From Novosphingobium sp. TH158 (GTDB taxonomy: Bacteria > Pseudomonadota > Alphaproteobacteria > Sphingomonadales > Sphingomonadaceae), in the NCBI RefSeq assembly GCF_002855555.1, contig NZ_PKRT01000001.1, positions 1,392,001 through 1,456,000 of the forward strand: DNA of 64,000 nucleotides. The letters run 5' to 3'. Shown here piece after piece: positions 1-64,000 of this stretch (position 1 is the first letter of the stretch; each line of letters starts with the position of its first letter). Made by a program: the position numbers and the translations under genes. The notes under the pieces are model-generated. The model did not search any database. It saw only the letters and a program-made list of their open reading frames with translations, and had not been told where the DNA came from.

Positions 1-507
1 CAGCCCGTTGAAGGCATGGGGGTTGCGCTGGATCGAGGAGAAGATGTCCTCGATCACCGGCTCGACCTGCGCCACCTTGATGGTCTTGCCCAGCCGCGCC
101 TGAAGGAAGATGCGACTGACCACCTTGCGCGATTCGCCCGCCACCTTGCGCGCCAGGCCGAATTCGCGCGCCATCGGCTGCGGCGCGGTAGAGCGGCGGT
201 CGGGCAAGGGCGGCGCGGCCGGCACCGGGCGTCGCGCAGCCACCGGCGCGGGTCGGCGGCCATTGCGGAACGGCGGCGGCGGCGGTGCCGTGTCGCTCTG
301 CGGGCGGCTCGGCATGGCCCGCAGGTCGAGCCCCTTGGAGGTATCGATGATGACGGTATCGAGCGCCGACTGCTGCAGTTCCTGGAGCATGGCCGGATCG
401 TCCAGCAGGAACCGCGATTTCCAGAACGGATGCTTGAACCAGCTGCCCTCCAGCTTGTGGACGAACATGCCCAGTTCAACTTCCGTAATCGCAATTCGCT
501 TCAGCAT
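1..507 (-). CDS. DUF3391 / HD-GYP-type cyclic-di-GMP phosphodiesterase, N-terminal part (cut by window edge)
   Basis: The minus-strand frame starts MLKRIAITEVELGMFVHKLE and stays open to base 1, so 169 codons are visible and the stop lies outside. The first ~65 residues (LGMFVHKLEGSWFKHPFW, LQQSALDTVIIDTSKGLD) match the DUF3391 module that precedes HD-GYP domains in c-di-GMP phosphodiesterases. A Pro/Arg-rich linker follows (about 75-115), then a helical stretch that usually leads into the HD-GYP core. The HD and GYP motifs are not in the window, so catalysis is inferred from architecture only. It lies about 110 bases downstream of the protoglobin MCP on the same strand and may be the last gene of the chemotaxis operon, linking it to c-di-GMP turnover. 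Confidence 0.75.
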   Translation of the reverse strand, partial: MLKRIAITEVELGMFVHKLEGSWFKHPFWKSRFLLDDPAMLQELQQSALDTVIIDTSKGLDLRAMPSRPQSDTAPPPPPFRNGRRPAPVAARRPVPAAPPLPDRRSTAPQPMAREFGLARKVAGESRKVVSRIFLQARLGKTIKVAQVEPVIEDIFSSIQRNPHAFNGL

Positions 508-617
508 GGACTCACCGATCTGGGCGGGGGTTGGCACCGGGCTTTTCTGGACCAGGGAGGCTTACGATCCGCCCGAAAGCGGCATAGGGGTTTGCCCGTG
601 TCAGGGCGGAAAAGCCG

Positions 618-2057
618 TCAGGCGGCACGGGCCAGCGCCCGCGTCGGGCCTGGCTCGCCCTTCCCCAGGCGGAAGGCGGCGATGGCCGATGCGGCCTCTT
701 CCGCCTGCTCCACCAGGCTGCGCGCAGCGGCGGTGCACTGTTCGGCCATGGCGGCGTTCTGCTGGGTCATGCGGTCCATTTCGCCCACCGCGCCGTTGAT
801 CTGGCGGATGTTCACCGCCTGGTTCTCGGCCGTGGAGGTGAGCCCGGCAAAGGACTGGTAAAGCTCCTCGATCCGCGCCGCGATGGCATCGAGCACCGAA
901 CCGCTATCGCCGACCAGGCCGACGCCGATGGATACCTGCTGGGCGCTGTCGGTAATCAGCTTCTTGATGTCGGAGGCGGCTTCCGAGCTGCGCTGCGCCA
1001 GCGCGCGGACCTCGCTGGCGACCACGGCGAAGCCCTTGCCCGCCTCGCCCGCCCGCGCGGCTTCCACGCCCGCGTTCAGCGCCAGCAGGTTGGTCTGGAA
1101 GGCAATGCCATCGATCACCGAGATGATCTGGCTGATCTGCCGGGACGAGGCCTCGATCATGCCCATGGCATCGATCGCGCGGCGCACCACCGATCCCCCG
1201 TCCGTGGCCTCGGCCTGCATGGCGCGGATCGCGGTCTGGGCGGCCGATGTGGTCTGCGCCGTATTGCCCACCTTTTCGGTCAGCTCGGCAATGGCACCGG
1301 CGGTCTCCTCAAGGCTGGCGGCCTGTTCCTCGGTCCGGCGGGCAAGATCGTCAGAGGCGGTGCGGATCTCGCGCGAGCCGTTCGAGATCGCGTTCACGCC
1401 CACGATCACCTTGCTCATCACACCCTGCAGCGATGCCATGGCCGCGTTGAAATCCTGCTCCACCTTGGCAAATTCCTCCGGCAGGCCGCTCGCCCGGGCG
1501 GAAAGATCGCCCTGGGCCAGCTTTTCCAGCGCCGCACCCAGCTGGCCGCGCACCACCGCGCGCATCTTTTCTTCCGAATCGACGAAATAGCCGGACAGGC
1601 CAAGATCGATATCGAACAGGGCGATCTTGACGAAGGCGACCAGGCGGCGAGCTTTCGAGCGGTTCCACGGCAGGTACCACAGCAGCCCCGGCGCGACGAT
1701 GGCGCGGATCATCTCTTCAAGGATGACGGTATAGCCGCCAACGTACCACTTCGGCTCAAGCCCGATGCGGGCGTGGGTCTGCCCGATCCGCACCGCGCGC
1801 TGGAAATAGGCCTCGTCCACGCCGTCCTTGAACACGGCCATCCAGTGCGCGCGCTGGGCGCTGCGGGCCTTTTCGACATGCGCCTCGCCGCTGAAGAAGG
1901 CGCCAAGCGCCGGCACTTTGGCAACATGGGCATAGAACCGCGCGAGCGCACCATCGAGGCGGCGGGCAAGCACCCGTCTTACGCCGCGCAGGTCTGCCGG
2001 TTTCAGCTTGTCGATTTCATAGAACGCAATGCGCTCATCCAGTTCGTGAAGTCCCAC
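618..2057 (-). CDS. Globin-coupled (protoglobin) methyl-accepting chemotaxis protein
   Basis: A soluble haem-based chemoreceptor, probably sensing oxygen or another gas. Residues ~1-155 form a protoglobin/HemAT-like sensor. The motif IGQTHARIGLEPKWYVGGY carries the expected proximal haem His at residue 95. No transmembrane segment is seen. A short HAMP-like linker (about 165-215) leads into the MCP signalling domain with the hairpin tip IDGIAFQTNLLALNAGVEAARAGE. I chose the GTG start at 2057 because AGAGAGGA lies 9 bases upstream and it begins 23 bases after the preceding stop. The in-frame ATG at 2168 would overlap that gene by 88 bases and add an unrelated Arg-rich stretch. The C-terminus (TRALARAA) has no CheR-docking pentapeptide. 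Confidence 0.92.
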   Translation of the reverse strand: MGLHELDERIAFYEIDKLKPADLRGVRRVLARRLDGALARFYAHVAKVPALGAFFSGEAHVEKARSAQRAHWMAVFKDGVDEAYFQRAVRIGQTHARIGLEPKWYVGGYTVILEEMIRAIVAPGLLWYLPWNRSKARRLVAFVKIALFDIDLGLSGYFVDSEEKMRAVVRGQLGAALEKLAQGDLSARASGLPEEFAKVEQDFNAAMASLQGVMSKVIVGVNAISNGSREIRTASDDLARRTEEQAASLEETAGAIAELTEKVGNTAQTTSAAQTAIRAMQAEATDGGSVVRRAIDAMGMIEASSRQISQIISVIDGIAFQTNLLALNAGVEAARAGEAGKGFAVVASEVRALAQRSSEAASDIKKLITDSAQQVSIGVGLVGDSGSVLDAIAARIEELYQSFAGLTSTAENQAVNIRQINGAVGEMDRMTQQNAAMAEQCTAAARSLVEQAEEAASAIAAFRLGKGEPGPTRALARAA

Positions 2058-2080
2058 TGCGTCTTGTCCTCTCTGTGGAA

Positions 2081-2362
2081 TCAGTTGGCCTGCGGCTTGC
2101 CGCTCAGGCTGCGCAGGCGATGGACGATCTCTTCCAGCCCGACATCGGTAAGGGCGCTGACCGGGCAATCGGCTTCAAGGATCTTCGCCAGGCTGCGCTG
2201 CTTCTGCGAAATGAGGTCGATCGCCTGCAGTTCCTGCATGTGGCGATGCGCGAAGCCCGGATCCCGGCACAGCACGGCGCCAAGCGATTCCATGTCCTGG
2301 CTGATCTCCGCCAGGATTTCGGCAACAGCTGCGATGTGGATACGGGCCTCCTCGGGGTTCAT
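2081..2362 (-). CDS. Small helical protein of the chemotaxis operon, unknown function
   Basis: A 93-residue protein (MNPEEARIHIAAVAEILAEISQ...) predicted to be mostly alpha-helical and acidic at the start. I do not recognise a named domain. Its ATG overlaps the cheW stop (ATGA), so it is translationally coupled to cheW, and the protoglobin MCP follows after 23 bases. The position and helical character are reminiscent of small CheY-phosphatase or accessory chemotaxis proteins. However, I see no CheZ, CheX or CheC signature, so a role in signal termination would be a guess. It is a real gene judging by coupling on both sides and clean reading frame. Confidence 0.75.
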   Translation of the reverse strand: MNPEEARIHIAAVAEILAEISQDMESLGAVLCRDPGFAHRHMQELQAIDLISQKQRSLAKILEADCPVSALTDVGLEEIVHRLRSLSGKPQAN

Positions 2363-2799
2363 GCTGCGATCGCCAGGTCTTCGCTGGCGCCGACCGCCTT
2401 GAGGTCGAGCACCATGACCATGCGGTCCTCGATCGCCGCCAGCCCTTCAAGGAAGGGGACGATGGCATCGCCCGACGTTGCCGGCGGCGGCTGCAGTGCA
2501 TCGGCGGCGATGGTGACGATGTCACTGACCGAATCGACGATCATGCCGCGCGCCTGCCCGTCGACATGGACGACGATGATCGCGTGGCGCGACGTCGGGT
2601 CGGTCGCCTTCCAGCCCAGCCGGGCGGCAAGATCGACCACCGGCAGCACCGTGCCGCGCAGGTTGACCACGCCGGCCACGTAATCGGGCACGCTCGGCAG
2701 GCGCGTCACCGGCGTCCAGGCGCGGATCTCGCGGATTGCCATGATGTCGATGCCGAAGAGCTGTCCTTCGACCTCGAATGTGATGAATTCGCGCTGCAT
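2359..2799 (-). CDS. cheW: Chemotaxis coupling protein CheW
   Basis: A 146-residue CheW that links chemoreceptors to CheA at the membrane array. It begins MQREFITFEVEGQLFGIDI and carries the family signature VTRLPSVPDYVAGVVNLRGTVLPVVDLAARLG, followed by GMIVDSVSDI and a C-terminal VMVLDLKAV. Length is normal for the family (about 140-170). The longer frame upstream to 3072 is an antisense-like extension across cheY and is not used; the ATG at 2799 sits 26 bases after the cheY stop. The stop overlaps the next start (ATGA). Confidence 0.95.
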   Translation of the reverse strand: MQREFITFEVEGQLFGIDIMAIREIRAWTPVTRLPSVPDYVAGVVNLRGTVLPVVDLAARLGWKATDPTSRHAIIVVHVDGQARGMIVDSVSDIVTIAADALQPPPATSGDAIVPFLEGLAAIEDRMVMVLDLKAVGASEDLAIAA

Positions 2800-2825
2800 G
2801 GGCTTGGCCTTCGTAAATGGCAGGG

Positions 2826-3197
2826 TCAGTGGGTGACGCGGCGGACCGCGGCGATCAGCTTTTCCGGATCGAACGGCTTGACGATCCAGCCGGTGGCCCC
2901 GGCGTTGCGGGCGCGGGCCTTCTTTTCGTCGGAGCTTTCGGTGGACAGCACCAGGATCGGCCGTTCGCCATAGCGACTGTCGCCGCGCAGGCGCTCGATC
3001 AGGCCGAAACCGTCGAGCCGCGGCATGTTGATGTCGGTGATGACAAGGTCGACGTCGTTGAACGCCAGCCATTCCAGCGCCGCCTGGCCATCGTCGGCCT
3101 GTTCGACATCGAAGCCGCCGCTGGACAGCGCGTGATAGAGAAGCGCGCGCATCGACGCGCTGTCGTCAACCGTAAGGATGCGTGTGGGTCTGGTCAT
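2826..3197 (-). CDS. cheY: CheY-type single-domain response regulator
   Basis: A 123-residue receiver domain with no output domain. The phosphoacceptor pocket is complete: D11/D12 in LTVDDSASMR, phosphorylation site D55 in LVITDINMPR, S85/T86 in VLSTES, and K107 in IVKPFDPEKL. It would take phosphate from CheA and carry the signal to the flagellar motor or another effector. It lies between cheD (18-base gap) and cheW in the chemotaxis operon. A few residues around KKARARNAGATGWIVKPF are typical of the CheY subgroup in alphaproteobacteria. Confidence 0.93.
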   Translation of the reverse strand: MTRPTRILTVDDSASMRALLYHALSSGGFDVEQADDGQAALEWLAFNDVDLVITDINMPRLDGFGLIERLRGDSRYGERPILVLSTESSDEKKARARNAGATGWIVKPFDPEKLIAAVRRVTH

Positions 3198-3215
3198 GTG
3201 CTTGAGGCTCTCTTG

Positions 3216-3770
3216 CTAGAAAAGTTCGACCTCGCCGGCAGTGGTCACCGGACGGGTCAGGGGTGCGGGCTCGGGAGCCTGCGCGGTTTCGACGATACGG
3301 CAGCGGGCCTTGCCTGCGGCCGGGCGGAAATCGACGCGGCGGGCGTGGTTGCCGCCAAGATCGGCATGGATCAGCGGGATGCCTTCGCGCTGCAGGAAGG
3401 TGCGGGCGAAATTGGCATTGGCCGTGCCGATCGGCAGCATGCCGGCGCGCAGGTTCGCCCCGCCGTAAAGGTGCGCGCGCAGGCGTGGCTTGGCCCCGCC
3501 GTTGGCCAGCATCTCGTTGATCAGCAGCTCCATCAGGTAGACGCCATAATGCACGTCGACCTCGCCCTTGCGGTGGCTGGCGGGCGGCTCTGCCAGCAGG
3601 AAATGGTTCATCCCCCCGACCTGCGCCTGCGGATCGAAAAGGCAGGTGGCAACGCAGCTGCCGAGCACCGTGGTCAGTTCGACACGCGGCCCGGCGCTGA
3701 CGCGCGCCTGCCCCTGCATCACGGTGATGCGGGTCATTCCCGGGGAAGCAAGGGTGGCAAGCGAGTCCAT
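3216..3770 (-). CDS. cheD: Chemoreceptor glutamine deamidase CheD
   Basis: CheD converts Gln side chains at receptor methylation sites to Glu. The 184-residue protein contains the catalytic Cys in VLGSCVATCLFD (C39) and the His in GGMNHFLLAEP (H56), plus the family segment YLMELLINEML and HLYGGANL. The C-terminal ~20 residues (APLTRPVTTAGEVELF) are a non-conserved tail. It starts 4 bases after the cheB stop, and cheY follows by 18 bases. CheD together with CheB and CheR gives this operon a full receptor-modification set. An alternative start at internal Met12 (MTRITVMQ) is possible. Confidence 0.93.
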   Translation of the reverse strand: MDSLATLASPGMTRITVMQGQARVSAGPRVELTTVLGSCVATCLFDPQAQVGGMNHFLLAEPPASHRKGEVDVHYGVYLMELLINEMLANGGAKPRLRAHLYGGANLRAGMLPIGTANANFARTFLQREGIPLIHADLGGNHARRVDFRPAAGKARCRIVETAQAPEPAPLTRPVTTAGEVELF

Positions 3771-3774
3771 GCGA

Positions 3775-4794
3775 TCAGGCGGCCCTCAGCACGTGCTGCG
3801 CGATGCGGTTGATCGGCGCGATGATCCCGGCGGCGCCGATGGAGATGGCGGCGCGCGGCATGCCGAACACGGTGCAGGTCGCCTCGTCCTGGGCAATGGT
3901 CTGCGCCCCGGCCCGGGCCATGGCGAGCAGGCCGTTGGCCCCGTCGCTGCCCATGCCCGTCAGCAGGATGCCGATGGCGCGCGGGCCAACCTCTTCGGCG
4001 ACCGACTGGAACAGCACGTCCACGCTGGGGATGTGGCCAGCCACCGGATCGCCGGGCCGCAGCCGCGCGTAAAGCGCCGTGCCACGTACCGACAGGTGCC
4101 GGTCGCCACCGGGCGCCATGTAGATGTTGCCGCGCATCAGCGGCATGTCCGGCTCGGCCAGCTGCACCTTGGCCGGGCTGGCAAGATCGAGCGTGCGGGC
4201 AATGGCCGGGGCGAAACGCGGGTTGACGTGCTGGACGATCACCGTGGGCGGGCAATCCTCCGGGAAGTCCTTGAGCAGCACCTGCAGCGCCTCGACCCCG
4301 CCGGTCGAGGAACCGATGGCGATCAGCGAGGCGTTGGTGCGCCCTGCCCGCTGGCTGCGCGCGGCAACCGAAGGCGCAACCGGCCAGCGGTTGTTGAACC
4401 GCACGGCGGCGGCCTGGCGGATCAGGCTGGCAAGCCGGCCGTTATCGTCCAGCGGCATGCCGCCCGAACGGTCTGCCTTGGCGTAGCAATCGACCGCACC
4501 GAGCGCGAGCGCCCGGGCCGTTATCTCGTTGCCTTCCTGCGTGGAGCCGGAAACCACGATCACCGGCGTGGGGCGCAGCGTCATGATCCTTTCGAGGAAA
4601 TCGAGCCCGTTCATCCCGGGCATTTCGATATCCAGCGTCACCACATCGGGGTTGAACTGCTTGATCAGTTCGCGCCCCTCGGCGGCATTGGCGGCGGTGG
4701 CGATGACGGCAATGTCCCGTTCTTCCGAAAGCCGCGACATCAGGATCGCGCGCATGGTCGGCGAATCGTCGATGATCAGCACACGAATGCTCAT
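3775..4794 (-). CDS. cheB: Protein-glutamate methylesterase CheB
   Basis: A 339-residue two-domain CheB. The N-terminal receiver has D10 and phospho-acceptor D55 (VVTLDIEMPGMNG). The C-terminal methylesterase has the full catalytic triad: Ser in IAIGSSTGGVEAL (S163), H189 in VIVQHVNPRFA and D284 in LLTGMGSDGANG. It removes methyl groups from receptors for adaptation. It overlaps the cheR stop by 4 bases (ATGA). It serves as the reference against which the degenerate paralogue at 11534 should be compared. Confidence 0.96.
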   Translation of the reverse strand: MSIRVLIIDDSPTMRAILMSRLSEERDIAVIATAANAAEGRELIKQFNPDVVTLDIEMPGMNGLDFLERIMTLRPTPVIVVSGSTQEGNEITARALALGAVDCYAKADRSGGMPLDDNGRLASLIRQAAAVRFNNRWPVAPSVAARSQRAGRTNASLIAIGSSTGGVEALQVLLKDFPEDCPPTVIVQHVNPRFAPAIARTLDLASPAKVQLAEPDMPLMRGNIYMAPGGDRHLSVRGTALYARLRPGDPVAGHIPSVDVLFQSVAEEVGPRAIGILLTGMGSDGANGLLAMARAGAQTIAQDEATCTVFGMPRAAISIGAAGIIAPINRIAQHVLRAA

Positions 4795-5660
4795 GACATC
4801 CTCCTGCGATAGATGGTGGGTCCCACGGGCTCGAGAACATTGGCGGCAGGGCCCGTGACCCGTTCGCTGTGGCCGATGTACAGGTGGCCGCCCGGCACCA
4901 GCTTTTCAGCGAAGCGGGCGACCAGCCGCTCCTTGGTTGGCGCGTCGAAATAGATCATCACGTTGCGGCAGAAGATCACGTCGAAGCAGCCCTTGATCGG
5001 CCACTCCTCCATCAGGTTGAGGCTGCGGAACCGCACGATAGAGCGGGCAACATCGCCGATCCGGGTGTTGTCGCCTTCCTGGCTGGTCCACAGCTGCACC
5101 AGGTCCGAGGGCACGGGGCCGAGGTCCTTGGTGGGATAGACCCCCTGCTCCGCCCGCTTCAGTGCATGGGGCGCGATATCGCTGGCCAGCACGCGCAGGT
5201 CGCGCCCGGACATGCGCCGGCCCTCCAGCCGGTCGCTGCCCAGCAGGGTGAGCACCAGCGACCAGGTTTCCTCGCCGCTGGAGCAGCCGGCAGACCAGAT
5301 GCGCACCCGCTTGCCGCTTTCCAGCCGCCGCACGATGCCCGGCCGCTCGACCCGTTCGAAGTGATCGAAATGGTGGGATTCGCGGTAGAAGAAGGTGTGG
5401 TTGGTGGTCAGCGCGGCAACCGTGCGGGCCTGTTCCTTCGGATCGGAACGGATAAGCTCGACATAGTTGGCAAAGGTCGCGCAGCCGGTTTCGCGCACCA
5501 GCGGGGAAAGCCGGGAATAGACCAGCATGGCCTTGCCCTCGGGCAGGACATTGCCCGACACCGAATAGACGATCTCCGCCACGGCGCGGAAATCGGCCGG
5601 GCCATAGATGTCCGGGCTCACCCCGGGCAGGGGCTGCTTGAAGGCGGCGGCGACAGTCAC
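4791..5660 (-). CDS. cheR: Chemoreceptor methyltransferase CheR
   Basis: A 289-residue S-adenosylmethionine-dependent methyltransferase that methylates receptor glutamates. Visible hallmarks are the N-terminal helical domain with TTNHTFFYRE (85-94), SAM motif I VRIWSAGCSSGEE (119-131), VLASDI with the acidic ribose-binding residue, and IFCRNVMIYF near the C-terminus. It overlaps cheA upstream and cheB downstream by ATGA junctions. A docking partner is present in the same operon: the MCP at 8158 ends in DWTEF, a likely CheR/CheB tether. Confidence 0.96.
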   Translation of the reverse strand: MTVAAAFKQPLPGVSPDIYGPADFRAVAEIVYSVSGNVLPEGKAMLVYSRLSPLVRETGCATFANYVELIRSDPKEQARTVAALTTNHTFFYRESHHFDHFERVERPGIVRRLESGKRVRIWSAGCSSGEETWSLVLTLLGSDRLEGRRMSGRDLRVLASDIAPHALKRAEQGVYPTKDLGPVPSDLVQLWTSQEGDNTRIGDVARSIVRFRSLNLMEEWPIKGCFDVIFCRNVMIYFDAPTKERLVARFAEKLVPGGHLYIGHSERVTGPAANVLEPVGPTIYRRRMS

Positions 5661-7873
5661 GCAGCCTGCCTTTCCGGCATGACGGGCGAACCCTGCGCCA
5701 TGACCCCGGCCACCAGCCCGTCGACATCGAGGATCAGCGCCACGCGCCCGTCGCCAAGGATGGTCGCCCCGGCCACGCCCTTCACCGCGCGGTAATGGGT
5801 ATCGAGGCTCTTGATGACGAACTGGCGCTGGTCGCAGATGGCGTCCACCAGCAGCGCCGCCTGTCCGGCCGCCTCGGTATCGACGACGATCAGTACGCCT
5901 TCATCGGCATCGGGTGCCTGTCGCGCCCCGCCGATCGCCTCGCTGAGCGGCACCACCGGGATGAAGCGGCCGCGCACGTTGAGCATCCGGCGACTGGCAC
6001 CGAAGCCCTGGATCTCGGCCTCGCGCGGGCGCAGGCTTTCGACGACATGGGTCAGCGGAACGACCAGGGTCTGGTCGCCCACGTTGACGATCATGCCGTC
6101 CGAGATGGCGAGCGTGAGCGGCAGGGTGAGGATGAAGGCCGTGCCCTTGCCCGCTTCGGATTCGATGGTGACGCGGCCGCCGAGGTCCTTCACGTTCTGC
6201 CGCACGACATCCATGCCGACCCCGCGGCCCGAGACGTTGGATATGGTCTCCGCGGTCGAAAAGCCGGGGGCGAAGATCAGCGCGTCGATCTCCTCGGGCG
6301 AAAGCTGCGCGTCGGCGGCGATGATGCCCTTCTCCACCGCCTTGGCGAAGACCCGGGCGCGGTCGATCCCCTTGCCGTCATCGGCGATGCGGATGACGAT
6401 CCGGCCCGAACGCTGCTCGGCGCTGAGCGTCAGGGTGCCTTCGGCGGGCTTGCCGGCGGCAAGGCGTTCCTCGGTGCTTTCGATGCCGTGATCCACGGCA
6501 TTGCGGATCAGGTGCGTCATCGGCTCGCCAAGCCGCTCGACCACGGTCTTGTCGAGCTCGGTCCCTTCGCCGAACACTTCCAGCTTCACTGCCTTGCCGG
6601 TGGAGGCGGCCAGTTCACGCAGGATGCGCGGCACGCGGCTGAACACCTGGCCGATGGGCTGGGCGCGGATCGACATGGCCGATTCCTGGATTTCGCGCGT
6701 CAGCCCTTCCAGCAGGGCCAGTTCCTCGCCCGCTGCGATGGTTTCGGCCGAAAGGCGCTGCGCCATCATGGCCTGGGCAATCACCAGCTCGCCCACCGAA
6801 TCGATCAGGCGATCCAGCTTGGCAAGTTCGATGCGGATGGACTGCCCGGCAGCAGCCTGTGCCGCCGCAGCAGCCGGAGCAGCGCTGGCGGCAGCGGGAG
6901 CCGGAGCGGCCGGCGTCGCAGCGGCGGGCGGCTGCCCGGTCGCGGCGCTTGGTTGGGACGGAGCCGGTGCTGGCGCTGCCGGTGCGGTGACGGCCGGGGC
7001 AACTGGCGCAGGCTTTGCCACCGTCTCGATTCGCGCGGGCGGCATCGCCTCGTGATTGCCGATGGCGATGGCACAGCCCTCGCCGATGAAATCGAACAGG
7101 TCGCGCACCGTATCCTCGGGCACGTCATGCGGCAGAGCGAAGGTCCAGCCGAGATAGCCCTGGGCCGGGTCGATCTGGTCGAGCGGCGGCACCAGGCTGG
7201 CATCGCAGGCAAGGCAGTGTCCGCCCATGCGGGCCAGTTCGCGCAGCAGCAGCACCGGCTCGCTGCCATTGGCCAGTGCCGGGGCATGGGGCCGCAGGCG
7301 CAGTTGCCATTCCGGCGCTGCGGCAGCGGGAGCGGGAGCGCTGTCGGCTTCGCCATCCGAGCCGAGCGTGCCGACAATGTCATCGAGCATCGAATCGAAA
7401 TCGAGATCGAGATCGAAGTCCCCCGCCGGCGCGTCCTCCGCCGGTTCGGCAACGGGCTGCGGCTGCGGTTGGGGCTCAGGCGCAGCGGCACCCTCGCCCG
7501 CTCCGCGCGCCACGGCCATCTCGGCGAGCAGCAGCGCGTCTTCCGGCGGCGTGGTCGCCTCGCGGGCAGCGGTAACATGATCGCTCAGCGTATCGAGCGC
7601 CCGCAGCATCAGGTCGACAAGGTCATCGCCGATCGGCAGCAGCCCTTCGCGCACGTCGGAAAGCAGCGTCTCGAAGGCATGGGTATAGGCCTGCAGCGCG
7701 TCGAAGCCGAAGGCCCCGGCCCCGCCCTTGATCGAATGAACCGCGCGGAACACGCCGTTCACCGTATCGGCATCCTGCGTGCCGTCCTTGCAGGCGGCGA
7801 GGCCAGCTTCGGCTGCGGCGAGCGATTCTTCGCATTCGACGAAGAAGATTCCCTGGATTTCCTCTGGCGTCAC
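5657..7873 (-). CDS. cheA: Chemotaxis histidine kinase CheA
   Basis: A 738-residue CheA. The P1 Hpt domain carries the phosphorylated His in VFRAVHSIKGGAGAF (H46). A P2-like region with acidic and low-complexity Ala/Pro linkers (about 125-350) follows. Next come P3 dimerisation (LDRLIDSVGELVIAQ), P4 ATPase with N-box HLIRNAVDHGIE, G1 IADDGKGID and G2 GRGVGMDVV, and P5 CheW-like domain to the C-terminus. It would phosphorylate CheY and CheB. The Ala/Pro linker is longer and more repetitive than usual. It begins inside the STAS gene stop (ATGA) and ends in the cheR start. Confidence 0.97.
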   Translation of the reverse strand: MTPEEIQGIFFVECEESLAAAEAGLAACKDGTQDADTVNGVFRAVHSIKGGAGAFGFDALQAYTHAFETLLSDVREGLLPIGDDLVDLMLRALDTLSDHVTAAREATTPPEDALLLAEMAVARGAGEGAAAPEPQPQPQPVAEPAEDAPAGDFDLDLDFDSMLDDIVGTLGSDGEADSAPAPAAAAPEWQLRLRPHAPALANGSEPVLLLRELARMGGHCLACDASLVPPLDQIDPAQGYLGWTFALPHDVPEDTVRDLFDFIGEGCAIAIGNHEAMPPARIETVAKPAPVAPAVTAPAAPAPAPSQPSAATGQPPAAATPAAPAPAAASAAPAAAAAQAAAGQSIRIELAKLDRLIDSVGELVIAQAMMAQRLSAETIAAGEELALLEGLTREIQESAMSIRAQPIGQVFSRVPRILRELAASTGKAVKLEVFGEGTELDKTVVERLGEPMTHLIRNAVDHGIESTEERLAAGKPAEGTLTLSAEQRSGRIVIRIADDGKGIDRARVFAKAVEKGIIAADAQLSPEEIDALIFAPGFSTAETISNVSGRGVGMDVVRQNVKDLGGRVTIESEAGKGTAFILTLPLTLAISDGMIVNVGDQTLVVPLTHVVESLRPREAEIQGFGASRRMLNVRGRFIPVVPLSEAIGGARQAPDADEGVLIVVDTEAAGQAALLVDAICDQRQFVIKSLDTHYRAVKGVAGATILGDGRVALILDVDGLVAGVMAQGSPVMPERQAA

Positions 7874-8130
7874 TGCGCGCCTCCATCGAACAGCAGGCCG
7901 TGGAGGCCGGTCAGCCGGGCGGTTTCAGCCAGCTCGGCCGAAGGGGTGATGCGGGCGCCGCCGCTGCTCCGCCGGGCGCTGACCAGCAGTTGCAGGAGCG
8001 CCTGCCCGGCCTGGACGACGGAGGTTCCGTCGATCTCAAGCGGGCCTTCGCCAGCGGCAGACCGGAATTCCGGCAGCAATGCGAGGACCGTTGCCCGGTC
8101 GCAGCGCGGGGGTAGCGTGAGTGTCGCCAT
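7870..8130 (-). CDS. STAS-domain protein of the chemotaxis operon
   Basis: An 86-residue protein made of a single STAS-like fold (LEIDGTSVVQAGQALLQLLVSAR and LHGLLFDGG). Small STAS proteins often act as protein-interaction switches or NTP-binding partners. The usual phosphorylatable Ser of SpoIIAA-type anti-anti-sigma factors is not obvious (the equivalent segment reads DGTSVVQ), so regulation by phosphorylation is uncertain. It sits 27 bases after the transmembrane MCP and overlaps cheA by ATGA. This order (MCP-STAS-cheA) suggests a role in array assembly or kinase control. Confidence 0.8.
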   Translation of the reverse strand: MATLTLPPRCDRATVLALLPEFRSAAGEGPLEIDGTSVVQAGQALLQLLVSARRSSGGARITPSAELAETARLTGLHGLLFDGGAQ

Positions 8131-8157
8131 GGTGAATGCCCTTCCGCTTCGCCGGGA

Positions 8158-9993
8158 TCAGAATTCGGTCCAGTCGTCGTCGTGGAATTCGGGCTGCTTG
8201 ATCGCCAGGTTGCCGTGCACCGGCGGCGGCGCGGAGGCGGCCTTCTTGCGGGCGGCGGGCTTTGACACCGGCTGGATCACGGCGGCGGGACGATCCGACC
8301 CGGTACGGAACTGGCCGACAAGCGAGGTCAGTTCCTTCGCCTCGTCCGCCAGGCTGCGCGCGGCGGCGGTCGATTCTTCGACCATGGCGGCGTTCTGCTG
8401 GGTCATGCGGTCCATTTCCGAGACCGAGGCGTTGACCTGCTGCAGGTTGACCGACTGGCTCTCTGCCGAGCGGGCGATCTGGCTGATGCGCTCGCTGATC
8501 TCGCCCACGCGGCCGACGATCTTTTCGAGCAGCGAGCCGGTTTCGCCGACCAGCTTCACCCCGCCCGCGACCTGATCGGTGGAAGCGTTGATCAGTTCCT
8601 TGATATTGCGCGCGGCATCGGCGCTGCGCTGGGCCAGTGCGCGCACTTCGTTGGCAACCACGGCAAAGCCCTTGCCGGCATCCCCGGCGCGTGCGGCCTC
8701 GACCCCGGCGTTGAGCGCCAGCAGGTTGGTCTGGAAGGCAATGCCGTCGATCACGTCGATGATCTGGGTGATTTCGTGCGCGCCGCGCTCGATCTCGGCC
8801 ATGGCGGCCACGGCGCGCTGGACCACGGCACCGCCATCGGTCGCCTCGCGGTGAGCCTCGACGATCGACTTCTGCATCTCGACCGCGCTGGTCGCGGTAT
8901 CCTGCATACCGCCGGTCACCTGGTTCATCGCCGCGGAGGTTTCCTCAAGGCTGGCAGCCTGCTGCTCGTTGCGCACGGCAAGGTCGTCGGAGGCGGCGCG
9001 GATTTCGCCGGCGCCGGTCGAAACGCTCTGCGCCGATGCGGAAACGCGCTGCATCAGGTCGGCAAGCTGCGCGACGGTCTGGTTGAAGCTGATGCGCAGC
9101 GACTCGTATTCCTCGGCCAACGGCTTTTCGATGCGATAGGCAAGGTTGCCCTCGGCCAGCTCTCCCAGCCCGCCCGACAGCGATTCGACCACGGCGCGCT
9201 GGCGGTGTTCGGCCTCGCGCTGGGCGATGGAGGCATCGCGGAACACCTCGATCGCGCGGGTCATCTCGCCGATCTCGTCGGCGCGGTGATCCTTGGTGCG
9301 TCCGGCTTCAAGGTCCCCGCCCGCCATGCGGCTCATGGTGGAGGCCGTATCGGTGATCGGCACCAGAACCTTCTGGAGCATGTACCACAGCCCGCCGCAG
9401 ACCATGCCTATGATCGCGAGAGCCAGCAGGCTGAGCAGGCCGATTGTCCACGACAGGATCGCATCGTCGTGGGTCAGCAGTTCCTCGTGATAGGCCTCCG
9501 ACTTCTTGACCATTGCATCAATGTGCTTGCGGTGATCGTCATAGGCATCGTTCAGCTGGTCATGTGCCGCCTCGATCCGTGTGGAATCATTGGAGCGCAA
9601 GGCAGGCAGGAAAGCATTGTTGTAGATCGACCAGAAGCGGTCGGCATCTTCGATAGCCTCGCCCAGCGGTGCCTTGAGCTCAGGCGTCAGGTCCTGCTGC
9701 TGCCAGTACTTGTGGCGCTCCTCGAACTGGCGCTTCATCCGTTCGAGATTGGCCAGGTGCTGTTCCTGCGATCCGTGCTTGTTGGCGATCAGCGTGACTT
9801 CAAGCCAGGGTTCGATAATGAAGATCGGCGGCGGCAGGATATCGGCGACCAACTCGCTGATCTGCTTGTCTTCGTTATACAGGTCGCCCCCCATGCGGAT
9901 CTTGTCGATCGACCATGATGTCACCGCGATCGAGGCGACGATGGTGGCGACGGTAACGATACCGCCGATCTTGCTTTTCTTCCTGATGCTCAT
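8158..9993 (-). CDS. Transmembrane methyl-accepting chemotaxis protein with CheR-docking C-terminus
   Basis: A 611-residue MCP. TM1 spans about residues 10-28, followed by a periplasmic four-helix-bundle-like sensor (~30-180) and TM2 (~183-208, ILSWTIGLLSLLALAIIGMV). After TM2 come a HAMP domain (VPITDTASTMSRMAGGDLEAG) and a signalling domain with tip IDGIAFQTNLLALNAGVEAARAGD. The last five residues DWTEF fit the aromatic-x-x-aromatic pentapeptide that tethers CheR/CheB, separated from the core by a ~45-residue Ala/Pro/Lys linker. It is the first gene of the chemotaxis operon. AGGGG lies a few bases before the ATG. Confidence 0.95.
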   Translation of the reverse strand: MSIRKKSKIGGIVTVATIVASIAVTSWSIDKIRMGGDLYNEDKQISELVADILPPPIFIIEPWLEVTLIANKHGSQEQHLANLERMKRQFEERHKYWQQQDLTPELKAPLGEAIEDADRFWSIYNNAFLPALRSNDSTRIEAAHDQLNDAYDDHRKHIDAMVKKSEAYHEELLTHDDAILSWTIGLLSLLALAIIGMVCGGLWYMLQKVLVPITDTASTMSRMAGGDLEAGRTKDHRADEIGEMTRAIEVFRDASIAQREAEHRQRAVVESLSGGLGELAEGNLAYRIEKPLAEEYESLRISFNQTVAQLADLMQRVSASAQSVSTGAGEIRAASDDLAVRNEQQAASLEETSAAMNQVTGGMQDTATSAVEMQKSIVEAHREATDGGAVVQRAVAAMAEIERGAHEITQIIDVIDGIAFQTNLLALNAGVEAARAGDAGKGFAVVANEVRALAQRSADAARNIKELINASTDQVAGGVKLVGETGSLLEKIVGRVGEISERISQIARSAESQSVNLQQVNASVSEMDRMTQQNAAMVEESTAAARSLADEAKELTSLVGQFRTGSDRPAAVIQPVSKPAARKKAASAPPPVHGNLAIKQPEFHDDDWTEF

Positions 9994-10113
9994 GCCAAAC
10001 CCCTGTTTGGACCCGGTCTTGCGCCGGGCCGGACCTTGCGGATTCGCGGCTGGGTTCCAGCCACTTCGGGGTGTGCATTAACCGTGAGGATTGAGAGCGC
10101 CGTTGCCCGCGAT

Positions 10114-10131
10114 CTAGGCAGATTCGCCTAG
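10114..10131. promoter_or_regulatory. Inverted repeat upstream of the chemotaxis operon
   Basis: CTAGGC-N6-GCCTAG is a perfect 6-base inverted repeat about 120 bases upstream of the first chemotaxis gene and about 20 bases downstream of the porin stop. No U-tract follows on either strand, so a terminator is unlikely. It may be an operator, but nothing identifies the regulator. Confidence 0.3.
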
Positions 10132-10153
10132 GCAAGCGCCGCGAAGGGGCAAC

Positions 10154-11344
10154 TCAGTCGATCGCTGCAGTCAGCCGTAGGGACAGCACCAGCGCATCGC
10201 GTCCCGCCGGTCCGCGCAGCACGTTGCGGACATACTGGATATCGGGCTGCACCGTCAGCCAGGGGGCCAGCTTGTCGGAATAGGTGAGCTCCAAACCCGT
10301 CTCGGCAGAGCGCAGCGAATCACCGGCATCGGCGGCATTGAGGCGGTAGCGTTGCGAAAGCCAGGCCTGGTTGACGCCCAGCGAAACCTGGCTGTCGGGC
10401 CGCCCGGCGATCACTCCGCTGGCCAGGAACCCTGCCTGCCAGCTGCCGGTATAGGGGGTGGTCCGGCCATCGGTCAGCCCGCCACGAAAGAACAGCGTCA
10501 GGCCGCGCTCGTCGTCTCCGGCCACGCGCCGTTCGGCCAGGACATAGCCTCCGAAGGCACGGCGGGCGACCGGCTCCCCGGCGGGCGTCACATCGCGCAG
10601 GTCCGGCTGGCGGCGGCTGTAGCTCCACGCGCCAAGCGCCAGCTTGCCCTGCCCGGTCCAGCCCACCTCGCCAACCAGCAATGCCCCTTCGCGCAGCAGC
10701 GGCCGCACCCCGCCGGCATCGCCGATCACGCCCGCTTCGGCATTGTAGGCGGCAAGCATGACGTAGCTTGCGGTAGACGGCTCCACCTTCAGCCGCAGGG
10801 CAAGGGCGCTGGAAGGAAAGATCGACGGGCCGCCCGGGCCGGTCGCGGAAAATTCGGTGCCGATGCCGAAGGCCGGGGCCATCAGCAGGCCCGAACTGTC
10901 GGTGACGTAGAATTCCTCGTTGAGATCGGAAAAGCCCAGGCGCAGCGAGGCCGGAAGGCCGGGAAGCTGCTGTTCGAGGTAAAGCTGGAACACCCGCAGC
11001 CGCGCATCCTCCACCTCGATATTGCTGATCCCCTGCAAGGTTCCGGCAAGGGCGTTGGGCGTGCCACCCGTCGCCGCGATGGCCTGGACCTGCAAGCGCG
11101 CGCCCTGCCAGCCGGCGGCTGCTTCTAGATCGAGGCCGAGCGACAGCGAGGCATAGTCCGCCCGCCGCACGCCGGTCTGCGGACCCCGGACAATGCCCAT
11201 CACTTCGCTGACATATTCCGCCTCGAGCGCAATCGCGCCGGTGGCGCCGCCGTCTCCAGCCTCTTCGGCCTGCGCCGCGCCTGCCAGAGCCAGCGGCATG
11301 GCTGCGGCGACGGAAAGGAGGGAACGCAGGATGGGGGCACGCAT
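10154..11344 (-). CDS. OprB-like carbohydrate-selective porin
   Basis: A 396-residue outer-membrane protein. The signal peptide ends about AGAAQAEEAG (residue ~23). The mature part has porin-like alternation and OprB-family segments: LRLGFSDLNEEFYVTDSSG, a FGIGTEFSATGPGGPSIFP stretch, and ALGAWSYSRRQPD. It would let sugars or similar small solutes through the outer membrane. The longer frame upstream to 12505 is the antisense shadow of the cheB paralogue. I chose the ATG at 11344 because it starts the signal peptide and has GAGG 6 bases upstream. It is transcribed towards the chemotaxis operon, with a 160-base gap. Confidence 0.82.
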   Translation of the reverse strand: MRAPILRSLLSVAAAMPLALAGAAQAEEAGDGGATGAIALEAEYVSEVMGIVRGPQTGVRRADYASLSLGLDLEAAAGWQGARLQVQAIAATGGTPNALAGTLQGISNIEVEDARLRVFQLYLEQQLPGLPASLRLGFSDLNEEFYVTDSSGLLMAPAFGIGTEFSATGPGGPSIFPSSALALRLKVEPSTASYVMLAAYNAEAGVIGDAGGVRPLLREGALLVGEVGWTGQGKLALGAWSYSRRQPDLRDVTPAGEPVARRAFGGYVLAERRVAGDDERGLTLFFRGGLTDGRTTPYTGSWQAGFLASGVIAGRPDSQVSLGVNQAWLSQRYRLNAADAGDSLRSAETGLELTYSDKLAPWLTVQPDIQYVRNVLRGPAGRDALVLSLRLTAAID

Positions 11345-11533
11345 GATCAGCCTCGTCAGCACTTCAAGGGAAGCGCGCGTCCCTAGGTGCGCGGGACGAA
11401 GGCGCCGTGCAACCCGCTCATCGGGAATATCCCTAGGACGCGGCAGCAAATTGCTGGGACTCTCGCGGGTAAAGGCCTGCAGGAAGCCCGCGCCGCGCGG
11501 GACATGCAGGATAACACAGGAAGGCTTGCCCCG

Positions 11534-12565
11534 ATGCACGAAGCCCGGGTTCTCGTTGTCGACGATTCCGCCGCCATGCGCGCGCTGTTCAGCGACATCC
11601 TCGAGCAGCAACGCGATGTCCGGGTGGTCGGCACCGCCGCCAGCGCCGACGAGGCGCGCACCGCCATTGCCCAGCTGCGGCCCAACGTGCTGACGCTCGA
11701 TGTCGAGATGCCCGGCATGAGCGGGATCGAATTCCTCGAAGAGATCATGAAGGAAAAGCCGATGCCGGTGGTCATGCTTTCGGGCCTGACGCAGAGCGGC
11801 ACGGAAACCTCGCTCAAGGCCTATGAACTGGGCGCGGTCGAATGCTTTCCCAAGCCACTGAAGGCCACGCCCGACCAGTTCGCCAAGACCGTGGGCAAGC
11901 TGGGCAAGATCGTGCTCGCCGCCGCCAATTCGAACCTGCGCGCCAAGCCGCGCGCCCACGCGCCGCGCCCGGCAGAGGCCGCGCAATTCGCCTGGAACGG
12001 CCATGTCGTAGCCCTGTCGGCATCGATGGGCGGCATCGATGCCCTGTCCATCCTGCTGGCGCACTGGCCGGCGAACTGCCCGCCGACGGTGATCTGCCTG
12101 CAGGCGGAAGCGGCGCTGGTGGAAACCTTTGTCGCCCGGCTCGATGCAGACCTGAAATGCCATGTCCGCACGGTGAAGGACGGCGCTCAGCTGGCGCAGG
12201 GAACGGTCCACGTTACCGCCGATCCCGGCAAGCACGTGGTCTTCGAACCAGGCCAGCCGCCCCGCCTGCGACTGGTGGAGCGTGATCCGATCGAAGGCGC
12301 GCGGCCCTGTGCCAACCTCCTGTTCGGCACGCTTGCCCGCGCCGGGGTTCCGGCGGCTGCCGCCGTGCTCACGGGGCTCGGCTCGGACGGTGCCAAGGGG
12401 CTGAAGCTGATGCGCGATGCCGGCTGCGATACCTTTGCCCAGGACCGCGCCAGCGCGACGGTGAGCGAAGCCCCCGCCGCCGCCATCGCCGCCGATGCCG
12501 CGCAAAAGGAATTGCCGCTGGAAACGCTCGCCGAGGCGCTGATCGCGGTCTGTTCGCAGGCCTAG
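11534..12565 (+). CDS. Degenerate CheB paralogue (receiver plus methylesterase-like domain, catalytic His missing)
   Basis: A 343-residue protein with CheB layout. The receiver has D10/D11 and D56 (VLTLDVEMPGMSG) and K107. The methylesterase-like domain keeps Ser164 (VALSASMGGIDAL) and Asp285 (LTGLGSDGAKG). Aligned with the CheB at 3775, the catalytic His in VIVQHV is replaced by Gln190 (VICLQAEAAL), and the usual Thr after the Ser is Met. Hydrolase activity is therefore doubtful; it may be a response-regulated binding protein. AGGAAGG lies ~8 bases before the ATG. It is divergent from the porin, and its stop overlaps that of the downstream convergent gene by 3 bases. Confidence 0.85.
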   Translation: MHEARVLVVDDSAAMRALFSDILEQQRDVRVVGTAASADEARTAIAQLRPNVLTLDVEMPGMSGIEFLEEIMKEKPMPVVMLSGLTQSGTETSLKAYELGAVECFPKPLKATPDQFAKTVGKLGKIVLAAANSNLRAKPRAHAPRPAEAAQFAWNGHVVALSASMGGIDALSILLAHWPANCPPTVICLQAEAALVETFVARLDADLKCHVRTVKDGAQLAQGTVHVTADPGKHVVFEPGQPPRLRLVERDPIEGARPCANLLFGTLARAGVPAAAAVLTGLGSDGAKGLKLMRDAGCDTFAQDRASATVSEAPAAAIAADAAQKELPLETLAEALIAVCSQA

Positions 12566-13407
12566 AGCAGCACGGGCGCCAGCCGCCTCAACGCCGCCAG
12601 CGATTCGGCAAGCCCGCCCCCGGTGATGGTCTGCACGCAGACGTGGTCCGCCCCGGCGGCGTGGTGTTCCGCCACCCGCGCGGCAATCGCCGCTTCATCG
12701 CCGCAGGCAAAGATGCCGTTGAGCAGGGCGTCGCTCTGTGTTTCGATATCGGCATCGGTATAGCCCTGCCGCTTCCACGAATTGCAGTAGTTCGGCAGGC
12801 GGGCGTAATGCGTCAGCGCCCCGCGGGCGAGCTCTTTCGCCCGGGCGGGATTTGCTTCCAGCACCACGCCCTGTTCGGGGGCGACGAGCTTGCCCGGTCC
12901 CATGATCCGGCGCGCTTCGGCACTGTGCGAAGGGCCGACCAGGTAGGGGTGGGCGCCCGCGGTGCGCTGGCCGGCAAGTTCCAGCATTTTCGGCCCCAGC
13001 GCGGCGAGGCAGGTCTGCTCCAGCGGCATTCCGGCAGCGGCGAATTCATCGAGCCAGGCGGCCATCTTGGCGACCGGGCGGTTCCAGTTCTCGCCGATCA
13101 GCGGGCCGTGGCTGATGCCCAGCCCCAGCATCACCCGGTTGCGGTGATTTTCCGGCAGGGCATTGAACCAGTCGGCGATTTCGGCCGGTTCGTGCTTCCA
13201 GATGTTGATGATGCCGGTGGCGATCACCACCCGGCTGGTGGCCTTGAGCAGGTGATCGAGATCGCCGGTTATGTCGCCGCCGATGCCGCCCGGCACCCAG
13301 ATCGCGCCATAGCCCAGCTCTTCCACCTCGGCCGCGCCGCGCGCTGCCTCGGCCTTGTCGCCGAAGCGCAGTTCCATCGACCAAACGCCGACCTTGCCCA
13401 GATCCAT
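12562..13407 (-). CDS. LLM-class F420-dependent oxidoreductase (TIGR03620-like)
   Basis: A 281-residue luciferase-like (TIM-barrel) oxidoreductase. Recognisable segments are LGKVGVWSMELRF at the start, ELGYGAIWVPGGIGGD, VVIATGIINIWKHEPAEIA and RVMLGLGISHGPLI, all typical of bacterial LLM proteins assigned to F420 use. Whether this organism uses F420 or FMN cannot be decided here, and the substrate is unknown. I chose ATG 13407 because GGGGAG lies 8 bases upstream; the frame also opens at 13455. It is monocistronic and convergent with the cheB paralogue, overlapping stops. Confidence 0.82.
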   Translation of the reverse strand: MDLGKVGVWSMELRFGDKAEAARGAAEVEELGYGAIWVPGGIGGDITGDLDHLLKATSRVVIATGIINIWKHEPAEIADWFNALPENHRNRVMLGLGISHGPLIGENWNRPVAKMAAWLDEFAAAGMPLEQTCLAALGPKMLELAGQRTAGAHPYLVGPSHSAEARRIMGPGKLVAPEQGVVLEANPARAKELARGALTHYARLPNYCNSWKRQGYTDADIETQSDALLNGIFACGDEAAIAARVAEHHAAGADHVCVQTITGGGLAESLAALRRLAPVLL

Positions 13408-13462
13408 GCCTGACTCCCCAGTGTTAAGACCGCCGCATAGGTGGCCTGCGGGCATGGCCTGT

Positions 13463-13501
13463 CAATGCAAAAGGGCCCCTTCCCGCAAAGGAAGAGGCCC
13501 C
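13463..13501 (-). terminator. Rho-independent terminator of the CsgG-like gene
   Basis: On the minus strand a GC-rich hairpin (GGGGCCTCTTCC, loop TTTGCG, GGAAGGGGCCC, one bulged mismatch) is followed by TTTTGCATT. It lies 36-70 bases downstream of the stop at 13537 and before the LLM gene. Confidence 0.6.
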
Positions 13502-13536
13502 TATTCGCCCCGGCGTTCGACCGCCGGTGAAACCGC

Positions 13537-14304
13537 TTACTTGGCTTGCGGCGCTGCTGCCGAAGCGTTCTCGGGCAGGCCGCCCAGCTGGGTGACCAGC
13601 TTGGTATAGCCATCGAGATAGGCCAGCACGATGACCTGGCCGATGTCGGTATCGGTATAGCCGGTGCCACCTGCCGCCGCGAGACCGCCGGCCCAGCCCA
13701 CACCGCCGCCTGCGCCGAAGCTCAGGTCGCTTTTGCGGGCATAGCCTTCGACCAGCGCCATTTCCTCGGTCGTGCGGGCATTGACCACCGAAAGGGTGAC
13801 CTTGGCCTCCTTCTTGTTGACCGAAAGGCCGCCCAGCAGGCCGCCGACGGTGCGCCCGCCAAGCATGCCGCCCAGCATGCCGCCAAAGCCGCTGCCGCCA
13901 GACTTCTTGTTGGTGGTGACGATATCGGGCTGGAGGAAATAATCCGCCGCCTTGACCTGTCCCTTGCCCAGGTTCGAACCGTCCTGCAGCTCGCCGCTGT
14001 CAGCCAGCGCGCGTTCCATGGCGCGGCTCTGCATCGAGCGGCCACGGTTCACCAGGCTGAAGCAGCCCGACTTCTGGACGAACAGCTTGATGATCGCCTC
14101 GGGGCTGCCGAGGTTCAGTTCGCGCCACCACTGGTTGTCGGGCTCGACAATGGCGATGGTGCCCAGGTTGCGGGTGCAGACGGGGATCTGCGCTTCGCCC
14201 TTCTTCTGGGCCTGGTGGCCCGAGGACCCCTTGTCCTTGGCCATGGCTGCAGTGCCGCCCAGCGCAAGCGTGACAGCGGCAACGGAACAGAGAAACTTCT
14301 TCAT
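13537..14304 (-). CDS. Exported CsgG/HfaB-related protein, function unknown
   Basis: A 255-residue protein with a clear Sec signal peptide (MKKFLCSVAAVTLALGGTAAMA, cut about residue 22). The mature part has IPVCTRNLGTIAIVEPD, LFVQKSGCFSLVNRGR and ADYFLQPDIVTTNKKSGG, followed by a glycine-rich run (about 135-160) and VTLSVVNARTTEEMALVEGYARKSDL. This pattern is like the CsgG/HfaB-like periplasmic or outer-membrane assembly proteins, in which a conserved-residue strand set surrounds the word V(V/L)RGR. The signal sequence lacks a lipobox, so it is probably not a lipoprotein, unlike CsgG itself. Monocistronic with its own terminator. Confidence 0.65.
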   Translation of the reverse strand: MKKFLCSVAAVTLALGGTAAMAKDKGSSGHQAQKKGEAQIPVCTRNLGTIAIVEPDNQWWRELNLGSPEAIIKLFVQKSGCFSLVNRGRSMQSRAMERALADSGELQDGSNLGKGQVKAADYFLQPDIVTTNKKSGGSGFGGMLGGMLGGRTVGGLLGGLSVNKKEAKVTLSVVNARTTEEMALVEGYARKSDLSFGAGGGVGWAGGLAAAGGTGYTDTDIGQVIVLAYLDGYTKLVTQLGGLPENASAAAPQAK

Positions 14305-14438
14305 CGAATCGCACTCCCCAATAACGGCGCGCCGGAGCCAAAGCCCTCCAGCCAGACCGGCGCCAGAACCAAATGTGCGACCCGTTCCTTTGCCCAGACC
14401 CGGTGCCGTGGCAAATGACGATTTCTGTTAGGGTTCAG

Positions 14439-15326
14439 TTACTCGCCCACGGCCATGTTGTCTATGAGCCGCGCCTTGCCGATCCGCGCGGCAACCAGCA
14501 GGCGCGCCGGGGCATTGCCGCGTTCGGCCAGCGGCGCCAGCGAATCGGCGTCGCACAGCTCGGCATAATCGACCGCGGCAAAGCCCGCCGCGATCAGCGC
14601 GGACTTCAGCCCATCGAGCGCACGGCTCACGGGCTCGCCCGCGCCGATTGCCGCGATGGCATCCTGCATCGCGCGCGGCAGGGCCGCTGCAGCAGCGCGT
14701 TCGCCGGCGGTAAGGTAGGCGTTGCGCGACGACATGGCGAGGCCGTCTGCCTCGCGCACGGTCGGTACGCCGATGATGTCGGCGGCCAGCGGGCGCGACA
14801 GGTCAAGGTCGCGGGCCATGCGGCGGATCACCGCCAGCTGCTGCCAGTCCTTCTCGCCGAACAGGGCAAGATCGGGACGCATCTGGTTGAACAGCTTGCA
14901 CACCACGGTTGCCACGCCATCGAAGTGGCCGGGCCGCGCCGCGCCGCACAACCCTTCGCTGACGCCGCTGACCGAAACGTTGGTGGCATAGCCCTGCGGA
15001 TACATCGCCGCGGCATCGGGGTTCCACAGCAGCGAGACGCCCTCGCCCGCCAGCAGTTCGCAATCGCGCTCGAAGGGGCGCGGGTAGGAGGAGAGATCCT
15101 CGTTCGCGCCGAACTGCCGGGGATTGACGAAAATCGACACGACCACGTGGGCCGCCCGCCTGCGCGCCTCGCGCACAAGGGTCAGGTGGCCTTCGTGCAG
15201 GGCGCCCATCGTGGGCACCAGGGCAACCTTGCCCTGCTCCCGAAGCCGCTCAACTGCGTCGCGTAGTGGATCAATGCGATTGACGATTTGCACGGCCCGA
15301 GTCCCTTGCGTTACAAGAGCGGCCAC
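14439..15326 (-). CDS. panC: Pantoate--beta-alanine ligase
   Basis: PanC joins pantoate and beta-alanine using ATP to give pantothenate, the coenzyme A precursor. The 295-residue protein has the ATP-binding HIGH-like motif VPTMGALHEGHLTLV, IFVNPRQFG, the pantoate-binding segment and FGEKDWQQL, VREADGLAMSSRNAYL near the KMSKS-like loop. Length is normal. An alternative start a few codons downstream is possible because the first ~12 residues are variable. It is divergent from mipZ and stands alone; no other pan gene is in the window. Confidence 0.95.
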   Translation of the reverse strand: MAALVTQGTRAVQIVNRIDPLRDAVERLREQGKVALVPTMGALHEGHLTLVREARRRAAHVVVSIFVNPRQFGANEDLSSYPRPFERDCELLAGEGVSLLWNPDAAAMYPQGYATNVSVSGVSEGLCGAARPGHFDGVATVVCKLFNQMRPDLALFGEKDWQQLAVIRRMARDLDLSRPLAADIIGVPTVREADGLAMSSRNAYLTAGERAAAAALPRAMQDAIAAIGAGEPVSRALDGLKSALIAAGFAAVDYAELCDADSLAPLAERGNAPARLLVAARIGKARLIDNMAVGE

Positions 15327-15380
15327 CTAGCGCGGCTTGGTCGCGCTTTCAAATCACAGTAAAAAGGCCTGCCCATTCCC

Positions 15381-16196
15381 GTGTCCTCGCCCAATGGTCC
15401 GCATCGTATCGTCTTCGCCAACGAAAAGGGCGGCACCGGCAAGTCGACCACGGCCGTCCACGTGGCGATCGCGCTGGCCTATCAGGGGGCGAAGGTCGGG
15501 GCGATCGATCTCGATCCGCGCCAGCGCACGCTGCACCGCTATTTCGAAAACCGCACCGACACGGAGCGCAGGCGCGGCATCACCCTGCCCACCGCGCGCT
15601 TTGCCGTGTTCAACGGCGACAAGACCGAAGAGCTTGACGCCATGGCCGAGGAAGTGGGCCAGGGCATGGACTTCCTGGTGTTCGACACGCCGGGCCGTGA
15701 CGACCTGTTCGCCCGCCACGCCGCCACCGGCGCCGATACGCTGGTCACCCCGCTTAACGACAGCTTCGTCGATTTCGACCTGATCGGCCAGGTCGATGCC
15801 GAAACCTTCAAGGTGAAGCGGCTGTCCTTCTATGCCGAGCTGATCTGGGAAACCCGCAAGAAGCGCGCGATGAAGACCATCGAACAGGGTCGCCGCGACC
15901 TTGATTGGGTGGTGGTGCGCAACCGCACCGGCCATATCGAGGCGCGCAACCAGAAGCGCCTTGAAGGCGCGCTGACCGAGCTTTCCAAGCGCGTCGGCTT
16001 CCGCATCGCCAACGGGCTTTCCGAGCGCGTGATCTATCGCGAGCTGTTCCCTTCGGGCCTGACCCTGCTCGACAAGGGCCATCTGGGCGACCTGGGCACC
16101 AGCCATCTCGTCGCCCGGCAGGAACTGCGCGCCTTGCTTTCCTCGCTGGCCCTGCCAATGCCGGGAACAAAGCCGGCCGAACTGACGCTGGCCTGA
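15381..16196 (+). CDS. mipZ: MipZ-type division-plane positioning ATPase (ParA family)
   Basis: A 271-residue ParA/MinD-type ATPase. The deviant Walker A reads FANEKGGTGKSTTAVH, the switch regions are AIDLDPRQRTLHRYFENR and LVFDTPGRDD. The whole protein resembles Caulobacter MipZ, which binds ParB near chromosome poles and inhibits FtsZ to place the septum mid-cell. It starts at GTG 15381; no better ATG lies in frame. It is followed after 19 bases by a J-domain protein and then a phosphohexomutase on the same strand. Confidence 0.9.
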   Translation: MSSPNGPHRIVFANEKGGTGKSTTAVHVAIALAYQGAKVGAIDLDPRQRTLHRYFENRTDTERRRGITLPTARFAVFNGDKTEELDAMAEEVGQGMDFLVFDTPGRDDLFARHAATGADTLVTPLNDSFVDFDLIGQVDAETFKVKRLSFYAELIWETRKKRAMKTIEQGRRDLDWVVVRNRTGHIEARNQKRLEGALTELSKRVGFRIANGLSERVIYRELFPSGLTLLDKGHLGDLGTSHLVARQELRALLSSLALPMPGTKPAELTLA

Positions 16197-16215
16197 CGGA
16201 AAGGGACGCGCCGCG

Positions 16216-16497
16216 ATGCTGAAGCTGCTGATGATCGCTGCGGTCGCGTCCTTCGCCTGCCGCTATGTCTTCGGTCGCTGGCCGTGGGACTACGTCAAGC
16301 TCAGCCCCACGCGCGAACAGGCCGTGCTCAAGGCACGCAAGCTGCTGGCCGTGCGCCCCGGTGCCAGCCGGCAGGACGTTATCGAGGCGCACAAGCGCCT
16401 GATCGCTATGGTCCACCCGGATCGCGGCGGCACCAATGACCAGGTCCACGAAGCCAATGCTGCGCGCGACCTGCTGCTCGATGAAATTCCGGATTGA
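16216..16497 (+). CDS. Membrane-anchored J-domain protein
   Basis: A 93-residue protein with an N-terminal hydrophobic segment (residues 1-20) and a C-terminal J domain whose HPD motif is at 67-69 (AMVHPDRGGTND). The layout resembles Pam18/Tim14-like DnaJ proteins: a J domain carried at the membrane to stimulate an Hsp70. No Gly/Phe or zinc-finger region is present, so it is not a full DnaJ. It lies between mipZ and the phosphohexomutase (6-base gap), suggesting co-transcription. Confidence 0.88.
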   Translation: MLKLLMIAAVASFACRYVFGRWPWDYVKLSPTREQAVLKARKLLAVRPGASRQDVIEAHKRLIAMVHPDRGGTNDQVHEANAARDLLLDEIPD

Positions 16498-16503
16498 GGT
16501 TGC

Positions 16504-17907
16504 ATGACACACACGTTCCACCCCACCGTCCTGCGGGAATACGATATCCGCGGCATCATTGGCGAAACGCTGGGCGCCGAGGATGCCTATGCCATCGGCA
16601 GGGGCTTTGCCACGCTGCTGCGGCGGGCAGGCGGCAGCAAGGTTGCGGTCGGCTATGACGGGCGCGTTTCCTCGCCCATGCTGGAAGCGGCTCTGGTCGA
16701 AGGGCTTAACGCCAGCGGTGTCGATGTGGTGCGGGTCGGCATGGGGCCGACGCCGATGCTCTATTATGCCGAAGCCTCAATTCCAGAGGTACAGGGCGGC
16801 ATTCAGATAACTGGCAGCCACAATCCCGCCAACTACAATGGCTTCAAGATGGTATTTCTTGGCCGCCCGTTCTTCGGCGCAGACATCCTGAAACTCGGCG
16901 AAATGGCGCGCACCGCAGACTGGCTGGATGGCCAGGGAGTCCATGAGAGCCGCGAGATCCTCACCGCCTATATCGACCGGCTGGTGCAGGGGCTCGACGG
17001 GCTCGACCGCGATGCCCTTTCCTCCCTGCGCATCGGCTGGGACGCCGGCAACGGTGCGGCTGGTCCCGCGCTGGAGCTTCTCGTCAAAAAACTTCCTGGC
17101 GAACATCATCTTCTCTTCACTGATGTCGACGGTAACTTCCCGAACCACCATCCGGATCCGACCGAGGAAAAAAACCTCGCCGATCTCAAGGCGCTCGTCG
17201 CGTCCAAGAACCTCCATTTTGGCGTGGCATTCGACGGGGACGGGGACCGCATCGGGGCCGTGGATGGCGAAGGGCGCGTGATCTGGGGCGACCAGCTGCT
17301 CATGATCTACGCCGAGGACCTCCTGCGGATGGCCCCGGGATCCACGATTATCGCCGATGTAAAGGCCAGTTCGGCCCTATTCGACCATGTCTCTGCGCAT
17401 GGTGGACACCCGCTTATGTGGAAAACCGGACACAGCCTGATCAAATCCAAAATGAAGGAAGTTTCCTCGCCTCTGGCCGGCGAGATGAGCGGGCACGTGT
17501 TTTTTGCCCATGATTACTATGGCTTCGACGATGCACTTTACGCAGCCGTCCGGCTGATCGCCGCCTCGGCGCGACTCGGCAAGTCGGTGACGAAGCTGCG
17601 CGGCGCCATGCCGGCGATGATCAACACGCCCGAGCTGCGCTTCCAGGTGGACGAGAGCCGCAAGTTCGCCGTGATCGATGAGGTAAAGGCGCGCCTTTCC
17701 GCCGCCGGGGCCGATGTCAACGGCACGGACGGCGTGCGCGTTTCCACTGCCGACGGCTGGTGGCTGCTGCGCGCCTCGAACACGCAGGACGTACTCGTGG
17801 CCCGCGCCGAAAGCCTCAGCGAAGCGGGGCTGGACCGCCTGATGGCAGAGATCGACGCGCAGCTTGCCGCCAGCGGCCTCGAACGCGGGCCGCAGGCCGG
17901 GCACTAA
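16504..17907 (+). CDS. Phosphomannomutase / phosphoglucomutase
   Basis: A 467-residue alpha-D-phosphohexomutase interconverting hexose-6-phosphate and hexose-1-phosphate for nucleotide-sugar and polysaccharide synthesis. The catalytic phosphoserine lies in [13 protein letters not shown] (S105), the Mg-binding loop is FDGDGDRIG, the sugar-binding loop is GEMSGH, and the C-terminal phosphate-binding region is [33 protein letters not shown] dual use (AlgC-like) is likely but not decidable by sequence. The stop overlaps that of the convergent transporter-like gene. Confidence 0.92.
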
Positions 17908-19175
17908 AGCAGGGTCAGCGCCCCGCCCGCTGCGGCAGTGGCGCTCAGCACCAGCGCGATGGCCCCCTGCCAGCCCTTGCGATCACCGGCAAGCGATACC
18001 GCCATGCCTGCCTTGACCAGCGTGTTGAGCAGGATCGGCGGGGCCAGCACCAGCCCGGCGATCCGCGCCTCCAGCGCGCCGGGCGGCAGGTTGCCGATGG
18101 TGATGATCGCCGAATCCACATCGACCATGCCGGTTACCGCCAGCACGGTGGCCAGCCCGGCATCGCCATAGTTCGCCAGCACCCAGCGCGCCGCAAGGCT
18201 GAGCGCCATGACCAAGACGGTCAGCAACAGGGCGGGGGCAAGGTCGAACGGATTGCGCAGCTTCATCGCCGGATCGCTCCCCGTCTGCTCGGGCGCGGCC
18301 TTGCGCATCAGCACGAAGGTGGCGATCAGGCTGAGGATCATGCCCGGCACGGCAAAGCGGGAAAGCGCGCCGAAGGCCATCGGAGCCAGGGCGAAGGTCA
18401 GCACCATGACCCTGGCGAACATCACGGCAGAAGCCAGCGCGATGGCCGCATTGTTGATGGCCGCATCGCCCTCGCCCGCACGCAGCTTGCCAGCCAGCGA
18501 GGCCGTGACCGCGGTGGAAGAAACGGTCGATCCCGCCGCTGCCGTCGCCAGCACACCGCGGGTCGCGCCAAAGTGCTTGGCGGCAAGGTAGCCGGCAAAG
18601 GAAAAGCCCGAGACCATGACGACGACGGCCCACAGCTGGCGCGGCCGCCAGGCATCGTAGGGACCCATCGGCTGGTCAGGCAGCAGCGGCAGGATGACCA
18701 GCGCGATCAAGGCGAAGCGGGCGATGGCCATGACCTCGCGCTCGTCCAGCGATTCCACCCAGCCGTGCAATTGCTCGCGCATGGCCAGCACCAGCACCAT
18801 CAGGCCCGCGGCGACCGTGGCGATCACGCCCTCACCCGATCCGGCGAGATAACCGCAGGCCAGCGTCAGCAGGGTGACGATGCTGGCCGTGCCGCTTACC
18901 TGCGAAGCATCGCGCGTCATCCGCCAGTAGCCGAGCAGGACAAGGCCGGCGGTGGCTGCAAGGATCACGCCCGACAGCACCGGATCGCTCGTCTTGAAGG
19001 CACCGGCAAAGCCGCCGGCAAGACCGGCGAGGCCATAGGTGCGCACCCCGGCGAAGCGCCGCCCGTCCTGCGCCTTGCGCTGCGCCCATCCCCGCTGCAC
19101 GCCGACCAGCAGGCCGAGCGCCAGCGCCAGCCCGATGGGCAGCAGTTCGGGATAGAGCGTCAGCGGATTGTCCAT
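17904..19175 (-). CDS. MgtC/DUF4010 family integral membrane protein
   Basis: A 423-residue polytopic membrane protein. The N-terminal ~150 residues resemble MgtC ([23 protein letters not shown]), and the rest is the DUF4010 region ([40 protein letters not shown]). Around ten to twelve hydrophobic segments are visible. Function is not established; MgtC relatives affect magnesium homeostasis and ATPase activity. I chose the ATG at 19175 ([15 protein letters not shown]) because the upstream extension is Arg-rich; the RBS is weak and close (GGGGG adjacent). Confidence 0.8.
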
Positions 19176-19227
19176 CCCCCGGCTGATGGCACCCCGGGGG
19201 TCAGGCGGCAAGCGTGCTCGCCCGCTG

Positions 19228-20088
19228 TCACGCCGCGCCGAACACCTTCTGCGCGGCAATCTCGGCGGCGATGGCCTCTATCACCACGCGGATCCGGGGC
19301 ACGTGGCGCAAGTCGGCATGGACGCCCAGCCACAGTTCGCGATCATGTTCCGGCCCGGCGGAGTGCAGCCGGCGCAGGCCGGGCTGGGCATCGCCCTGGA
19401 AGCGCGAAAGCACCGTCAGGCCGATCCCGGCAAGCGCCGCCTGCAAGTGCACGTGCCGGTCATTCGACCGCATGGCGATCGGCGCGTCGGGATAGAGCGC
19501 GCGCAGCCATGTCGTCTCGGCAAGGTGGCCCTGGTCTTCCAGCGTCGTCACCAGCGGCAGCGGCTCGCCCCGGTCGAGCGCATCGCGCGCGGCATAGATG
19601 CCAAGGCCGATGCGCCCGACGCGCCGGGCATGGATTTCCGCCCCGCGAAAGCGCGAAGGCCGCAGCGCAATGTCCGCCTCGCGCTTGGACAGGCTCAGCA
19701 GGCGGGAATCGGGCACCAGTTCGATGCAGATGCCCGGATGCTCCGCCTGCAGCCGCGCGATCACCGGCACCACCACCTGCGGTGCAAGCAGGTCTACCGT
19801 CGTCACCCGCACCGTTCCCGCCAGCGCCACATCGCGCCCCATGATCGCCCGCTCCGCCGCCAGCACCTCGGCCTCGATGCGCTCGGCATGGGCCAGCACG
19901 CTTTCGCCCAGGGGCGTGAGGACATAGCCGCCGGGCATGCGTTGCAACAGCCGCGCGCCGTGGCGATCCTCGAAAGCGGCAAGGCGGCGGCCCATGGTCG
20001 GCTGGGTCAGCCCGAGCACGCGTGCCGCGCCGGTAAGCGTGCCCTCGCGCGCGATGGCGAGGATTATCTTGAGGTCGTCCCAGTCCAT
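19228..20088 (-). CDS. LysR-family transcriptional regulator
   Basis: A LysR-type regulator of ~286 residues. The winged-helix HTH occupies the first ~60 residues (MDWDDLKIILAIAREGTLTGAARVLGLTQPTMGRRLAAFE), followed by a periplasmic-binding-protein-like effector domain. I chose the internal Met at 20088; the frame opens five codons earlier. It is divergent from wrbA, and an 11-base perfect inverted repeat lies in the shared promoter region. LysR regulators commonly control the divergently transcribed gene, so wrbA is the likely target. The effector is unknown. Confidence 0.9.
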   Translation of the reverse strand: MDWDDLKIILAIAREGTLTGAARVLGLTQPTMGRRLAAFEDRHGARLLQRMPGGYVLTPLGESVLAHAERIEAEVLAAERAIMGRDVALAGTVRVTTVDLLAPQVVVPVIARLQAEHPGICIELVPDSRLLSLSKREADIALRPSRFRGAEIHARRVGRIGLGIYAARDALDRGEPLPLVTTLEDQGHLAETTWLRALYPDAPIAMRSNDRHVHLQAALAGIGLTVLSRFQGDAQPGLRRLHSAGPEHDRELWLGVHADLRHVPRIRVVIEAIAAEIAAQKVFGAA

Positions 20089-20102
20089 GCCTTGTCCATA
20101 CA

Positions 20103-20147
20103 TTTATGCATGGCCTGAAGTCAAAATTCGCCAGTTCCATGCATAAA
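20103..20147. promoter_or_regulatory. Perfect inverted repeat in the LysR-wrbA divergent promoter
   Basis: TTTATGCATGG (20103-20113) and CCATGCATAAA (20137-20147) are a perfect 11-base inverted repeat separated by 23 bases. Each arm contains the self-complementary ATGCAT. The repeat lies between the two divergent starts (20088 and 20197), as expected for a LysR activator site. The spacing and arm position are compatible with a tetramer contacting two sites. Confidence 0.65.
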
Positions 20148-20196
20148 CCGCAAGGCCTATCTGCAAGCCTAACGATACACAGCGGAGCGTCCGATC

Positions 20197-20796
20197 ATGG
20201 CAAAAGTCCTTGTCCTCTACTATTCGAGCTATGGCCACATCGAGCAGATGGCAGAGGCCGTGGCCGCCGGTGCCCGCGAAGCCGGGGCCGAGGTGGACGT
20301 GAAGCGCGTCCCCGAAACCGTACCCGAGGATGTCGCCCGCGGCGCCCATTACAAGCTCGACCAGGCCGCCCCCGTGGCCACCGTTGCCGATCTGGAGAAC
20401 TATGACGCCATCGTAATCGGCACCGGCACCCGCTTTGGCCGGATGTCTTCGCAGATGGCCGCCTTCCTCGATCAGGCCGGCGGCCTGTGGGCGCGTGGCG
20501 CGCTTAACGGCAAGGTCGGCGCAGCCTTTACTTCAACCGCCACCCAGCACGGCGGGCAGGAAACCACGCTGTTCTCGATCATCACCAACATGCTGCACTT
20601 CGGCATGACGATCGTCGGCCTCGACTATGGCTTTGCCGGGCAGATGAACAACGATGGACTGGTGGGCGGCGCACCCTATGGCGCGACTACCATTGCCGGC
20701 GGCGACGGTTCGCGCCAACCCGGCGAAATCGACCTTGGCGGTGCCAGCTATCTGGGCCGCAGGGTTGCCGAGACGGCTGCCAAGCTGTTCGGCTGA
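20197..20796 (+). CDS. wrbA: NAD(P)H:quinone oxidoreductase, WrbA-type flavodoxin-like protein
   Basis: A 199-residue FMN-binding protein that reduces quinones by two electrons and limits redox cycling. Seen features are the N-terminal phosphate loop [24 protein letters not shown], and the WrbA core [15 protein letters not shown] and [14 protein letters not shown] with [19 protein letters not shown]. The length is normal for WrbA. It is transcribed alone, divergent from its probable LysR regulator. A strong hairpin follows the stop. Confidence 0.95.
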
Positions 20797-20802
20797 ACCC
20801 CG

Positions 20803-20840
20803 GGGGGACGGCCATCCCCCCGCCTCCCCGGCCGTCCCCC
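20803..20840 (+). terminator. Strong hairpin after wrbA
   Basis: GGGGGACGGCC (20803-20813) pairs perfectly with GGCCGTCCCCC (20830-20840) across a 16-base loop, starting 7 bases after the wrbA stop. It is followed by TACCCCCCTTTC rather than a clean U-tract, so termination efficiency is uncertain. Confidence 0.45.
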
Positions 20841-20882
20841 TACCCCCCTTTCAAACGGCGTCGGCTCGCCTAAGTTGGGCGC

Positions 20883-23306
20883 GTGAGCGCGGCCACCCTC
20901 CCTTCCGTAATTTCCGATTGGTTCGCGGCGCGCGGCTGGCGCATCAGGCGGCACCAGGCGGAAATGCTGCAAGTGGCACAGGGCGGGCATCACGCGCTGC
21001 TGGCCGCCGATACCGGCGCGGGCAAGACCCTGGCCGGTTTCCTGCCGACCCTCGCGGATTTCGCCTCGACCGAGCCACCCGGCGAGGGGCTGCACACGCT
21101 GTACATCTCCCCGCTCAAGGCCTTGGCGCATGACGTGCAGCGAAACCTGCTCGCGCCGATTGCCGAAATGGACCTGCCGATCCGCGTCGAGACGCGCAGC
21201 GGCGATACCCCGTCCGACCGCAAGGCCCGCCAGCGCGCCCGCCCGCCACACATCCTGCTGACCACGCCGGAATCGCTCTCCCTGCTGCTGTCATACCCGG
21301 AAAGCGCCACGCTGTTCGCGGGGTTGCAGCGCGTGGTGGTGGACGAGATCCACGCCTTCGCCACCGGCAAGCGCGGTGACCTGCTCACCCTGTCACTGGC
21401 GCGGCTGCAGGCGCTGGCGCCGGATCTGCAGCGTGTCGGCCTTTCCGCGACGCTCGCCGATCCGCAGGCCTTCCGCGAATGGCTCGCCCCCGGCGGCGAT
21501 GCCGCGCAGGTCGTGATGGTCGAAGGTGAGGAAGGCGCAGATCCCGATGTTTCGATCCTGCTGCCCGATGCCGGCGTGGTTCCTTGGTCCGGCCACGCCG
21601 CAACCTGGGCGATCCCGCAGCTTTACCAAGCGATCCGGGAGCACCGCACCACGCTGGTTTTCTGCAACACCCGCTTCCTCGCCGAACTGATCTTCCAGCT
21701 TTTGTGGGATGCCAACGAGGAAAACCTGCCCATCGGCGTCCATCACGGATCGCTGTCGAAGGAAGCGCGCCGCAAGGTGGAAGGGGCCATGGCCGAAGGC
21801 CGCCTTCGCGCACTGGTCTGCACTGCGAGCCTCGACCTGGGCGTGGACTGGGGTGATATCGACCTGGTCGTGCAGATGGGCGCGCCCAAGGGCTCCTCGC
21901 GCCTGTTGCAGCGCATCGGCCGCGCCAATCACCGGCTCGACTGCCCCAGCAAGGCGCTCCTCGTGCCCGGCAACCGCTTCGAGTTCCTCGAGGCGACGGC
22001 GGCGGTCGAGGCGGTGGAGGAAGGACGGCGCGATGGCGAGGCGTTCCGCCCGGGCGCGCTCGACGTGCTCGCCCAGCATGTCATGGCCGTTGCCTGTGCC
22101 GGTCCGTTCGGAGAGCAGGCGCTGCTGGCCGAAGTGCAGTCGGCCGCCGCCTATGGCTGGGTGGATGACCGGGCCTGGGCGCGGGTGCTCGATTTCGTCG
22201 CGACCGGGGGCTATGCGCTGCGCGCCTACGAGAAGTTCCGCCGCATCATCCGCTCGCCCGATGGGACCTGGCGGCTGGCCCACCCCGAGCATGCAGCGCG
22301 TCACCGGCTCAATGCGGGGATCATCGTCGATGCCGAAATGCTCCACGTGCGGTTCCGCAATGGCCGCGAGCTGGGCAAGGTGGAAGAGAGCTTCGGGGCG
22401 ACCCTGCGGCCGGGCGACACCTTCCGCTTTGCCGGCTTGGACCTGGAGGTGGAAAGCCTGCGCGATCTGGACCTGATCGTGAAGGCGGCCAAGAAGGCCG
22501 GGCAGATCCCCAGCTACATGGGCGCGCGCATGCCGATTTCCACGCACCTGGCAGACCGGGTCCGGGCGATGATGGTCGATCGCGCCGGCTGGGCGCGTTT
22601 CCCCGACGATGTGCGCGAATGGCTGGAAATGCAGGACTGGCGCAGCCGCCTGCCCGGTCCGGGCCAGCTGCTGGTGGAAAGTTTTCCCAACGCGGGCAAG
22701 CATTACAGCGTGTTCCATACTTTCGAGGGCTGGAACGCCAACCAGGCCTTGGGCATGCTGGTAACGCGGCGCATGGAAGATCGCGGGCTGATGCCGCTGG
22801 GCTACGTGGCCAGCGACTATGCCCTTGGCGTCTGGGGGCTGCGGGCGATCCGCGATCCCGCGCCGCTGCTGTCGCCCGATATACTTAGCCATGAATTCGT
22901 CGAATGGGTGCAGGACAGTTTCATGCTGCGCCGCGCCTTCCGCGAGGCGGCGGTGATCGGCGGGCTGGTGGAGCGCCAGCACCCCGGCCAGCGCAAGAGC
23001 CGCCGGCAGGTGACCTTCTCGACCGACCTGATCTATGACGTGCTGCGCAAGCACGAACCCGATCACGTGCTGATCGAAGCAGCCTGGGCAGATGCCCGGA
23101 CAAGGATGACCGATATCGGCCGGCTTGCCGACCTGCTTGATCGCGCCGCAGAGCAGCTGGTGCACGTCGAACTCGATCGCATCAGCCCGATGGCCGTTCC
23201 CCTGATGACGATGATCGGCAAGGAAAGCCTGCCCTCGGGGCTGGCGGACGAGGAGCTGCTGGTCGAGGCCGAAAGCCTGGCCGCGCAGGCCATGCGCGCC
23301 GATTAG
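20883..23306 (+). CDS. Lhr-like DEXH-box helicase (ligase-associated type)
   Basis: An 807-residue superfamily-2 helicase. Walker A is AADTGAGKTLAGFLP, motif Ia ISPLKALAHDVQRN, motif II VVDEIHAFATGKRG, motif III LSATLAD, and the C-terminal RecA domain has ALVCTASLDLGVDWGDIDLVVQMG and RLLQRIGRANHR. Length and termini fit the ligase-associated DNA-damage-response helicases. However, no ATP-dependent DNA ligase, exonuclease or phosphoesterase gene, the usual partners, is in the adjoining sequence. It starts at GTG 20883. Confidence 0.87.
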   Translation: MSAATLPSVISDWFAARGWRIRRHQAEMLQVAQGGHHALLAADTGAGKTLAGFLPTLADFASTEPPGEGLHTLYISPLKALAHDVQRNLLAPIAEMDLPIRVETRSGDTPSDRKARQRARPPHILLTTPESLSLLLSYPESATLFAGLQRVVVDEIHAFATGKRGDLLTLSLARLQALAPDLQRVGLSATLADPQAFREWLAPGGDAAQVVMVEGEEGADPDVSILLPDAGVVPWSGHAATWAIPQLYQAIREHRTTLVFCNTRFLAELIFQLLWDANEENLPIGVHHGSLSKEARRKVEGAMAEGRLRALVCTASLDLGVDWGDIDLVVQMGAPKGSSRLLQRIGRANHRLDCPSKALLVPGNRFEFLEATAAVEAVEEGRRDGEAFRPGALDVLAQHVMAVACAGPFGEQALLAEVQSAAAYGWVDDRAWARVLDFVATGGYALRAYEKFRRIIRSPDGTWRLAHPEHAARHRLNAGIIVDAEMLHVRFRNGRELGKVEESFGATLRPGDTFRFAGLDLEVESLRDLDLIVKAAKKAGQIPSYMGARMPISTHLADRVRAMMVDRAGWARFPDDVREWLEMQDWRSRLPGPGQLLVESFPNAGKHYSVFHTFEGWNANQALGMLVTRRMEDRGLMPLGYVASDYALGVWGLRAIRDPAPLLSPDILSHEFVEWVQDSFMLRRAFREAAVIGGLVERQHPGQRKSRRQVTFSTDLIYDVLRKHEPDHVLIEAAWADARTRMTDIGRLADLLDRAAEQLVHVELDRISPMAVPLMTMIGKESLPSGLADEELLVEAESLAAQAMRAD

Positions 23307-23329
23307 CTCCTGCCTTGGCACCGCCCACG

Positions 23330-23358
23330 AAAAAGGGGGCGGATCGCTCCACCCCCTT
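23330..23358 (-). terminator. Terminator at the end of the tonB-exb operon
   Basis: On the minus strand GGGGG and CCCCC (arms at 23352-23356 and 23335-23339, flanked by AAG/CTT-like pairs) form a stem with a 12-base loop that is followed by TTTTT. It lies 22 bases after the second exbD stop. It may also act for the convergent helicase gene, although its plus-strand U-tract is weak. Confidence 0.6.
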
Positions 23359-23379
23359 CTATCGCATGGGCTGTTCGGC

Positions 23380-23835
23380 TTACTTGAGCGCCGGTTCGGC
23401 GGCGTCCTTGCCGAAGTAGTAGTACTGTTCGTTGCCGACGAAGCCGAAGGCCGTCACGCCCGAACCCTTGATGATACGCAGCACGCGGGCCGTGGTTTCA
23501 TAGGGAGCCTGGGCATCGGGCTGGAACTGCAGTTCCGGCTCGGGCTTGATCTTGAGCGACTCCTCGATCTGGAAGACCAGGCCGCTCTCGTTGAGGCCCT
23601 GGCCATTCCACGTGATCGTTCCGTTCGGATCGACCGAAAGGATGTTCTTGTCACGCTTCGGCGGCGGCACGTTGGACGGCGGAGCCGGTGCCGGAAGGTC
23701 GATATCGACCGAGTGCGTTGCCACCGGGATGGTGATGATGAACATGATCAGGAGAACCAGCATGACGTCGATAAGCGGCGTCGTGTTGATCTCCATCATC
23801 GGCGAGCCATCGTCCTTGCCGCCTGACATTGCCAT
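23380..23835 (-). CDS. exbD: ExbD/TolR-family biopolymer transport protein (second copy)
   Basis: A 151-residue inner-membrane protein that with ExbB harnesses proton motive force. It starts MAMSGGKDDGSPMMEINTTPLIDVMLVLLIMFIIT, so the single TM and the essential Asp in PLIDVMLV are present. The periplasmic part has LPAPAPPSNVPPPKRD and ends with IKGSGVTAFGFVGNEQYYYFGKDAAEPALK. It is the fourth gene of the operon tonB-exbB-exbD-exbD, 39 bases after the first exbD. Two exbD copies in one operon are common in sphingomonads and xanthomonads. Confidence 0.9.
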   Translation of the reverse strand: MAMSGGKDDGSPMMEINTTPLIDVMLVLLIMFIITIPVATHSVDIDLPAPAPPSNVPPPKRDKNILSVDPNGTITWNGQGLNESGLVFQIEESLKIKPEPELQFQPDAQAPYETTARVLRIIKGSGVTAFGFVGNEQYYYFGKDAAEPALK

Positions 23836-23874
23836 GGAAACTTACTCCTGAACTGAATCCGGACGGGACTTGCG

Positions 23875-24408
23875 TCAGCCGTTGGGATCGACCGGGGTCG
23901 AGATGAAGCCGACGGTCGGGTAACCAGCGATCTGCACGTTGTAGATCGTGCCCGCCACGCAGCGCCACGGAGCATTGACGTCGCCGCGGATGTGCACCTG
24001 CGGGATCTTCTCCGGGTTGTTGCGCATGTTCTGGATACCGCCCTCGCGCTTGATGATCTTGTCAAGACGCTCGTAGGCGATCTTGGCGAGTTCGTCAGAC
24101 GTGACCGGGGTGATATTGTTGAAATAGACCCGGCATTCGCCGTTGCGGCTGGCGCCTTCATAGCTGGGGTCGCCAGCGCTGCGGCCTGCATCGTCGGTCG
24201 TGCTCACGGTGATAAGGAGGTTCTCCACCTTATCCTTCGACTCGACCGTTTCCATAATCGGAATCTTGAGCTTCTGGATCGTCTGGATCGCGACCGGAAC
24301 CGCGATCAGGAAGATGATCAGGAGCACGAGCATGACGTCCACGAGCGGAGTCGTGTTGATGTCGGACATCGGGGTTTCGTCACCACCGCCGCCTACTGCC
24401 ATCGCCAT
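23875..24408 (-). CDS. exbD: ExbD/TolR-family biopolymer transport protein (first copy)
   Basis: A 177-residue ExbD with DINTTPLVDVMLVLLIIFLIAVPVA (TM with essential Asp). It differs from the second copy in its periplasmic domain, which has an extra ~25-residue segment TVSTTDDAGRSAGDPSYEGASRN, two Cys (GECRV, PWRCVAG) and an INNITPVTSDELAKIAYERLDKII helix. The two copies may form a heteromeric complex with ExbB. It is separated from exbB by a ~110-base gap holding two hairpins. Confidence 0.9.
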   Translation of the reverse strand: MAMAVGGGGDETPMSDINTTPLVDVMLVLLIIFLIAVPVAIQTIQKLKIPIMETVESKDKVENLLITVSTTDDAGRSAGDPSYEGASRNGECRVYFNNITPVTSDELAKIAYERLDKIIKREGGIQNMRNNPEKIPQVHIRGDVNAPWRCVAGTIYNVQIAGYPTVGFISTPVDPNG

Positions 24409-24444
24409 AGTTTACTTCCTATCCTGTTCGTTCTGCCCGGGGCT

Positions 24445-24503
24445 GGGACAACCTTGAGGGGTTGTCCCGGTTCCCGTCGGCGGGAGCGCATGGACTCCCG
24501 CCG
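24445..24503 (-). promoter_or_regulatory. Two tandem perfect hairpins between exbB and exbD
   Basis: CGGCGGGAG/CTCCCGCCG (24478-24486 with 24495-24503) and GGGACAACC/GGTTGTCCC (24445-24453 with 24460-24468) are two adjacent 9-base perfect hairpins. Neither is followed by a U-tract. They are more likely RNA-processing or stability elements, or attenuators setting exbB over exbD levels, than full terminators. Confidence 0.5.
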
Positions 24504-24519
24504 TCCTCTCCGTATTGGC

Positions 24520-25284
24520 TCAGCTCTTGGCCGGAGCAGCCGGAGCGGGCTTGGCAGCTGCAGCGGCCGGCTTGGCAGCCACAGTGGCCGGACGCACGGC
24601 GCCCTTCGAGTTGATGTAGGCCAGCACGTCGGTCGAGAAGCCCGAGAGCAGTTCGGCGATGCGCTTGTTGCGAGCCTGGAGGTAGTTGTAGGCGAGCACG
24701 GCCGGAACGGCGACGAGCAGGCCGAGCGCGGTCATGATCAGAGCTTCACCGACCGGGCCGGCAACCTTGTCGATCGAGGCCGAACCGGCGATGCCGATGG
24801 CGACGAGCGCGCGGTAGATGCCGACGACGGTACCGAACAGACCAACGAACGGTGAGGTTGCACCGACGGTGGCGAGGAACGGCAGGCCGGCAGCGAGGCG
24901 GGCGTTGATCGACGATTCCGAGCGGGCGAGCGAGCCGTGCAGCCAGTCATGGGCTTCAAGGGCATCGGTCATCTTGCCGTGAGCTTCCTCGGCGGCAAGG
25001 CCGTCGTCGACGATCTGGCGCCATGCGCTGTTCTTGTCGAGCTTGGCGGCGCCTTCCTTGAGCGACGCAGCGCGCCAGAAGTTGCCCAGGCCCTGGTACT
25101 GCTTGAGGATCTTGTTCTGGTCGACCCACTTGGTGATCAGGATGAAGAACGATCCGAACGACATGACGCCGAGGATGATGACGGTGCCGTATGCAATGGC
25201 GCCGCCCTGCTCAAGGGCTTCCCAGAAGCCGAACTTGTTCTGCGGCGCGGCTTCTGCAGCCTTGGCGAGAAGTTCAAAAACCAT
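24520..25284 (-). CDS. exbB: ExbB/TolQ/MotA-type proton channel protein
   Basis: A 254-residue inner-membrane protein forming with ExbD the proton channel that powers TonB. Three membrane segments are seen: about residues 30-55 (TVIILGVMSFGSFFILI), 130-160 (LPFLATVGATSPFVGLFGTVVGIYRAL) and 175-200 (MTALGLLVAVPAVLAYNYL). The C-terminus is an Ala/Pro/Lys tail (residues ~230-254). The gene follows tonB by 75 bases. Confidence 0.93.
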   Translation of the reverse strand: MVFELLAKAAEAAPQNKFGFWEALEQGGAIAYGTVIILGVMSFGSFFILITKWVDQNKILKQYQGLGNFWRAASLKEGAAKLDKNSAWRQIVDDGLAAEEAHGKMTDALEAHDWLHGSLARSESSINARLAAGLPFLATVGATSPFVGLFGTVVGIYRALVAIGIAGSASIDKVAGPVGEALIMTALGLLVAVPAVLAYNYLQARNKRIAELLSGFSTDVLAYINSKGAVRPATVAAKPAAAAAKPAPAAPAKS

Positions 25285-25359
25285 GCGATAGTCCTCTCAA
25301 GTAAAACAGTTTGATCAGTGTAGCCTGGCGGTCCGGCCCCTCCGGCCCGCCTGTGAAAA

Positions 25360-26013
25360 TCAGTCCTTCGGGATAACCCAGCGGATCGCGTTCGAATACG
25401 AACCCGTCGTCGGCTGGCCTTCTCCGTCCGTTGCCGGCGTGAAGCGGGCGCGGGCCTTGATCTTGGAGCAAGCCACGGCGTCGAGATCGGGATGTCCGCT
25501 CGAACCGGTGACGGTGCAATCCGTCACGCGACCGTCCGGGCCGACCGAGACGCGGAACCGGGTCGTACCCTGGCGTTCTTCGCGCAGCGCGGCCGAAGGA
25601 TAGTCGTTGGTGGTCGCCCACGAACCGGGGTTGCCCTTCGGCACGGCAGCCTTGGGCTGCACGCGCGGAGCAGCTGGCGGCGGCTCGGGCGCGAGAACCG
25701 GCGGCGGGGGTGGCGGCGGAGCCTGCGGCGGCGGCGGCGGCGCCGTGAACGGCGGCGGCGTCATCGGCGGCATCTTGGTCGGCGGAACCGTGATCGGCGG
25801 CGGCGTCACCTTCTTGGGCGGCGGCGGCGGCGGTTCATCCTTCTTCGGTTCATCCTTCTTGATGTCGATCGTTGTGACCTTTTTCACAACCTTCTGGAAG
25901 CCTTCATAGGCAAGGCCGCTGACAAGCAACCAGCCAACGAGGACGTGCAGAAGGGCGACAACGATGAATGCGGTAATCCGGTTTCCGGATACCTGTTGGT
26001 CAGCGTAAGCCAT
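25360..26013 (-). CDS. tonB: Energy-transducing protein TonB
   Basis: A 217-residue TonB. The N-terminal anchor is about residues 14-36 (ITAFIVVALLHVLVGWLLVSGL). It is followed by a long Pro-rich periplasmic spacer (about residues 55-115, with PPPPPPKK and repeated PPP) and a C-terminal domain with YPSAALREERQGTTRFRVSVGPDGRVTDCTVTGSSGHPDLDAVACSKIKARARFTPA. It contacts TonB boxes of outer-membrane receptors, at least two of which are encoded in this window. It is the first gene of its operon. Confidence 0.95.
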   Translation of the reverse strand: MAYADQQVSGNRITAFIVVALLHVLVGWLLVSGLAYEGFQKVVKKVTTIDIKKDEPKKDEPPPPPPKKVTPPPITVPPTKMPPMTPPPFTAPPPPPQAPPPPPPPVLAPEPPPAAPRVQPKAAVPKGNPGSWATTNDYPSAALREERQGTTRFRVSVGPDGRVTDCTVTGSSGHPDLDAVACSKIKARARFTPATDGEGQPTTGSYSNAIRWVIPKD

Positions 26014-26381
26014 TCAGACGCATCACTCCATTGCAATCCCAAAGATATCCGGAGCCGGACATCCTGCTCTGCCCCGACAGGCCCGCGCAAACGCACCAGC
26101 CGAGGCCGAAATCTTAACTTATCCACCCTGCCGGAAAATCCGGAAGCCCGTTCGGGCCCCGAAGCCCCGACGGGCGAACCAAGGGGCCCTGTTCTTTTCT
26201 AGGCCCGGTTTTCCGGGTGCTTTAACGCCGAGTCCGGAGCCACGCAACGCCTTAATCCACGGCGGTTGTGTGTTAACAGGCGATTCAGGCAGGTTAATGC
26301 CAAATCTAATGGCCAGACCCACCGCCAACGGAAAATCCCTAGTTTTCCAATGGCAGGCGGACAGCGGAAAGGACGAATCCC
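26014..26381. other. 368-base divergent intergenic region between tonB and an exported protein
   Basis: It must hold the promoter of the tonB operon (minus) and of the gene at 26382 (plus). The only structure I see is CCCGG-N4-CCGGG at about 26208-26221, without a T-run. AAAGGACG lies a few bases before ATG 26382. No ORF or operator is convincing. Confidence 0.5.
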
Positions 26382-27248
26382 ATGCGTCGCGGGCGCAGAA
26401 CCCAATTGGCCTCGTGCCTTGCCCTGATCCTTTTGGGGACAAACTTTTCCGAATCCGCCCTCGCCGAATCACCTGCTCAGTCGGTCGCAGCGCCCCTGGT
26501 CGCCGCACCGACCTATGCCGACCTCGCCGATCTGGCCGACAACGCCCCGCTGGTGCTGCGCGCCAGGGTGAAGAAGGTGATCCCCCTCGATCCGGCACAA
26601 GCGTCGGGCCTCGCCCCCGGCAAGGCGCGGGTCTATGTCGAAGCCGTGACCGAACACCTCTTCGCCGGCCCGGCCGCGGTGGGCGAAGCGCTGCGCTATC
26701 TTGCCGATTTGAAACTTGACGCGAGAGGCAGGGTGCCAAAGCTCGCCAAGCAGCAGGTCCTGCTGTTTGCAGCCCATGTGCAAGGCCGCCCCGGGGAGAT
26801 CCAGCTGGTATCGCCGGATGCCCAAATTGCCTGGGATTCCGCGACGGAGGCGACGCTGCGGCAGGTCTTGCTGGAGCTTTACGCGGCCGATGCCCCGGGC
26901 CGCGTCTCGGGCGTGCAGGAGGCGATCCATGTCCCCGGAACGCTTGCCGGCGAAGGCGAAACGCAGATCTTCCTGAAGACGCCGGACGGCGAGCCGGCCT
27001 CGATCTCCGTACTGCATCACGCGGGCATGCCGACGCACTGGGGCGTCTCGTTCACCGAGGTCGTGGCGACCACCGGCGTGCCGCCCCGGCGCGACAGCCT
27101 GACCTGGTACCGCCTCGCCTGCTTCCTGCCGCGCGAGCTGCCGGCAGGCGTCAACGTCTCGGCCAGCGATGCCGACAAGGCGGCGGCAGCGGCGGACTAT
27201 CGCAAGGTCATGTCCGACCTTGGCGACTGTCCGCGCACGCGGCAGTAA
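26382..27248 (+). CDS. Exported protein of unknown function
   Basis: A 288-residue protein with a signal peptide (residues ~1-29, cleavage after ...SESALA). I recognise no domain. The mature part contains ADLADNAPLVLRARVKKVIPLD, an ARVYVEAVTEHLFAG strand, KQQVLLFAAHVQGR and the TWYRLACFLPRELP segment with one Cys plus DCPRTRQ at the C-terminus (possible disulfide). It looks like a conserved periplasmic hypothetical protein seen next to tonB in sphingomonads. The gene is alone, with hom starting 64 bases downstream. Confidence 0.7.
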   Translation: MRRGRRTQLASCLALILLGTNFSESALAESPAQSVAAPLVAAPTYADLADLADNAPLVLRARVKKVIPLDPAQASGLAPGKARVYVEAVTEHLFAGPAAVGEALRYLADLKLDARGRVPKLAKQQVLLFAAHVQGRPGEIQLVSPDAQIAWDSATEATLRQVLLELYAADAPGRVSGVQEAIHVPGTLAGEGETQIFLKTPDGEPASISVLHHAGMPTHWGVSFTEVVATTGVPPRRDSLTWYRLACFLPRELPAGVNVSASDADKAAAAADYRKVMSDLGDCPRTRQ

Positions 27249-27312
27249 ACCGGGGCTAGGAATCTTGCCGCCGCTGGCCTAGGGCGCGCCCTCGAAAGGG
27301 CAGGAAACGCAC

Positions 27313-28623
27313 ATGGCTGAACCGCTTCGTATCGCATTGGCAGGGCTGGGCACGGTGGGGGCAGGCGTGATTCGCCTGGTCGAGGCCAATGCCGAACTGA
27401 TCGCCCGCCGCGCCGGGCGGCCGTTGCAGATCGTCGCGATCTCCGCGCGCGACCGCTCGAAGAAGCGCGGTGTCGATATCTCTCCCTATACCTGGGAAGA
27501 CGACATGGTGATCCTCGGCGAGCGGGCCGATGTCGATGTGGTTGTCGAACTGGTCGGCGGGTCGGACGGATCGGCGCTGGCCTGCGCGCGCACCACGATC
27601 GAGGCGGGCAAGGCGCTGGTCACCGCCAACAAAGCAATGATCGCGCACCACGGCCTGGAGCTGGCCAGCAAGGCCGAGGCGGCCAGGGTGCCGCTGAAGT
27701 TCGAAGCGGCGGTTGCCGGCGGCATCCCGGTGATCAAGGGCCTGCGCGAAGGCGCTGCCGCCAACGAGTTTGAGCGGGTTTACGGCATCCTCAACGGCAC
27801 CTGCAATTACATCCTCTCCACCATGGAAGACACCGGGCGCGACTTTGGCGACGTGCTGTCCGAGGCCCAGGCCAAGGGCTTTGCTGAGGCCGATCCCGCC
27901 TTCGATATCGAGGGCACTGACGCCGCCCACAAGCTGTCGATCCTGGCCTCGATCGCCTTCGGAACGCAGGTCGATTTCCGCGCTGTGGAGACCACCGGCA
28001 TCACGCGCATCCTGGCTGCCGACATCGCCCAGGCCCGGACGCTCGGCTATGTTATCCGGCTCATCGGCATGGCCGAGACCGACAGCAACGGCGATGGCGT
28101 GCCGCGCCTGTTCCAGCGTGTGCAGCCGCACCTCGTGCCGGTCGATCACCCGCTGGCCCATGTCGACGGTGCGACCAACGCCGTCGTGGCAGAGGGCAAC
28201 TTCTCGGGCCGCCTGCTGTTCCAGGGCGCCGGCGCCGGTGACGGACCGACCGCCAGCGCGGTCGTCGCCGACCTCATCGACATCGCCCGTGGCGAAGCAG
28301 GCCCGGCCTTCTCCGTCCCGGTCGAGGAGCTGGAAAAGATGGAAGCGGCGCAGACCGGCCATCGCCGCAGCCGCAGCTATGTCCGTTTCCTCGTGGCCGA
28401 CCGCCCGGGCGTCCTGGCCGAAATCACCGCCGCCATGCGCGATGCCGGGGTCTCGATCGAAAGCCTGATCCAGAAGGGCCGCGCCGATTCGGAAGGCGAG
28501 GTGCTGGTATCGCTGGTCACCCACGAAGGCCCCGAAAGCGCGGTCAGCGAAGCGCTGCGCCTGCTCGAAGGCTCCGCCAGCCTGACGCAGCCGCCGCTGG
28601 TGATGCACATCCTTTCAGCCTGA
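27313..28623 (+). CDS. hom: Homoserine dehydrogenase
   Basis: A 436-residue enzyme converting aspartate semialdehyde to homoserine for Thr and Met synthesis. NAD-binding motif is LAGLGTVGAGVIRL; other segments are ALVTANKAMIAHHG, GGIPVIKGLREG, INGTCNYILSTME-like GILNGTCNYIL, and AKGFAEADPAFDIEGTDAAHKLSILA. The C-terminal ~85 residues are an ACT domain (YVRFLVADRPGVLAEITAAMRDAGVSIESLIQKG), so threonine feedback is likely. RBS AGGAAA precedes ATG. Confidence 0.95.
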   Translation: MAEPLRIALAGLGTVGAGVIRLVEANAELIARRAGRPLQIVAISARDRSKKRGVDISPYTWEDDMVILGERADVDVVVELVGGSDGSALACARTTIEAGKALVTANKAMIAHHGLELASKAEAARVPLKFEAAVAGGIPVIKGLREGAAANEFERVYGILNGTCNYILSTMEDTGRDFGDVLSEAQAKGFAEADPAFDIEGTDAAHKLSILASIAFGTQVDFRAVETTGITRILAADIAQARTLGYVIRLIGMAETDSNGDGVPRLFQRVQPHLVPVDHPLAHVDGATNAVVAEGNFSGRLLFQGAGAGDGPTASAVVADLIDIARGEAGPAFSVPVEELEKMEAAQTGHRRSRSYVRFLVADRPGVLAEITAAMRDAGVSIESLIQKGRADSEGEVLVSLVTHEGPESAVSEALRLLEGSASLTQPPLVMHILSA

Positions 28624-28677
28624 CGGCAATTGGCGGGCGGGTGCTGCAAGCCAGTCACGACTGCGACTGGCGCACCA

Positions 28678-29139
28678 TCATCGGTCGCTGATTTCCCCGT
28701 TTGCCACCTTTTCGGCGTCCGAGCCCTTGGGCGGGCGGGGGATTGCCTTCACATCGACGACATAGACCGGCGGCGGCACCCCGCCAAAGCCGATGCACCC
28801 CTTGTTGCCCGTCTTCTTGCAGGATGGCGGGCCGACTTCCGGCGCGCGCGGCAGGCCATCGTCGGTGTTCGATTCATCGGTGGGGACGCGAACATCCTCG
28901 CCGTTGTCCTTGCCGCAGACGAGGATTTCGCCATTCGGGCCGGTGCCGCCACAGCGCCGCGGCTTGCGGGTGGAGGTGACAGTCAGGTTAAGCGGCGCCA
29001 GCGGTTCCCCGGCCTCGGCAGGGCCATCCTGCGCCGCGCCATCGGCAGCCACATCGGCCTGCTGGGCAAGCGCGGGCTGGGTCCACAGCGACAGGCCGAA
29101 CAGCATCAGCGCCAGCCGCCAGTTCAACGATCTCGACAA
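28678..29139 (-). CDS. Small exported protein of unknown function
   Basis: A 153-residue protein with a signal peptide (MSRSLNWRLALMLFGLSLWTQPALA, cut ~25). The mature part is Pro/Gly-rich, has four Cys (RRCGGTGPNGEILVCGKD and SCKKTGNKGCIGFG), and no recognised domain. GEILVCGKD recurs in small exported sphingomonad proteins of unknown role. It is antisense-oriented between hom and glpX, so it needs its own promoter. Coding assignment is supported by signal peptide and Cys pairs. Confidence 0.6.
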   Translation of the reverse strand: MSRSLNWRLALMLFGLSLWTQPALAQQADVAADGAAQDGPAEAGEPLAPLNLTVTSTRKPRRCGGTGPNGEILVCGKDNGEDVRVPTDESNTDDGLPRAPEVGPPSCKKTGNKGCIGFGGVPPPVYVVDVKAIPRPPKGSDAEKVANGEISDR

Positions 29140-29216
29140 ACCTCTGTCCCCGCTCTAAGCGCCGCCCATTCTTTGCGAAAACTCATTCCCCTTCCCTCTT
29201 TGAACACGGACTGAAC

Positions 29217-30197
29217 ATGACCGCAACACCCGCCAGCTCGGTTCTCGACCGCGTCCTCGTCCTCGAAATGGTCCGCGTGACCGAAGCTGCCGCGATCGCC
29301 GCGAGCAAGCTTGTCGGCCGCGGTGATGAAAAGGCCGCCGATGCCGCCGCCGTAGAAGCCATGCGCAAGGCTTTCGACGAGCTTGAGATCGACGGCACCG
29401 TGGTGATCGGTGAAGGCGAACGCGACGAAGCCCCGATGCTGTACATCGGCGAGAAGGTGGGCGGCGCGCAGGGCACCGGCCCCAAGATCGACATCGCGCT
29501 CGATCCGCTGGAAGGCACGACCATCACCGCCAAGGCCGGCCCGAACGCCCTTGCCGTGCTGGCCTGCGCCGAGGAAGGCAACCTGCTCAACGCGCCCGAC
29601 GTCTACATGGACAAGCTGGCGGTTGGCCCGGGCTATCCCGAAGGCATCATCGACCTTGCCAAGAGCCCGACCGAGAACGTGAAGGCGGTGGCCGCCGCCA
29701 AGGGCGTCGAGCCGCACGAAATCATCGTCTGCGTGCTTGACCGTCCCCGCCACGCCGAGCTGATCGCCGAACTGCGCGGCCTGGGCTGCGGCGTCGTGCT
29801 GATCGGCGATGGCGACGTTGCCGGCGTGATCGCGGTGACCAACGAGGATACCACGATCGACATGTACATGGGTTCGGGCGGCGCACCGGAAGGCGTGCTG
29901 GCCGCGGCAGCCCTGCGCTGCGTGGGCGGGCAGTTCAATGGCCGCCTGCTGTTCCGCAACGACGACGAGCGCGCCCGCGCCCGCAAGTGGGGCATCGAAG
30001 ACCTCAACAAGATCTACACCCGCGACGAGCTGGCCAAGGGCGACTGCATCTTCGCCGCCACCGGGGTGACCGACGGTTCGCTGCTCGATGGCGTGAAGCG
30101 CCGCAAGGATGGCACGATGACCACGCACACCGTGGTGATGCGCGCCAGCACCGGCACCGTGCGCTGGGTCAAGGCGGAGCACCGCCGGGTCCGCTGA
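29217..30197 (+). CDS. glpX: Class II fructose-1,6-bisphosphatase
   Basis: A 326-residue GlpX-type FBPase for gluconeogenesis. Metal and phosphate-binding segments are VVIGEGERDEAPMLYIGE, IDIALDPLEGTTITAKAGPN, and GGAPEGVLAAAALRCVGG. The C-terminal DGSLLDGVKRRKDG motif is also present. It lies 78 bases after the antisense hypothetical gene. A hairpin follows the stop. Confidence 0.95.
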   Translation: MTATPASSVLDRVLVLEMVRVTEAAAIAASKLVGRGDEKAADAAAVEAMRKAFDELEIDGTVVIGEGERDEAPMLYIGEKVGGAQGTGPKIDIALDPLEGTTITAKAGPNALAVLACAEEGNLLNAPDVYMDKLAVGPGYPEGIIDLAKSPTENVKAVAAAKGVEPHEIIVCVLDRPRHAELIAELRGLGCGVVLIGDGDVAGVIAVTNEDTTIDMYMGSGGAPEGVLAAAALRCVGGQFNGRLLFRNDDERARARKWGIEDLNKIYTRDELAKGDCIFAATGVTDGSLLDGVKRRKDGTMTTHTVVMRASTGTVRWVKAEHRRVR

Positions 30198-30210
30198 GTG
30201 CCGCAGGGCG

Positions 30211-30230
30211 AAGGGGCGAAAAGGCCCCTT
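30211..30230 (+). terminator. Hairpin after glpX
   Basis: AAGGGGC and GCCCCTT form a 7-base stem with the loop GAAAAG, 13 bases after the glpX stop. It is followed by CCCCCG and so lacks a U-tract. It may act bidirectionally between convergent glpX and tetR. Confidence 0.4.
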
Positions 30231-30244
30231 CCCCCGCGCTCAGC

Positions 30245-30877
30245 CTACCATTCGCTCTGGCCCCTGAAGAGGATGGCCACGACCTGGCGTGACAGCGCGG
30301 CGTGCCGCTCCGGATCGTCATAGTCCGGCGCGTGCCGGTCAATCATGCTTTCCAGCATGCCGATGAAGAAGCGGGCGATGGCCTTGGGGTCGCGAACCGC
30401 AATCCCCTCCGCCAGGGCGCATTCGGCGATATCGACGGCCAGTTCCTCGATCATCGGCTCGCGAATGAAGCGATCCAGTTCGCGCGCGATCCTGCCGGCC
30501 TCGCCAACAGTCCCCTGGGTCAGCCTGGTGGTGGCCAGCAGCTCGGGGTTGCCCGCCGCATGGAGCAAGCGGGTGCCAAGGTTGACCAGGCGCTCCTCGA
30601 GCGAAGTGCCGCGGAACCATTCATAACGATCATACTGGACCGACCAGGTCTTCATCCGGTCGGTGACCGTGGCATGCAGCAGCACCGTCTTGTCCGCATG
30701 ACGCAGGTACAGTGTCGTCTTGGTAACGCCCGCCCTTTCGGCGATCAGCTCGATCGTCGCCCCCTCGAACCCCAACTCAAGGAAAGTGTTCCAGGCGGCA
30801 TCGAGTATCTGCCGGTCGATCCGGGCAACATCCGCCTTGCTCGGCCTGCCCCGGCGCTGGCGCGTGATTGTGGTCAA
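30245..30877 (-). CDS. TetR-family transcriptional regulator
   Basis: A ~210-residue TetR repressor. The HTH is in the first ~60 residues (GRPSKADVARIDRQILDAAWNTFLELGFEGATIELIAERAGVTKTTLYLRHADK). The rest is the helical ligand/dimer domain; ligand unknown. I chose TTG 30877 because GAGGAG lies 9 bases upstream; the frame stays open to 31081 but that part is antisense to the divergent promoter region. It is divergent from a TonB-dependent receptor, with a TetR-like operator in between. Confidence 0.83.
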   Translation of the reverse strand: MTTITRQRRGRPSKADVARIDRQILDAAWNTFLELGFEGATIELIAERAGVTKTTLYLRHADKTVLLHATVTDRMKTWSVQYDRYEWFRGTSLEERLVNLGTRLLHAAGNPELLATTRLTQGTVGEAGRIARELDRFIREPMIEELAVDIAECALAEGIAVRDPKAIARFFIGMLESMIDRHAPDYDDPERHAALSRQVVAILFRGQSEW

Positions 30878-30971
30878 GAAATCCACTCCTCGATGGAACA
30901 GGAAGGCACTCTGGCGCGTTTTGGGTCGCCGCCCTGTCCTGTGCAAGCAGCTTCTGCGAACGACATCGCTT

Positions 30972-30993
30972 AAATGGACGACAAAGTCCACTT
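30972..30993. promoter_or_regulatory. Candidate TetR operator
   Basis: AAaTGGACgacaaaGTCCAcTT is an imperfect palindrome with perfect TGGAC/GTCCA arms, located between the divergent TetR and TonB-receptor genes and just upstream of the receptor's candidate -35 box. The position is as expected for repression of either promoter. Confidence 0.45.
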
Positions 30994-30996
30994 TCC

Positions 30997-31026
30997 TTGA
31001 CGGCGCCGTATTGTTTGCGCTAACAC
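30997..31026 (+). promoter_or_regulatory. Candidate sigma-70 promoter of the TonB-dependent receptor
   Basis: TTGACG (30997-31002), an 18-base spacer and TAACAC (31021-31026) lie 54 bases before the receptor ATG and directly beside the TetR operator candidate. Match is moderate. Confidence 0.4.
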
Positions 31027-31079
31027 CGGCCAATCCGGAACGCCAGAGTCCGGAAAACCGCTCATTCAAGGGAGGGAAC

Positions 31080-33842
31080 ATGAAGGCTCACCATTCCATT
31101 CGTCCGGCAATCCGTTCGGGCATCGCATTGTCCACGCTGGCGCTCGCCATCGCACTGCCGGCCGCCGCTCGCGCGCAGGATGCGGCAGAGGAAGCCGCTG
31201 CCGACGAGGAAATCGTCGTTACCGGCACCAACATCCGCGGCCAGGCCCCGGTGGGTTCCAACGCGATCTCGCTGGGTGAAAGCAAGCTTGAGGAAGTTGC
31301 CGCGCAGTCGTCGAACGAACTGCTCGCCTCGATCCCGCAGGTGACCAACTACTTCAACCGCGTACCGATTGCCGATCTGGGCATCGCGGTGAACCAGATC
31401 CAGATTTCGCGCCCGAACATCCGCAACCTGTCCTCGCCGAATGCCGCCAGCTCGCCGACGCTGATCCTGGTCGACGGCCACCGCGTCGCCACGGCCGGCG
31501 TCAACCAGGCCTCGGTCGATCCCGACCTGATCCCGACCGGCGCGATCGCCCGCGTCGACGTGGTCACCGAAGGCGGCTCGGCGATCTACGGCGCCGATGC
31601 AGTCGCCGGCGTGATCAACTTCGTCACCCACAAGCGTTTCGACGGCGTCAAGGTTTCGGGCCACTATGGCTTTGCCGATGATTACTGGCAGTGGGACGGA
31701 TCGATCACCGCGGGCAAGACCTGGGAAACCGGTTCGGCCTGGGTTTCCTATTCCTACACCAAGAACGATTCGCTCTATGGCCGCGACCGTGACTACATCC
31801 AGAATGTCGACTGGAGCGTCGCCAGCCTGCCGGGTCGTGACCTGAACTGCGCCAAGCCGAACCTTGCGGTGAACACCGTGATCAACGCCACGGGCGGCGT
31901 GTTCTCCTCGAACTCCTACGCTTTCCCCGGCCTCGTCGCAGGAACGGCCAACCGCTGCGACCTTGGCGAAGATGCAACCATCGTGCCCGAGGCTGAACGC
32001 CACGGCGTGATCGGCGGCCTGACCTGGGACTTCGGCGACCGCACCTCGGTAGACGTGCGCGCCTACTGGAGCCAGCGCAAGACTCACGCCTCCTCGATCA
32101 TGAACGCCTCGGTCAACATCAACGCCAACAACCCGACCGTGGCGAGCTCGCTGCCGGCCGGCGTGGCGCTTGGACCGGGCGTGCTGTTCGGCTTCCTGCC
32201 GGTGACCACGGTTGCCGCGGTCAACTTCAGCTTCGAGCCGCTGTCGGGCAAGGACAGCGCCCGCGCCGACACGATGATCCGCCAGTGGGGTGCCAATGCC
32301 GAACTGAAGCATGACCTCAACGACGACTGGCAGCTTCGCGCTCTCGCCAACTGGAGCCAGAGCGACAGCCGCTTCGAGCTGACCCGCCCGAACAGCACCC
32401 GCCTGAACGCAGCCGGTGCGCCGTCGGCCCCGGCGACTGCCGCGGCAAGCTTCAACCCGTTTAACCTTGCCTCGAACAATGCCGCGCTTGTTGCCGATAT
32501 CCTCGACAACATGATCGCGGGACGGGCCGAGGACCGGCTGCTCAACGGCCGCCTGATCGCGGAAGGCAAGCTGCTCGAACTGCCCGGCGGCGATGTCCGC
32601 GTCGCCATGGGCTACGAGTTCATGAACGACAAGCTGACGAAGCGCTTCGGCAGCGACATCCGCATCGGTACGCTCGGCAGCGTTGCTCCCAACACCTACA
32701 GCCGCGACGTCCACTCGCTGTTCGGTGAAATGGTGCTGCCGGTGCTCAGCGACGGCAACGGCGGCTCGATGCTGACCCTGTCGGCGCAGGGCCGTTACGA
32801 TCACTACAGCGACTTCGGCTCGACCTTCAATCCGAAGATCGGTGCCACGCTGAAGCCGGCCAGCTGGCTGACGATCCGCGGCAACTGGGGCACCTCGTTC
32901 ACCGCGCCGACCCCGCTTGACCAGCTGGGTTCGCTGTCGGGTTCGATCAGCCTGTTCCCCTTCGTGCCCTTCGTGAAGCCGGGCACGACGACTCTGCCGG
33001 GCACCAACAACGCCATCGCCTTCCAGGGTTCGCAGCCGAACCTGAAGCCGCAGGAAGCCGATACCTGGTCGATCGGCCTCGATATCGAGCCGATGGACGG
33101 GCTGCGCGTCAGCGCCAACTACTACAACGTGAAGTTCACCAACATCCTCGGCACGCCGACGCCGGGCACCGGTATCTTCGCCGAGTTCCCCAGCAACGTC
33201 GCCTATGACGTCAACGGGCTGACCTCGTCGCAGATCAATGCCTTCTTCGGCACCCTGGCTCCGGCACTGCAGACGCAGCTGACGGCCGCAATCGCTGCCG
33301 CCGGCGGCGGGCGCATCGTCGAACTGGTCGACTTCCGCGTCGGCAACTTCGGCGTGCTCAAGGTCGAAGGCATCGACTTCGCGCTGAACTATGCCCACAA
33401 GACCGACTGGGGCGGCTTCGACATGGGCATGAACTTCAATGCCCCGCTCAAGCGCGTCCAGCAGGCGAGCCCGACCGCAGCCGAATCCAACCAGCTGCAG
33501 CGCGATACCTCCAAGCTGCAACTGCAGTTGGTTGCCGGCCTCGACGTGGGCAAGTTCCGCGCCCAGGCTACCTGGAACCACAGCAAGGGCTATCCGATCA
33601 CCCCGACCACTGCGGTTGTGCCGCAGTCGCGGGTGGACTCGTTCAACACGCTAAACCTGTTCTTCAAGTATGACGTGCCGGGCGACGGGATGTTCAAGGA
33701 CCTGAGCTTCACGCTCAACGTCAACAACGTCACCGATGCCGAACCGCCGGTCCTGCGCCGCAATGGCCAGAACGAAAACGGCTTCGCCAACGGCTTCACG
33801 CTGGGACGCATGTTCGTTCTGGGCGCATCGAAAAAATTCTGA
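31080..33842 (+). CDS. TonB-dependent outer-membrane receptor
   Basis: A 920-residue receptor. Signal peptide is about residues 1-33 (ALAIALPAAARA), the plug domain has a TonB-box-like EEIVVTGTNIRG, and SSPTLILVDGHRVATAG, DLIPTGAIARVDVVTEGGSAIYGADAVAGVINFVT. A long 22-strand barrel follows, ending with the OM-protein terminal GRMFVLGASKKF. The ligand is unknown. The ATG at 31080 has GGAGGGAAC upstream; an open frame upstream is antisense to tetR. The gene is divergent from tetR and so probably induced by a TetR ligand. Confidence 0.93.
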   Translation: MKAHHSIRPAIRSGIALSTLALAIALPAAARAQDAAEEAAADEEIVVTGTNIRGQAPVGSNAISLGESKLEEVAAQSSNELLASIPQVTNYFNRVPIADLGIAVNQIQISRPNIRNLSSPNAASSPTLILVDGHRVATAGVNQASVDPDLIPTGAIARVDVVTEGGSAIYGADAVAGVINFVTHKRFDGVKVSGHYGFADDYWQWDGSITAGKTWETGSAWVSYSYTKNDSLYGRDRDYIQNVDWSVASLPGRDLNCAKPNLAVNTVINATGGVFSSNSYAFPGLVAGTANRCDLGEDATIVPEAERHGVIGGLTWDFGDRTSVDVRAYWSQRKTHASSIMNASVNINANNPTVASSLPAGVALGPGVLFGFLPVTTVAAVNFSFEPLSGKDSARADTMIRQWGANAELKHDLNDDWQLRALANWSQSDSRFELTRPNSTRLNAAGAPSAPATAAASFNPFNLASNNAALVADILDNMIAGRAEDRLLNGRLIAEGKLLELPGGDVRVAMGYEFMNDKLTKRFGSDIRIGTLGSVAPNTYSRDVHSLFGEMVLPVLSDGNGGSMLTLSAQGRYDHYSDFGSTFNPKIGATLKPASWLTIRGNWGTSFTAPTPLDQLGSLSGSISLFPFVPFVKPGTTTLPGTNNAIAFQGSQPNLKPQEADTWSIGLDIEPMDGLRVSANYYNVKFTNILGTPTPGTGIFAEFPSNVAYDVNGLTSSQINAFFGTLAPALQTQLTAAIAAAGGGRIVELVDFRVGNFGVLKVEGIDFALNYAHKTDWGGFDMGMNFNAPLKRVQQASPTAAESNQLQRDTSKLQLQLVAGLDVGKFRAQATWNHSKGYPITPTTAVVPQSRVDSFNTLNLFFKYDVPGDGMFKDLSFTLNVNNVTDAEPPVLRRNGQNENGFANGFTLGRMFVLGASKKF

Positions 33843-33867
33843 CGCTCTCCGCTTCGGCGGACAGACT

Positions 33868-33910
33868 CGGCCCGGCCGCCTCCTCCAGGGCGTGCCGGGC
33901 CGTACTTTTT
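33868..33910 (+). terminator. Rho-independent terminator of the TonB receptor
   Basis: CGGCCCGGC (33868-33876) pairs with GCCGGGCCG (33894-33902), followed by TACTTTTT. It lies 25 bases after the receptor stop. Confidence 0.75.
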
Positions 33911-33920
33911 CCGGGCTGGA

Positions 33921-35165
33921 TCAACTGAGCAGGAAGACCGCGGCGACCAGCGCCATGACGGCGGTGGAAAGCCAGCCCCCGATGGCAAGGCGGCGCGAGA
34001 TGGTCAGCCGGCCCATGGCCTTTCGGTTCTGTGCGATCAGCATGGTCACCACCATCAGCGGCGGGGCGAGCAGGCCGTTGACCACGGCTGCCCAGTACAG
34101 CGCCTTCATCGGGTCGATCGCAGCAAGGTTGAGCGCGACCCCGCCCATGGTGGCCAGCGCGATCATTCCGTAAAAGGCCTTGGCCTCGCGCGGTTTGCGG
34201 TCGAGCCCCACGGTCCAGCCGAAGGTTTCGCTCACCGCATAGGCGGCGCTGCCCGCCAGGATCGGCACGGCAAGCAGGCCAGTGCCGATGATGCCCAGCG
34301 CAAAGAGGGCAAAGGCAAGGTCTCCCGCGATCGGGCGCAGGGCATTGGCCGCCTGCGCCGCGCTTTCGATATCACGCACGCCATGCGCGTGGAGCGTTGC
34401 CGCGGTGGCGACGACGATGAACAGGGCGACCAGGTGCGAAAAGCCCATGCCGACCAGGGTATCGGTGCGGATGCGCTTGAGCTCGGCCCCGGCCCGGCGC
34501 GGGCTGACCATCAGCGGCTTCACGTGGCGGCGGTGCTGCTCTTCCACTTCCTGCCCGGCCTGCCAGAAGAACAGGTAGGGGCTGATCGTGGTGCCGAAGA
34601 TGGCGACCAGCGCCATCGCGTGTTCGCGATCGAAGGTGAAACTGGGCACCACCATGCCCTTGAGCGCCTGCCACAGCGGAACATCGGCGACGAAAACCAC
34701 GCCGACATAGGCGAACAGCGAAAGCGTTGCCCACTTGAGCACCCGGGCATAGGCAGCATAGCTCAACCACACTTCAAGGAATACGCAGAGCACTCCGAAG
34801 CCGACGACATAGGCCATGATCGGCCCGGGCAGCAGCAGGGCAAGCGCCGCCGCCATGGCTCCCAGATTGGCACCCAGGTTGATGATGTTGGCCACCAGCA
34901 GCAGCACCACGACGGCCTGCAGCAGGGCGCGCGGATAGTGCTGGCGCAGGTTCTGGGCGATGCCCATGCCGGTGGTGGCGCCGATCTGCGCGCAGACCGA
35001 CTGGATCGAGGCGAGCAGCGGAAAGCCGAACACCAGCGTCCAGCCCATCGAATAGCCGAACTGCGCGCCGACCTGGCTGTAAGTGCCGACGCCGGAGGGA
35101 TCGTCGTCCGCCGCCCCCGTCACCAGCCCGGGGCCGAGGACGTCGAACAGGTTGCGGCGCTTCAC
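33921..35165 (-). CDS. NRAMP-related divalent-metal transporter
   Basis: A 414-residue protein with about eleven membrane segments. TM1 has GPGLVTGAADDDPSGVGTYSQ, corresponding to the metal-binding DPGN of canonical NRAMP but reading DPSG. The TM6 region reads AIFGTTISPYLFFWQAGQEVEE, where canonical Mn/Fe NRAMPs have the MPHN-type Met. This motif pair marks a distant NRAMP group, related to proteins with non-canonical metal preference, so manganese or iron transport should not be assumed. Its start overlaps plsC by ATGA and it is the last gene of the ftsE-ftsX run. Confidence 0.82.
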   Translation of the reverse strand: MKRRNLFDVLGPGLVTGAADDDPSGVGTYSQVGAQFGYSMGWTLVFGFPLLASIQSVCAQIGATTGMGIAQNLRQHYPRALLQAVVVLLLVANIINLGANLGAMAAALALLLPGPIMAYVVGFGVLCVFLEVWLSYAAYARVLKWATLSLFAYVGVVFVADVPLWQALKGMVVPSFTFDREHAMALVAIFGTTISPYLFFWQAGQEVEEQHRRHVKPLMVSPRRAGAELKRIRTDTLVGMGFSHLVALFIVVATAATLHAHGVRDIESAAQAANALRPIAGDLAFALFALGIIGTGLLAVPILAGSAAYAVSETFGWTVGLDRKPREAKAFYGMIALATMGGVALNLAAIDPMKALYWAAVVNGLLAPPLMVVTMLIAQNRKAMGRLTISRRLAIGGWLSTAVMALVAAVFLLS

Positions 35166-35863
35166 CGGGCTTCCCGGTTGAGCGCGTTGATTGCCACGCG
35201 CACGCGTTCCTCGATATCCTCGCGCGGGAGCCCGGCCGGGATGGTTTCGCCAAAGTGGATGGTGATCGTTCCCTTGCGCTTGATCCAGCGGTGATAGAAC
35301 CGCCCGCTATCGACCGACATCGGCACGACCGGCAGGTTCAGCAGCTTGTAGATGCCGGCAAAGCCCGAGCGCAGCGGCGGGCATTCCCCGTGCGGCACCC
35401 GCGTGCCTTCGGGGAAGATCACCAGCGGGCGGCCTTCCTGGCCGAAGGCGCGGGCCGACTGCATCATCGCGCGCAGGGCCTTGGCGCCCTCGCTGCGTTC
35501 GACCCGGACCATGCCATAGGCCACACCGACCTTGCCCCACAGCGGGATGTCGAGCAGCTCCGATTTGGCGAATGGCACGGGGCGGTTAAGCAGGTTGGGC
35601 AGGTCGATCGCCTCGAAGAAGCTTTCGTGCTTGCCCGCCACCAGGACCCGGCCCTGCGGCACTTCGCCCTGCACGACCACGCGGATGCCCAGCAGGTTCA
35701 CCACGCACCAGCGGTGCCAGCGCGCCCAGCCCTCTGCCAGCCAGACCATGCGGCGGCGGTCCATGTAGCTCGCCGGGACAGAGGCCAGGGCCAGCAAAAA
35801 GCTGCCGAGATAGAAGGCCAGGTAAAAGGCAAGGCTGCGCAGCGCAGCGCCGATGGGGATCAT
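35162..35863 (-). CDS. 1-acyl-glycerol-3-phosphate acyltransferase (PlsC type)
   Basis: A 233-residue acyltransferase acting at the inner membrane to make phosphatidate. N-terminal hydrophobic segment ~7-30. Motif I reads KHESFFEA (H..x4..E rather than NHxSxxD), motif II-III GMVRVERSEG and VIFPEGTRVPHG (substrate-binding EGTR), and a VVPMSVDSGRFY motif IV. The Glu in motif I occurs in a subset of the family. It lies between the YdcF-like gene (ATGA overlap) and the NRAMP-related gene. Confidence 0.88.
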   Translation of the reverse strand: MIPIGAALRSLAFYLAFYLGSFLLALASVPASYMDRRRMVWLAEGWARWHRWCVVNLLGIRVVVQGEVPQGRVLVAGKHESFFEAIDLPNLLNRPVPFAKSELLDIPLWGKVGVAYGMVRVERSEGAKALRAMMQSARAFGQEGRPLVIFPEGTRVPHGECPPLRSGFAGIYKLLNLPVVPMSVDSGRFYHRWIKRKGTITIHFGETIPAGLPREDIEERVRVAINALNREAR

Positions 35864-36396
35864 GCGCCGGCGAAGCTCGCGACATAGCGGGCGAGGAACT
35901 TGTTGTATTCCAGCACCAGGGTTTCGAAACTGGGGGCAGAGGGAACGGCATCGCGCACGATGGTCAGCTCATTGGGCGCAATCCGGCTCAGCTCGAGCGC
36001 GGCACGGCGCATGTGCCAGTCGGACGTGACCAGCCGGACCGACTTCACCTTGTTCGCCGCGATCCAGAACGCTGCTTCGCTGGCGTTGCTGATCGTGTCG
36101 ACCGACTTGAAATCGAGCACCACGCAGCAGGCCATGGTGCCGCCGCTGACACCGTATTCGGCGGCGAATTCGCGCGGGCGCACCTTCTTGTCCACCCCTG
36201 CGACGAAGATCCGGCGCGAATAGCCCTTGGCCTGCATTTTCAGCGCGCGGCCGATGCGGCCCTCGCCCCCGGTAAGCACGACGATGGCATCGGTCTTCTG
36301 CGCGCCCGCCGGCGCCGGCGGCACAAAGGCAAACCACAGGAACCCGAGGAGGTAGGCAAGCAGCGCGCTTGCGGCAAGGCGGCTCAGGCGAGTCAT
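35860..36396 (-). CDS. YdcF/DUF218-family membrane-anchored protein
   Basis: A 178-residue DUF218 (ElyC/SanA/YdcF) protein. N-terminal membrane anchor about residues 7-25. The DUF218 core has DAIVVLTGGEGRIGRALKMQAKGYS, the RRIFVAGVD strand and VRLVTSDWHMRRAALELSR. Function unknown, possibly in envelope integrity. I chose ATG 36396, 11 bases after the ftsX stop; the longer frame to 36795 reads through ftsX in another frame. Confidence 0.85.
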   Translation of the reverse strand: MTRLSRLAASALLAYLLGFLWFAFVPPAPAGAQKTDAIVVLTGGEGRIGRALKMQAKGYSRRIFVAGVDKKVRPREFAAEYGVSGGTMACCVVLDFKSVDTISNASEAAFWIAANKVKSVRLVTSDWHMRRAALELSRIAPNELTIVRDAVPSAPSFETLVLEYNKFLARYVASFAGA

Positions 36397-36407
36397 CGGG
36401 TGGGGTT

Positions 36408-37325
36408 CTATAGCATCCTTGCCAGCGAACGCAGCACGGTAAGCCGCGCCGTTAGCGTGGCCAGCGCCACTCCGGCAAGCGGAACCAGCGCCAGCATCAA
36501 CCATTCGACCCAGCCCAGCCCGCCACTGGAGATCAGCCCCGCGCCCAGCCCGGCGAATTGCTGGCCCAGCAGCATGACGACGATCACGGCAGCGGCAAAG
36601 CCGGCGATGCCGCCTTCCAGTGCGGCAAGGCCGGTGGAGCGCTGGAAAATCCGGGCAATCTGGCTGTCCGTCCCGCCCAGCAGGTGGACGATCTCGATGG
36701 TCTCGCGGTTCGATCCCAGCGCCGATCGCGTTGCCAGCAGCACCGCCGCAATCGTCGCCAGCGCCAGCAGCAGGACCAGCGCCAACGCCAGCCACTGCAA
36801 CGAGGATAGCGCCCCGAACACCGGCCCCAGCCAGCTTGACTGGGCATCGATCCGCGCGGACGGCACCTTCTGGCGCATGGCGCTGCGCAGGTCTTCCAGC
36901 GTGTTGCGCGATACTGGTCCCGAAAGTCGCGCGTCAATCAGCGCCGGCACGGGAATGCCCGCCTCGCCCACTTCGCCGCCCAGCCAGGGTTCGACCAGCG
37001 CATCGACCTGTTCCTGCGGCACCGGCGTTACCGACTTCACCCCCGGCAGGGCGCGCAGCACGGCAACAGCCTGCCGCGCCTGGACATCGCGCACGTCCGA
37101 GCGCGCCTCGACGATCTGGACGGTGATCCCGCCCTTGAGCTCGTTCTGCGCCACCGATGCGAGCTTGCGCAGGGCCAGCCCGCCCGCTGCCGCGATCACC
37201 GTCAGCATCACCATTATCGCGATGACCCAGGGGATCGGCCCGGAAAGCCGCGCCTGCGGCACCAGTTCCGCCCGTCCACGCCCTTCGCGCGCGCCGATCG
37301 GCAAAAGCTTGAGCGGCCGGTTCAT
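36408..37325 (-). CDS. ftsX: Cell-division protein FtsX
   Basis: A 305-residue FtsX, the membrane partner of the FtsE ATPase; the complex activates cell-wall hydrolases during division. Four hydrophobic segments are seen (WVIAIMVMLTVIAAAGGLAL near 33-53; WLALALVLLLALATIAAVLL; IAGFAAAVIVVMLLG; WVEWLMLALVPLAGVALATL), with a periplasmic loop between the first two. It begins at 37325 inside the ftsE stop (ATGA). Confidence 0.9.
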   Translation of the reverse strand: MNRPLKLLPIGAREGRGRAELVPQARLSGPIPWVIAIMVMLTVIAAAGGLALRKLASVAQNELKGGITVQIVEARSDVRDVQARQAVAVLRALPGVKSVTPVPQEQVDALVEPWLGGEVGEAGIPVPALIDARLSGPVSRNTLEDLRSAMRQKVPSARIDAQSSWLGPVFGALSSLQWLALALVLLLALATIAAVLLATRSALGSNRETIEIVHLLGGTDSQIARIFQRSTGLAALEGGIAGFAAAVIVVMLLGQQFAGLGAGLISSGGLGWVEWLMLALVPLAGVALATLTARLTVLRSLARML

Positions 37326-38050
37326 GCGGGCATCGCCGGGCGGCGCGGGGGATAGCGCAGCGCCCCCGTGGGATCGGAAAGTCGCCCCTTGTCGAGCCGC
37401 ATGATCAGGCTGTCGGGCACCTTCTTGAGCAGATGGACGTCGTGGGTGGCCACCACCACGGTAGTACCCAGCCGGTTCAGCGCCTCGAACAGACGCAGCA
37501 GCTTTACCGCCATGTCGGGATCGACGTTGCCGGTCGGTTCGTCGGCGACCAGCAGCTGCGGGCGGCCGATCACGGCCCGGGCAATGGCGACGCGCTGCTG
37601 TTCACCGCCCGAAAGCGTGGCCGGGCGCGCCTGCATCCGGTCTGCCAGCCCCACCCATTCGAGCATGTCGGCCACCGGCCGCGCCAGATCGCTTTCGGTG
37701 AAGCCGGCAACCCGCAGCGGCAGGGCGACATTGTCGAAGGCGGAGAGGTGCGGCACCAGCCGGAAGTCCTGGAACACGACCCCCAGGCGCCGGCGCAGGG
37801 CCGGAAGCCGCTCGCGCGGCAGGGTGATCGCGTCGGTGCCGAAAATGCGGATGCCCCCGCGCGATGGCCGCTGGGCAAGGTAAAGCAGCTTGAGCAGCGA
37901 GGTCTTGCCCGCGCCGCTGGCGCCCGTGAGGAAGTAGAACGAGCCGGGGTAGAGCGTGAAGGAAACGTCGCTCAGCACCTCCCGCTCGGTGCCATAGCGC
38001 AGGCCGACATTATCGAACTGCACGATCTCGCCGCTGCCGGACTGGGTCAT
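37322..38050 (-). CDS. ftsE: Cell-division ATP-binding protein FtsE
   Basis: A 242-residue ABC ATPase. Walker A is LTGASGAGKTSLLK, Q-loop VVFQDFRLVPHL, signature LSGGEQQRVAIARAV, Walker B LLVADEPTGNVD, and H-loop VVVATHD. The ATG at 38050 gives the typical FtsE start (AGGACAG ~10 bases upstream). The in-frame open stretch to 38242 overlaps the divergent promoter and is not used. It heads the ftsE-ftsX-ydcF-plsC-NRAMP run. Confidence 0.93.
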   Translation of the reverse strand: MTQSGSGEIVQFDNVGLRYGTEREVLSDVSFTLYPGSFYFLTGASGAGKTSLLKLLYLAQRPSRGGIRIFGTDAITLPRERLPALRRRLGVVFQDFRLVPHLSAFDNVALPLRVAGFTESDLARPVADMLEWVGLADRMQARPATLSGGEQQRVAIARAVIGRPQLLVADEPTGNVDPDMAVKLLRLFEALNRLGTTVVVATHDVHLLKKVPDSLIMRLDKGRLSDPTGALRYPPRRPAMPA

Positions 38051-38213
38051 CGATTGTCTGTCCTGGTCACTCGGCTTGGGGTCCATTCGGCTGCACCGGC
38101 GGGCTATAGCCGCGATCCCATGTGGAAAAAAGGGCGATAGTCTCCCGCTTTGCCGCACAAAGGCCTTGCGGGGGGATTGCCTTGCCCCCTCGCACGGGCT
38201 TAACCCCTCTGTC

Positions 38214-39077
38214 ATGATCATTGCGTGCCCCGCCTGCAACACCCGCTACGTCGTGCCCGACGCGGCGATCGGCGTGGAAGGGCGCACCGTGCGTTGCGCC
38301 AAGTGCCGCCATTCATGGTTCCAGGAAGGCCCGGAAGCGCAGGCCCCTGCCGCGCCGGTCGCCGCTCCGCCGGTCGCCCCTGTCGCCGCCCCCCCGCCGC
38401 CGCCTCCCCCCGCACCTGCGGCCCCGCCGCCCGTGCCGGAGCCCGTGGCCGCCGCGGCGCCCGAGCCCGCGCCCATGGCCGCACCGCCTGTCGCCGCACC
38501 GGAACCGGAGCCTGCACCTGCAGCAGAGCCGGAGGATTTCCGCGGCGATCCGCCGATCCCCGACAGCCCTCCCCCGCCCTATTACGACGATACCGGCGGC
38601 TATGAGGAAAGCTATTCGAGCTTCGAGCACGAACCGCCGTTCCGCCCGCGCCGCAATCCGCTGAGGATGTACACCATGGCCGCCGCGGTCTTTGCGGCGG
38701 TGGCCTGCTCGGCCATGGCGGCAGTGTGGTATTACGGCCTGCCGGACTGGGCGCCCTTCGGCAACCAGACCTTCGCCGAAGGCCAGGCCGACCTGCAGCT
38801 CGATTTTCCGCCGAACCGGCTCGATCGGCGCACCCTGCCCAACGGCGTCGAATACTTCGGCGCGAGCGGCAAGGTCACCAATATCGGCAAGCAGCGCCGC
38901 ACCGTGCCGCCGATCCTGATCGTCCTGCGCGATTCGCGCGAACGCATCGTCTATTCGTGGGTGGTCATCGTCTCCAAGCGCCAGCTCAATCCGGGCGAAA
39001 GCGTCACCGTGAACGAAGCCGTCACCGGCGTGCCGCGCACGGCCAAATATGCCGATGTGGGCTGGAAACCGGGCTGA
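38214..39077 (+). CDS. MJ0042-type zinc-ribbon / DUF3426 membrane protein
   Basis: A 287-residue protein. The N-terminal zinc ribbon has CPACNTRYVVPD and CAKCRHSWF (two CxxC). It is followed by an Ala/Pro-rich region (~45-150), one TM about residues 150-175 (LRMYTMAAAVFAAVACSAMAAVWYYG) and a C-terminal DUF3426-like domain with VTNIGKQRRTVPPILIVLRDSRERIVYSWVV. Function is unknown. It is divergent from ftsE, an arrangement common in sphingomonads. Confidence 0.85.
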   Translation: MIIACPACNTRYVVPDAAIGVEGRTVRCAKCRHSWFQEGPEAQAPAAPVAAPPVAPVAAPPPPPPPAPAAPPPVPEPVAAAAPEPAPMAAPPVAAPEPEPAPAAEPEDFRGDPPIPDSPPPPYYDDTGGYEESYSSFEHEPPFRPRRNPLRMYTMAAAVFAAVACSAMAAVWYYGLPDWAPFGNQTFAEGQADLQLDFPPNRLDRRTLPNGVEYFGASGKVTNIGKQRRTVPPILIVLRDSRERIVYSWVVIVSKRQLNPGESVTVNEAVTGVPRTAKYADVGWKPG

Positions 39078-39198
39078 TCGCGCGGCAGGCAAAAAACCTG
39101 CAACATCACCGCTTGCCCCCCGGTTCCCCTTTTGCTAGGGGCGCCCTCCTACCCCCCCGGGGCATGCGAACCGCACGGTTTCGTCCCCCGATGATTTA

Positions 39199-39285
39199 GC
39201 GGTCGTGGCGGAATTGGTAGACGCGCAACGTTGAGGTCGTTGTGGGCGAAAGCCCGTGGAAGTTCGAGTCTTCTCGACCGCACCA
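39199..39285 (+). tRNA. tRNA-Leu (anticodon GAG)
   Basis: An 87-base tRNA with encoded CCA. The acceptor GCGGTCG pairs with CGACCGC. The D-loop has AATTGGTAGAC, the anticodon stem/loop CAACG-TTGAGGT-CGTTG gives GAG, the long variable arm (TGGGCGAAAGCCCG) is that of class II tRNA-Leu, and the T-arm has GTTCGAGTC. A block of accessory genes follows directly, so its 3' end could be an integration site. Confidence 0.97.
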
Positions 39286-39548
39286 GTCATTCAGCAGAAC
39301 CTGCAGCCGGAATGGTTTCCCCTTTGGGGGCCGGTATCTGGGCGACATTTCCGACGGTTACGAGCCGGCCTTAAGCGCCTGCGGTCAAAGTGGTCTCAAG
39401 CGGTCAATTTCAAGATCAGATCCAGACTGGGTATCTCGGCTGGAAATTCGGCTGACCGCAGACGCTGACAGAGCCGCCATGTGAGTTGAGCATCCACTAA
39501 CTTGGTACCTGCCATTCATTCATGTCTCCCAAACGGGCATAGATTCCC

Positions 39549-39923
39549 CTAAGTAACCTGCCACCCAAGTCTACGAAACTTCGCAACAGGTGCCGGCGAG
39601 CCTGACGGCAGTAACTTTTGACGCAGACGTCCCAGATCGTCAGGGGCCATGAGGATCACAGCAAAGGCAGTACCGCCGCTTTCTTCCTGGACCTTCGTGA
39701 GGATAGAACGGCCCTTGTTGGGTCTTTCTGAAAGGATGACGACATCGAGTCCAACGCTGGTCTCTAGAATGCGGGCGACAGCATGCCTGGCGGCCTCATC
39801 GCGGCCATAGACCAAGAAAACTTTGGCGGTCTGCGACGCACCTTGGCCTTCGTCACCTGCGATTTGAGAAAGGCGGGTTTGATCATGTGGTCGGAGATGC
39901 TTTCTCAGCGGGTCGCGAGACAT
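39549..39923 (-). CDS. TIR-like (PF10137-type) predicted nucleotide-binding protein, probably truncated
   Basis: A 124-residue protein whose residues ~33-95 (KVFLVYGRDEAARHAVARIL, VVILSERPNKGRSILTKVQEE, AFAVILMAPDDLG) match the CAP12/PCTIR TIR-like family seen in cyclic-nucleotide-triggered and other antiphage effectors that degrade NAD. In that family the DDLG segment is normally followed by PRARQNVIFELG, then ~60 more residues. Here the sequence departs after LGRL and stops after 24 unrelated residues. The C-terminal half is missing, so activity is doubtful. It overlaps the 3' end of the NACHT gene by 41 bases. No clear RBS. Confidence 0.6.
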   Translation of the reverse strand: MSRDPLRKHLRPHDQTRLSQIAGDEGQGASQTAKVFLVYGRDEAARHAVARILETSVGLDVVILSERPNKGRSILTKVQEESGGTAFAVILMAPDDLGRLRQKLLPSGSPAPVAKFRRLGWQVT

Positions 39924-42783
39924 CTACGACATAGACATCGATCACATCGCGGAGGTTTTCGGGCAGCCGGTCAATGAGCATCGAACGGAGGTCGTCCGGG
40001 GTCTTCGGTCGCGCCAACCCGTCGGGATGCGAGGGCAGGTTCTTTCCCGGCACATCACCGAACCACAGGACGACATAGACTCCCCGGCCTTCGGCATGCC
40101 AATCATGCAGATAACGCGCGGCAAGCTGCTCGACCGGCGCGGTCCAGACGTCGGGATGCCACTGCCCCTTGATCTCGACTGGTAGACCGATGCTGCCAAG
40201 GATCGCGGCAATGTCCGCACGCTTCTGCTGCGGCATGTGCATTTCCGGCGCGAAGCGAATCGGGTCGGGTAACTGGCCGGAGATGTGCTCGACCAAGCGG
40301 TTGCGGCAGAAATTCTCACCACATGGTTTTGCGCCGTCCCAATAGGCCTCCCACATGTCGGTTGCCATTGAATGCATCCGGTCGTCTAGGTCTTTGAGGC
40401 GGTCGCCAAAAAAGGCACGCATATCGTCGATCGTCGATGGCAGTCCGCCGCCGAGGACGGCGGCAAGACCCGCAACGGATACTGGCGTGAATTCAGAATC
40501 ACGCCGGGCGCGTAGCTGGAGCGCCAATGCATGCCGCAGCGGATCGACATAGCTCGGATTGGCAACGGCAATTAGATGTTCAAGCGCGGTGGTCGCGTCG
40601 CGAGACGGGTCGCCGCCAATGGCATAGCCGCTATTCTCGATCATCGATGTCGCATCCCAGGGATTGGTATCGCCGCTCGAACTGCCCTGCGGGCGCGAGG
40701 TTCGCGGCCACGCGTGGCTGAAACGTTCCACGATGAATTGGCGCTGCGAGACTGAAAGCCTGCGCTCAGCATCGTCCCGCTCTCCGGAGACGCGATTTCG
40801 GATGAACCAGAGAAAGTCACGATCATCGGCCGCGGCTTCGACGAGGTTGTCGAAGGTCGCATCGAAATCGACAAGGAAATCGAGCGCGAGCCATGCCAGC
40901 ATCGTTTCATAGTCTCGATGGAGCCGACCGCGCGTTTCCCTTGCCAATGCCTGCAGGTCAGCCAGCTCGGCATGACGGCTCGCATGGCCGAGGAGCTCGG
41001 CCTCGACCGATGCCGGAAGCGAGGGGAAGCGGCGCAGCCATTCGACCGCTAGCCGTCCCGCCAATGGCCGCCAGCGCTGATCATTGCCGAGGAAATAGAG
41101 ATCATAGACATGGCCGGCCTGTCGCTCGAGTTGCGGCTCGATTGACGTGCGGAAAAACCGCTCAATCGCGGCGTCGTCGCGCAACACAGCGGCCTCCAAC
41201 GGCTTCATGTCAGTGCCACCGGAAATCTGGGATTCGGTCGCGCGCCTCCAGGCCATGAAGGCCGCCTCCCGCGCCTCGACGGTCAGTCCATCGACCCCAA
41301 GGCCGCGTCGCAGCCGCTCGGCCACCCCACACACCAGGCTGAGTTCGGCGAAGTAGATTTTGTCGTTGAGGTGCGTGTCGACGATGTCGCTTGCGGACGG
41401 TCTGTCGTTACGATCAAAGCTCGCCATGAAGCCCTGTAGCGCCCGCTCGCCCAAGTCTTCGCCCAGAAAGTCCGTTACGCGCGTCTGGGGCGGCTTTTCC
41501 CGATCGAAATCACTGAAGCGGCCCAGATAGGCTTTGGCCGGATTGTACAGCAGGTTCGGTGCGCCCGCATTGACCGCCAGAAGATCCTTGGCGATGCTGT
41601 CACGAAAGGTTTGATGGATTGCGGCCCGCCGCGCCTCGCGTTCTTTCTGCGCCGCCGTTTCCTTCTCTTCCCATTGATAGACAAGCGGCTTCGACAGCTC
41701 CTCAAGCCTCGCCAAGAATGCCGACGAATCAGCTCCGATCTTGGCTGCTGCCTCCCTTACATTCGCGACAATCCCGTCTCGGCGCGGTGCGAGCAGGACA
41801 AGTTCCTCGAGCATTTCCAGATCAGCGGCTGCGTCTCCACGGCGACGGTCGAACTCCTCGATCAGCGCAATGACGTCGTCCACATCTGGGTAAAGGCCAA
41901 GCCCGCATTCGTAGAATGCGAACGCCGCATCGCGCACATGCTCGTAACCGGCATCAAACACGACATGTCTTTGGATCCCGCGCCGGACGGCTGGATGTGC
42001 GCCGAACCATTTGATCAGGGCATCGATCGCCCCGCGCTTGTAACCGTGATGATGATCCAGCCAATGCAGGCGCCGCCAAATGTCGGCCGGCTCCATCTCG
42101 GGGTTAAGTGTTAACGCGCGAAGCCCACCCAGCCTCACTAGATCAGCGACCTGTGCCTTCGCAGAGTGATTGCTGTTCTCGACCAATGACTCGCCATACT
42201 CCCGAGCCGCGTCGAGCAGCGCGGTTAGTTGATCGATTGTCAGCGCTTCGAGCGAGCTGTCGCTGAGGTGCGCAAGATCGAGGCGGTCTTCATTCCGGTC
42301 TCGGCCGCTGACCGTTAGGCCGATGTGCGCGTAGAGGGTGCGCACGGCCAATTCCATAGCCACAGCGCCAAGCCCGAGATCGTGCAGCACCTCCCAAGCT
42401 AGCCGCCGATCGTCCTCGCCACCTTGCGCGAGCAGCCGCTCGATCATCTCGGAGGGATCACCGATGAGGCCCAATTCCCGCAGCGCATCAGCGGCGCGGC
42501 TGCGCTCGCCGTAGTAGCGCGCCGTGTCGAACATCATCGCGCGCAATTCCGGTTCCAGCGCGGCGGTCAGTTGGTTTCCGACCATCGCTTCGACCAGCAG
42601 CAGCGTGAGGTGCGTATGTTGATCGGGCGTCCCGATCAGGGCAAGAATGTCGTCCTTGAGTTCGACGCGCATGAGGCCGCTTGCCGGATGCCGGCCCCAA
42701 TCCTCCGCGCGAAAGAACGGGTCGCGATCGGATAGCGCGGCCAAGGCGCCGAGCAAGCCGCGCGCGACATGGACGGGCATCAT
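39883..42783 (-). CDS. C-terminal part of a NACHT-type NTPase with nuclease-like domain (separated by an in-frame stop)
   Basis: A 966-residue frame in the same reading frame as the NACHT gene at 42829, separated only by one TGA (42829-42831) and 15 further codons, including ADPYAVLRYGDAEMM. The middle is a long helical repeat-like region. The C-terminal ~130 residues have EMHMPQQKRADIAAIL, LPVEIKGQWHPDVWTA (E-x-K) and VEQLAARYLHDWHAEG, followed by VYVVLWFGD. This resembles a PD-(D/E)xK nuclease core. It is likely a defence effector; as cut it may be a pseudogene unless the stop is read through or is a sequence error. Confidence 0.75.
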   Translation of the reverse strand: MMPVHVARGLLGALAALSDRDPFFRAEDWGRHPASGLMRVELKDDILALIGTPDQHTHLTLLLVEAMVGNQLTAALEPELRAMMFDTARYYGERSRAADALRELGLIGDPSEMIERLLAQGGEDDRRLAWEVLHDLGLGAVAMELAVRTLYAHIGLTVSGRDRNEDRLDLAHLSDSSLEALTIDQLTALLDAAREYGESLVENSNHSAKAQVADLVRLGGLRALTLNPEMEPADIWRRLHWLDHHHGYKRGAIDALIKWFGAHPAVRRGIQRHVVFDAGYEHVRDAAFAFYECGLGLYPDVDDVIALIEEFDRRRGDAAADLEMLEELVLLAPRRDGIVANVREAAAKIGADSSAFLARLEELSKPLVYQWEEKETAAQKEREARRAAIHQTFRDSIAKDLLAVNAGAPNLLYNPAKAYLGRFSDFDREKPPQTRVTDFLGEDLGERALQGFMASFDRNDRPSASDIVDTHLNDKIYFAELSLVCGVAERLRRGLGVDGLTVEAREAAFMAWRRATESQISGGTDMKPLEAAVLRDDAAIERFFRTSIEPQLERQAGHVYDLYFLGNDQRWRPLAGRLAVEWLRRFPSLPASVEAELLGHASRHAELADLQALARETRGRLHRDYETMLAWLALDFLVDFDATFDNLVEAAADDRDFLWFIRNRVSGERDDAERRLSVSQRQFIVERFSHAWPRTSRPQGSSSGDTNPWDATSMIENSGYAIGGDPSRDATTALEHLIAVANPSYVDPLRHALALQLRARRDSEFTPVSVAGLAAVLGGGLPSTIDDMRAFFGDRLKDLDDRMHSMATDMWEAYWDGAKPCGENFCRNRLVEHISGQLPDPIRFAPEMHMPQQKRADIAAILGSIGLPVEIKGQWHPDVWTAPVEQLAARYLHDWHAEGRGVYVVLWFGDVPGKNLPSHPDGLARPKTPDDLRSMLIDRLPENLRDVIDVYVVDVSRPAEKASPTT

Positions 42784-42828
42784 CTCGGCATCACCATAGC
42801 GCAGAACCGCATAAGGATCGGCGGCGAC

Positions 42829-43923
42829 TCAGACCTCCGCCAGCGTATCATCGAAATGGGCCAGCCAAGCGTGCAACCCGCGTAGCGATGTCGGTACGCC
42901 GTGGCCCTGGCCGAACAGTGAGAAGAGCCGCCGCGCCGACACGCCGGATTGGAAACAGCGCGCAAGCCACTTCGCGCCGAGATACTCGGCGATGACCCGG
43001 TGCAGGAGTTGAAAGCGCTGACCACCTTCCGCTTCGACCAGACGCGTGTGGAGCGCTGCGTCGATCGCCTCAGCGTGCGGAAGCGCGGCGATGCTCCCGA
43101 CATGGATGCAGCTATCAGGTATCGTGCCCGCCGGGCCGTTGAACAGACCCGCAAGGTCGCATAGCAATTGGGTGGCGGCGTAGGCACCTGCGGCGAGAAG
43201 CAGTTTCTCGGCCTCGGCATGCGCGTGCGCTGCATCGTGATGGCGCGGGTTTTCTTCCTGCACGAGGAGCTGACACGCGCGTTCAAGCAGCTGCGCGCGA
43301 CTGATCGGCAATGCCTCGTCGCTCGCTGCGACCTCGCCGATTAGCCGCAGCGTCAGTGGATTTTTGTAGATTTCTTCAAGACCACGGTCGGCGAGATGGG
43401 TAAGCGCCCCATCGGCATCTACGGAAGGAAAATTACGTCGAAGAAAATGCGTCGCGTCACCGCGGTCGAATGCCAACAAGTGGAGGAGGATTGCCGGTCG
43501 CCCATAGTCGTCCTCGATCTTGATTCGATCGGCCGCCCCGCGCCAGTCAACCTCGCGGCTCGAAAGGATGAAGCGTGGATAGCCAAGCTTCGAGAGCTGG
43601 GTGAGGATAGCATCAACGCCGCCCCCCACGGTCGCGGACGCGATCTCATCCAGACCGTCGATGACAAGGCATTCGCCGTTGGGGATCAAGTGTTGAGGCT
43701 GAGCATTGCGCACAAAACTTGCCGCGCGGACATAGACGAAGCCAGTCTGTCGCCCGATGGCCTGTGCCAGCACACTCTTGCCTATGCCTGGATCGCCAAG
43801 GATGACGACGGGGCCATCAAGATCAAGGATCGCCGCCTGATCGATGATGACCGACACGCGCGTAGTGGGATCTTCGCGTTCCAGCCTCCGGTCGATTACT
43901 ATACTTGGTTCCACATCCGCCAT
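42829..43923 (-). CDS. NACHT-type P-loop NTPase, N-terminal part (ends at an in-frame stop)
   Basis: A 364-residue product. Walker A is VVILGDPGIGKSVLAQ (43-50) and Walker B CLVIDGLDEIA (86-94), typical of NACHT/STAND NTPases used as intracellular sensors in bacterial defence. A helical winged part follows (~170-364). It ends LHAWLAHFDDTLAEV then TGA, after which the same frame continues VAADPYAVLRYGDAE into the 966-residue gene. Together they would give about 1,346 residues. No good RBS is seen before ATG 43923. It lies 150 bases downstream of the recombinase. Confidence 0.8.
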   Translation of the reverse strand: MADVEPSIVIDRRLEREDPTTRVSVIIDQAAILDLDGPVVILGDPGIGKSVLAQAIGRQTGFVYVRAASFVRNAQPQHLIPNGECLVIDGLDEIASATVGGGVDAILTQLSKLGYPRFILSSREVDWRGAADRIKIEDDYGRPAILLHLLAFDRGDATHFLRRNFPSVDADGALTHLADRGLEEIYKNPLTLRLIGEVAASDEALPISRAQLLERACQLLVQEENPRHHDAAHAHAEAEKLLLAAGAYAATQLLCDLAGLFNGPAGTIPDSCIHVGSIAALPHAEAIDAALHTRLVEAEGGQRFQLLHRVIAEYLGAKWLARCFQSGVSARRLFSLFGQGHGVPTSLRGLHAWLAHFDDTLAEV

Positions 43924-44073
43924 GGATACAAATAAACACTGCTGCTCTTTTCAATCAATGCGCAGATTCTTCAGAAAGGCGCGAAGTCGACGCCCCGTTT
44001 CCGACGGGAGTATCGGCTATCCCAATCTGCGCTACTGAAGGGGGCCTTTCCGGACCGCCCAACAAATCAGCCT

Positions 44074-45753
44074 TCACCGGCACCCGATCAACGCCCTCTG
44101 CGCCTTCCAATCCATCGGCAGCTCGATCTCGCTGAGCCGCTTGGCGGTCAGCGTTGCAGGCTGCCTGCCCTCGACAATGGCGGTTACGATGTCCGGCGCG
44201 AGGCAGGAGAGCCTGACCAGCTTGCCCAGCCTCGTCCGGCAGCGTCCATGCTCCGCGCCAAGCGCGTGGAGCGATTTCTCCGGATTGGCGAGCACGAGCC
44301 TGCGCGCGGCAGCAGCCTCGGCGAGCAGGGCCAGCAGCCTGGTGTCGTGCCTTGCCGGTTCCGGTGCGAGCGATGTGGGACCTGGCACCACGAGCCGGAG
44401 CTGATGCCCCTTGCGCACCTTGGCGATCGGCAAGGTGAGCAGGATGGGTTCAGCTTGCACCTGGTGATCGTGCGCGACCTCCAGCGCCGCGAGCAGTCTG
44501 GCGCGTGAGAGGCTCATTTCGATGCTCTGAGAGGTCAGTGAGACCCGCTCAATGAGCTTCTCAATGACCTCCAACCGGTCATGCGCGCTGCCGCTGCGCA
44601 AGCTGGCCGCCATGAGATCCGCCCGCTTGAGCATGCGCTGGATGGTCTCGGCAGTGGCGCCCGGCACCAGAGAGCACAGGTCCGCGCTCTCGGACAGGAA
44701 GTCTGACAGACGCGTGCAGACGAGCTTCTCGACATCGCCTGCCGCCACCCGCCATGCCGGTCTGCCATCGATGAGGTCGGGCCGGGTATTGTAATAGCGG
44801 TAGCGCTTGCCGGTCTTGGTCGCATGGCTGGGCGTCATCGCCCTACCCTCACCGTCGAACAGGAGGCCAGTGAGCAGGCTCGGCTGCTGCGCGCGGATGC
44901 GCCGCGAGGTGCCTTGCGCTTGCGCCTTGAGCTTGGCCTGGACCGCTTCCCACAGCGGCGCCTCGATCACCTGGGCGTGCTCGCCGGGGTAAGCCTCGCC
45001 CTTGTGGACGATCTTGCCGATGTAGATCGGGTTGGCGAGCAAGTGGTAAAGCGTGCCACGACGGAACTCGCAGCCGCCCCGGTGCGGACCGCTGGCGCGG
45101 ATCTGGACCTTGGTGCGGTGACCGTTGCGGTTGAGCTCGCCGGCGAGGTCATCGACCGACGGCAGCTCAAGGTAACGCCGGTAGATGTGCCGGACGAGCT
45201 CTGCTTCGGCCGGGTTGATGATCAGCCTGCGGTTCTCGACGTCGTAGCCTAGCGGCACGGTGCCACCCATCCAGAGACCCTTGCGCTTGGAGGCCGCGAT
45301 CTTGTCCCGGATGCGCTCGCCGGTGACCTCGCGCTCGAACTGGGCGAAGCTGAGCAGCATATTGAGCGTGAGCCGCCCCATCGAGGTGGTGGTGTTGAAC
45401 GACTGGGTGATCGAGACGAAGCTGGCCCCTGCCTTGTCGAGCACCTCGACGATCTTGGCGAAGTCGGCAAGGCTGCGGGTCAGGCGGTCGATCTTGTAGA
45501 GCAGGATGATGTCGACCTTGCCGGCCGCGACATCGGCCAGCAGGCGTGAGAGGCCCGGCCTCTGCATGTTGCCGCCCGAGAACCCGCCATCATCGTAGCG
45601 CTCGGGGTTGAGCGCCCAGCCCTCGTGCCGCTGGCTCAGCGCATAGGCTGCGCAAGCCTCGTATTGCGCATCGAGGCTGTTGAACTCCTGGTCGAGACCA
45701 TCCTCGGTGGACTTGCGGGTGTAGACCGCACAGCGAAGGATCTTCTCAGCCAT
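44074..45753 (-). CDS. Large serine site-specific recombinase
   Basis: A 559-residue resolvase/invertase-type recombinase. The catalytic Ser is in AVYTRKSTEDGLDQEFNSLDAQ (S15), with DGGFSGGNMQRPGL, LLYKIDRLTRSLADF and MLLSFAQFEREVTGERIRDKI. A recombinase domain and zinc-ribbon-like domain follow (~165-330), then a long helical C-terminus. Large serine recombinases integrate and excise mobile elements. It overlaps the DUF2924 gene upstream (8 bases). The DUF3489-DUF2924-recombinase set is a recurring alphaproteobacterial cassette. Confidence 0.93.
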   Translation of the reverse strand: MAEKILRCAVYTRKSTEDGLDQEFNSLDAQYEACAAYALSQRHEGWALNPERYDDGGFSGGNMQRPGLSRLLADVAAGKVDIILLYKIDRLTRSLADFAKIVEVLDKAGASFVSITQSFNTTTSMGRLTLNMLLSFAQFEREVTGERIRDKIAASKRKGLWMGGTVPLGYDVENRRLIINPAEAELVRHIYRRYLELPSVDDLAGELNRNGHRTKVQIRASGPHRGGCEFRRGTLYHLLANPIYIGKIVHKGEAYPGEHAQVIEAPLWEAVQAKLKAQAQGTSRRIRAQQPSLLTGLLFDGEGRAMTPSHATKTGKRYRYYNTRPDLIDGRPAWRVAAGDVEKLVCTRLSDFLSESADLCSLVPGATAETIQRMLKRADLMAASLRSGSAHDRLEVIEKLIERVSLTSQSIEMSLSRARLLAALEVAHDHQVQAEPILLTLPIAKVRKGHQLRLVVPGPTSLAPEPARHDTRLLALLAEAAAARRLVLANPEKSLHALGAEHGRCRTRLGKLVRLSCLAPDIVTAIVEGRQPATLTAKRLSEIELPMDWKAQRALIGCR

Positions 45754-46168
45754 TGCGCCTCAGTCCGAAGAAGCGCGGACCTGACCAGTGAGCACCTGTT
45801 ACCGCGCGGGCAATCTCGCTCAGCGAGCGCCAGGTCTGCCCTTCGTAGAGGAACCCCTCCTCAAGCACCTCGACGCTGATCGTACGGCCGTTCCACTCGC
45901 GGATGAGGCGGGTGCCTTGCGAGAGGACCGGTGCGCGCTGGATTACCGGCGCGGCCCTCTCGCCTGCGGCGATGCGTTCGAGTTCGCGCGACACGACCGC
46001 CGGCAGGCGGCCCAGCCGCTTCTCCTGCAAGTGCTGGGCGAGCAGGCGGCGCAGCAGGCCTGCCGGAAGCGAGGGCACTGCCCCCGCTCCTGCCGCCTGC
46101 CATGCCGCTGGCAGGTCTGGCGCCGGCATCGCCTCGATGGCGGCCAGCTCTTTTGCCAGCCTGCTCAT
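45746..46168 (-). CDS. DUF2924 protein (recombinase partner)
   Basis: A 140-residue protein with the DUF2924 core, including LRRLLAQHLQEKRLGRLP, TRLIREWNGRTISVEVLEEGFLYEGQTWRSLSEIARAVTGAHWSGPRFFGL. Many alphaproteobacteria have it next to serine recombinases, probably as an accessory DNA-binding protein. It overlaps the recombinase start by 8 bases and the DUF3489 stop by ATGA. Confidence 0.88.
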   Translation of the reverse strand: MSRLAKELAAIEAMPAPDLPAAWQAAGAGAVPSLPAGLLRRLLAQHLQEKRLGRLPAVVSRELERIAAGERAAPVIQRAPVLSQGTRLIREWNGRTISVEVLEEGFLYEGQTWRSLSEIARAVTGAHWSGPRFFGLRRNG

Positions 46169-46464
46169 GCGGTCGCCGCCGCGGTCATGCGATAACGAGT
46201 GATGCCGTCGACCTTGTCCCTGGTGATGGCGTGGCCCTTCTTGCGCAAGCCGGTCAGCATCGCGCGGGTGGTGTGGGGCAGCCAGCCGGTTGCCGCGACC
46301 ATCTCATCGATGCTGGCACCTTCCGGTCGACTGAGCAGTGCGATGACTGCATCGCGCTTGCTGGGGATAGCGGGCTGCGCCTCGACCTGGGTCCCTGCAT
46401 CGGCCTGAGGCTCGCGGGCCATGCGGCGGGGGCGTTGAGCCGCGGACGTGTTGGTGTGTTCCAT
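46165..46464 (-). CDS. DUF3489 protein (recombinase partner)
   Basis: A 99-residue protein with the DUF3489 segment KRDAVIALLSRPEGASIDEMVAATGWLPHTTRAMLTGLRKKGHAITRDKVDGITRYRM, a winged-helix-like DNA-binding fold. I chose ATG 46464 (MEHTNTSAAQ); the frame opens further upstream to 46506 but without family similarity. First gene of the recombinase cassette, so its promoter lies in the region above 46464. Confidence 0.85.
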   Translation of the reverse strand: MEHTNTSAAQRPRRMAREPQADAGTQVEAQPAIPSKRDAVIALLSRPEGASIDEMVAATGWLPHTTRAMLTGLRKKGHAITRDKVDGITRYRMTAAATA

Positions 46465-46989
46465 GGGTGGTCTCCGTCGGGAGACAGCACCGGCTGCTCC
46501 CACCACCCAAGGCCCTGCCAGTCGAGCTGGTCAGGGATGCTGCTGCTGATCGGCCCGGCGATTCAGTGACAACAGCAATGCTTGGGTTTGGCTGATGATC
46601 AAGTGAATCGTCAGCTTTGTTGGGCACTCCGGAACGCCGGCTTTGCGATGCAACAACACTTATATCCGCCATTCCGGCCGCGACAACATTCAGCGCGTGA
46701 ACCTGCGATCGACTGATGAAATCAGATATCACGCTGGGCTCGGCGGGGCCTCGCTGAAGACCCGCAACCTCACATGTTCACCCTTTTAGCGATAGGAACC
46801 GGGGTCTCCTGAGCCTACTCGAATTTCGCGGCGCCGGCACCAAGCTAGTTCCAGCCGGCCTTCCGAGGTGAGGACGGCAGCGTCGTCCTCGGGCATCAAT
46901 TGGACAATCGCTCGAGGTTGATTTATTGGCGTCTACCAGCAAACGGGATACGTTTGTTCGGGGCGCGAAAAATACATAAGGTGGACGAT
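46465..46989. other. 525-base region between the recombinase cassette and the lasso precursor
   Basis: No ORF with recognisable content. It should hold the promoter of the recombinase cassette (minus) and of the lasso cluster (plus). CAAACG-GGATA-CGTTTG (46940-46956), a perfect 6-base inverted repeat, lies 34 bases before the precursor ATG. A convincing -35/-10 pair is not seen. Confidence 0.45.
46940..46956. promoter_or_regulatory. Small inverted repeat before the lasso precursor
   Basis: CAAACG and CGTTTG, separated by GGATA, form a perfect hexamer inverted repeat 34 bases before the precursor start. It could be an operator or a leader-RNA hairpin; no regulator gene is in the cluster. Confidence 0.35.
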
Positions 46990-47160
46990 ATGCAAAATTA
47001 CGGCGAAACAGGGCAAGCGCAGAACGAGCAGGCCACTTTCGGGGCGCAAGAGGTTGCCCAGGACTATGTAGCTCCCGAATTGAGTGATCTCGGTTCGCTA
47101 GAGGCGCACACCAATATTGGCAGGCGTTCGTCTGCACCCTTTGATCGGGGATCTTCCTGA
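46990..47160 (+). CDS. Lasso-peptide precursor
   Basis: A 56-residue peptide, start ATG with AAGGTGG 7 bases upstream (a GTG three codons earlier is also in frame). The leader contains YVAPELSDLG (Y26, P29, L31, G35) and T41, matching YxxPxLxxxGxxxxxT, the recognition pattern of lasso leaders bound by B1 proteins. The likely core is GRRSSAPFDRGSS (residues 44-56): Gly1 and Asp9 fit a nine-residue macrolactam ring with a four-residue tail RGSS. With that core the Thr is at -3 rather than the usual -2; starting at Ile43 would require a ring of ten. The C-terminus is Ser-Ser, a possible target of the cluster kinase. The core has no Tyr or Cys. Confidence 0.85.
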   Translation: MQNYGETGQAQNEQATFGAQEVAQDYVAPELSDLGSLEAHTNIGRRSSAPFDRGSS

Positions 47161-47218
47161 AATCTGCATCCTTGGTTCTGCCTGATCAGGTAATTTGGCG
47201 GACTGAGGACATTTCGCC

Positions 47219-48985
47219 GTGACGAGCATCGTTGTGTGGAACAAGTCCTTTCCGGGATTTGAGCCAAGCCATTTCGCAAGTCATCCATTTACTGGTTCAC
47301 TCGGCTGCTGGCACGTAACCTCTTGCGCTGCACCGGTGCTGCTGCCGGGCGAGAATGGCTGGCTGTTCGCTTCCGCTCGCCTTGATAATCGTGCAGACGT
47401 TGCGGCTCGGCTGGAATTTTCCTCCGACCAAGCGCGGGTCCTTACCGATAGCGAACTGCTGAGTGCCGCATATGGCGCATGGGGTGCGCAATGTGGTGAG
47501 CATATGCTGGGCGCGTGGTGCTTCGTCGCGCTCGATGCGCGAACTGGCACTATCACGCTCGGCCGGGATGCCCTAGGTCTCGCGCCGCTCTATTATGCGG
47601 CAAAACGCAATCGCCTGACCTTTGCATCGCGCCTACCCGACCTGCTCTGGCTCGAAGGTGGCGGGCGCAGACTCAACCCGATGGCGCTGGCCCAACTGGG
47701 CTATGGCCACAAGCGCGATACCAGCACGTTCTTTGCTGGCTTGTCCAAGGCCCCCGCGGCGCAGGTGCTATCCGTCGGTGCCGATGGTTCAGTGTTGCGC
47801 CGGGTGCGATACTGGGACCCCGGTGCCGTGCCCAAACTGCGCTACCCGCGTGACGAGGATTATGTGGAGGCGTTTGCCGGCCTCTATGATGAAGTGGTCA
47901 ACAATGCGCTGACTCCGGGTGCGAAGGTGGGTATCGCATTGAGTAGCGGGCTAGATTCCAGCTCGATCGCGGCATTGGCTGCGCCGCGAATGGCGGCATC
48001 TGGCTACCGTCTGCAAGCCTATAGCTGGGCACCGGGTCGCCGGATCAACACTGTGCCACCGCGGGGCCGATTTTGGGACGAGCGACCGCAAGTAGCGCAA
48101 CTGGCTGCACGGATCGGCAATATCGACGTAACCACTGTAGAAGGCAATTCCGGTGGATTGCTGGCGACAATACGCCAGATGCTGAAAACCGTGGAAGAGC
48201 CAAGCAATGCATTGGCCGGCTGGCACTGGTATCATCGAGTGTGGAGCCGCGCTGCCGCCGATGGTATCGGCGTTCTGCTGACCGGCGATTTCGGTAATTA
48301 TACTGTTTCGCTGGATCGCCGCAATCATGCGGTTCCCGGTTGGCGCGATCGCTACCACGCATTCCGGCACCGATTGCGAAACCGGCACCTGGGGCGCCAT
48401 ACTCATGCCCGGATGCTGGTCCGCCCCGACTTCGTCGAGCGCATGCTGGCCGATTGCCCGCCGCAGGATCCCGCGCTGACCGCACGTTGGCGCAAAGCCT
48501 CGCATCCATTGCGTTCGTTCTACAACATCCTGCAATCCGGTGGCGCATCGTTGCAATGCGAATTGGGCGAGGCGATGCAGCTCGAAATGCGCATGCCCGC
48601 GATCGATCGGCGTATGGTTGATTTTTGCTGTGGTGTTCCGTCCGAGCAACATGCTCGGCATGGACAGACGAAATTGCTGATGCGTCGCGCGTTTGTGGGG
48701 CGCTTGCCCGACACGCTGCTGTGGAACCGGCAACGTGGATTGTCTGGAGGCGACGTGGTGCAAGCGCTGGCCGCCGAGAAGGAGGAGGTTTTCGCGTTGC
48801 TGGACGCTGCTGCACGTTGTCCGCTCACACGTGAAGCGCTCGATCTGCCGTGGCTGCAGGCCCGGGCCGCACGGCTCGGATTGGATGGGTCGCAGTCACT
48901 CGATGTGATGGATGCCGGACTGCTGATGCGCGGGCTGACCTATATGATGTTCCTGCAAGGCTTCGACGACGTGGCTGCGAAATGA
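47219..48985 (+). CDS. Lasso-peptide cyclase (asparagine-synthetase homologue, LasC/McjC type)
   Basis: A 588-residue asparagine-synthetase-like protein that adenylates the Asp/Glu side chain and closes the macrolactam. The N-terminal glutaminase-like region is present but begins MTSIVVWN, without the catalytic Cys2, as in lasso cyclases. The synthetase domain has the PP-loop IALSSGLDSSSIAAL (~239-253), and a LLTGDFGNY motif. Start GTG 47219 has GAGGA upstream. It follows the precursor by 58 bases and overlaps the first sulfotransferase by ATGA. Confidence 0.9.
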   Translation: MTSIVVWNKSFPGFEPSHFASHPFTGSLGCWHVTSCAAPVLLPGENGWLFASARLDNRADVAARLEFSSDQARVLTDSELLSAAYGAWGAQCGEHMLGAWCFVALDARTGTITLGRDALGLAPLYYAAKRNRLTFASRLPDLLWLEGGGRRLNPMALAQLGYGHKRDTSTFFAGLSKAPAAQVLSVGADGSVLRRVRYWDPGAVPKLRYPRDEDYVEAFAGLYDEVVNNALTPGAKVGIALSSGLDSSSIAALAAPRMAASGYRLQAYSWAPGRRINTVPPRGRFWDERPQVAQLAARIGNIDVTTVEGNSGGLLATIRQMLKTVEEPSNALAGWHWYHRVWSRAAADGIGVLLTGDFGNYTVSLDRRNHAVPGWRDRYHAFRHRLRNRHLGRHTHARMLVRPDFVERMLADCPPQDPALTARWRKASHPLRSFYNILQSGGASLQCELGEAMQLEMRMPAIDRRMVDFCCGVPSEQHARHGQTKLLMRRAFVGRLPDTLLWNRQRGLSGGDVVQALAAEKEEVFALLDAAARCPLTREALDLPWLQARAARLGLDGSQSLDVMDAGLLMRGLTYMMFLQGFDDVAAK

Positions 48986-49725
48986 CCCGGCTGGATCAAG
49001 CTCCGCCGCTGGTACTTGTGCTCGGCATGCACCGTAGCGGCACTAGTTGCCTGGCGGGAGGGCTGGAGCGCTGCGGGCTGTATCTGGGCGATGTGCGCCG
49101 CACCGGCCACTTCAATCGCAAGGGTTATTTCGAACCGGCCGAACTGGTGCGGCTGCACGACCAGATTCTAGCGCACAATCGCGGGAGCTGGCATCAACCG
49201 CCACCCGAAGTGTCCCTCCATCCCGTGTTGGCTGAGAAACTGGCGGTGCTGATCGATAATTTGACCAGCTCATCAGAAGCGCACGCCGCCTGCGGAATCA
49301 AGGACCCCAGGCTGTTGTTGTTGCTCAAGCCATGGATGGAACTGGCCGGGCCACGTATGCGGCTGGTCGGCACATTCCGGCATCCGCTGGCAGTGGCGGC
49401 CTCCCTGCACCGCCGCAACGGCTTGACAATGGCGCAGGGACTGGAGCTCTGGCGCGAATATAATTCGCGTCTGGTCGAGGCCCACCGGCGCACGCCATTC
49501 CGGTTGATTGCCTACGATCTTGCTGATCCGGGGGCCTATCGGGCTGCGCTGGCCAAGCTTGCCCGTGCGGTCGGCTTGCGCCCGTCGCGCTTTGGTTTGT
49601 GGCGGTTCGTATCTTCTAGATTGGATCACGAAGTGGCCGCGCGCAATGCGCAGGTTCCCCCAGCCTGCGCGGCGCTTTACGACTATCTGTTGCACCATGC
49701 GGGTCCGCAAGAGAGTTCAGCATGA
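48982..49725 (+). CDS. Sulfotransferase-like protein 1
   Basis: A 247-residue PAPS-dependent sulfotransferase-fold protein. The 5'-phosphosulfate loop is LVLGMHRSGTSCLAGGL near the start, with a 3'-phosphate-binding-like VGTFRHPLAVAASL (~125-138). Acceptor is unknown. The frame extends upstream but the first methionine consistent with coupling is at 48982 (ATGA with the cyclase stop). It is one of three sulfotransferase genes in the cluster. The next gene starts inside its stop. Confidence 0.85.
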   Translation: MTRLDQAPPLVLVLGMHRSGTSCLAGGLERCGLYLGDVRRTGHFNRKGYFEPAELVRLHDQILAHNRGSWHQPPPEVSLHPVLAEKLAVLIDNLTSSSEAHAACGIKDPRLLLLLKPWMELAGPRMRLVGTFRHPLAVAASLHRRNGLTMAQGLELWREYNSRLVEAHRRTPFRLIAYDLADPGAYRAALAKLARAVGLRPSRFGLWRFVSSRLDHEVAARNAQVPPACAALYDYLLHHAGPQESSA

Positions 49726-50576
49726 TTCCGGATCGTCTCCGCAAACGTCTCGAGCGGGCAATCGACAACGGCAAGTGGCGCTATCGCATGCTGCCCCGCT
49801 GGCGTCCGGAAGCTGCGCCCGACATACCCATCACCATCCTTGTGCGCAGCTGGAACCGGCCGTTGCACTTGTGGGCATCGCTCGACTCGCTGTGGCGCGA
49901 GTCATCGGCCTCCTGCCGCTTCATCCTGATCGACAATGCGTCGAGTGACCCGCTGACGCACAAGGTCATCGACGCGTTCGAGCGCCGGGGCATGTTTGTC
50001 GCCGTATATCGGATGTCGGAGAACCAGTCGGATAACCAGCAGGTCATCTACGATCGGCACCGGGCCGAATTCGGCCCGTACGTGGTGCTGGCCGATGCGG
50101 ATGTCATCTTATGCCCGAGCTCGGGCGATTGGGTGCGGCGGATGCGCCGCATCATGGCGGCGCGGCCGAGCCTGGCCTTGCTTGGATCGGTGGTGGACCC
50201 TGTAGATTTCGTAACGCTGGAGCAGGCGCGCGCCCTGGAACCAGACTTGCCCGAACCGGTCTTGCGCGAACTGATCAAGGCAAACAGCGCGGAACGACGC
50301 CAGCCCAGGCGCATGCTGGCATCGGTGATCAATCCATATCCCCCGGCGGGACGGCTGCTGATGGCCCGCACCGCCGTGCTGGACCAGACCGGCGCAATCA
50401 TCGGAGCCCGGCGGCTGTGCGAGGCGATCGAAACGACCGGCCATGATGTGGGAATTACGCCGCGGGTGGTGCACCGCCACCTCTCGCTGCTCAATCTGTT
50501 CGATTATCCCGCCTACGACTACGATCAGCTCTATCAATATCTCGGCCATGCCGCACCGGACAGGCAGGCAGGCTAG
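49722..50576 (+). CDS. Glycosyltransferase-like protein 1 (GT-A fold)
   Basis: A 284-residue protein with IPITILVRSWNRPLHLWASLDSLW near residue 35, FILIDNASSDPLTH, and the acidic VVLADADVILCPSSGD (DxD-like). It looks like a GT-A nucleotide-sugar transferase with small size. Donor and acceptor are unknown. Overlaps sulfotransferase 1 by ATGA and is followed after 2 bases by sulfotransferase 2. Confidence 0.72.
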   Translation: MIPDRLRKRLERAIDNGKWRYRMLPRWRPEAAPDIPITILVRSWNRPLHLWASLDSLWRESSASCRFILIDNASSDPLTHKVIDAFERRGMFVAVYRMSENQSDNQQVIYDRHRAEFGPYVVLADADVILCPSSGDWVRRMRRIMAARPSLALLGSVVDPVDFVTLEQARALEPDLPEPVLRELIKANSAERRQPRRMLASVINPYPPAGRLLMARTAVLDQTGAIIGARRLCEAIETTGHDVGITPRVVHRHLSLLNLFDYPAYDYDQLYQYLGHAAPDRQAG

Positions 50577-50578
50577 CC

Positions 50579-51550
50579 ATGCTCCCCAATTTCCTGTGCA
50601 TCGGCGCGCAGAAATGCGGTACGACGACGCTCTGGCACATGCTAGATGCTCATCCTGATATCTGCATGGCGCGCCCGCGCGAAACCCGCTTCTTCAGCGA
50701 GGATGTGCGCCATGCCGAAGGCGTGCCCGCCTATGAGCTCCGGCACTTTGCCCATTGGCGGGGTGAGCGCGCCGTAGGTGAGAAGTGCCCGGAATATCTC
50801 TACCTGCCGCATGTGCCGGAACGAGTCCTGCGGGCGCTGGGCGGCGAGCTGAAATTCCTGATCTGCCTGCGCAGTCCGGCACAGCGGGCCTATGCGCATT
50901 ATCGGCACAATATCGCGCAATTGCGCGAAGCCCGGCCTTTTGCAGATGTGCTGGAGGATGAAGTGGCAACAATCCGCGCCGGCGGCTTCGTGGCACCACC
51001 GTTCGGCTATATCGGCAGGGGCGATTATGCGGCGCAACTGGAGCGTTATTTCGATCTGTTTGGCCGCGAGCGATGCTATGTCATCAACTTCGAGGAGATT
51101 GTGGCCCGTCAAACGGCCGTGGCAGCCGGCGTCTTCCGTTTTCTTGAAGTGGAGCCTCGCGCGCTGCCGCAGCATTTTCATGCCGGCCATGCCTCGTTCG
51201 GCGACATGCGCCTCTGGGTTGACAATCTGCAAGGCGCTCCGCGTGTGCATTTGTTGCAAGGTACGAGTGCGGTGACCAGCGGCGGCTTGCGGGGACTCTG
51301 GCGCGCATTGAGCGGGCATGGCGCGGTTCCCGGCGCGCCCGTGCAAGTGCGCGCGCCATCTCCGGAGCTGCAAGCGTTCGCGGGCAACTTTGCAGCGTTG
51401 CGTGAGCTCCCCAGACGGCTGTCGCAGGACGATGAGTTGCGCATTAACCAATGCTATTTTTCCGAAGCGATAGAGCGATCAGCGGCCCTGCTCGGCACTG
51501 GCTTCGCGCGTTGGCTAGAGGCGGGCGAAGCGTGGGTGGATCGTCCATGA
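50579..51550 (+). CDS. Sulfotransferase-like protein 2
   Basis: A 323-residue sulfotransferase. The PAPS loop is FLCIGAQKCGTTTLWHML and the 3'-phosphate-binding segment is KFLICLRSPAQRAYAHYRHN. Also RETRFFSEDVRHAEG. It resembles heparan-sulfate-type sulfotransferases more than aryl ones, so a hydroxyl or sugar acceptor is plausible. Its stop overlaps the next start (ATGA). Confidence 0.88.
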   Translation: MLPNFLCIGAQKCGTTTLWHMLDAHPDICMARPRETRFFSEDVRHAEGVPAYELRHFAHWRGERAVGEKCPEYLYLPHVPERVLRALGGELKFLICLRSPAQRAYAHYRHNIAQLREARPFADVLEDEVATIRAGGFVAPPFGYIGRGDYAAQLERYFDLFGRERCYVINFEEIVARQTAVAAGVFRFLEVEPRALPQHFHAGHASFGDMRLWVDNLQGAPRVHLLQGTSAVTSGGLRGLWRALSGHGAVPGAPVQVRAPSPELQAFAGNFAALRELPRRLSQDDELRINQCYFSEAIERSAALLGTGFARWLEAGEAWVDRP

Positions 51551-52536
51551 CCGGTCCGTGGACTTTCAACATCATCTACACGCCGGGCACGGTGGCCTAT
51601 TTGGCGCCGTTGGTGCATTCGCTACTGCACCACTCGGATGCCTGCTTCCGCCTGGTCGATAATGGGTGCATGCCGCCCGAGCGCGACTTGTTGGCGGCGC
51701 TGGCTGAGGCTTCGCCGCGATTAGCATTCCACGAGCTCGGCGCTTCACGTTGCCTGCCCCATGGCGAAGTGCTCGACGCCCTACGGTTGCTGCCAGTCAC
51801 CGGTCCGTTCGCATTTATGGATTCCGATATCGTGGCTTCAGGCCCGTTCATGGCGTCGCTGCATGCGGGGTTCGAGGGATCTTCAGCGGTGTTTTCCGGG
51901 CCGCCGGTGTGGCTGGGAGAACGTGATGGCGTTTTTCGGAAGGGCTATCGCCGGCTTGATGGCGAATATCTGTGGCGGCCTACGGGTGAATGCCTAGGCT
52001 GCACGTATGTTGCGGCCTACCGGCCGGACGCGCTGGCCGGGACGATTTCCCGCCATGGCGCGGGATTTGCCGAAGCAGCATGGCTGGACCTTCCTCAGGA
52101 AACCCGGCAGGTACTGGTTGGGCGCAGGCTAGAGGCCGGACATTTCGACACTGGCAAACTGGTCAACGCGCTGCTGCCGGGCACGCTGACGATGGCCCGT
52201 ACGCCGACGCTGCACCATATCGGCGGCTTCAGCTTCGTGGCAGGGACACAGCCGAATAGTGGCAGCAAAATGCCGGGCCTGCTCCGAGCGTTGCTGGGCG
52301 CATGGCGCTATCGCCACGGCCGCAGTCAGCGCGAGGCCGTGGAGACGGCCCGCCGCCGGATCGATCGCCGCGATCGGGTGCGGCGTTATTTCGTTGAATT
52401 CCTGCGCGCGCAGGCCTGCGGAGCGCCCGAGCCGACACCGCCTCCGAACTTGCCCGCCGACATCGCCACGCGCCTTCACGAGGCTGCCGATGCGCTTCGT
52501 GCCAACCATATTCTGGCGCAGGAACTGCGCCCATGA
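51547..52536 (+). CDS. Glycosyltransferase-like protein 2
   Basis: A 329-residue protein beginning MTGPWTFNIIYTPGTVAYLAPLVHSLL, with FRLVDNGCMPPERDL and GPFAFMDSDIVASGPF (DSD, DxD-like). This pattern fits GT-A transferases that act on donor sugar nucleotides. Other parts are not recognised. I chose 51547 because it overlaps the upstream stop by ATGA; the frame opens earlier. Followed by the kinase gene with an ATGA overlap. Confidence 0.68.
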   Translation: MTGPWTFNIIYTPGTVAYLAPLVHSLLHHSDACFRLVDNGCMPPERDLLAALAEASPRLAFHELGASRCLPHGEVLDALRLLPVTGPFAFMDSDIVASGPFMASLHAGFEGSSAVFSGPPVWLGERDGVFRKGYRRLDGEYLWRPTGECLGCTYVAAYRPDALAGTISRHGAGFAEAAWLDLPQETRQVLVGRRLEAGHFDTGKLVNALLPGTLTMARTPTLHHIGGFSFVAGTQPNSGSKMPGLLRALLGAWRYRHGRSQREAVETARRRIDRRDRVRRYFVEFLRAQACGAPEPTPPPNLPADIATRLHEAADALRANHILAQELRP

Positions 52537-53519
52537 CGCCACTCAGCCGCCATATCGCTTATGGCCTGCAGATCGCCTCGGAGATTTCATGGCCATTGCT
52601 GGCGCCGGGCGCGGAAGGCCCGGCCGATGTCATTGTGAAGGTGGGGCGGGGGCCACGACCCAATCGTGCAAACTTCTGCGCACCCGTCTATCGCAGCCCC
52701 GGCCATAACGCCGCTGGCATGCCGTATCTAGACGTAGCCATGGCTGACGCGGAGGGAGGTTCACCATGGCTCATCAGACACCATGGAGAAGCCGGATCGA
52801 TAGATTTCCTGCTCGATGCCGGCAACTCGATTACAGTATGGCGCGATACTCAGGTGGCGCCCTGTGATCTTGCCGCCTATTTCACCGGTCCGGTTTTGGG
52901 CCATCTGCTGCGCATGCGGGGGCAGGTTGCGCTGCACGGCGGATTTGTCTCGCATCGCGGCCAGGGGGTGGGCGTATTGGCAGGCAAGGGCGGTGGCAAA
53001 TCCACGCTGGTGGCAGCTCTCGCCAAGACCGGCGTGGCGGTGCTGGCTGACGACGTCGGCGCGTTGGCCCGCGATGGGCATGGCGGATGGCAGGTGGCAT
53101 CGGGCTATCCATGCCTGCGCGTCTGGGACGATACGCAGGCTGCAGTTGGCTTTCAGCCCGACGAGCTCGCTGGCCCAGTCGTCACTTTCGAAGCCAAGCA
53201 CTATGTTGCGTTGGACGAAGCACCACTGCGTTTCGAGGCGAACTCCCGACCGTTGCGGGCGTTGGTCGTGCTTGGCGAGCGCCAGCACCGCGAGGATGCA
53301 GTGATCAAGCGACTGGCGCCGGGGCCGGCGATTGCCGCGTTACTGGCCAATGTCTATGCGCCGCGGGCGGGCGGCATCGCCATGCGCGGGCGGGATCTGG
53401 CCTGTGCGGGGGAATTGAGCCAGTCGATCACGATCTGCAAGGTCTCGCTGCCTGAGGGGATTGGCTGGTTGCGACAGCATGCCGCTCGGCTGCTCGACAG
53501 GGTGCTGGGTCATGGCTGA
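52533..53519 (+). CDS. HPr-kinase-like serine kinase (lasso tailoring kinase)
   Basis: A 328-residue HprK-related protein. Walker A is GVLAGKGGGKSTLVAAL (151-158), with LHGGFVS containing H135 and VLADDVGAL (D173, D174) as in HPr kinases. Relatives in the paeninodin cluster phosphorylate the C-terminal Ser of the precursor. The precursor here ends in Ser-Ser, so phosphorylation of Ser56 or Ser55 is a testable prediction. It overlaps the nucleotidyltransferase start by 8 bases. Confidence 0.85.
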   Translation: MTPLSRHIAYGLQIASEISWPLLAPGAEGPADVIVKVGRGPRPNRANFCAPVYRSPGHNAAGMPYLDVAMADAEGGSPWLIRHHGEAGSIDFLLDAGNSITVWRDTQVAPCDLAAYFTGPVLGHLLRMRGQVALHGGFVSHRGQGVGVLAGKGGGKSTLVAALAKTGVAVLADDVGALARDGHGGWQVASGYPCLRVWDDTQAAVGFQPDELAGPVVTFEAKHYVALDEAPLRFEANSRPLRALVVLGERQHREDAVIKRLAPGPAIAALLANVYAPRAGGIAMRGRDLACAGELSQSITICKVSLPEGIGWLRQHAARLLDRVLGHG

Positions 53520-54789
53520 GACCAACGGCTGCGCCCACCCCGAACGCGCCGGGGAAGTCGTGCTGGCACTGATGTCGCCAGTAGCGCCGCTGATGCAGGC
53601 AGATATCGATGTGCTGGAAGAGGCCGACTGGGGTGAGATCGCGCGCCTGGTCAATGCGCATCGCCTGCAACCGCTGCTCCACTGGTCGCTGGAAAGCTAC
53701 CGGCCAGCACTGGTTCTGCCGGAAGCCGTGGTCCGCGACTGGATGATGGTGCGGCGGCAGCAGGCCATGCGGGCGCTGGCGATCAAAAGCCTGCTGGGGC
53801 GCATCGCCAGCCTGTTCGACACAGCGGAACTGCCTTGGCGAGCACTCAAAGGTGCATATCTCGCCTTTCACACTTACGATGCGCCGGAACTGCGACCGAT
53901 GCGCGATCTCGACCTCCTCGTGCCCGAATCGCGGGTCGGTGAGGCATTTGCAATGCTCCTGGCCAATGGAGGCAGTCGTTTGGCCAACATCGCTGGTGAG
54001 CCCGAGGCATTTCTGGCGACCAATCGCAAGCACATGCCGCCGATCCTGTTCGCCAAGGCCGACATTTGTGTTGAACTGCACACCCATCTGCTTGCGCCCG
54101 CGCAGGCAACGCCAGGGCTGGCGAGCGAGGCGGTACTGGCCTGCGCGCCCCTTCGCGAGGCCAGCGATCCGATCCCTTATATCGATCGCGAGCGGCTCGT
54201 GCTGCATCTAATCATCCACGCAGTCTATGAGCACAAGTTCGACAATGGGCCACTGGCCTTCACCGATATCGCCAGCGTCGTCGGTAGCCAGCCATTCGAT
54301 TGGGCGCGATTCTGGCGGATGTGTCGCGAAGGAGAGCATGAGCGCGGCGCCGTGCTCGCGCTCCGGATTGCCGAATATATCTGCGGGCAGCCCCTAATCG
54401 ATCGGACTCTGGACGACGCCCCAGATCGCGTCGCCCTTCCCGACGTTCCAGATTCATGGATCGTCCGGCTACTGCCCGCGCTGACCCGGACCCAGGAAGA
54501 TCGCGTGGAATATGCGTTGTCCAACCAGATCAGCGGCGGGAACGGGAGTGCATCGGCCGCGCGCATGCTCAATGGCCGCCTGTTCCGCAGCCGCCAGGAA
54601 CTGATCTCGGAATTCGGCGAGGACGGATCGCGCTATGTCGTGCTGTGCGCTCGACTGTGGAGCCGGCTGTTGCTCAGCAGATTGCCCAGCATCTGGCGCT
54701 TCATTCGCCGCAGCAACCACGCCCCCCGGACGGTACGGATGCGCGAAATCGATGCCTGGCTGGCCGGCGGTGCGAGCGAGCCGTCGTGA
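53512..54789 (+). CDS. NTP_transf_5-type nucleotidyltransferase
   Basis: A 425-residue protein of the PF14907-type family. The catalytic region WRALKGAYLAFHTYDAPELRPMRDLDLLVPES has the GAY motif and D132/D134. In lasso clusters such nucleotidyltransferases accompany the HPr-like kinase and are thought to elaborate the phosphoserine. ATG 53512 overlaps the kinase stop. The C-terminal ~200 residues are mostly helical and not further recognised. Confidence 0.8.
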   Translation: MAETNGCAHPERAGEVVLALMSPVAPLMQADIDVLEEADWGEIARLVNAHRLQPLLHWSLESYRPALVLPEAVVRDWMMVRRQQAMRALAIKSLLGRIASLFDTAELPWRALKGAYLAFHTYDAPELRPMRDLDLLVPESRVGEAFAMLLANGGSRLANIAGEPEAFLATNRKHMPPILFAKADICVELHTHLLAPAQATPGLASEAVLACAPLREASDPIPYIDRERLVLHLIIHAVYEHKFDNGPLAFTDIASVVGSQPFDWARFWRMCREGEHERGAVLALRIAEYICGQPLIDRTLDDAPDRVALPDVPDSWIVRLLPALTRTQEDRVEYALSNQISGGNGSASAARMLNGRLFRSRQELISEFGEDGSRYVVLCARLWSRLLLSRLPSIWRFIRRSNHAPRTVRMREIDAWLAGGASEPS

Positions 54790-55739
54790 CCGCCCGGCCG
54801 CCATTTCGGGCTCGGCTCGATGCGTCCGAAGTCGCCGCGGTCCGCCGCTGGCCACCGGCTTCGGGAACGGGGCAGGTCCCTTTGATCTCGGTGATCATCC
54901 CCTGCTTCCGCGTCACGCGGACCATCGCCGGCGCGCTCGACAGCATCGAGACACAGCGCCTGCCGAGTGACGTCGCCATCGAAGTCATTCTCGTTGTCGA
55001 TGGATTGAAGGCAGATGCCGATGCCATTGCCGGCCTGTTCGATGCTCGCGCTACGCCGTATCGGTTTGCTGCAACGCTGGCGATACTGCGGCGAAACCTG
55101 GGGGCGGGCATGGCCCGATCGCATGGTTGGGCGCTGTGTTCGGGCGAACTGGTGGCGATGCTTGACGACGATGATGTATGGTATCCTGACAAGCTGGCTC
55201 TGCAATTGGCCCTGCACCGAAGCTATCCCGAGCAGATCGCGAGCGGGCACCAGTATGGCAGCCGGCCTCCTGGCTTGGCGGGGATCTTGCCCCGCATCAT
55301 GCATGCGGGCAGGCCGCAGCCGGTGTCGTTGCGACAGTTGTTGTGGCGCCCGCGCTTCATCCCCACCACGGTGATGATCCGGCGGGCGGCATGGCCGCGG
55401 GGGCCGGAGCGTTTCCGGAACGGTGAAGACATGCTGATGAATTTCATGATCGCGGCGCACCAGCCGATGCTGGGGCTGGCGATCGATCTGGCTGGTCGAT
55501 CGCCGCATGCGCCACCCGCCCACGCCGACCGGGACAGCCTGTCGCGCCGCCGATTGCGATCCCGACTGAGCCAGATGCGCAATTACGTCCTGCTCGTCTG
55601 GCGCGGCCAGCTCAATCCGTTGGTGCTCCCACCCCTGCTGGTCTGGAGCATAGCTCTCGGGCTGCGGCGCTATCTGCTGGATGGGGCCGAGTTTATCGGA
55701 CGAATCCTTGCCCGAAACTGGGCACGGCCGGATGCTTGA
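54786..55739 (+). CDS. Family 2 glycosyltransferase (cluster GT 3)
   Basis: A 317-residue GT2 protein. The GT-A core is ISVIIPCFRVTRTIAGALDSIETQ, NLGAGMARSHGWALCSGELVAMLDDDDVWYPDKL (DDDD with W). A C-terminal hydrophobic segment (LVLPPLLVWSIALGL) suggests membrane contact. Starts at GTG 54786, overlapping the nucleotidyltransferase stop. It is the clearest of the three glycosyltransferases. Confidence 0.88.
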   Translation: MTARPPFRARLDASEVAAVRRWPPASGTGQVPLISVIIPCFRVTRTIAGALDSIETQRLPSDVAIEVILVVDGLKADADAIAGLFDARATPYRFAATLAILRRNLGAGMARSHGWALCSGELVAMLDDDDVWYPDKLALQLALHRSYPEQIASGHQYGSRPPGLAGILPRIMHAGRPQPVSLRQLLWRPRFIPTTVMIRRAAWPRGPERFRNGEDMLMNFMIAAHQPMLGLAIDLAGRSPHAPPAHADRDSLSRRRLRSRLSQMRNYVLLVWRGQLNPLVLPPLLVWSIALGLRRYLLDGAEFIGRILARNWARPDA

Positions 55740-55774
55740 CTCGCTTGGGGGTGGGACCTAACCGAGGTCTGATC

Positions 55775-56074
55775 ATGACCTTGCCTCTCCAGTGCCGTCC
55801 AAACCCCATGGTCCTTGCCACGATCGTCAAGAATGAGACGATACTGCTAGACACCGCGCGCGAGCATTATTTCAGCCTGAATGCAGTGGGGGGGCGGTTC
55901 TGGTCGCTGATTGCCATGGATGGATCCTCCGAGCGGGCGGTGGCCTGCATCGCGCAGGAATTCTGCGCGGATGAAGCGGTGGTGCGCGCCGATCTGGTGC
56001 GCTTGTGGGACCAACTGTGCGCCAACGGCCTGGCCAGCGCGGCTTGCGAAGACGGTCGCGAAGACGCGCGATGA
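55775..56074 (+). CDS. PqqD-like lasso leader-binding protein (B1)
   Basis: A 99-residue PqqD-family RiPP-recognition element. It has TILLDTAREHYFSLNAVGGRFWSLI followed by a helical half (SSERAVACIAQEFCADEAVVRADLVRLWDQLCANGLAS). It should bind the YxxP leader and present it to the B2 peptidase. ATG 55775 has CGAGG 8 bases upstream; a TTG at 55736 is also open. Its stop overlaps sulfotransferase 3 (ATGA). Confidence 0.85.
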   Translation: MTLPLQCRPNPMVLATIVKNETILLDTAREHYFSLNAVGGRFWSLIAMDGSSERAVACIAQEFCADEAVVRADLVRLWDQLCANGLASAACEDGREDAR

Positions 56075-56949
56075 TCGCGAAGCCGTCTGCCTTTCCCGAC
56101 AGTGTTCGCGGCCTGGCGCTGCGGCTGCTGGGCATCGGCACGGCACCACGGAATTTCGTGGTATTCATTGGCAATCCGCGATCCGGCACGACCTTGGTGC
56201 GCAGCCTGCTCAATGCCCACCCGAATGTGGTGATCGCCAACGAGTTCAATATTCTTGCCGCATTCCAGCAAGGGGAGCGTGACTGGCGCCGGGTACTGGG
56301 CGGAATACGCCGCCATGCCGCTTGGTTCGATGCCAAGCCGGTCTGGCAGGGGTATGACTATCGCATAAATGCAAGGCGCAAAACGCCTGCCAGCGCGATC
56401 CGGGTGATCGGTGACAAGAAGGCGGGGCGCACCACTTTGCTGTTCGCCCGGCATCCCGAGCTGCTCGAGGCGTTTCTGGCATGGTGCCCGGTCCCGGTGA
56501 AATTTATCCACTGCGTACGCCATCCGCTCGACGTGATCGCCACCAAGACCGCGCGCAACGCGATGACGCTCGATGAGAACATCGACCTCTATTTCCAGCG
56601 CGAGGCGGAGACCGCGCAGATTTGCGAGCGAGTAGGGCCGGACGCTTGTCACAGCGTGTATCTGGAGGAACTGATTGCGCAGCCCCGGCGAACGCTGGCC
56701 GAGCTCGCGCGGTTTCTGGGAATCGTGGCCGATGGGCGCTATGCGGAAAGCTGCGCCGGGCTGATTTTTGCAGATGCGCGGCAGACCCGCGAGGGCCTAT
56801 CCTGGTCGCCTGACCAGCTTGACCGGATCGCTCGGGATAGCGCGGCCATCCAGGCGCTGGCGGGTTATGCGATGCCCGTGCCGGCTGGCATCGAAGCATC
56901 GAGCCAGGTCGACGCCAGCGAGCCCGGACGCGGGCGGGAGGTCTTGTGA
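56071..56949 (+). CDS. Sulfotransferase-like protein 3
   Basis: A 292-residue sulfotransferase with FVVFIGNPRSGTTLVRSLLNAHPNVVIANEF near residue 30, and the 3'-phosphate segment VKFIHCVRHPLDVIATKTARNAM. Acceptor unknown. ATG 56071 overlaps the B1 stop; its stop overlaps the radical SAM gene. Third sulfotransferase of the cluster. Confidence 0.85.
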   Translation: MIAKPSAFPDSVRGLALRLLGIGTAPRNFVVFIGNPRSGTTLVRSLLNAHPNVVIANEFNILAAFQQGERDWRRVLGGIRRHAAWFDAKPVWQGYDYRINARRKTPASAIRVIGDKKAGRTTLLFARHPELLEAFLAWCPVPVKFIHCVRHPLDVIATKTARNAMTLDENIDLYFQREAETAQICERVGPDACHSVYLEELIAQPRRTLAELARFLGIVADGRYAESCAGLIFADARQTREGLSWSPDQLDRIARDSAAIQALAGYAMPVPAGIEASSQVDASEPGRGREVL

Positions 56950-57788
56950 TGACGATGCCCATCCCGCTGTTCAAGCGGCTGCTTGTGGAATTGCAGTCAA
57001 ACTGCAATCGCAACTGCTTTTTCTGCAATCGTGAATTCGACACCTCGGGCAAACGGTATGACGCCGATCGCCGCAAGGTCATCCGGCGCATGCCGACCGA
57101 ACAGGCGATCTCGATCCTCAACCAGGCGCAAGCCATGGGCTTCTCCGGAAATGTAGCCTTTCACCACTATAGCGAGCCGTTTCTGGACGATCGCATCATC
57201 GACATGGCTCATGCCGCGCGGGAACGGGGCATGGTGCCCTATGAGCACACCAACGGTGACGTGCTGCGGCAGGACAAGGCACTGAGCCGGGCCGCAGCCG
57301 AAGTGTTCGATCACATCGTAGTTGGCCTCTATGACTACAAGTCGGAGGACGAACTGCGCGAGGAGATGGCATTCTGGGAAGATCGCCTGGCCGGGACGCG
57401 GTTGCGGTTCAGCCTCGGCGGGGATGTGTTTCCCCGGGTGATGACCCCGCATGACACGCGCATGTTCCGGGAAAAGCAGACGTACCCGGGCGCGCCCTGC
57501 CTTCGACCGCTGATGCGTTTGATCGTGCATTACGATGGCATGGTGCCGCTCTGTTGCGAAGACATGGAAACCCGCTTCGACCTCGGCAACGCCTTTTCCA
57601 CGGGCATCGCCGATCTGTGGTTTTCCGATCGCCATGTCGAGATCGTCAAGGCGCTGAAAAAGGGGGAGCGCCACCGTTTTGCCTTGTGCGCGCAATGCCC
57701 GATCCCGCCTGTCTCATCGCCGACACTGCTGTCCCGTCTGCGCGGTCGGGTCAAGGCGGCACTGCCTGCGTTTGTGGTGCGGCACTGA
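56946..57788 (+). CDS. Radical SAM protein with C-terminal auxiliary-cluster cysteines
   Basis: A 280-residue protein. The radical SAM motif CNRNCFFC (C20, C24, C27; CX3CX2C) binds the 4Fe-4S cluster that cleaves SAM. The C-terminal part has C185, C203/C204 (PLCCED), and C248xxC251 (LCAQCPIPP), which fits a SPASM/Twitch-like auxiliary cluster. Such enzymes often modify RiPP side chains. The target is unknown; the core has no Cys, so a thioether is unlikely. Overlaps its neighbours. Confidence 0.88.
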   Translation: MMTMPIPLFKRLLVELQSNCNRNCFFCNREFDTSGKRYDADRRKVIRRMPTEQAISILNQAQAMGFSGNVAFHHYSEPFLDDRIIDMAHAARERGMVPYEHTNGDVLRQDKALSRAAAEVFDHIVVGLYDYKSEDELREEMAFWEDRLAGTRLRFSLGGDVFPRVMTPHDTRMFREKQTYPGAPCLRPLMRLIVHYDGMVPLCCEDMETRFDLGNAFSTGIADLWFSDRHVEIVKALKKGERHRFALCAQCPIPPVSSPTLLSRLRGRVKAALPAFVVRH

Positions 57789-57789
57789 C

Positions 57790-58239
57790 ATGCGGGGCAA
57801 CTTGCCCGCCTTGCTGCGCGCGCCGGGGCGGACGGTGCTGCGCACAGGCCAGCTGGCGCTGATCCTTGGCGTGCATGCTGCCATACATCGGTTCGGACTT
57901 GCGGCGGTGCGCGGTCTGCTGGAAAAGTTCCATCCCTTGGCACCCGCGCTCACGACCGAGCGCGAGGCTGAGATCGTGCGAGGACTTGCCTTACATTGGC
58001 GCTGGGTGAGGCAGCGCGCACCTTCTCGGTTTCGTGGCAACTGCCTGTCCCAATCGGTCACCTTGTGGTGGCTGTTGCGCTTGCGGGGAATCGATACGAA
58101 ACTGTGCATCGGCATTGATCGGCGGTCGGAGCAATTCAGTGCCCATGCCTGGGTCGAACATCGCGGCCTGGCCCTCAATGCGGGCGCTGCGGTGCGCGAT
58201 AACTTCGCGACTTTCGGCCATGATTTCGCCAAAGGGTAG
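57790..58239 (+). CDS. Lasso leader peptidase (transglutaminase-like B2 protein)
   Basis: A 149-residue Transglut_core3 protein. The catalytic Cys is in FRGNCLSQSVTLWWLLRLRG (C85), the His in FSAHAWVEHRG (H119). The Asp expected ~12 residues after the His in McjB/B2 enzymes is Ala131 here (LALNAGAAV), with Asn130 beside it. It should cut leader from core after binding by B1. ATG 57790 is 1 base after the radical SAM stop. Confidence 0.87.
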   Translation: MRGNLPALLRAPGRTVLRTGQLALILGVHAAIHRFGLAAVRGLLEKFHPLAPALTTEREAEIVRGLALHWRWVRQRAPSRFRGNCLSQSVTLWWLLRLRGIDTKLCIGIDRRSEQFSAHAWVEHRGLALNAGAAVRDNFATFGHDFAKG

Positions 58240-58263
58240 GCCCTTGCCGCGGCCTAGGGCAAC

Positions 58264-58989
58264 ATGAGCCTGCTGGGGGTCAGTGCCGGCCCAGACGGGG
58301 CGGTGCTGGAAATCGAGGCCGCGTTGGTTGCCGCGCAGGGTCTGCATGCATCCTATCGCCTCGCCGAACCATTCCCGCATGTGGTCATTGATGATTTCCT
58401 CGATGCTACCCTGGCTTATGCCCTGCACGCAGCATTTCCGCAGCGGGAACGAGCCAGCGTAGTGCGCGAGGGGGCTATGCAGAACGGCAAGTTCGGATAC
58501 CGGCCCAAGACCCTGGCGGGACAAGAATCGTTGCGCTTGCTCGAATTGTGCAATTCCGTTCCGATGGCCCGCTTTCTCCAAGCATTAACTGGCCATCGCG
58601 ATCTTCGACCCGATGCCGAAGCGATTGGCGGCGGGTTTCACGAGACAGTGCAAGGCGGGCACCTGTCCATTCATGCCGATTTTAGCAAACACCCCAAGCG
58701 TCGGCTGGCGCGTCGGATCAACCTCCTTGTCTATCTCCAGCCCGATTGGGACGAAACTTGGGGAGGAGAACTTGAATTGTGGCATCCGGATATGCGCGGC
58801 CTTGCCGCGCGCATCATGCCGCGCTTCAACCGGGCCGTGATCTTCGACACTACCGCCACTTCATTTCACGGCCATCCGCAACCGTTGACCTGCCCCACCA
58901 ACCAGTCCCGCAAGTCGCTGGCACTCTATTTCTACAATCATCCAAAGTTTTGCGAGCGCTTGACCACCCACACACTGTGGCGGCCTTGA
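58264..58989 (+). CDS. Fe(II)/2-oxoglutarate-dependent oxygenase
   Basis: A 241-residue prolyl-4-hydroxylase-like oxygenase. The iron ligands are H137 and D139 (LSIHADFSKHP) and H202 (TSFHGHPQPL), with the 2-oxoglutarate Arg in QSRKSLALYFY (R216). Length is normal. In a lasso cluster it may hydroxylate the core, for example Pro7 or Asp9 (canucin has an Asp hydroxylase). It follows B2 by 24 bases and is the last gene of the cluster; the P-type ATPase remnant starts 3 bases later. Confidence 0.85.
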   Translation: MSLLGVSAGPDGAVLEIEAALVAAQGLHASYRLAEPFPHVVIDDFLDATLAYALHAAFPQRERASVVREGAMQNGKFGYRPKTLAGQESLRLLELCNSVPMARFLQALTGHRDLRPDAEAIGGGFHETVQGGHLSIHADFSKHPKRRLARRINLLVYLQPDWDETWGGELELWHPDMRGLAARIMPRFNRAVIFDTTATSFHGHPQPLTCPTNQSRKSLALYFYNHPKFCERLTTHTLWRP

Positions 58990-58991
58990 GG

Positions 58992-59972
58992 TGGCAGGCC
59001 GGAATTTCTGATGACGGGCTAACTAACGATGTGCTGACCGGTGCGGACATGGCGACCATGACCGACGTAGCGCTGCGGCAGAGGCTGGACAGCGTGAGCG
59101 TTTGCGCTCGGATCATGCCTGACCAGAAGCTGCGGCTGGTAGAGGCGTCCAAGGCACAAGGCGGCATCGTGGCGATGACCGGCGACGGGGTGAATGACGC
59201 GCCATCGCTGAAGGCGGCGCATATCGGCATTGCAATGGGCGGACGCGGCACTGACGTCGCGCGCGAGGCGGCTTCGGTTGTGCTGCTCGACGATGATTTC
59301 GGGTCGATCGTGACCGGGGTTCGCATGGGGCGGCGCATCTACGACAATTTGCGCAAGGCGATGGCGTTCATCGTTGCGGTCCATATCCCGGTGGCGGGGA
59401 TTGCACTGTTGCCGCTTGTCACCGGCCTTCCGTTGTTGCTCGGGCCAATTCATATCGCGTTTATCGAAATGATCATCGACCCGGTCTGTTCGCTCGCATT
59501 CGAGGCGGAGACCGAGGAGCGAGATGTGATGACACGACCGCCGCGTGCCCGCACGACGCCGCTGGTTTCGCGCAGCCTTATCGCCTGGTCGGCGCTGCAG
59601 GGGATCTGCGTGCTGTTGATGAGCGCGTTTTGGACCGCCGCGCTTGTGCGCAGCGGAGCGGGTCAGGAGGTGGTGCGCGCAGGCACGTTCATGGCGCTGG
59701 TGCTGGGCATCATAGGCCTGATTTTGGTGAACCGGCGTTTCAGTCCTTCGGTCAGCGCGGCGCTGGCCCGGCCCAATCCGGCGCTGGCATGGGTTCTGGC
59801 CGTGGTCGCGGTCATTGTAGCGGCGACGCAACTGGTGCCGCAAATTGCAGTGCTTTTCCGCTTTGCGCCGGTGGGCTGGCCGGTGATCCTGCTGATCGTG
59901 GGCAGCGCCCTGGCCTTGCTGTTCGGGCTGGAGCGGTTGAAGCGGCTGTGGCGTGGGGGACTGGTGGCCTGA
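58992..59972 (+). pseudogene. P-type cation ATPase, 3' remnant
   Basis: About 327 codons matching the C-terminal half of a P-type ATPase. Similarity begins at about WQAGISDDG (58992) and includes ARIMPDQKLRLVEASKAQG, VAMTGDGVNDAPSLKAAHIGIAMGG and DVAREAASVVLLDDDFGSIVTGVRMGRRIYDNLRKAM. C-terminal membrane segments follow (PVAGIALLPLVTGLPLLLG, IEMIIDPVCS). The N-terminal transmembrane part and the phosphorylation DKTGT are absent and the upstream DNA is the lasso cluster. It is a truncated gene; the junction lies just after the oxygenase stop. Confidence 0.85.
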
Positions 59973-60122
59973 AACGGTCAGAACGGAGTTTGTCCTGGCG
60001 CAACGGCGGCCCATTGAACCAGCCCAGCACAAAACCATCGCTGCACTGCAATATAAACGACCCCAACCTGCAACATCGGCCTCCTAATTGCGCGGCACTT
60101 CGAGTCCGCAGGGGAATTCATT

Positions 60123-62771
60123 GTGCGCAAGGGTCAGTTCAATCCGTTTGTTTCGTCCGCAGCTATTGCCTGCGCCCTTCTCTATCCCAGCCTTGCCCTG
60201 GCCAACGATGCAGAGGTTGCCGAGGCCTCGGTAGATGCCGAAATCGTCGTTGCCGGCTCCATCAGTGAATCGCAGGCGGCATCGGTCGAGGAAAAGCGCA
60301 AGGCGCTCAATCTTGTCGATGTGGCTGCCGCCGATGCCGTCGGGAGGTTTCCCGACCAGAACTCTGCAGCCGCCCTCTCGCGCCTGCCGGCAGTCGCGGT
60401 GCAACGCGATCAGGGGCAGGAGCGCTATATCCAGGTTCGCGGTGCGCCCAACCGTTGGACCTCCGTGATGATCGACGGCGTTCCGATGATAGGCGTGGAC
60501 GAGGGCGGCGATTCCCGCGCTTTCCGGTTCGATGCGGTGCCAGCCGTGCTCCTGTCGTCCATGGTGATCAATAAATCCCTCACCCCGGCGCTTCAGGCCG
60601 ATGCCATCGTCGCGACAATCGATCTGCAGACCTATTCGCCGCTGGCCCGCAAGGGCCTGCACATTGATGGCGACATCGGCTACGGCTTCATGGACCATGG
60701 CAACGGCGAGCAGCGTCAGGGATCGTTGCGGCTGAGCTGGGCCAACGATGTGGTCGGGATTGTTCTTGGCGGTTCGCACTATCGCAGGAAGCAGCTTACC
60801 GACAACCGTGAAGTAGGCCTGTATGACGAGCCGACAAGTCCGTCCGACACCACCTTCGGCCCGACCGAGATCGATATCCGTCAATACCAGATCGAGCGAT
60901 GGAACAACGGTCTGTTCGCCGGAATCGAGTATGAGCCGGCTGCCGGTCAGCGCATCTATGCCAAAGCTATCTTCACGGAATTCAGCGACGACGAACAGCG
61001 CAATCAGTATGAATTGCGGCTTGACCGGGCCGCTTCCGGCTTTCGCAACCTTTCCGCCGGTGACCTCGTATCGGTGCCGGTGCGCGGCTCGTTCAATTAC
61101 GGCGAGTACCGGAACCGGAACTATATCGGCACGATCGGGGGCGATCTGGAAACCGACAGTGGCCTGAAGGTTTCTGCCAAGCTGAACTACGCCCGCACCG
61201 ATAACCAGACCTACCTGCCGCTGGTGCAGGCCAGCACTGGTTCCGGCTTGGGCTCACCCTCGCTTACCTATGACCGCAGCGACCCGCGCTTCCCCGTTGT
61301 CACGTTGTACAACACCATTGCGGGGCCGACTGCAGGCACCTTCGCCCGGGGCACCGCAGCGACGGGCTTCAACCAGCGCAGCCTTTCCGCGGCCGGTGCC
61401 ATCATGATCGCCGCCCAGCAGCAGACCGTTTCCGACAGCTACACTGTGAAACTGGATATCGAGAAGCAGTTGGGTAACCTGACGCTATCCGCAGGCGGCT
61501 TGTTTGCTGACCGCACGATCGCAGGCAATAACTTCTCGTTCTCAAACGTCGCTGCGCTGGGTGCGCTGGGCAGCGTGGTCAACCAGCCTTTCGACGTAAA
61601 TGCCTATGTTACCGACAAGCCGTGGAACACCCAGTTCCCGCTCGGCTTTGCGCTGAACTACATCGATAACCGGGGCATGCGCCGCGACATTGACAGCTTG
61701 GTGGCAAAGCTTGTGGCCGCCGGTCGCTTTGATCCCGAAGGCAATATTCCCCTGACGGACCGCTACAGCCAGACCGAAAAGACCTATGCCGGTTATGTCA
61801 TGGCATCGGCAGACCTTGGCAAGGCCTCGATCACCGGCGGCGTCAGGGTCGAACACTATGTCCTTGGCAATCGCGGCACCGCACGGATTGGCGCGGTAAA
61901 CACCCCGCTGGCAGACCAGCGCAGCTACACCGACCTGTTCCCCAGCCTTAATGCTCGGATCGAACTGGCCGATGATCTGGTCTTCCGGATCGGTGGGCAG
62001 CGCGGCGTATCGCGTCCGGCCTATGGCGCCATCAGGATCGGCAGCTCGATCAACGACACGGCATCGCCGGGCACGGTCGGCGGGGGCAACCCGGCTCTGG
62101 CACCGGAGTATACCTGGGGCTTGGACTCCAGCCTTGAATGGTATCTTCCGGGCAACGGCATTCTTGCCGTTTCCGGGTTCCACCGCTGGGTGAACAATGT
62201 CTTTTACCAGAACACCCAGGCTGTCGGATCCAATGTGTTCAACAGCGGAGGGGTGGATCGCTCGAGCTATCTGCTGACATCCACTTTCAATGGCACCAAC
62301 GGTCGCCTTTACGGCGTGGAGATGAACTTCCAGCAGCGGTTCACCTTCCTGCCTTCGCCGCTTGACGGGTTCGGGTTCCAGGGCAACCTGACGCTGCTTG
62401 GCGGCAAGTTCGATACGCAGCTGGTAAACGGCAGCCAGCGCAAGGGCATTCCCTTTCCCGGCCTTTCGGACACGATCGCGAACGCATCGCTCTATTTTGA
62501 GAAGTACGGCCTCTCGGCACGCGTCAGCTATCAGTGGCGAGGCGACTGGTTCGATTCCCTCGGCGGCTTCGGCAGCGGGGAATCGCGCAGGGGCTATGAC
62601 AACCTCGACGTTTCGCTCCGTTACAAGGTCACGGACAATTTCACAGTCTTTGCCGATGCTTCGAACCTGACCAATGCGATGTACGTCGCGTACGAGGACT
62701 CGATGGATAAGCCCACCGAAGTCGAGCAAATCGGGGCTCGGTACATGTTCGGCGTCCGGTTCAACTTCTGA
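60123..62771 (+). CDS. TonB-dependent receptor (second)
   Basis: An 882-residue outer-membrane receptor of the TonB-Xanth-Caul type. The signal peptide is ~1-29 (ALLYPSLALA), then EIVVAGSI as TonB-box-like, with plug segments DAVGRFPDQNSAAALSRLPAVAVQRDQGQERYIQVRGAPNRWTSVMIDGVPM. The barrel ends in ARYMFGVRFNF. Start GTG 60123. The ligand is unknown. It is followed by a PHP-type metallohydrolase, suggesting an uptake/hydrolysis pair rather than a lasso receptor. Confidence 0.9.
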   Translation: MRKGQFNPFVSSAAIACALLYPSLALANDAEVAEASVDAEIVVAGSISESQAASVEEKRKALNLVDVAAADAVGRFPDQNSAAALSRLPAVAVQRDQGQERYIQVRGAPNRWTSVMIDGVPMIGVDEGGDSRAFRFDAVPAVLLSSMVINKSLTPALQADAIVATIDLQTYSPLARKGLHIDGDIGYGFMDHGNGEQRQGSLRLSWANDVVGIVLGGSHYRRKQLTDNREVGLYDEPTSPSDTTFGPTEIDIRQYQIERWNNGLFAGIEYEPAAGQRIYAKAIFTEFSDDEQRNQYELRLDRAASGFRNLSAGDLVSVPVRGSFNYGEYRNRNYIGTIGGDLETDSGLKVSAKLNYARTDNQTYLPLVQASTGSGLGSPSLTYDRSDPRFPVVTLYNTIAGPTAGTFARGTAATGFNQRSLSAAGAIMIAAQQQTVSDSYTVKLDIEKQLGNLTLSAGGLFADRTIAGNNFSFSNVAALGALGSVVNQPFDVNAYVTDKPWNTQFPLGFALNYIDNRGMRRDIDSLVAKLVAAGRFDPEGNIPLTDRYSQTEKTYAGYVMASADLGKASITGGVRVEHYVLGNRGTARIGAVNTPLADQRSYTDLFPSLNARIELADDLVFRIGGQRGVSRPAYGAIRIGSSINDTASPGTVGGGNPALAPEYTWGLDSSLEWYLPGNGILAVSGFHRWVNNVFYQNTQAVGSNVFNSGGVDRSSYLLTSTFNGTNGRLYGVEMNFQQRFTFLPSPLDGFGFQGNLTLLGGKFDTQLVNGSQRKGIPFPGLSDTIANASLYFEKYGLSARVSYQWRGDWFDSLGGFGSGESRRGYDNLDVSLRYKVTDNFTVFADASNLTNAMYVAYEDSMDKPTEVEQIGARYMFGVRFNF

Positions 62772-62858
62772 AGAACCGGAATGAGCTTTCACCATAGCCC
62801 CTAGTCGCTTGTGCCGAAGAGGCCCCAGAAATCGATTTTCCCTGAAAGGATGCTTCCA

Positions 62859-64000
62859 GTGAACACCAACGCCAGAGCACGCAGCCTTGTTGCAATCTGC
62901 GCCTTTGCCATTGCCATCGCCTCTGCGCCGGCTGCCTACGCGCATGGTCGCCATGTGCCGTCGCCTGCGGAGGGAAGCTCGGCACCTGCGACCGTCTCCA
63001 GCGATTTGCCGGTTCCGAAAGATGCGCGGTGGCTCGCCGGCGATCACCATGTGCACAGCCGCTTCAGCGTCGGCTACGATGCCAAGACGACACCGCCGAC
63101 GCCCATCATGGGAGCGGACGCAGCCTATCCCATTCCGATGAACGCAGTGATGGCGCGCCGCCATGGCCTGTCGTGGATGGTTTCTACCGATCACGGCGGA
63201 CCGCTTCACAGCAAGGTCAATCATGACCACGCCTACCCCGAACTGCTGAGCTCGCGCGCTGCCGTGCCGGACCTCGTGCAATTCTTCGGAATGGAATTCG
63301 ATAGTCCCGCCGCCGACCATTCCAGCATCGTTGTTCCTGCTGGTCCGGACGAGGCTGCTCGACTGCGTTCGATCGAGGAGGCCTTCAACGCCCGTGAAGC
63401 GTTTCCGTCCGACCCTGCGCGCGACACCGAACCGCGCATGGTCGAAGCACTGAAAGCGATGGATGCGCAAAGACCCAAGCCTGTCCTGTTCGCACACCAT
63501 CCATCGCGATCGGCGACCGCGCTGGGGCAGTACGGTGCAACAACACCGGCAGAGCTGCGCAACTGGAACGATGCTGCTCCCGAGGTCGCCATCGGCATGG
63601 AGGGGGCGCCAGGTCATCAGGCAGCCGCGCAGATGCGCCAGCGCTTCGGCGCATCGGCCCATGCCGCCTTCTTCAAAGGTCGCCCGCGCGGTGCCTATGG
63701 CAAGTTCCCAACCATGGGCGGCTATGACCAGATGACTGCCCGCGTTGGCGGTTTCTGGGACTCGATGCTGGGCGAAGGGCGCCGGTGGTGGATTACGGCC
63801 AATTCGGATTCGCACATTCACTGGACCGACGGCGGCGCGGATTTCTGGCCCGGTGAATATTCCAAGACCTATGTCCTTGCCGAAGCTACGCACGATTCAA
63901 TTCTTGCCAGCATGCGGTCCGGACGCATCTTCGTAACGACCGGCGACCTTGTCTCTCGCGTCGATTTTTCCGCGCATGCGGGCTCGTCGAGCGCGATTAC
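62859..64000 (+). CDS. CehA/McbA-type PHP-domain metallohydrolase (cut by window edge)
   Basis: A frame open to the right edge (about 380 codons). Signal peptide ~1-30 (AIAIASAPAAYA). The metal-binding motifs are AGDHHVHSRFSVGYD, MVSTDHGG, VLFAHHPSRS and ITANSDSHIHW, as in PHP phosphoesterase/amidohydrolase-like proteins including CehA. Substrate unknown. I chose GTG 62859 because AAAGGA is 8 bases upstream; an ATG at 62850 is in frame but too close to that RBS. Starts 87 bases after the receptor stop. Confidence 0.82.
   Translation, partial: MNTNARARSLVAICAFAIAIASAPAAYAHGRHVPSPAEGSSAPATVSSDLPVPKDARWLAGDHHVHSRFSVGYDAKTTPPTPIMGADAAYPIPMNAVMARRHGLSWMVSTDHGGPLHSKVNHDHAYPELLSSRAAVPDLVQFFGMEFDSPAADHSSIVVPAGPDEAARLRSIEEAFNAREAFPSDPARDTEPRMVEALKAMDAQRPKPVLFAHHPSRSATALGQYGATTPAELRNWNDAAPEVAIGMEGAPGHQAAAQMRQRFGASAHAAFFKGRPRGAYGKFPTMGGYDQMTARVGGFWDSMLGEGRRWWITANSDSHIHWTDGGADFWPGEYSKTYVLAEATHDSILASMRSGRIFVTTGDLVSRVDFSAHAGSSSAI

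Follow-up and report, generated by a model that had tools for sequence, protein, structure and literature searches.

Related lasso-peptide gene clusters

Genes for kinases, nucleotidyltransferases and sulfotransferases have already been described in lasso-peptide gene clusters (PMC8498205, PMC4289311, PMC10368454). The paeninodin cluster (kinase PadeK) and the syan cluster of Sphingobium yanoikuyae (kinase SyanK) share with the locus analyzed here separate B1 and B2 proteins, an AsnB-like cyclase C, an HPr-like kinase and a precursor ending in Ser, but the passages cited (PMC8498205, PMC9266682, PMC10368454) name for them at most the kinase, a putative nucleotidyltransferase and, in some Firmicute clusters, one putative sulfotransferase, whereas ten extra genes and no exporter are present here. 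In the pseudomycoidin cluster (PsmK, PsmN) and the bsf cluster of Bradymonas sediminis (BsfK, bsfN) a kinase and a nucleotidyltransferase likewise accompany the lasso core, and PsmN attaches one or two hexoses to the phosphate. The set of sulfotransferase, glycosyltransferase, radical SAM and 2-oxoglutarate (2OG) oxygenase genes of our locus is not named in the passages on these two clusters, and bsf has an ABC transporter gene while our run has none.

A further likeness is found in the ORF clusters 1738-1748 of Pontixanthobacter and Allopontixanthobacter (PMC10040529, Table 2, from which 1745 is absent), some of which were discussed by the authors as halotolerance genes. These comprise B2, a nucleotidyltransferase, an ABC transporter, two sulfotransferases, an Asp beta-hydroxylase, a hypothetical protein, PqqD, an asparagine synthase and a glycosyltransferase, and their numbering suggests that they are adjacent. 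No kinase and no radical SAM protein are named among them, and an ABC transporter is; the reverse holds for our locus. Among the listings and passages opened in a search of the literature on such clusters, there was no description of the gene set reported here.

Within the bacterial family of the strain, kinase-bearing lasso clusters are common, and several of them have one sulfotransferase. Four loci (G087, G251, G213 and G155) have such a gene next to C and K according to Pfam, and a fifth (G545) has one according to its position. The loci G087, G251, G213, G155, L055, L057, L058 and L064 resemble ours in having C, K and one Sulfotransfer_1 protein in proximity; B2 was found by tblastn in L055 and L057 and by eye in L058. 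Their single sulfotransferase has diverged so far that tblastn matched it with none of our three, a tblastn match to our radical SAM or 2OG protein was absent, and a transporter-like ORF was seen by eye in L055, L057 and L058, whereas none occurs in our run. The preliminary description had read the locus as a lasso-type cluster with unusually rich tailoring and possibly a new class. The first part stands; the second was given up, because lasso clusters with kinase, nucleotidyltransferase and sulfotransferase genes were already described and a sulfotransferase accompanies C and K in five loci of the same family. The cluster is a rare, greatly expanded variant of lasso clusters.

Organization of the gene run and core enzymes

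In the window, that is the whole 64-kb stretch of DNA analyzed, 14 genes on the plus strand form a run from 46990 to 58989, with genes, order and strand as in the preliminary description. They encode the four core lasso proteins (precursor A, cyclase C, B1 and B2) and ten more, most of which are recognizable as enzymes; an exporter gene is absent from the 14. Of the 13 junctions, 9 are overlaps, of 4 bp in eight cases and of 8 bp in one, and the remaining four are gaps of 1, 2, 24 and 58 bp. The earlier description gave the junctions as mostly ATGA; some are GTGA or TTGA. The 14 genes are probably transcribed as a single unit. The Rfam scan returned a tRNA only, the repeats found were short and scattered, and promoter-like sites (2 versus 3.6) and terminator-like sites (5 versus 10.8) were fewer than in shuffled sequences.

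All four core proteins are present, as had been claimed. The AsnB-like cyclase C (47219..48985, plus strand, as for all genes below) has the motif SSGLDSS and lacks Cys2; it matches Asn_synthase (PF00733, 2.1e-27), and of the NCBIfam families it matches that of the lasso cyclases, NF033535, best, at 210 bits and thus below the cut-off of 525. The PqqD-like, leader-binding protein B1 (55736..56074, the start of which may lie further in) passes the Pfam cut-off (PF05402, 5.4e-13) and, with 39.7 bits, not that of NF033530 (70). The leader peptidase B2, with the motifs GNCLSQS and HAWV, exceeds the cut-off of NF033537 (67 bits versus 33); its start was corrected to about 57790 (57790..58239).

Tailoring genes

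The kinase, the nucleotidyltransferase, the three sulfotransferases, the radical SAM protein and the 2OG oxygenase of the earlier list were recovered, while only one of its three glycosyltransferase-like proteins is secure. K (52533..53519) is HPr-kinase-like, with the His-Lys-Asp-Asp motif present as LHG at 134, ADD at 172 and GGGKST, the last located by eye; its only family match is TIGR04352 (HprK_rel_A, 4.3e-5) at 22.7 bits, far under the cut-off of 200. As in pseudomycoidin-type clusters, a nucleotidyltransferase-family gene is present (N, 53512..54789; PF14907, NTP_transf_5, 1.7e-41). Sulfotransferase ST1 (48982..49725; RSGTS and RHP) matches Sulfotransfer_3 (PF13469) below the cut-off at E 0.01, ST2 (50579..51550) matches both PF13469 (1.5e-9) and Sulfotransfer_1 (PF00685, 4.4e-9), and ST3 (56071..56949) matches PF13469 (7.7e-20) and, weakly, NodProtNoeE (0.0012). 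Two proteins are assigned to the family-2 glycosyltransferases (Glycos_transf_2, PF00535), GT3 securely (54786..55739; DDDD, 5.4e-15) and GT1 weakly (49722..50576; DAD, 4.8e-4, 20.6 bits versus a cut-off of 23.3). Protein X (51547..52536), possibly a glycosyltransferase, has a DSD motif but matched no Pfam or NCBIfam family, had no meaningful PDB match and no relative in the plasmid collection, and its single-sequence structure model reached a mean pLDDT of 44 and a pTM of 0.25. The set is completed by a radical SAM/SPASM protein (rSAM, 56946..57788; CNRNCFFC; PF13186, 1.4e-9, and PF04055, 6e-7) and a 2OG-Fe(II) oxygenase (58264..58989; HAD, FHG and RKS; PF13640, 2OG-FeII_Oxy_3, 4e-19). Since phosphate, sugar or sulfate transfer is predicted for most of these ten genes, the product is likely a small ring peptide that carries far more decoration than the products of related clusters.

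Conservation of the gene set and genomic setting

At least part of the set forms a unit, as indicated by a homologous precursor, the order C-ST1 and an rSAM gene on a contig of equal size. By the preliminary description, the lack of a homologous precursor next to the cyclase elsewhere would count as a refutation. The half of this that concerns the precursor itself was checked: a homolog, P0199, is 84% identical, and its longest contig measures 2,300 bp. In P0008, on a Sphingomonas MAG contig of 86,192 bp, the reading frame of the cyclase continues into a homolog of ST1 (64% over 174 aa), and an rSAM relative of 68% identity (P0082) bears the same organism label and lies on a contig likewise of 86,192 bp. 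Cyclase P0007 and rSAM P0105 are both on contigs of 10,924 bp. With jittered sizes, 0.26 chance matches of contig size are expected in all and 0.02 above 10 kb.

Among 31 fetched cyclase loci, K was matched by tblastn in 25 and N in 8, and K also in all 3 further loci; ST1-3, GT1, X, rSAM and the 2OG oxygenase had no match in the 31 (E 1e-3) or the 3 (E 0.01). A contig scan with six motifs of the cyclase returned 8 distant loci (26-33%), and the cyclase had matches in 254 plasmid records, each below 60% identity and at 23.6-30.4% among the 20 matches listed. Relatives were absent from IMG/VR for the cyclase and from the plasmid and phage collections for rSAM. IMG/VR loci for rSAM numbered 68, the best (48%) lying in a phage-like contig (L074) with no lasso genes among the ORFs listed. 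Relatives of rSAM at 57-61% carry labels of distant phyla, so rSAM may act on a sugar or on something else.

It is quite unlikely that the locus is an ordinary cluster for a C-terminally phosphorylated lasso peptide, with additional sugar and sulfate genes that act elsewhere, e.g. on a surface polysaccharide, and are co-transcribed by chance. In favor of such a reading, roughly one to three additional enzymes (from among K, N, one sulfotransferase and one glycosyltransferase) were seen in the family loci inspected, none of which has a set comparable to ours, and the genome itself has 12 Sulfotransfer_3 matches; however, B1 and B2 are interleaved with sulfotransferase, glycosyltransferase and rSAM genes, mostly by 4-bp overlaps, the C-ST1 order and rSAM recur in the MAG, and the single sulfotransferase by C and K recurs in the five family loci.

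The cyclase was present in 1 of 195 congeneric genomes and rSAM in 1 of 346 genomes of the order, in both cases the strain's own. The cluster lies between a serine-recombinase module and a P-type ATPase gene truncated at its 5' end; its rarity and this position make acquisition likely. Only ATPase and receptor matches were used from the tblastx comparison, the many short pieces being noise from summed statistics. The idea that the cluster had split the P-type ATPase, whose front half would then lie beyond its other end, was rejected: in the strain's own genome, residues 527-860 match here at 63%, and matches elsewhere are weak. That a recently imported cluster is no longer functional would fit its confinement to one congeneric genome and its site, but is very improbable given that all 14 frames are open, that every motif looked for was found and that the homologous precursor is 84% identical.

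Precursor, predicted core peptide and ring size

Precursor A (46990..47160; 56 aa) is preceded by AAGGTGG just 5' of its ATG and scores 13.2 bits against NF033521, under the cut-off of 19. Its leader, ending in YVAPELSDLGSLEAHTN, has the YxxPxL motif and T(-2), with the spacing Y(-17), P(-14), L(-12) and T(-2), which fits the rule printed in PMC10368454 and also the same-family precursors in L061-L063. By this spacing the core IGRRSSAPFDRGSS is predicted to have 14 residues, Ile1 to Ser14, rather than the 13 proposed before. A cut before Ile, as the spacing predicts, would make Asp10, the only acidic residue of the core, the only ring acid, with four tail residues. The precursor ends in Ser, a feature that kinase clusters are reported to have (PMC8498205, PMC9266682), and both the C-terminal Ser-Ser and Asp10 are kept in P0199. 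Tyr is absent from the core, so sulfation would have to be on Ser or on a sugar.

Lasso rings have been reported with 7, 8 and 9 residues (PMC13352647). With only four residues after the ring acid, threading is doubtful, and the product might instead be a branched-cyclic, unthreaded macrolactam from Ile1 (or Gly2, after an off-register cut) to Asp10 with the four-residue tail outside. This reading, which overlaps the preferred one, is somewhat unlikely. It draws on the single acidic residue at position 10 and its conservation in P0199; on the other side, the best match of the cyclase is a lasso cyclase family, a bulky phospho-glycan might serve as plug, and a cut one residue later (I/G instead of N/I) would place T at -3 instead of -2 and the acid at Asp9, giving a nine-residue ring.

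Proposed pathway and implications

The likely product is a short peptide of the lasso type, predicted to bear a sulfated glycan attached through phosphate to its C-terminal Ser; the best inference is that phosphate, sugar and sulfate are all added. The YxxPxL leader would be bound by B1, K may phosphorylate the C-terminal Ser, as in clusters of this kind, and N may add a hexose to the phosphate, by analogy with pseudomycoidin. The glycan would be extended by GT1, GT3 and perhaps X, and the three sulfotransferases would place sulfate on hydroxyls of sugar or of Ser. The 2OG oxygenase and rSAM could oxidize core residues or a sugar, the least certain step. B2 would cleave the bond from Asn(-1) to Ile1, and C would join the N-terminus to the only acidic core residue. 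For this pathway speak the four core parts in one run, the leader spacing, the Ser kept in P0199, the occurrence of K and N with lasso cyclases and the tailoring genes travelling with the cyclase; against it stand the ring acid at residue 10 instead of 7-9, the four-residue tail, the missing exporter, the lack of Tyr in the core, the below-cut-off matches of K, GT1 and ST1, the unmatched protein X, the distant labels of the rSAM relatives, and the absence of ST1-3, GT1, X, rSAM and 2OG matches from the 31 and 3 fetched loci. A bolder and rather improbable variant is a glyco-sulfo-phospho lariat, the first of its kind, with a ten-residue ring (Ile1-Asp10). In it the plug on the four-residue tail would be a sulfated oligosaccharide linked through phosphate to Ser14, in place of bulky side chains; if true, such a glycan-built mechanical lock would introduce a new principle to interlocked peptides.

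If all the extra enzymes act on one 14-residue core, the cluster would be a compact natural means of equipping a ribosomal peptide with a sulfated glycan linked through phosphate, and peptide engineering could draw as many as ten tools from it. It would then allow tests of what is transferred by the nucleotidyltransferase-type enzymes in phospho-lasso clusters, a question left open in the passages cited from PMC9266682, and of what role lasso-cluster sulfotransferases have, called unclear in those from PMC4289311, as well as of whether a decorated tail can stand in for bulky residues as plug; the position of Asp10 would offer a direct test of the 7-9 ring rule.

Gene order and family assignment

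The cluster is formed by 14 genes on the plus strand (46990-58989) in the order A (precursor), C (cyclase), ST1 (sulfotransferase), GT1 (glycosyltransferase-like), ST2, X, K (HPr-like kinase), N (nucleotidyltransferase family), GT3, B1 (leader-binding), ST3, rSAM (radical SAM/SPASM), B2 (peptidase) and 2OG (2OG-Fe(II) oxygenase). Overlaps at 9 of 13 junctions, eight of 4 bp and one of 8 bp, bear out the tightly packed single-strand run of the preliminary description; an exporter gene was not found within these 14 genes. Scores above the Pfam cut-offs were obtained for C, N, GT3, B1, ST2, ST3, rSAM, B2 and 2OG, while K, GT1 and ST1 scored under them and were assigned from motifs and relatives; X matched no family in the Pfam/NCBIfam scan.

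Motif searches located SSGLDSS in C, GNCLSQS and HAWV in B2, RSGTS/KCGTT/RSGTT with RHP or RSP-type motifs in ST1-3, DxD in GT1, X and GT3, CNRNCFFC in rSAM and HAD/FHG/RKS in 2OG. The regular expressions for the kinase P-loop and the nucleotidyltransferase gave no match as written, and the corresponding letters, AGKGGGKST and RDLDLL, were picked by eye. Apart from the kinase His-Lys-Asp-Asp, these motifs are interpreted from general knowledge of the families. The His-Lys-Asp-Asp motif of lasso kinases is given in PMC9266682 (in part).

Precursor, predicted core and ring size

The leader of the precursor ends in YVAPELSDLGSLEAHTN. The printed leader rule places YxxPxL at -17 to -12 and Thr at -2 (PMC10368454, in part), and by this spacing the cut is predicted between Asn and Ile, giving a 14-residue core, IGRRSSAPFDRGSS. 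The frame is common to the precursors of the kinase loci L061-L063, for example YETPELTEVGSFEAVTQ followed by a core beginning GGADGTVLD. These three similar precursors (L061:11710, L062:8533 and L063:11988; C-terminal TPVSDLTFS) belong to genus g32 loci that also carry C and K, and those of L062 and L063 have the same core.

Under the spacing-rule cut, the sole acidic core residue is number 10. Reported lasso rings comprise 7, 8 or 9 residues and cores 13-33 residues (PMC13352647, in part), and either the predicted ring exceeds any size in that source or the cut falls one residue later. The 13-residue core proposed earlier departs from the spacing rule and agrees with the later cut, which would put Thr at -3 and the ring acid at Asp9. 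Whichever cut holds, Arg-Gly-Ser-Ser alone follows the ring acid.

Searching the database with the precursor gave a single hit, P0199, which is 84% identical across all 56 residues and has the core IGTRSAATFDRGSS. Core positions 1, 2, 4, 5, 7 and 9-14 are identical and 3, 6 and 8 differ; the conserved hydroxyls are Ser5, Ser13 and Ser14. Since position 8 varies, an essential modification at Pro8 is unlikely.

Co-occurrence of the genes elsewhere

Close relatives of the cyclase are scarce. Among 7994 candidates scored, 78 proteins including the cyclase itself were cyclase relatives at E 0.001 or better. Six besides itself reached at least 43% (best 53%), including proteins of Sphingopyxis sp. 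BSNA05 and a Sphingomonas MAG. In the latter (P0008), the cyclase frame continues, through a frameshift, as an ST1 homolog with 64% identity over 174 residues. The contig of P0008 measures 86,192 bp; that of the rSAM relative P0082 (68%) is identical in size and bears the same organism label. A second size match, 10,924, links cyclase relative P0007 (35%) and rSAM relative P0105 (59%). When the 74 and 119 lengths were jittered, 0.26 coincidences arose by chance overall, and 0.02 among contigs longer than 10 kb. Because of the frame that continues into ST1 and of shared contig sizes of which few are expected by chance, C, ST1 and rSAM very likely occur together elsewhere. C followed by ST1 in P0008 is the order seen here; the co-occurrence test covers C, ST1 and rSAM.

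Relatives of rSAM with about 57-61% identity were seen in proteins labelled Bacteroidetes, Desulfamplus, Omnitrophota and Caldilineaceae; identity held at this level across such labels points to widespread transfer and to a substrate that is conserved. A 48% relative is encoded on a phage-like IMG/VR contig (L074:9998-10777).

Distribution of the cyclase, rSAM and extra enzymes

In genome samples that overlap, most being parts of larger groups, the cyclase at E 1e-40 was found in 1 of 195 congeneric genomes (its own) and in 2 of 298 family genomes (its own and one at 33%), a seven-row cyclase profile at E 1e-50 in 27 of 397 family genomes, own included, and rSAM in the own genome alone among 398 phylum genomes (E 1e-40) and 346 order genomes (E 1e-30). 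Another genus gave matches in 2 of 295 genomes (E 1e-90), at three loci that all have C together with K and in one case B1 as well; the remaining cluster genes had no tblastn match in these loci.

Around AsnB-like or lasso cyclases, 31 loci were compared: 8 came from genome_contigs, 21 from genomes of the family and 2 from the own genome. By tblastn, 25 of them had a match to K, including 17 of the 21 in the family; 8 matched N and 1 matched GT3, and none matched ST1-3, GT1, X, rSAM or 2OG. In a Pfam scan of 10 neighbouring proteins chosen by eye, L055, L057, L058 and L064 proved to have a sulfotransferase next to C and K that was too diverged for tblastn. L050 has a weak sulfotransferase match together with a JmjC protein, and proteins of the GT8 and GT2 families were recognised in L067 and L056, respectively. 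Among the matches listed, one to Sulfotransfer_3 lies 3 kb from the cyclase of genome G545. About one to three extra enzymes were recognised per inspected locus, and never ten.

Proposed product

NoeE is a Nod-factor sugar sulfotransferase, and ST3 weakly resembles it (NCBIfam). Lasso kinases go with a precursor whose last residue is Ser, and in pseudomycoidin a hexose reaches phosphoserine through PsmN, with some doubt whether PsmN itself carries out the transfer (PMC8498205 and PMC9266682, in part). With glycosyltransferases and three sulfotransferases, one weakly NoeE-like, present here alongside K and N, the most parsimonious model would be a phosphate-linked glycan on Ser14, made by K and N, extended by the glycosyltransferases and sulfated by the three sulfotransferases. 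Ser5 is an alternative candidate for phosphorylation, because BsfK targets Ser3 inside the ring (PMC10368454, in part).

Genomic surroundings

Left of the cluster, between tRNA-Leu (39199) and the precursor gene, a minus-strand module (42829-46506), in which a large serine recombinase is accompanied by DUF3489 and DUF2924 proteins and one that is weakly NACHT/AAA-like, is likely an integrated element. A 966-aa minus-strand ORF (39883-42783) without Pfam match at E 0.01 adjoins the NACHT-like gene. To the right, 59031-59984 encodes the final two fifths (3′ part) of a P-type cation ATPase, which is a longer ORF in the congeners G430 and G331; in the own genome, ATPase residues 527-860 were matched at 63%, with otherwise weak matches alone, front part included. 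We infer that the cluster was acquired and that the front of the ATPase was lost at that step. The TonB-dependent receptor that follows (60123-62771) has a relative in genome G326 and may therefore be older than the cluster.

Relation to described lasso clusters

Kinase and sulfotransferase genes in some lasso clusters were reported in 2014 (PMC4289311) and again in PMC8498205, and Ser-glycosylated and multiply modified lasso peptides are mentioned in PMC13352647 (each in part). Near-consecutively numbered ORFs of Pontixanthobacter/Allopontixanthobacter, tabulated in a halotolerance-associated gene list (PMC10040529 Table 2, in part), encode B2, a nucleotidyltransferase, an ABC transporter, two sulfotransferases, an Asp beta-hydroxylase, PqqD, asparagine synthase and a glycosyltransferase; this set, probably a lasso cluster with several tailoring genes, can be read as a smaller cousin of the one here, a reading not stated by the authors in that part. 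Given these precedents, the suggestion of a possible new class was not upheld, and the cluster is an extreme, new form of already described lasso clusters.
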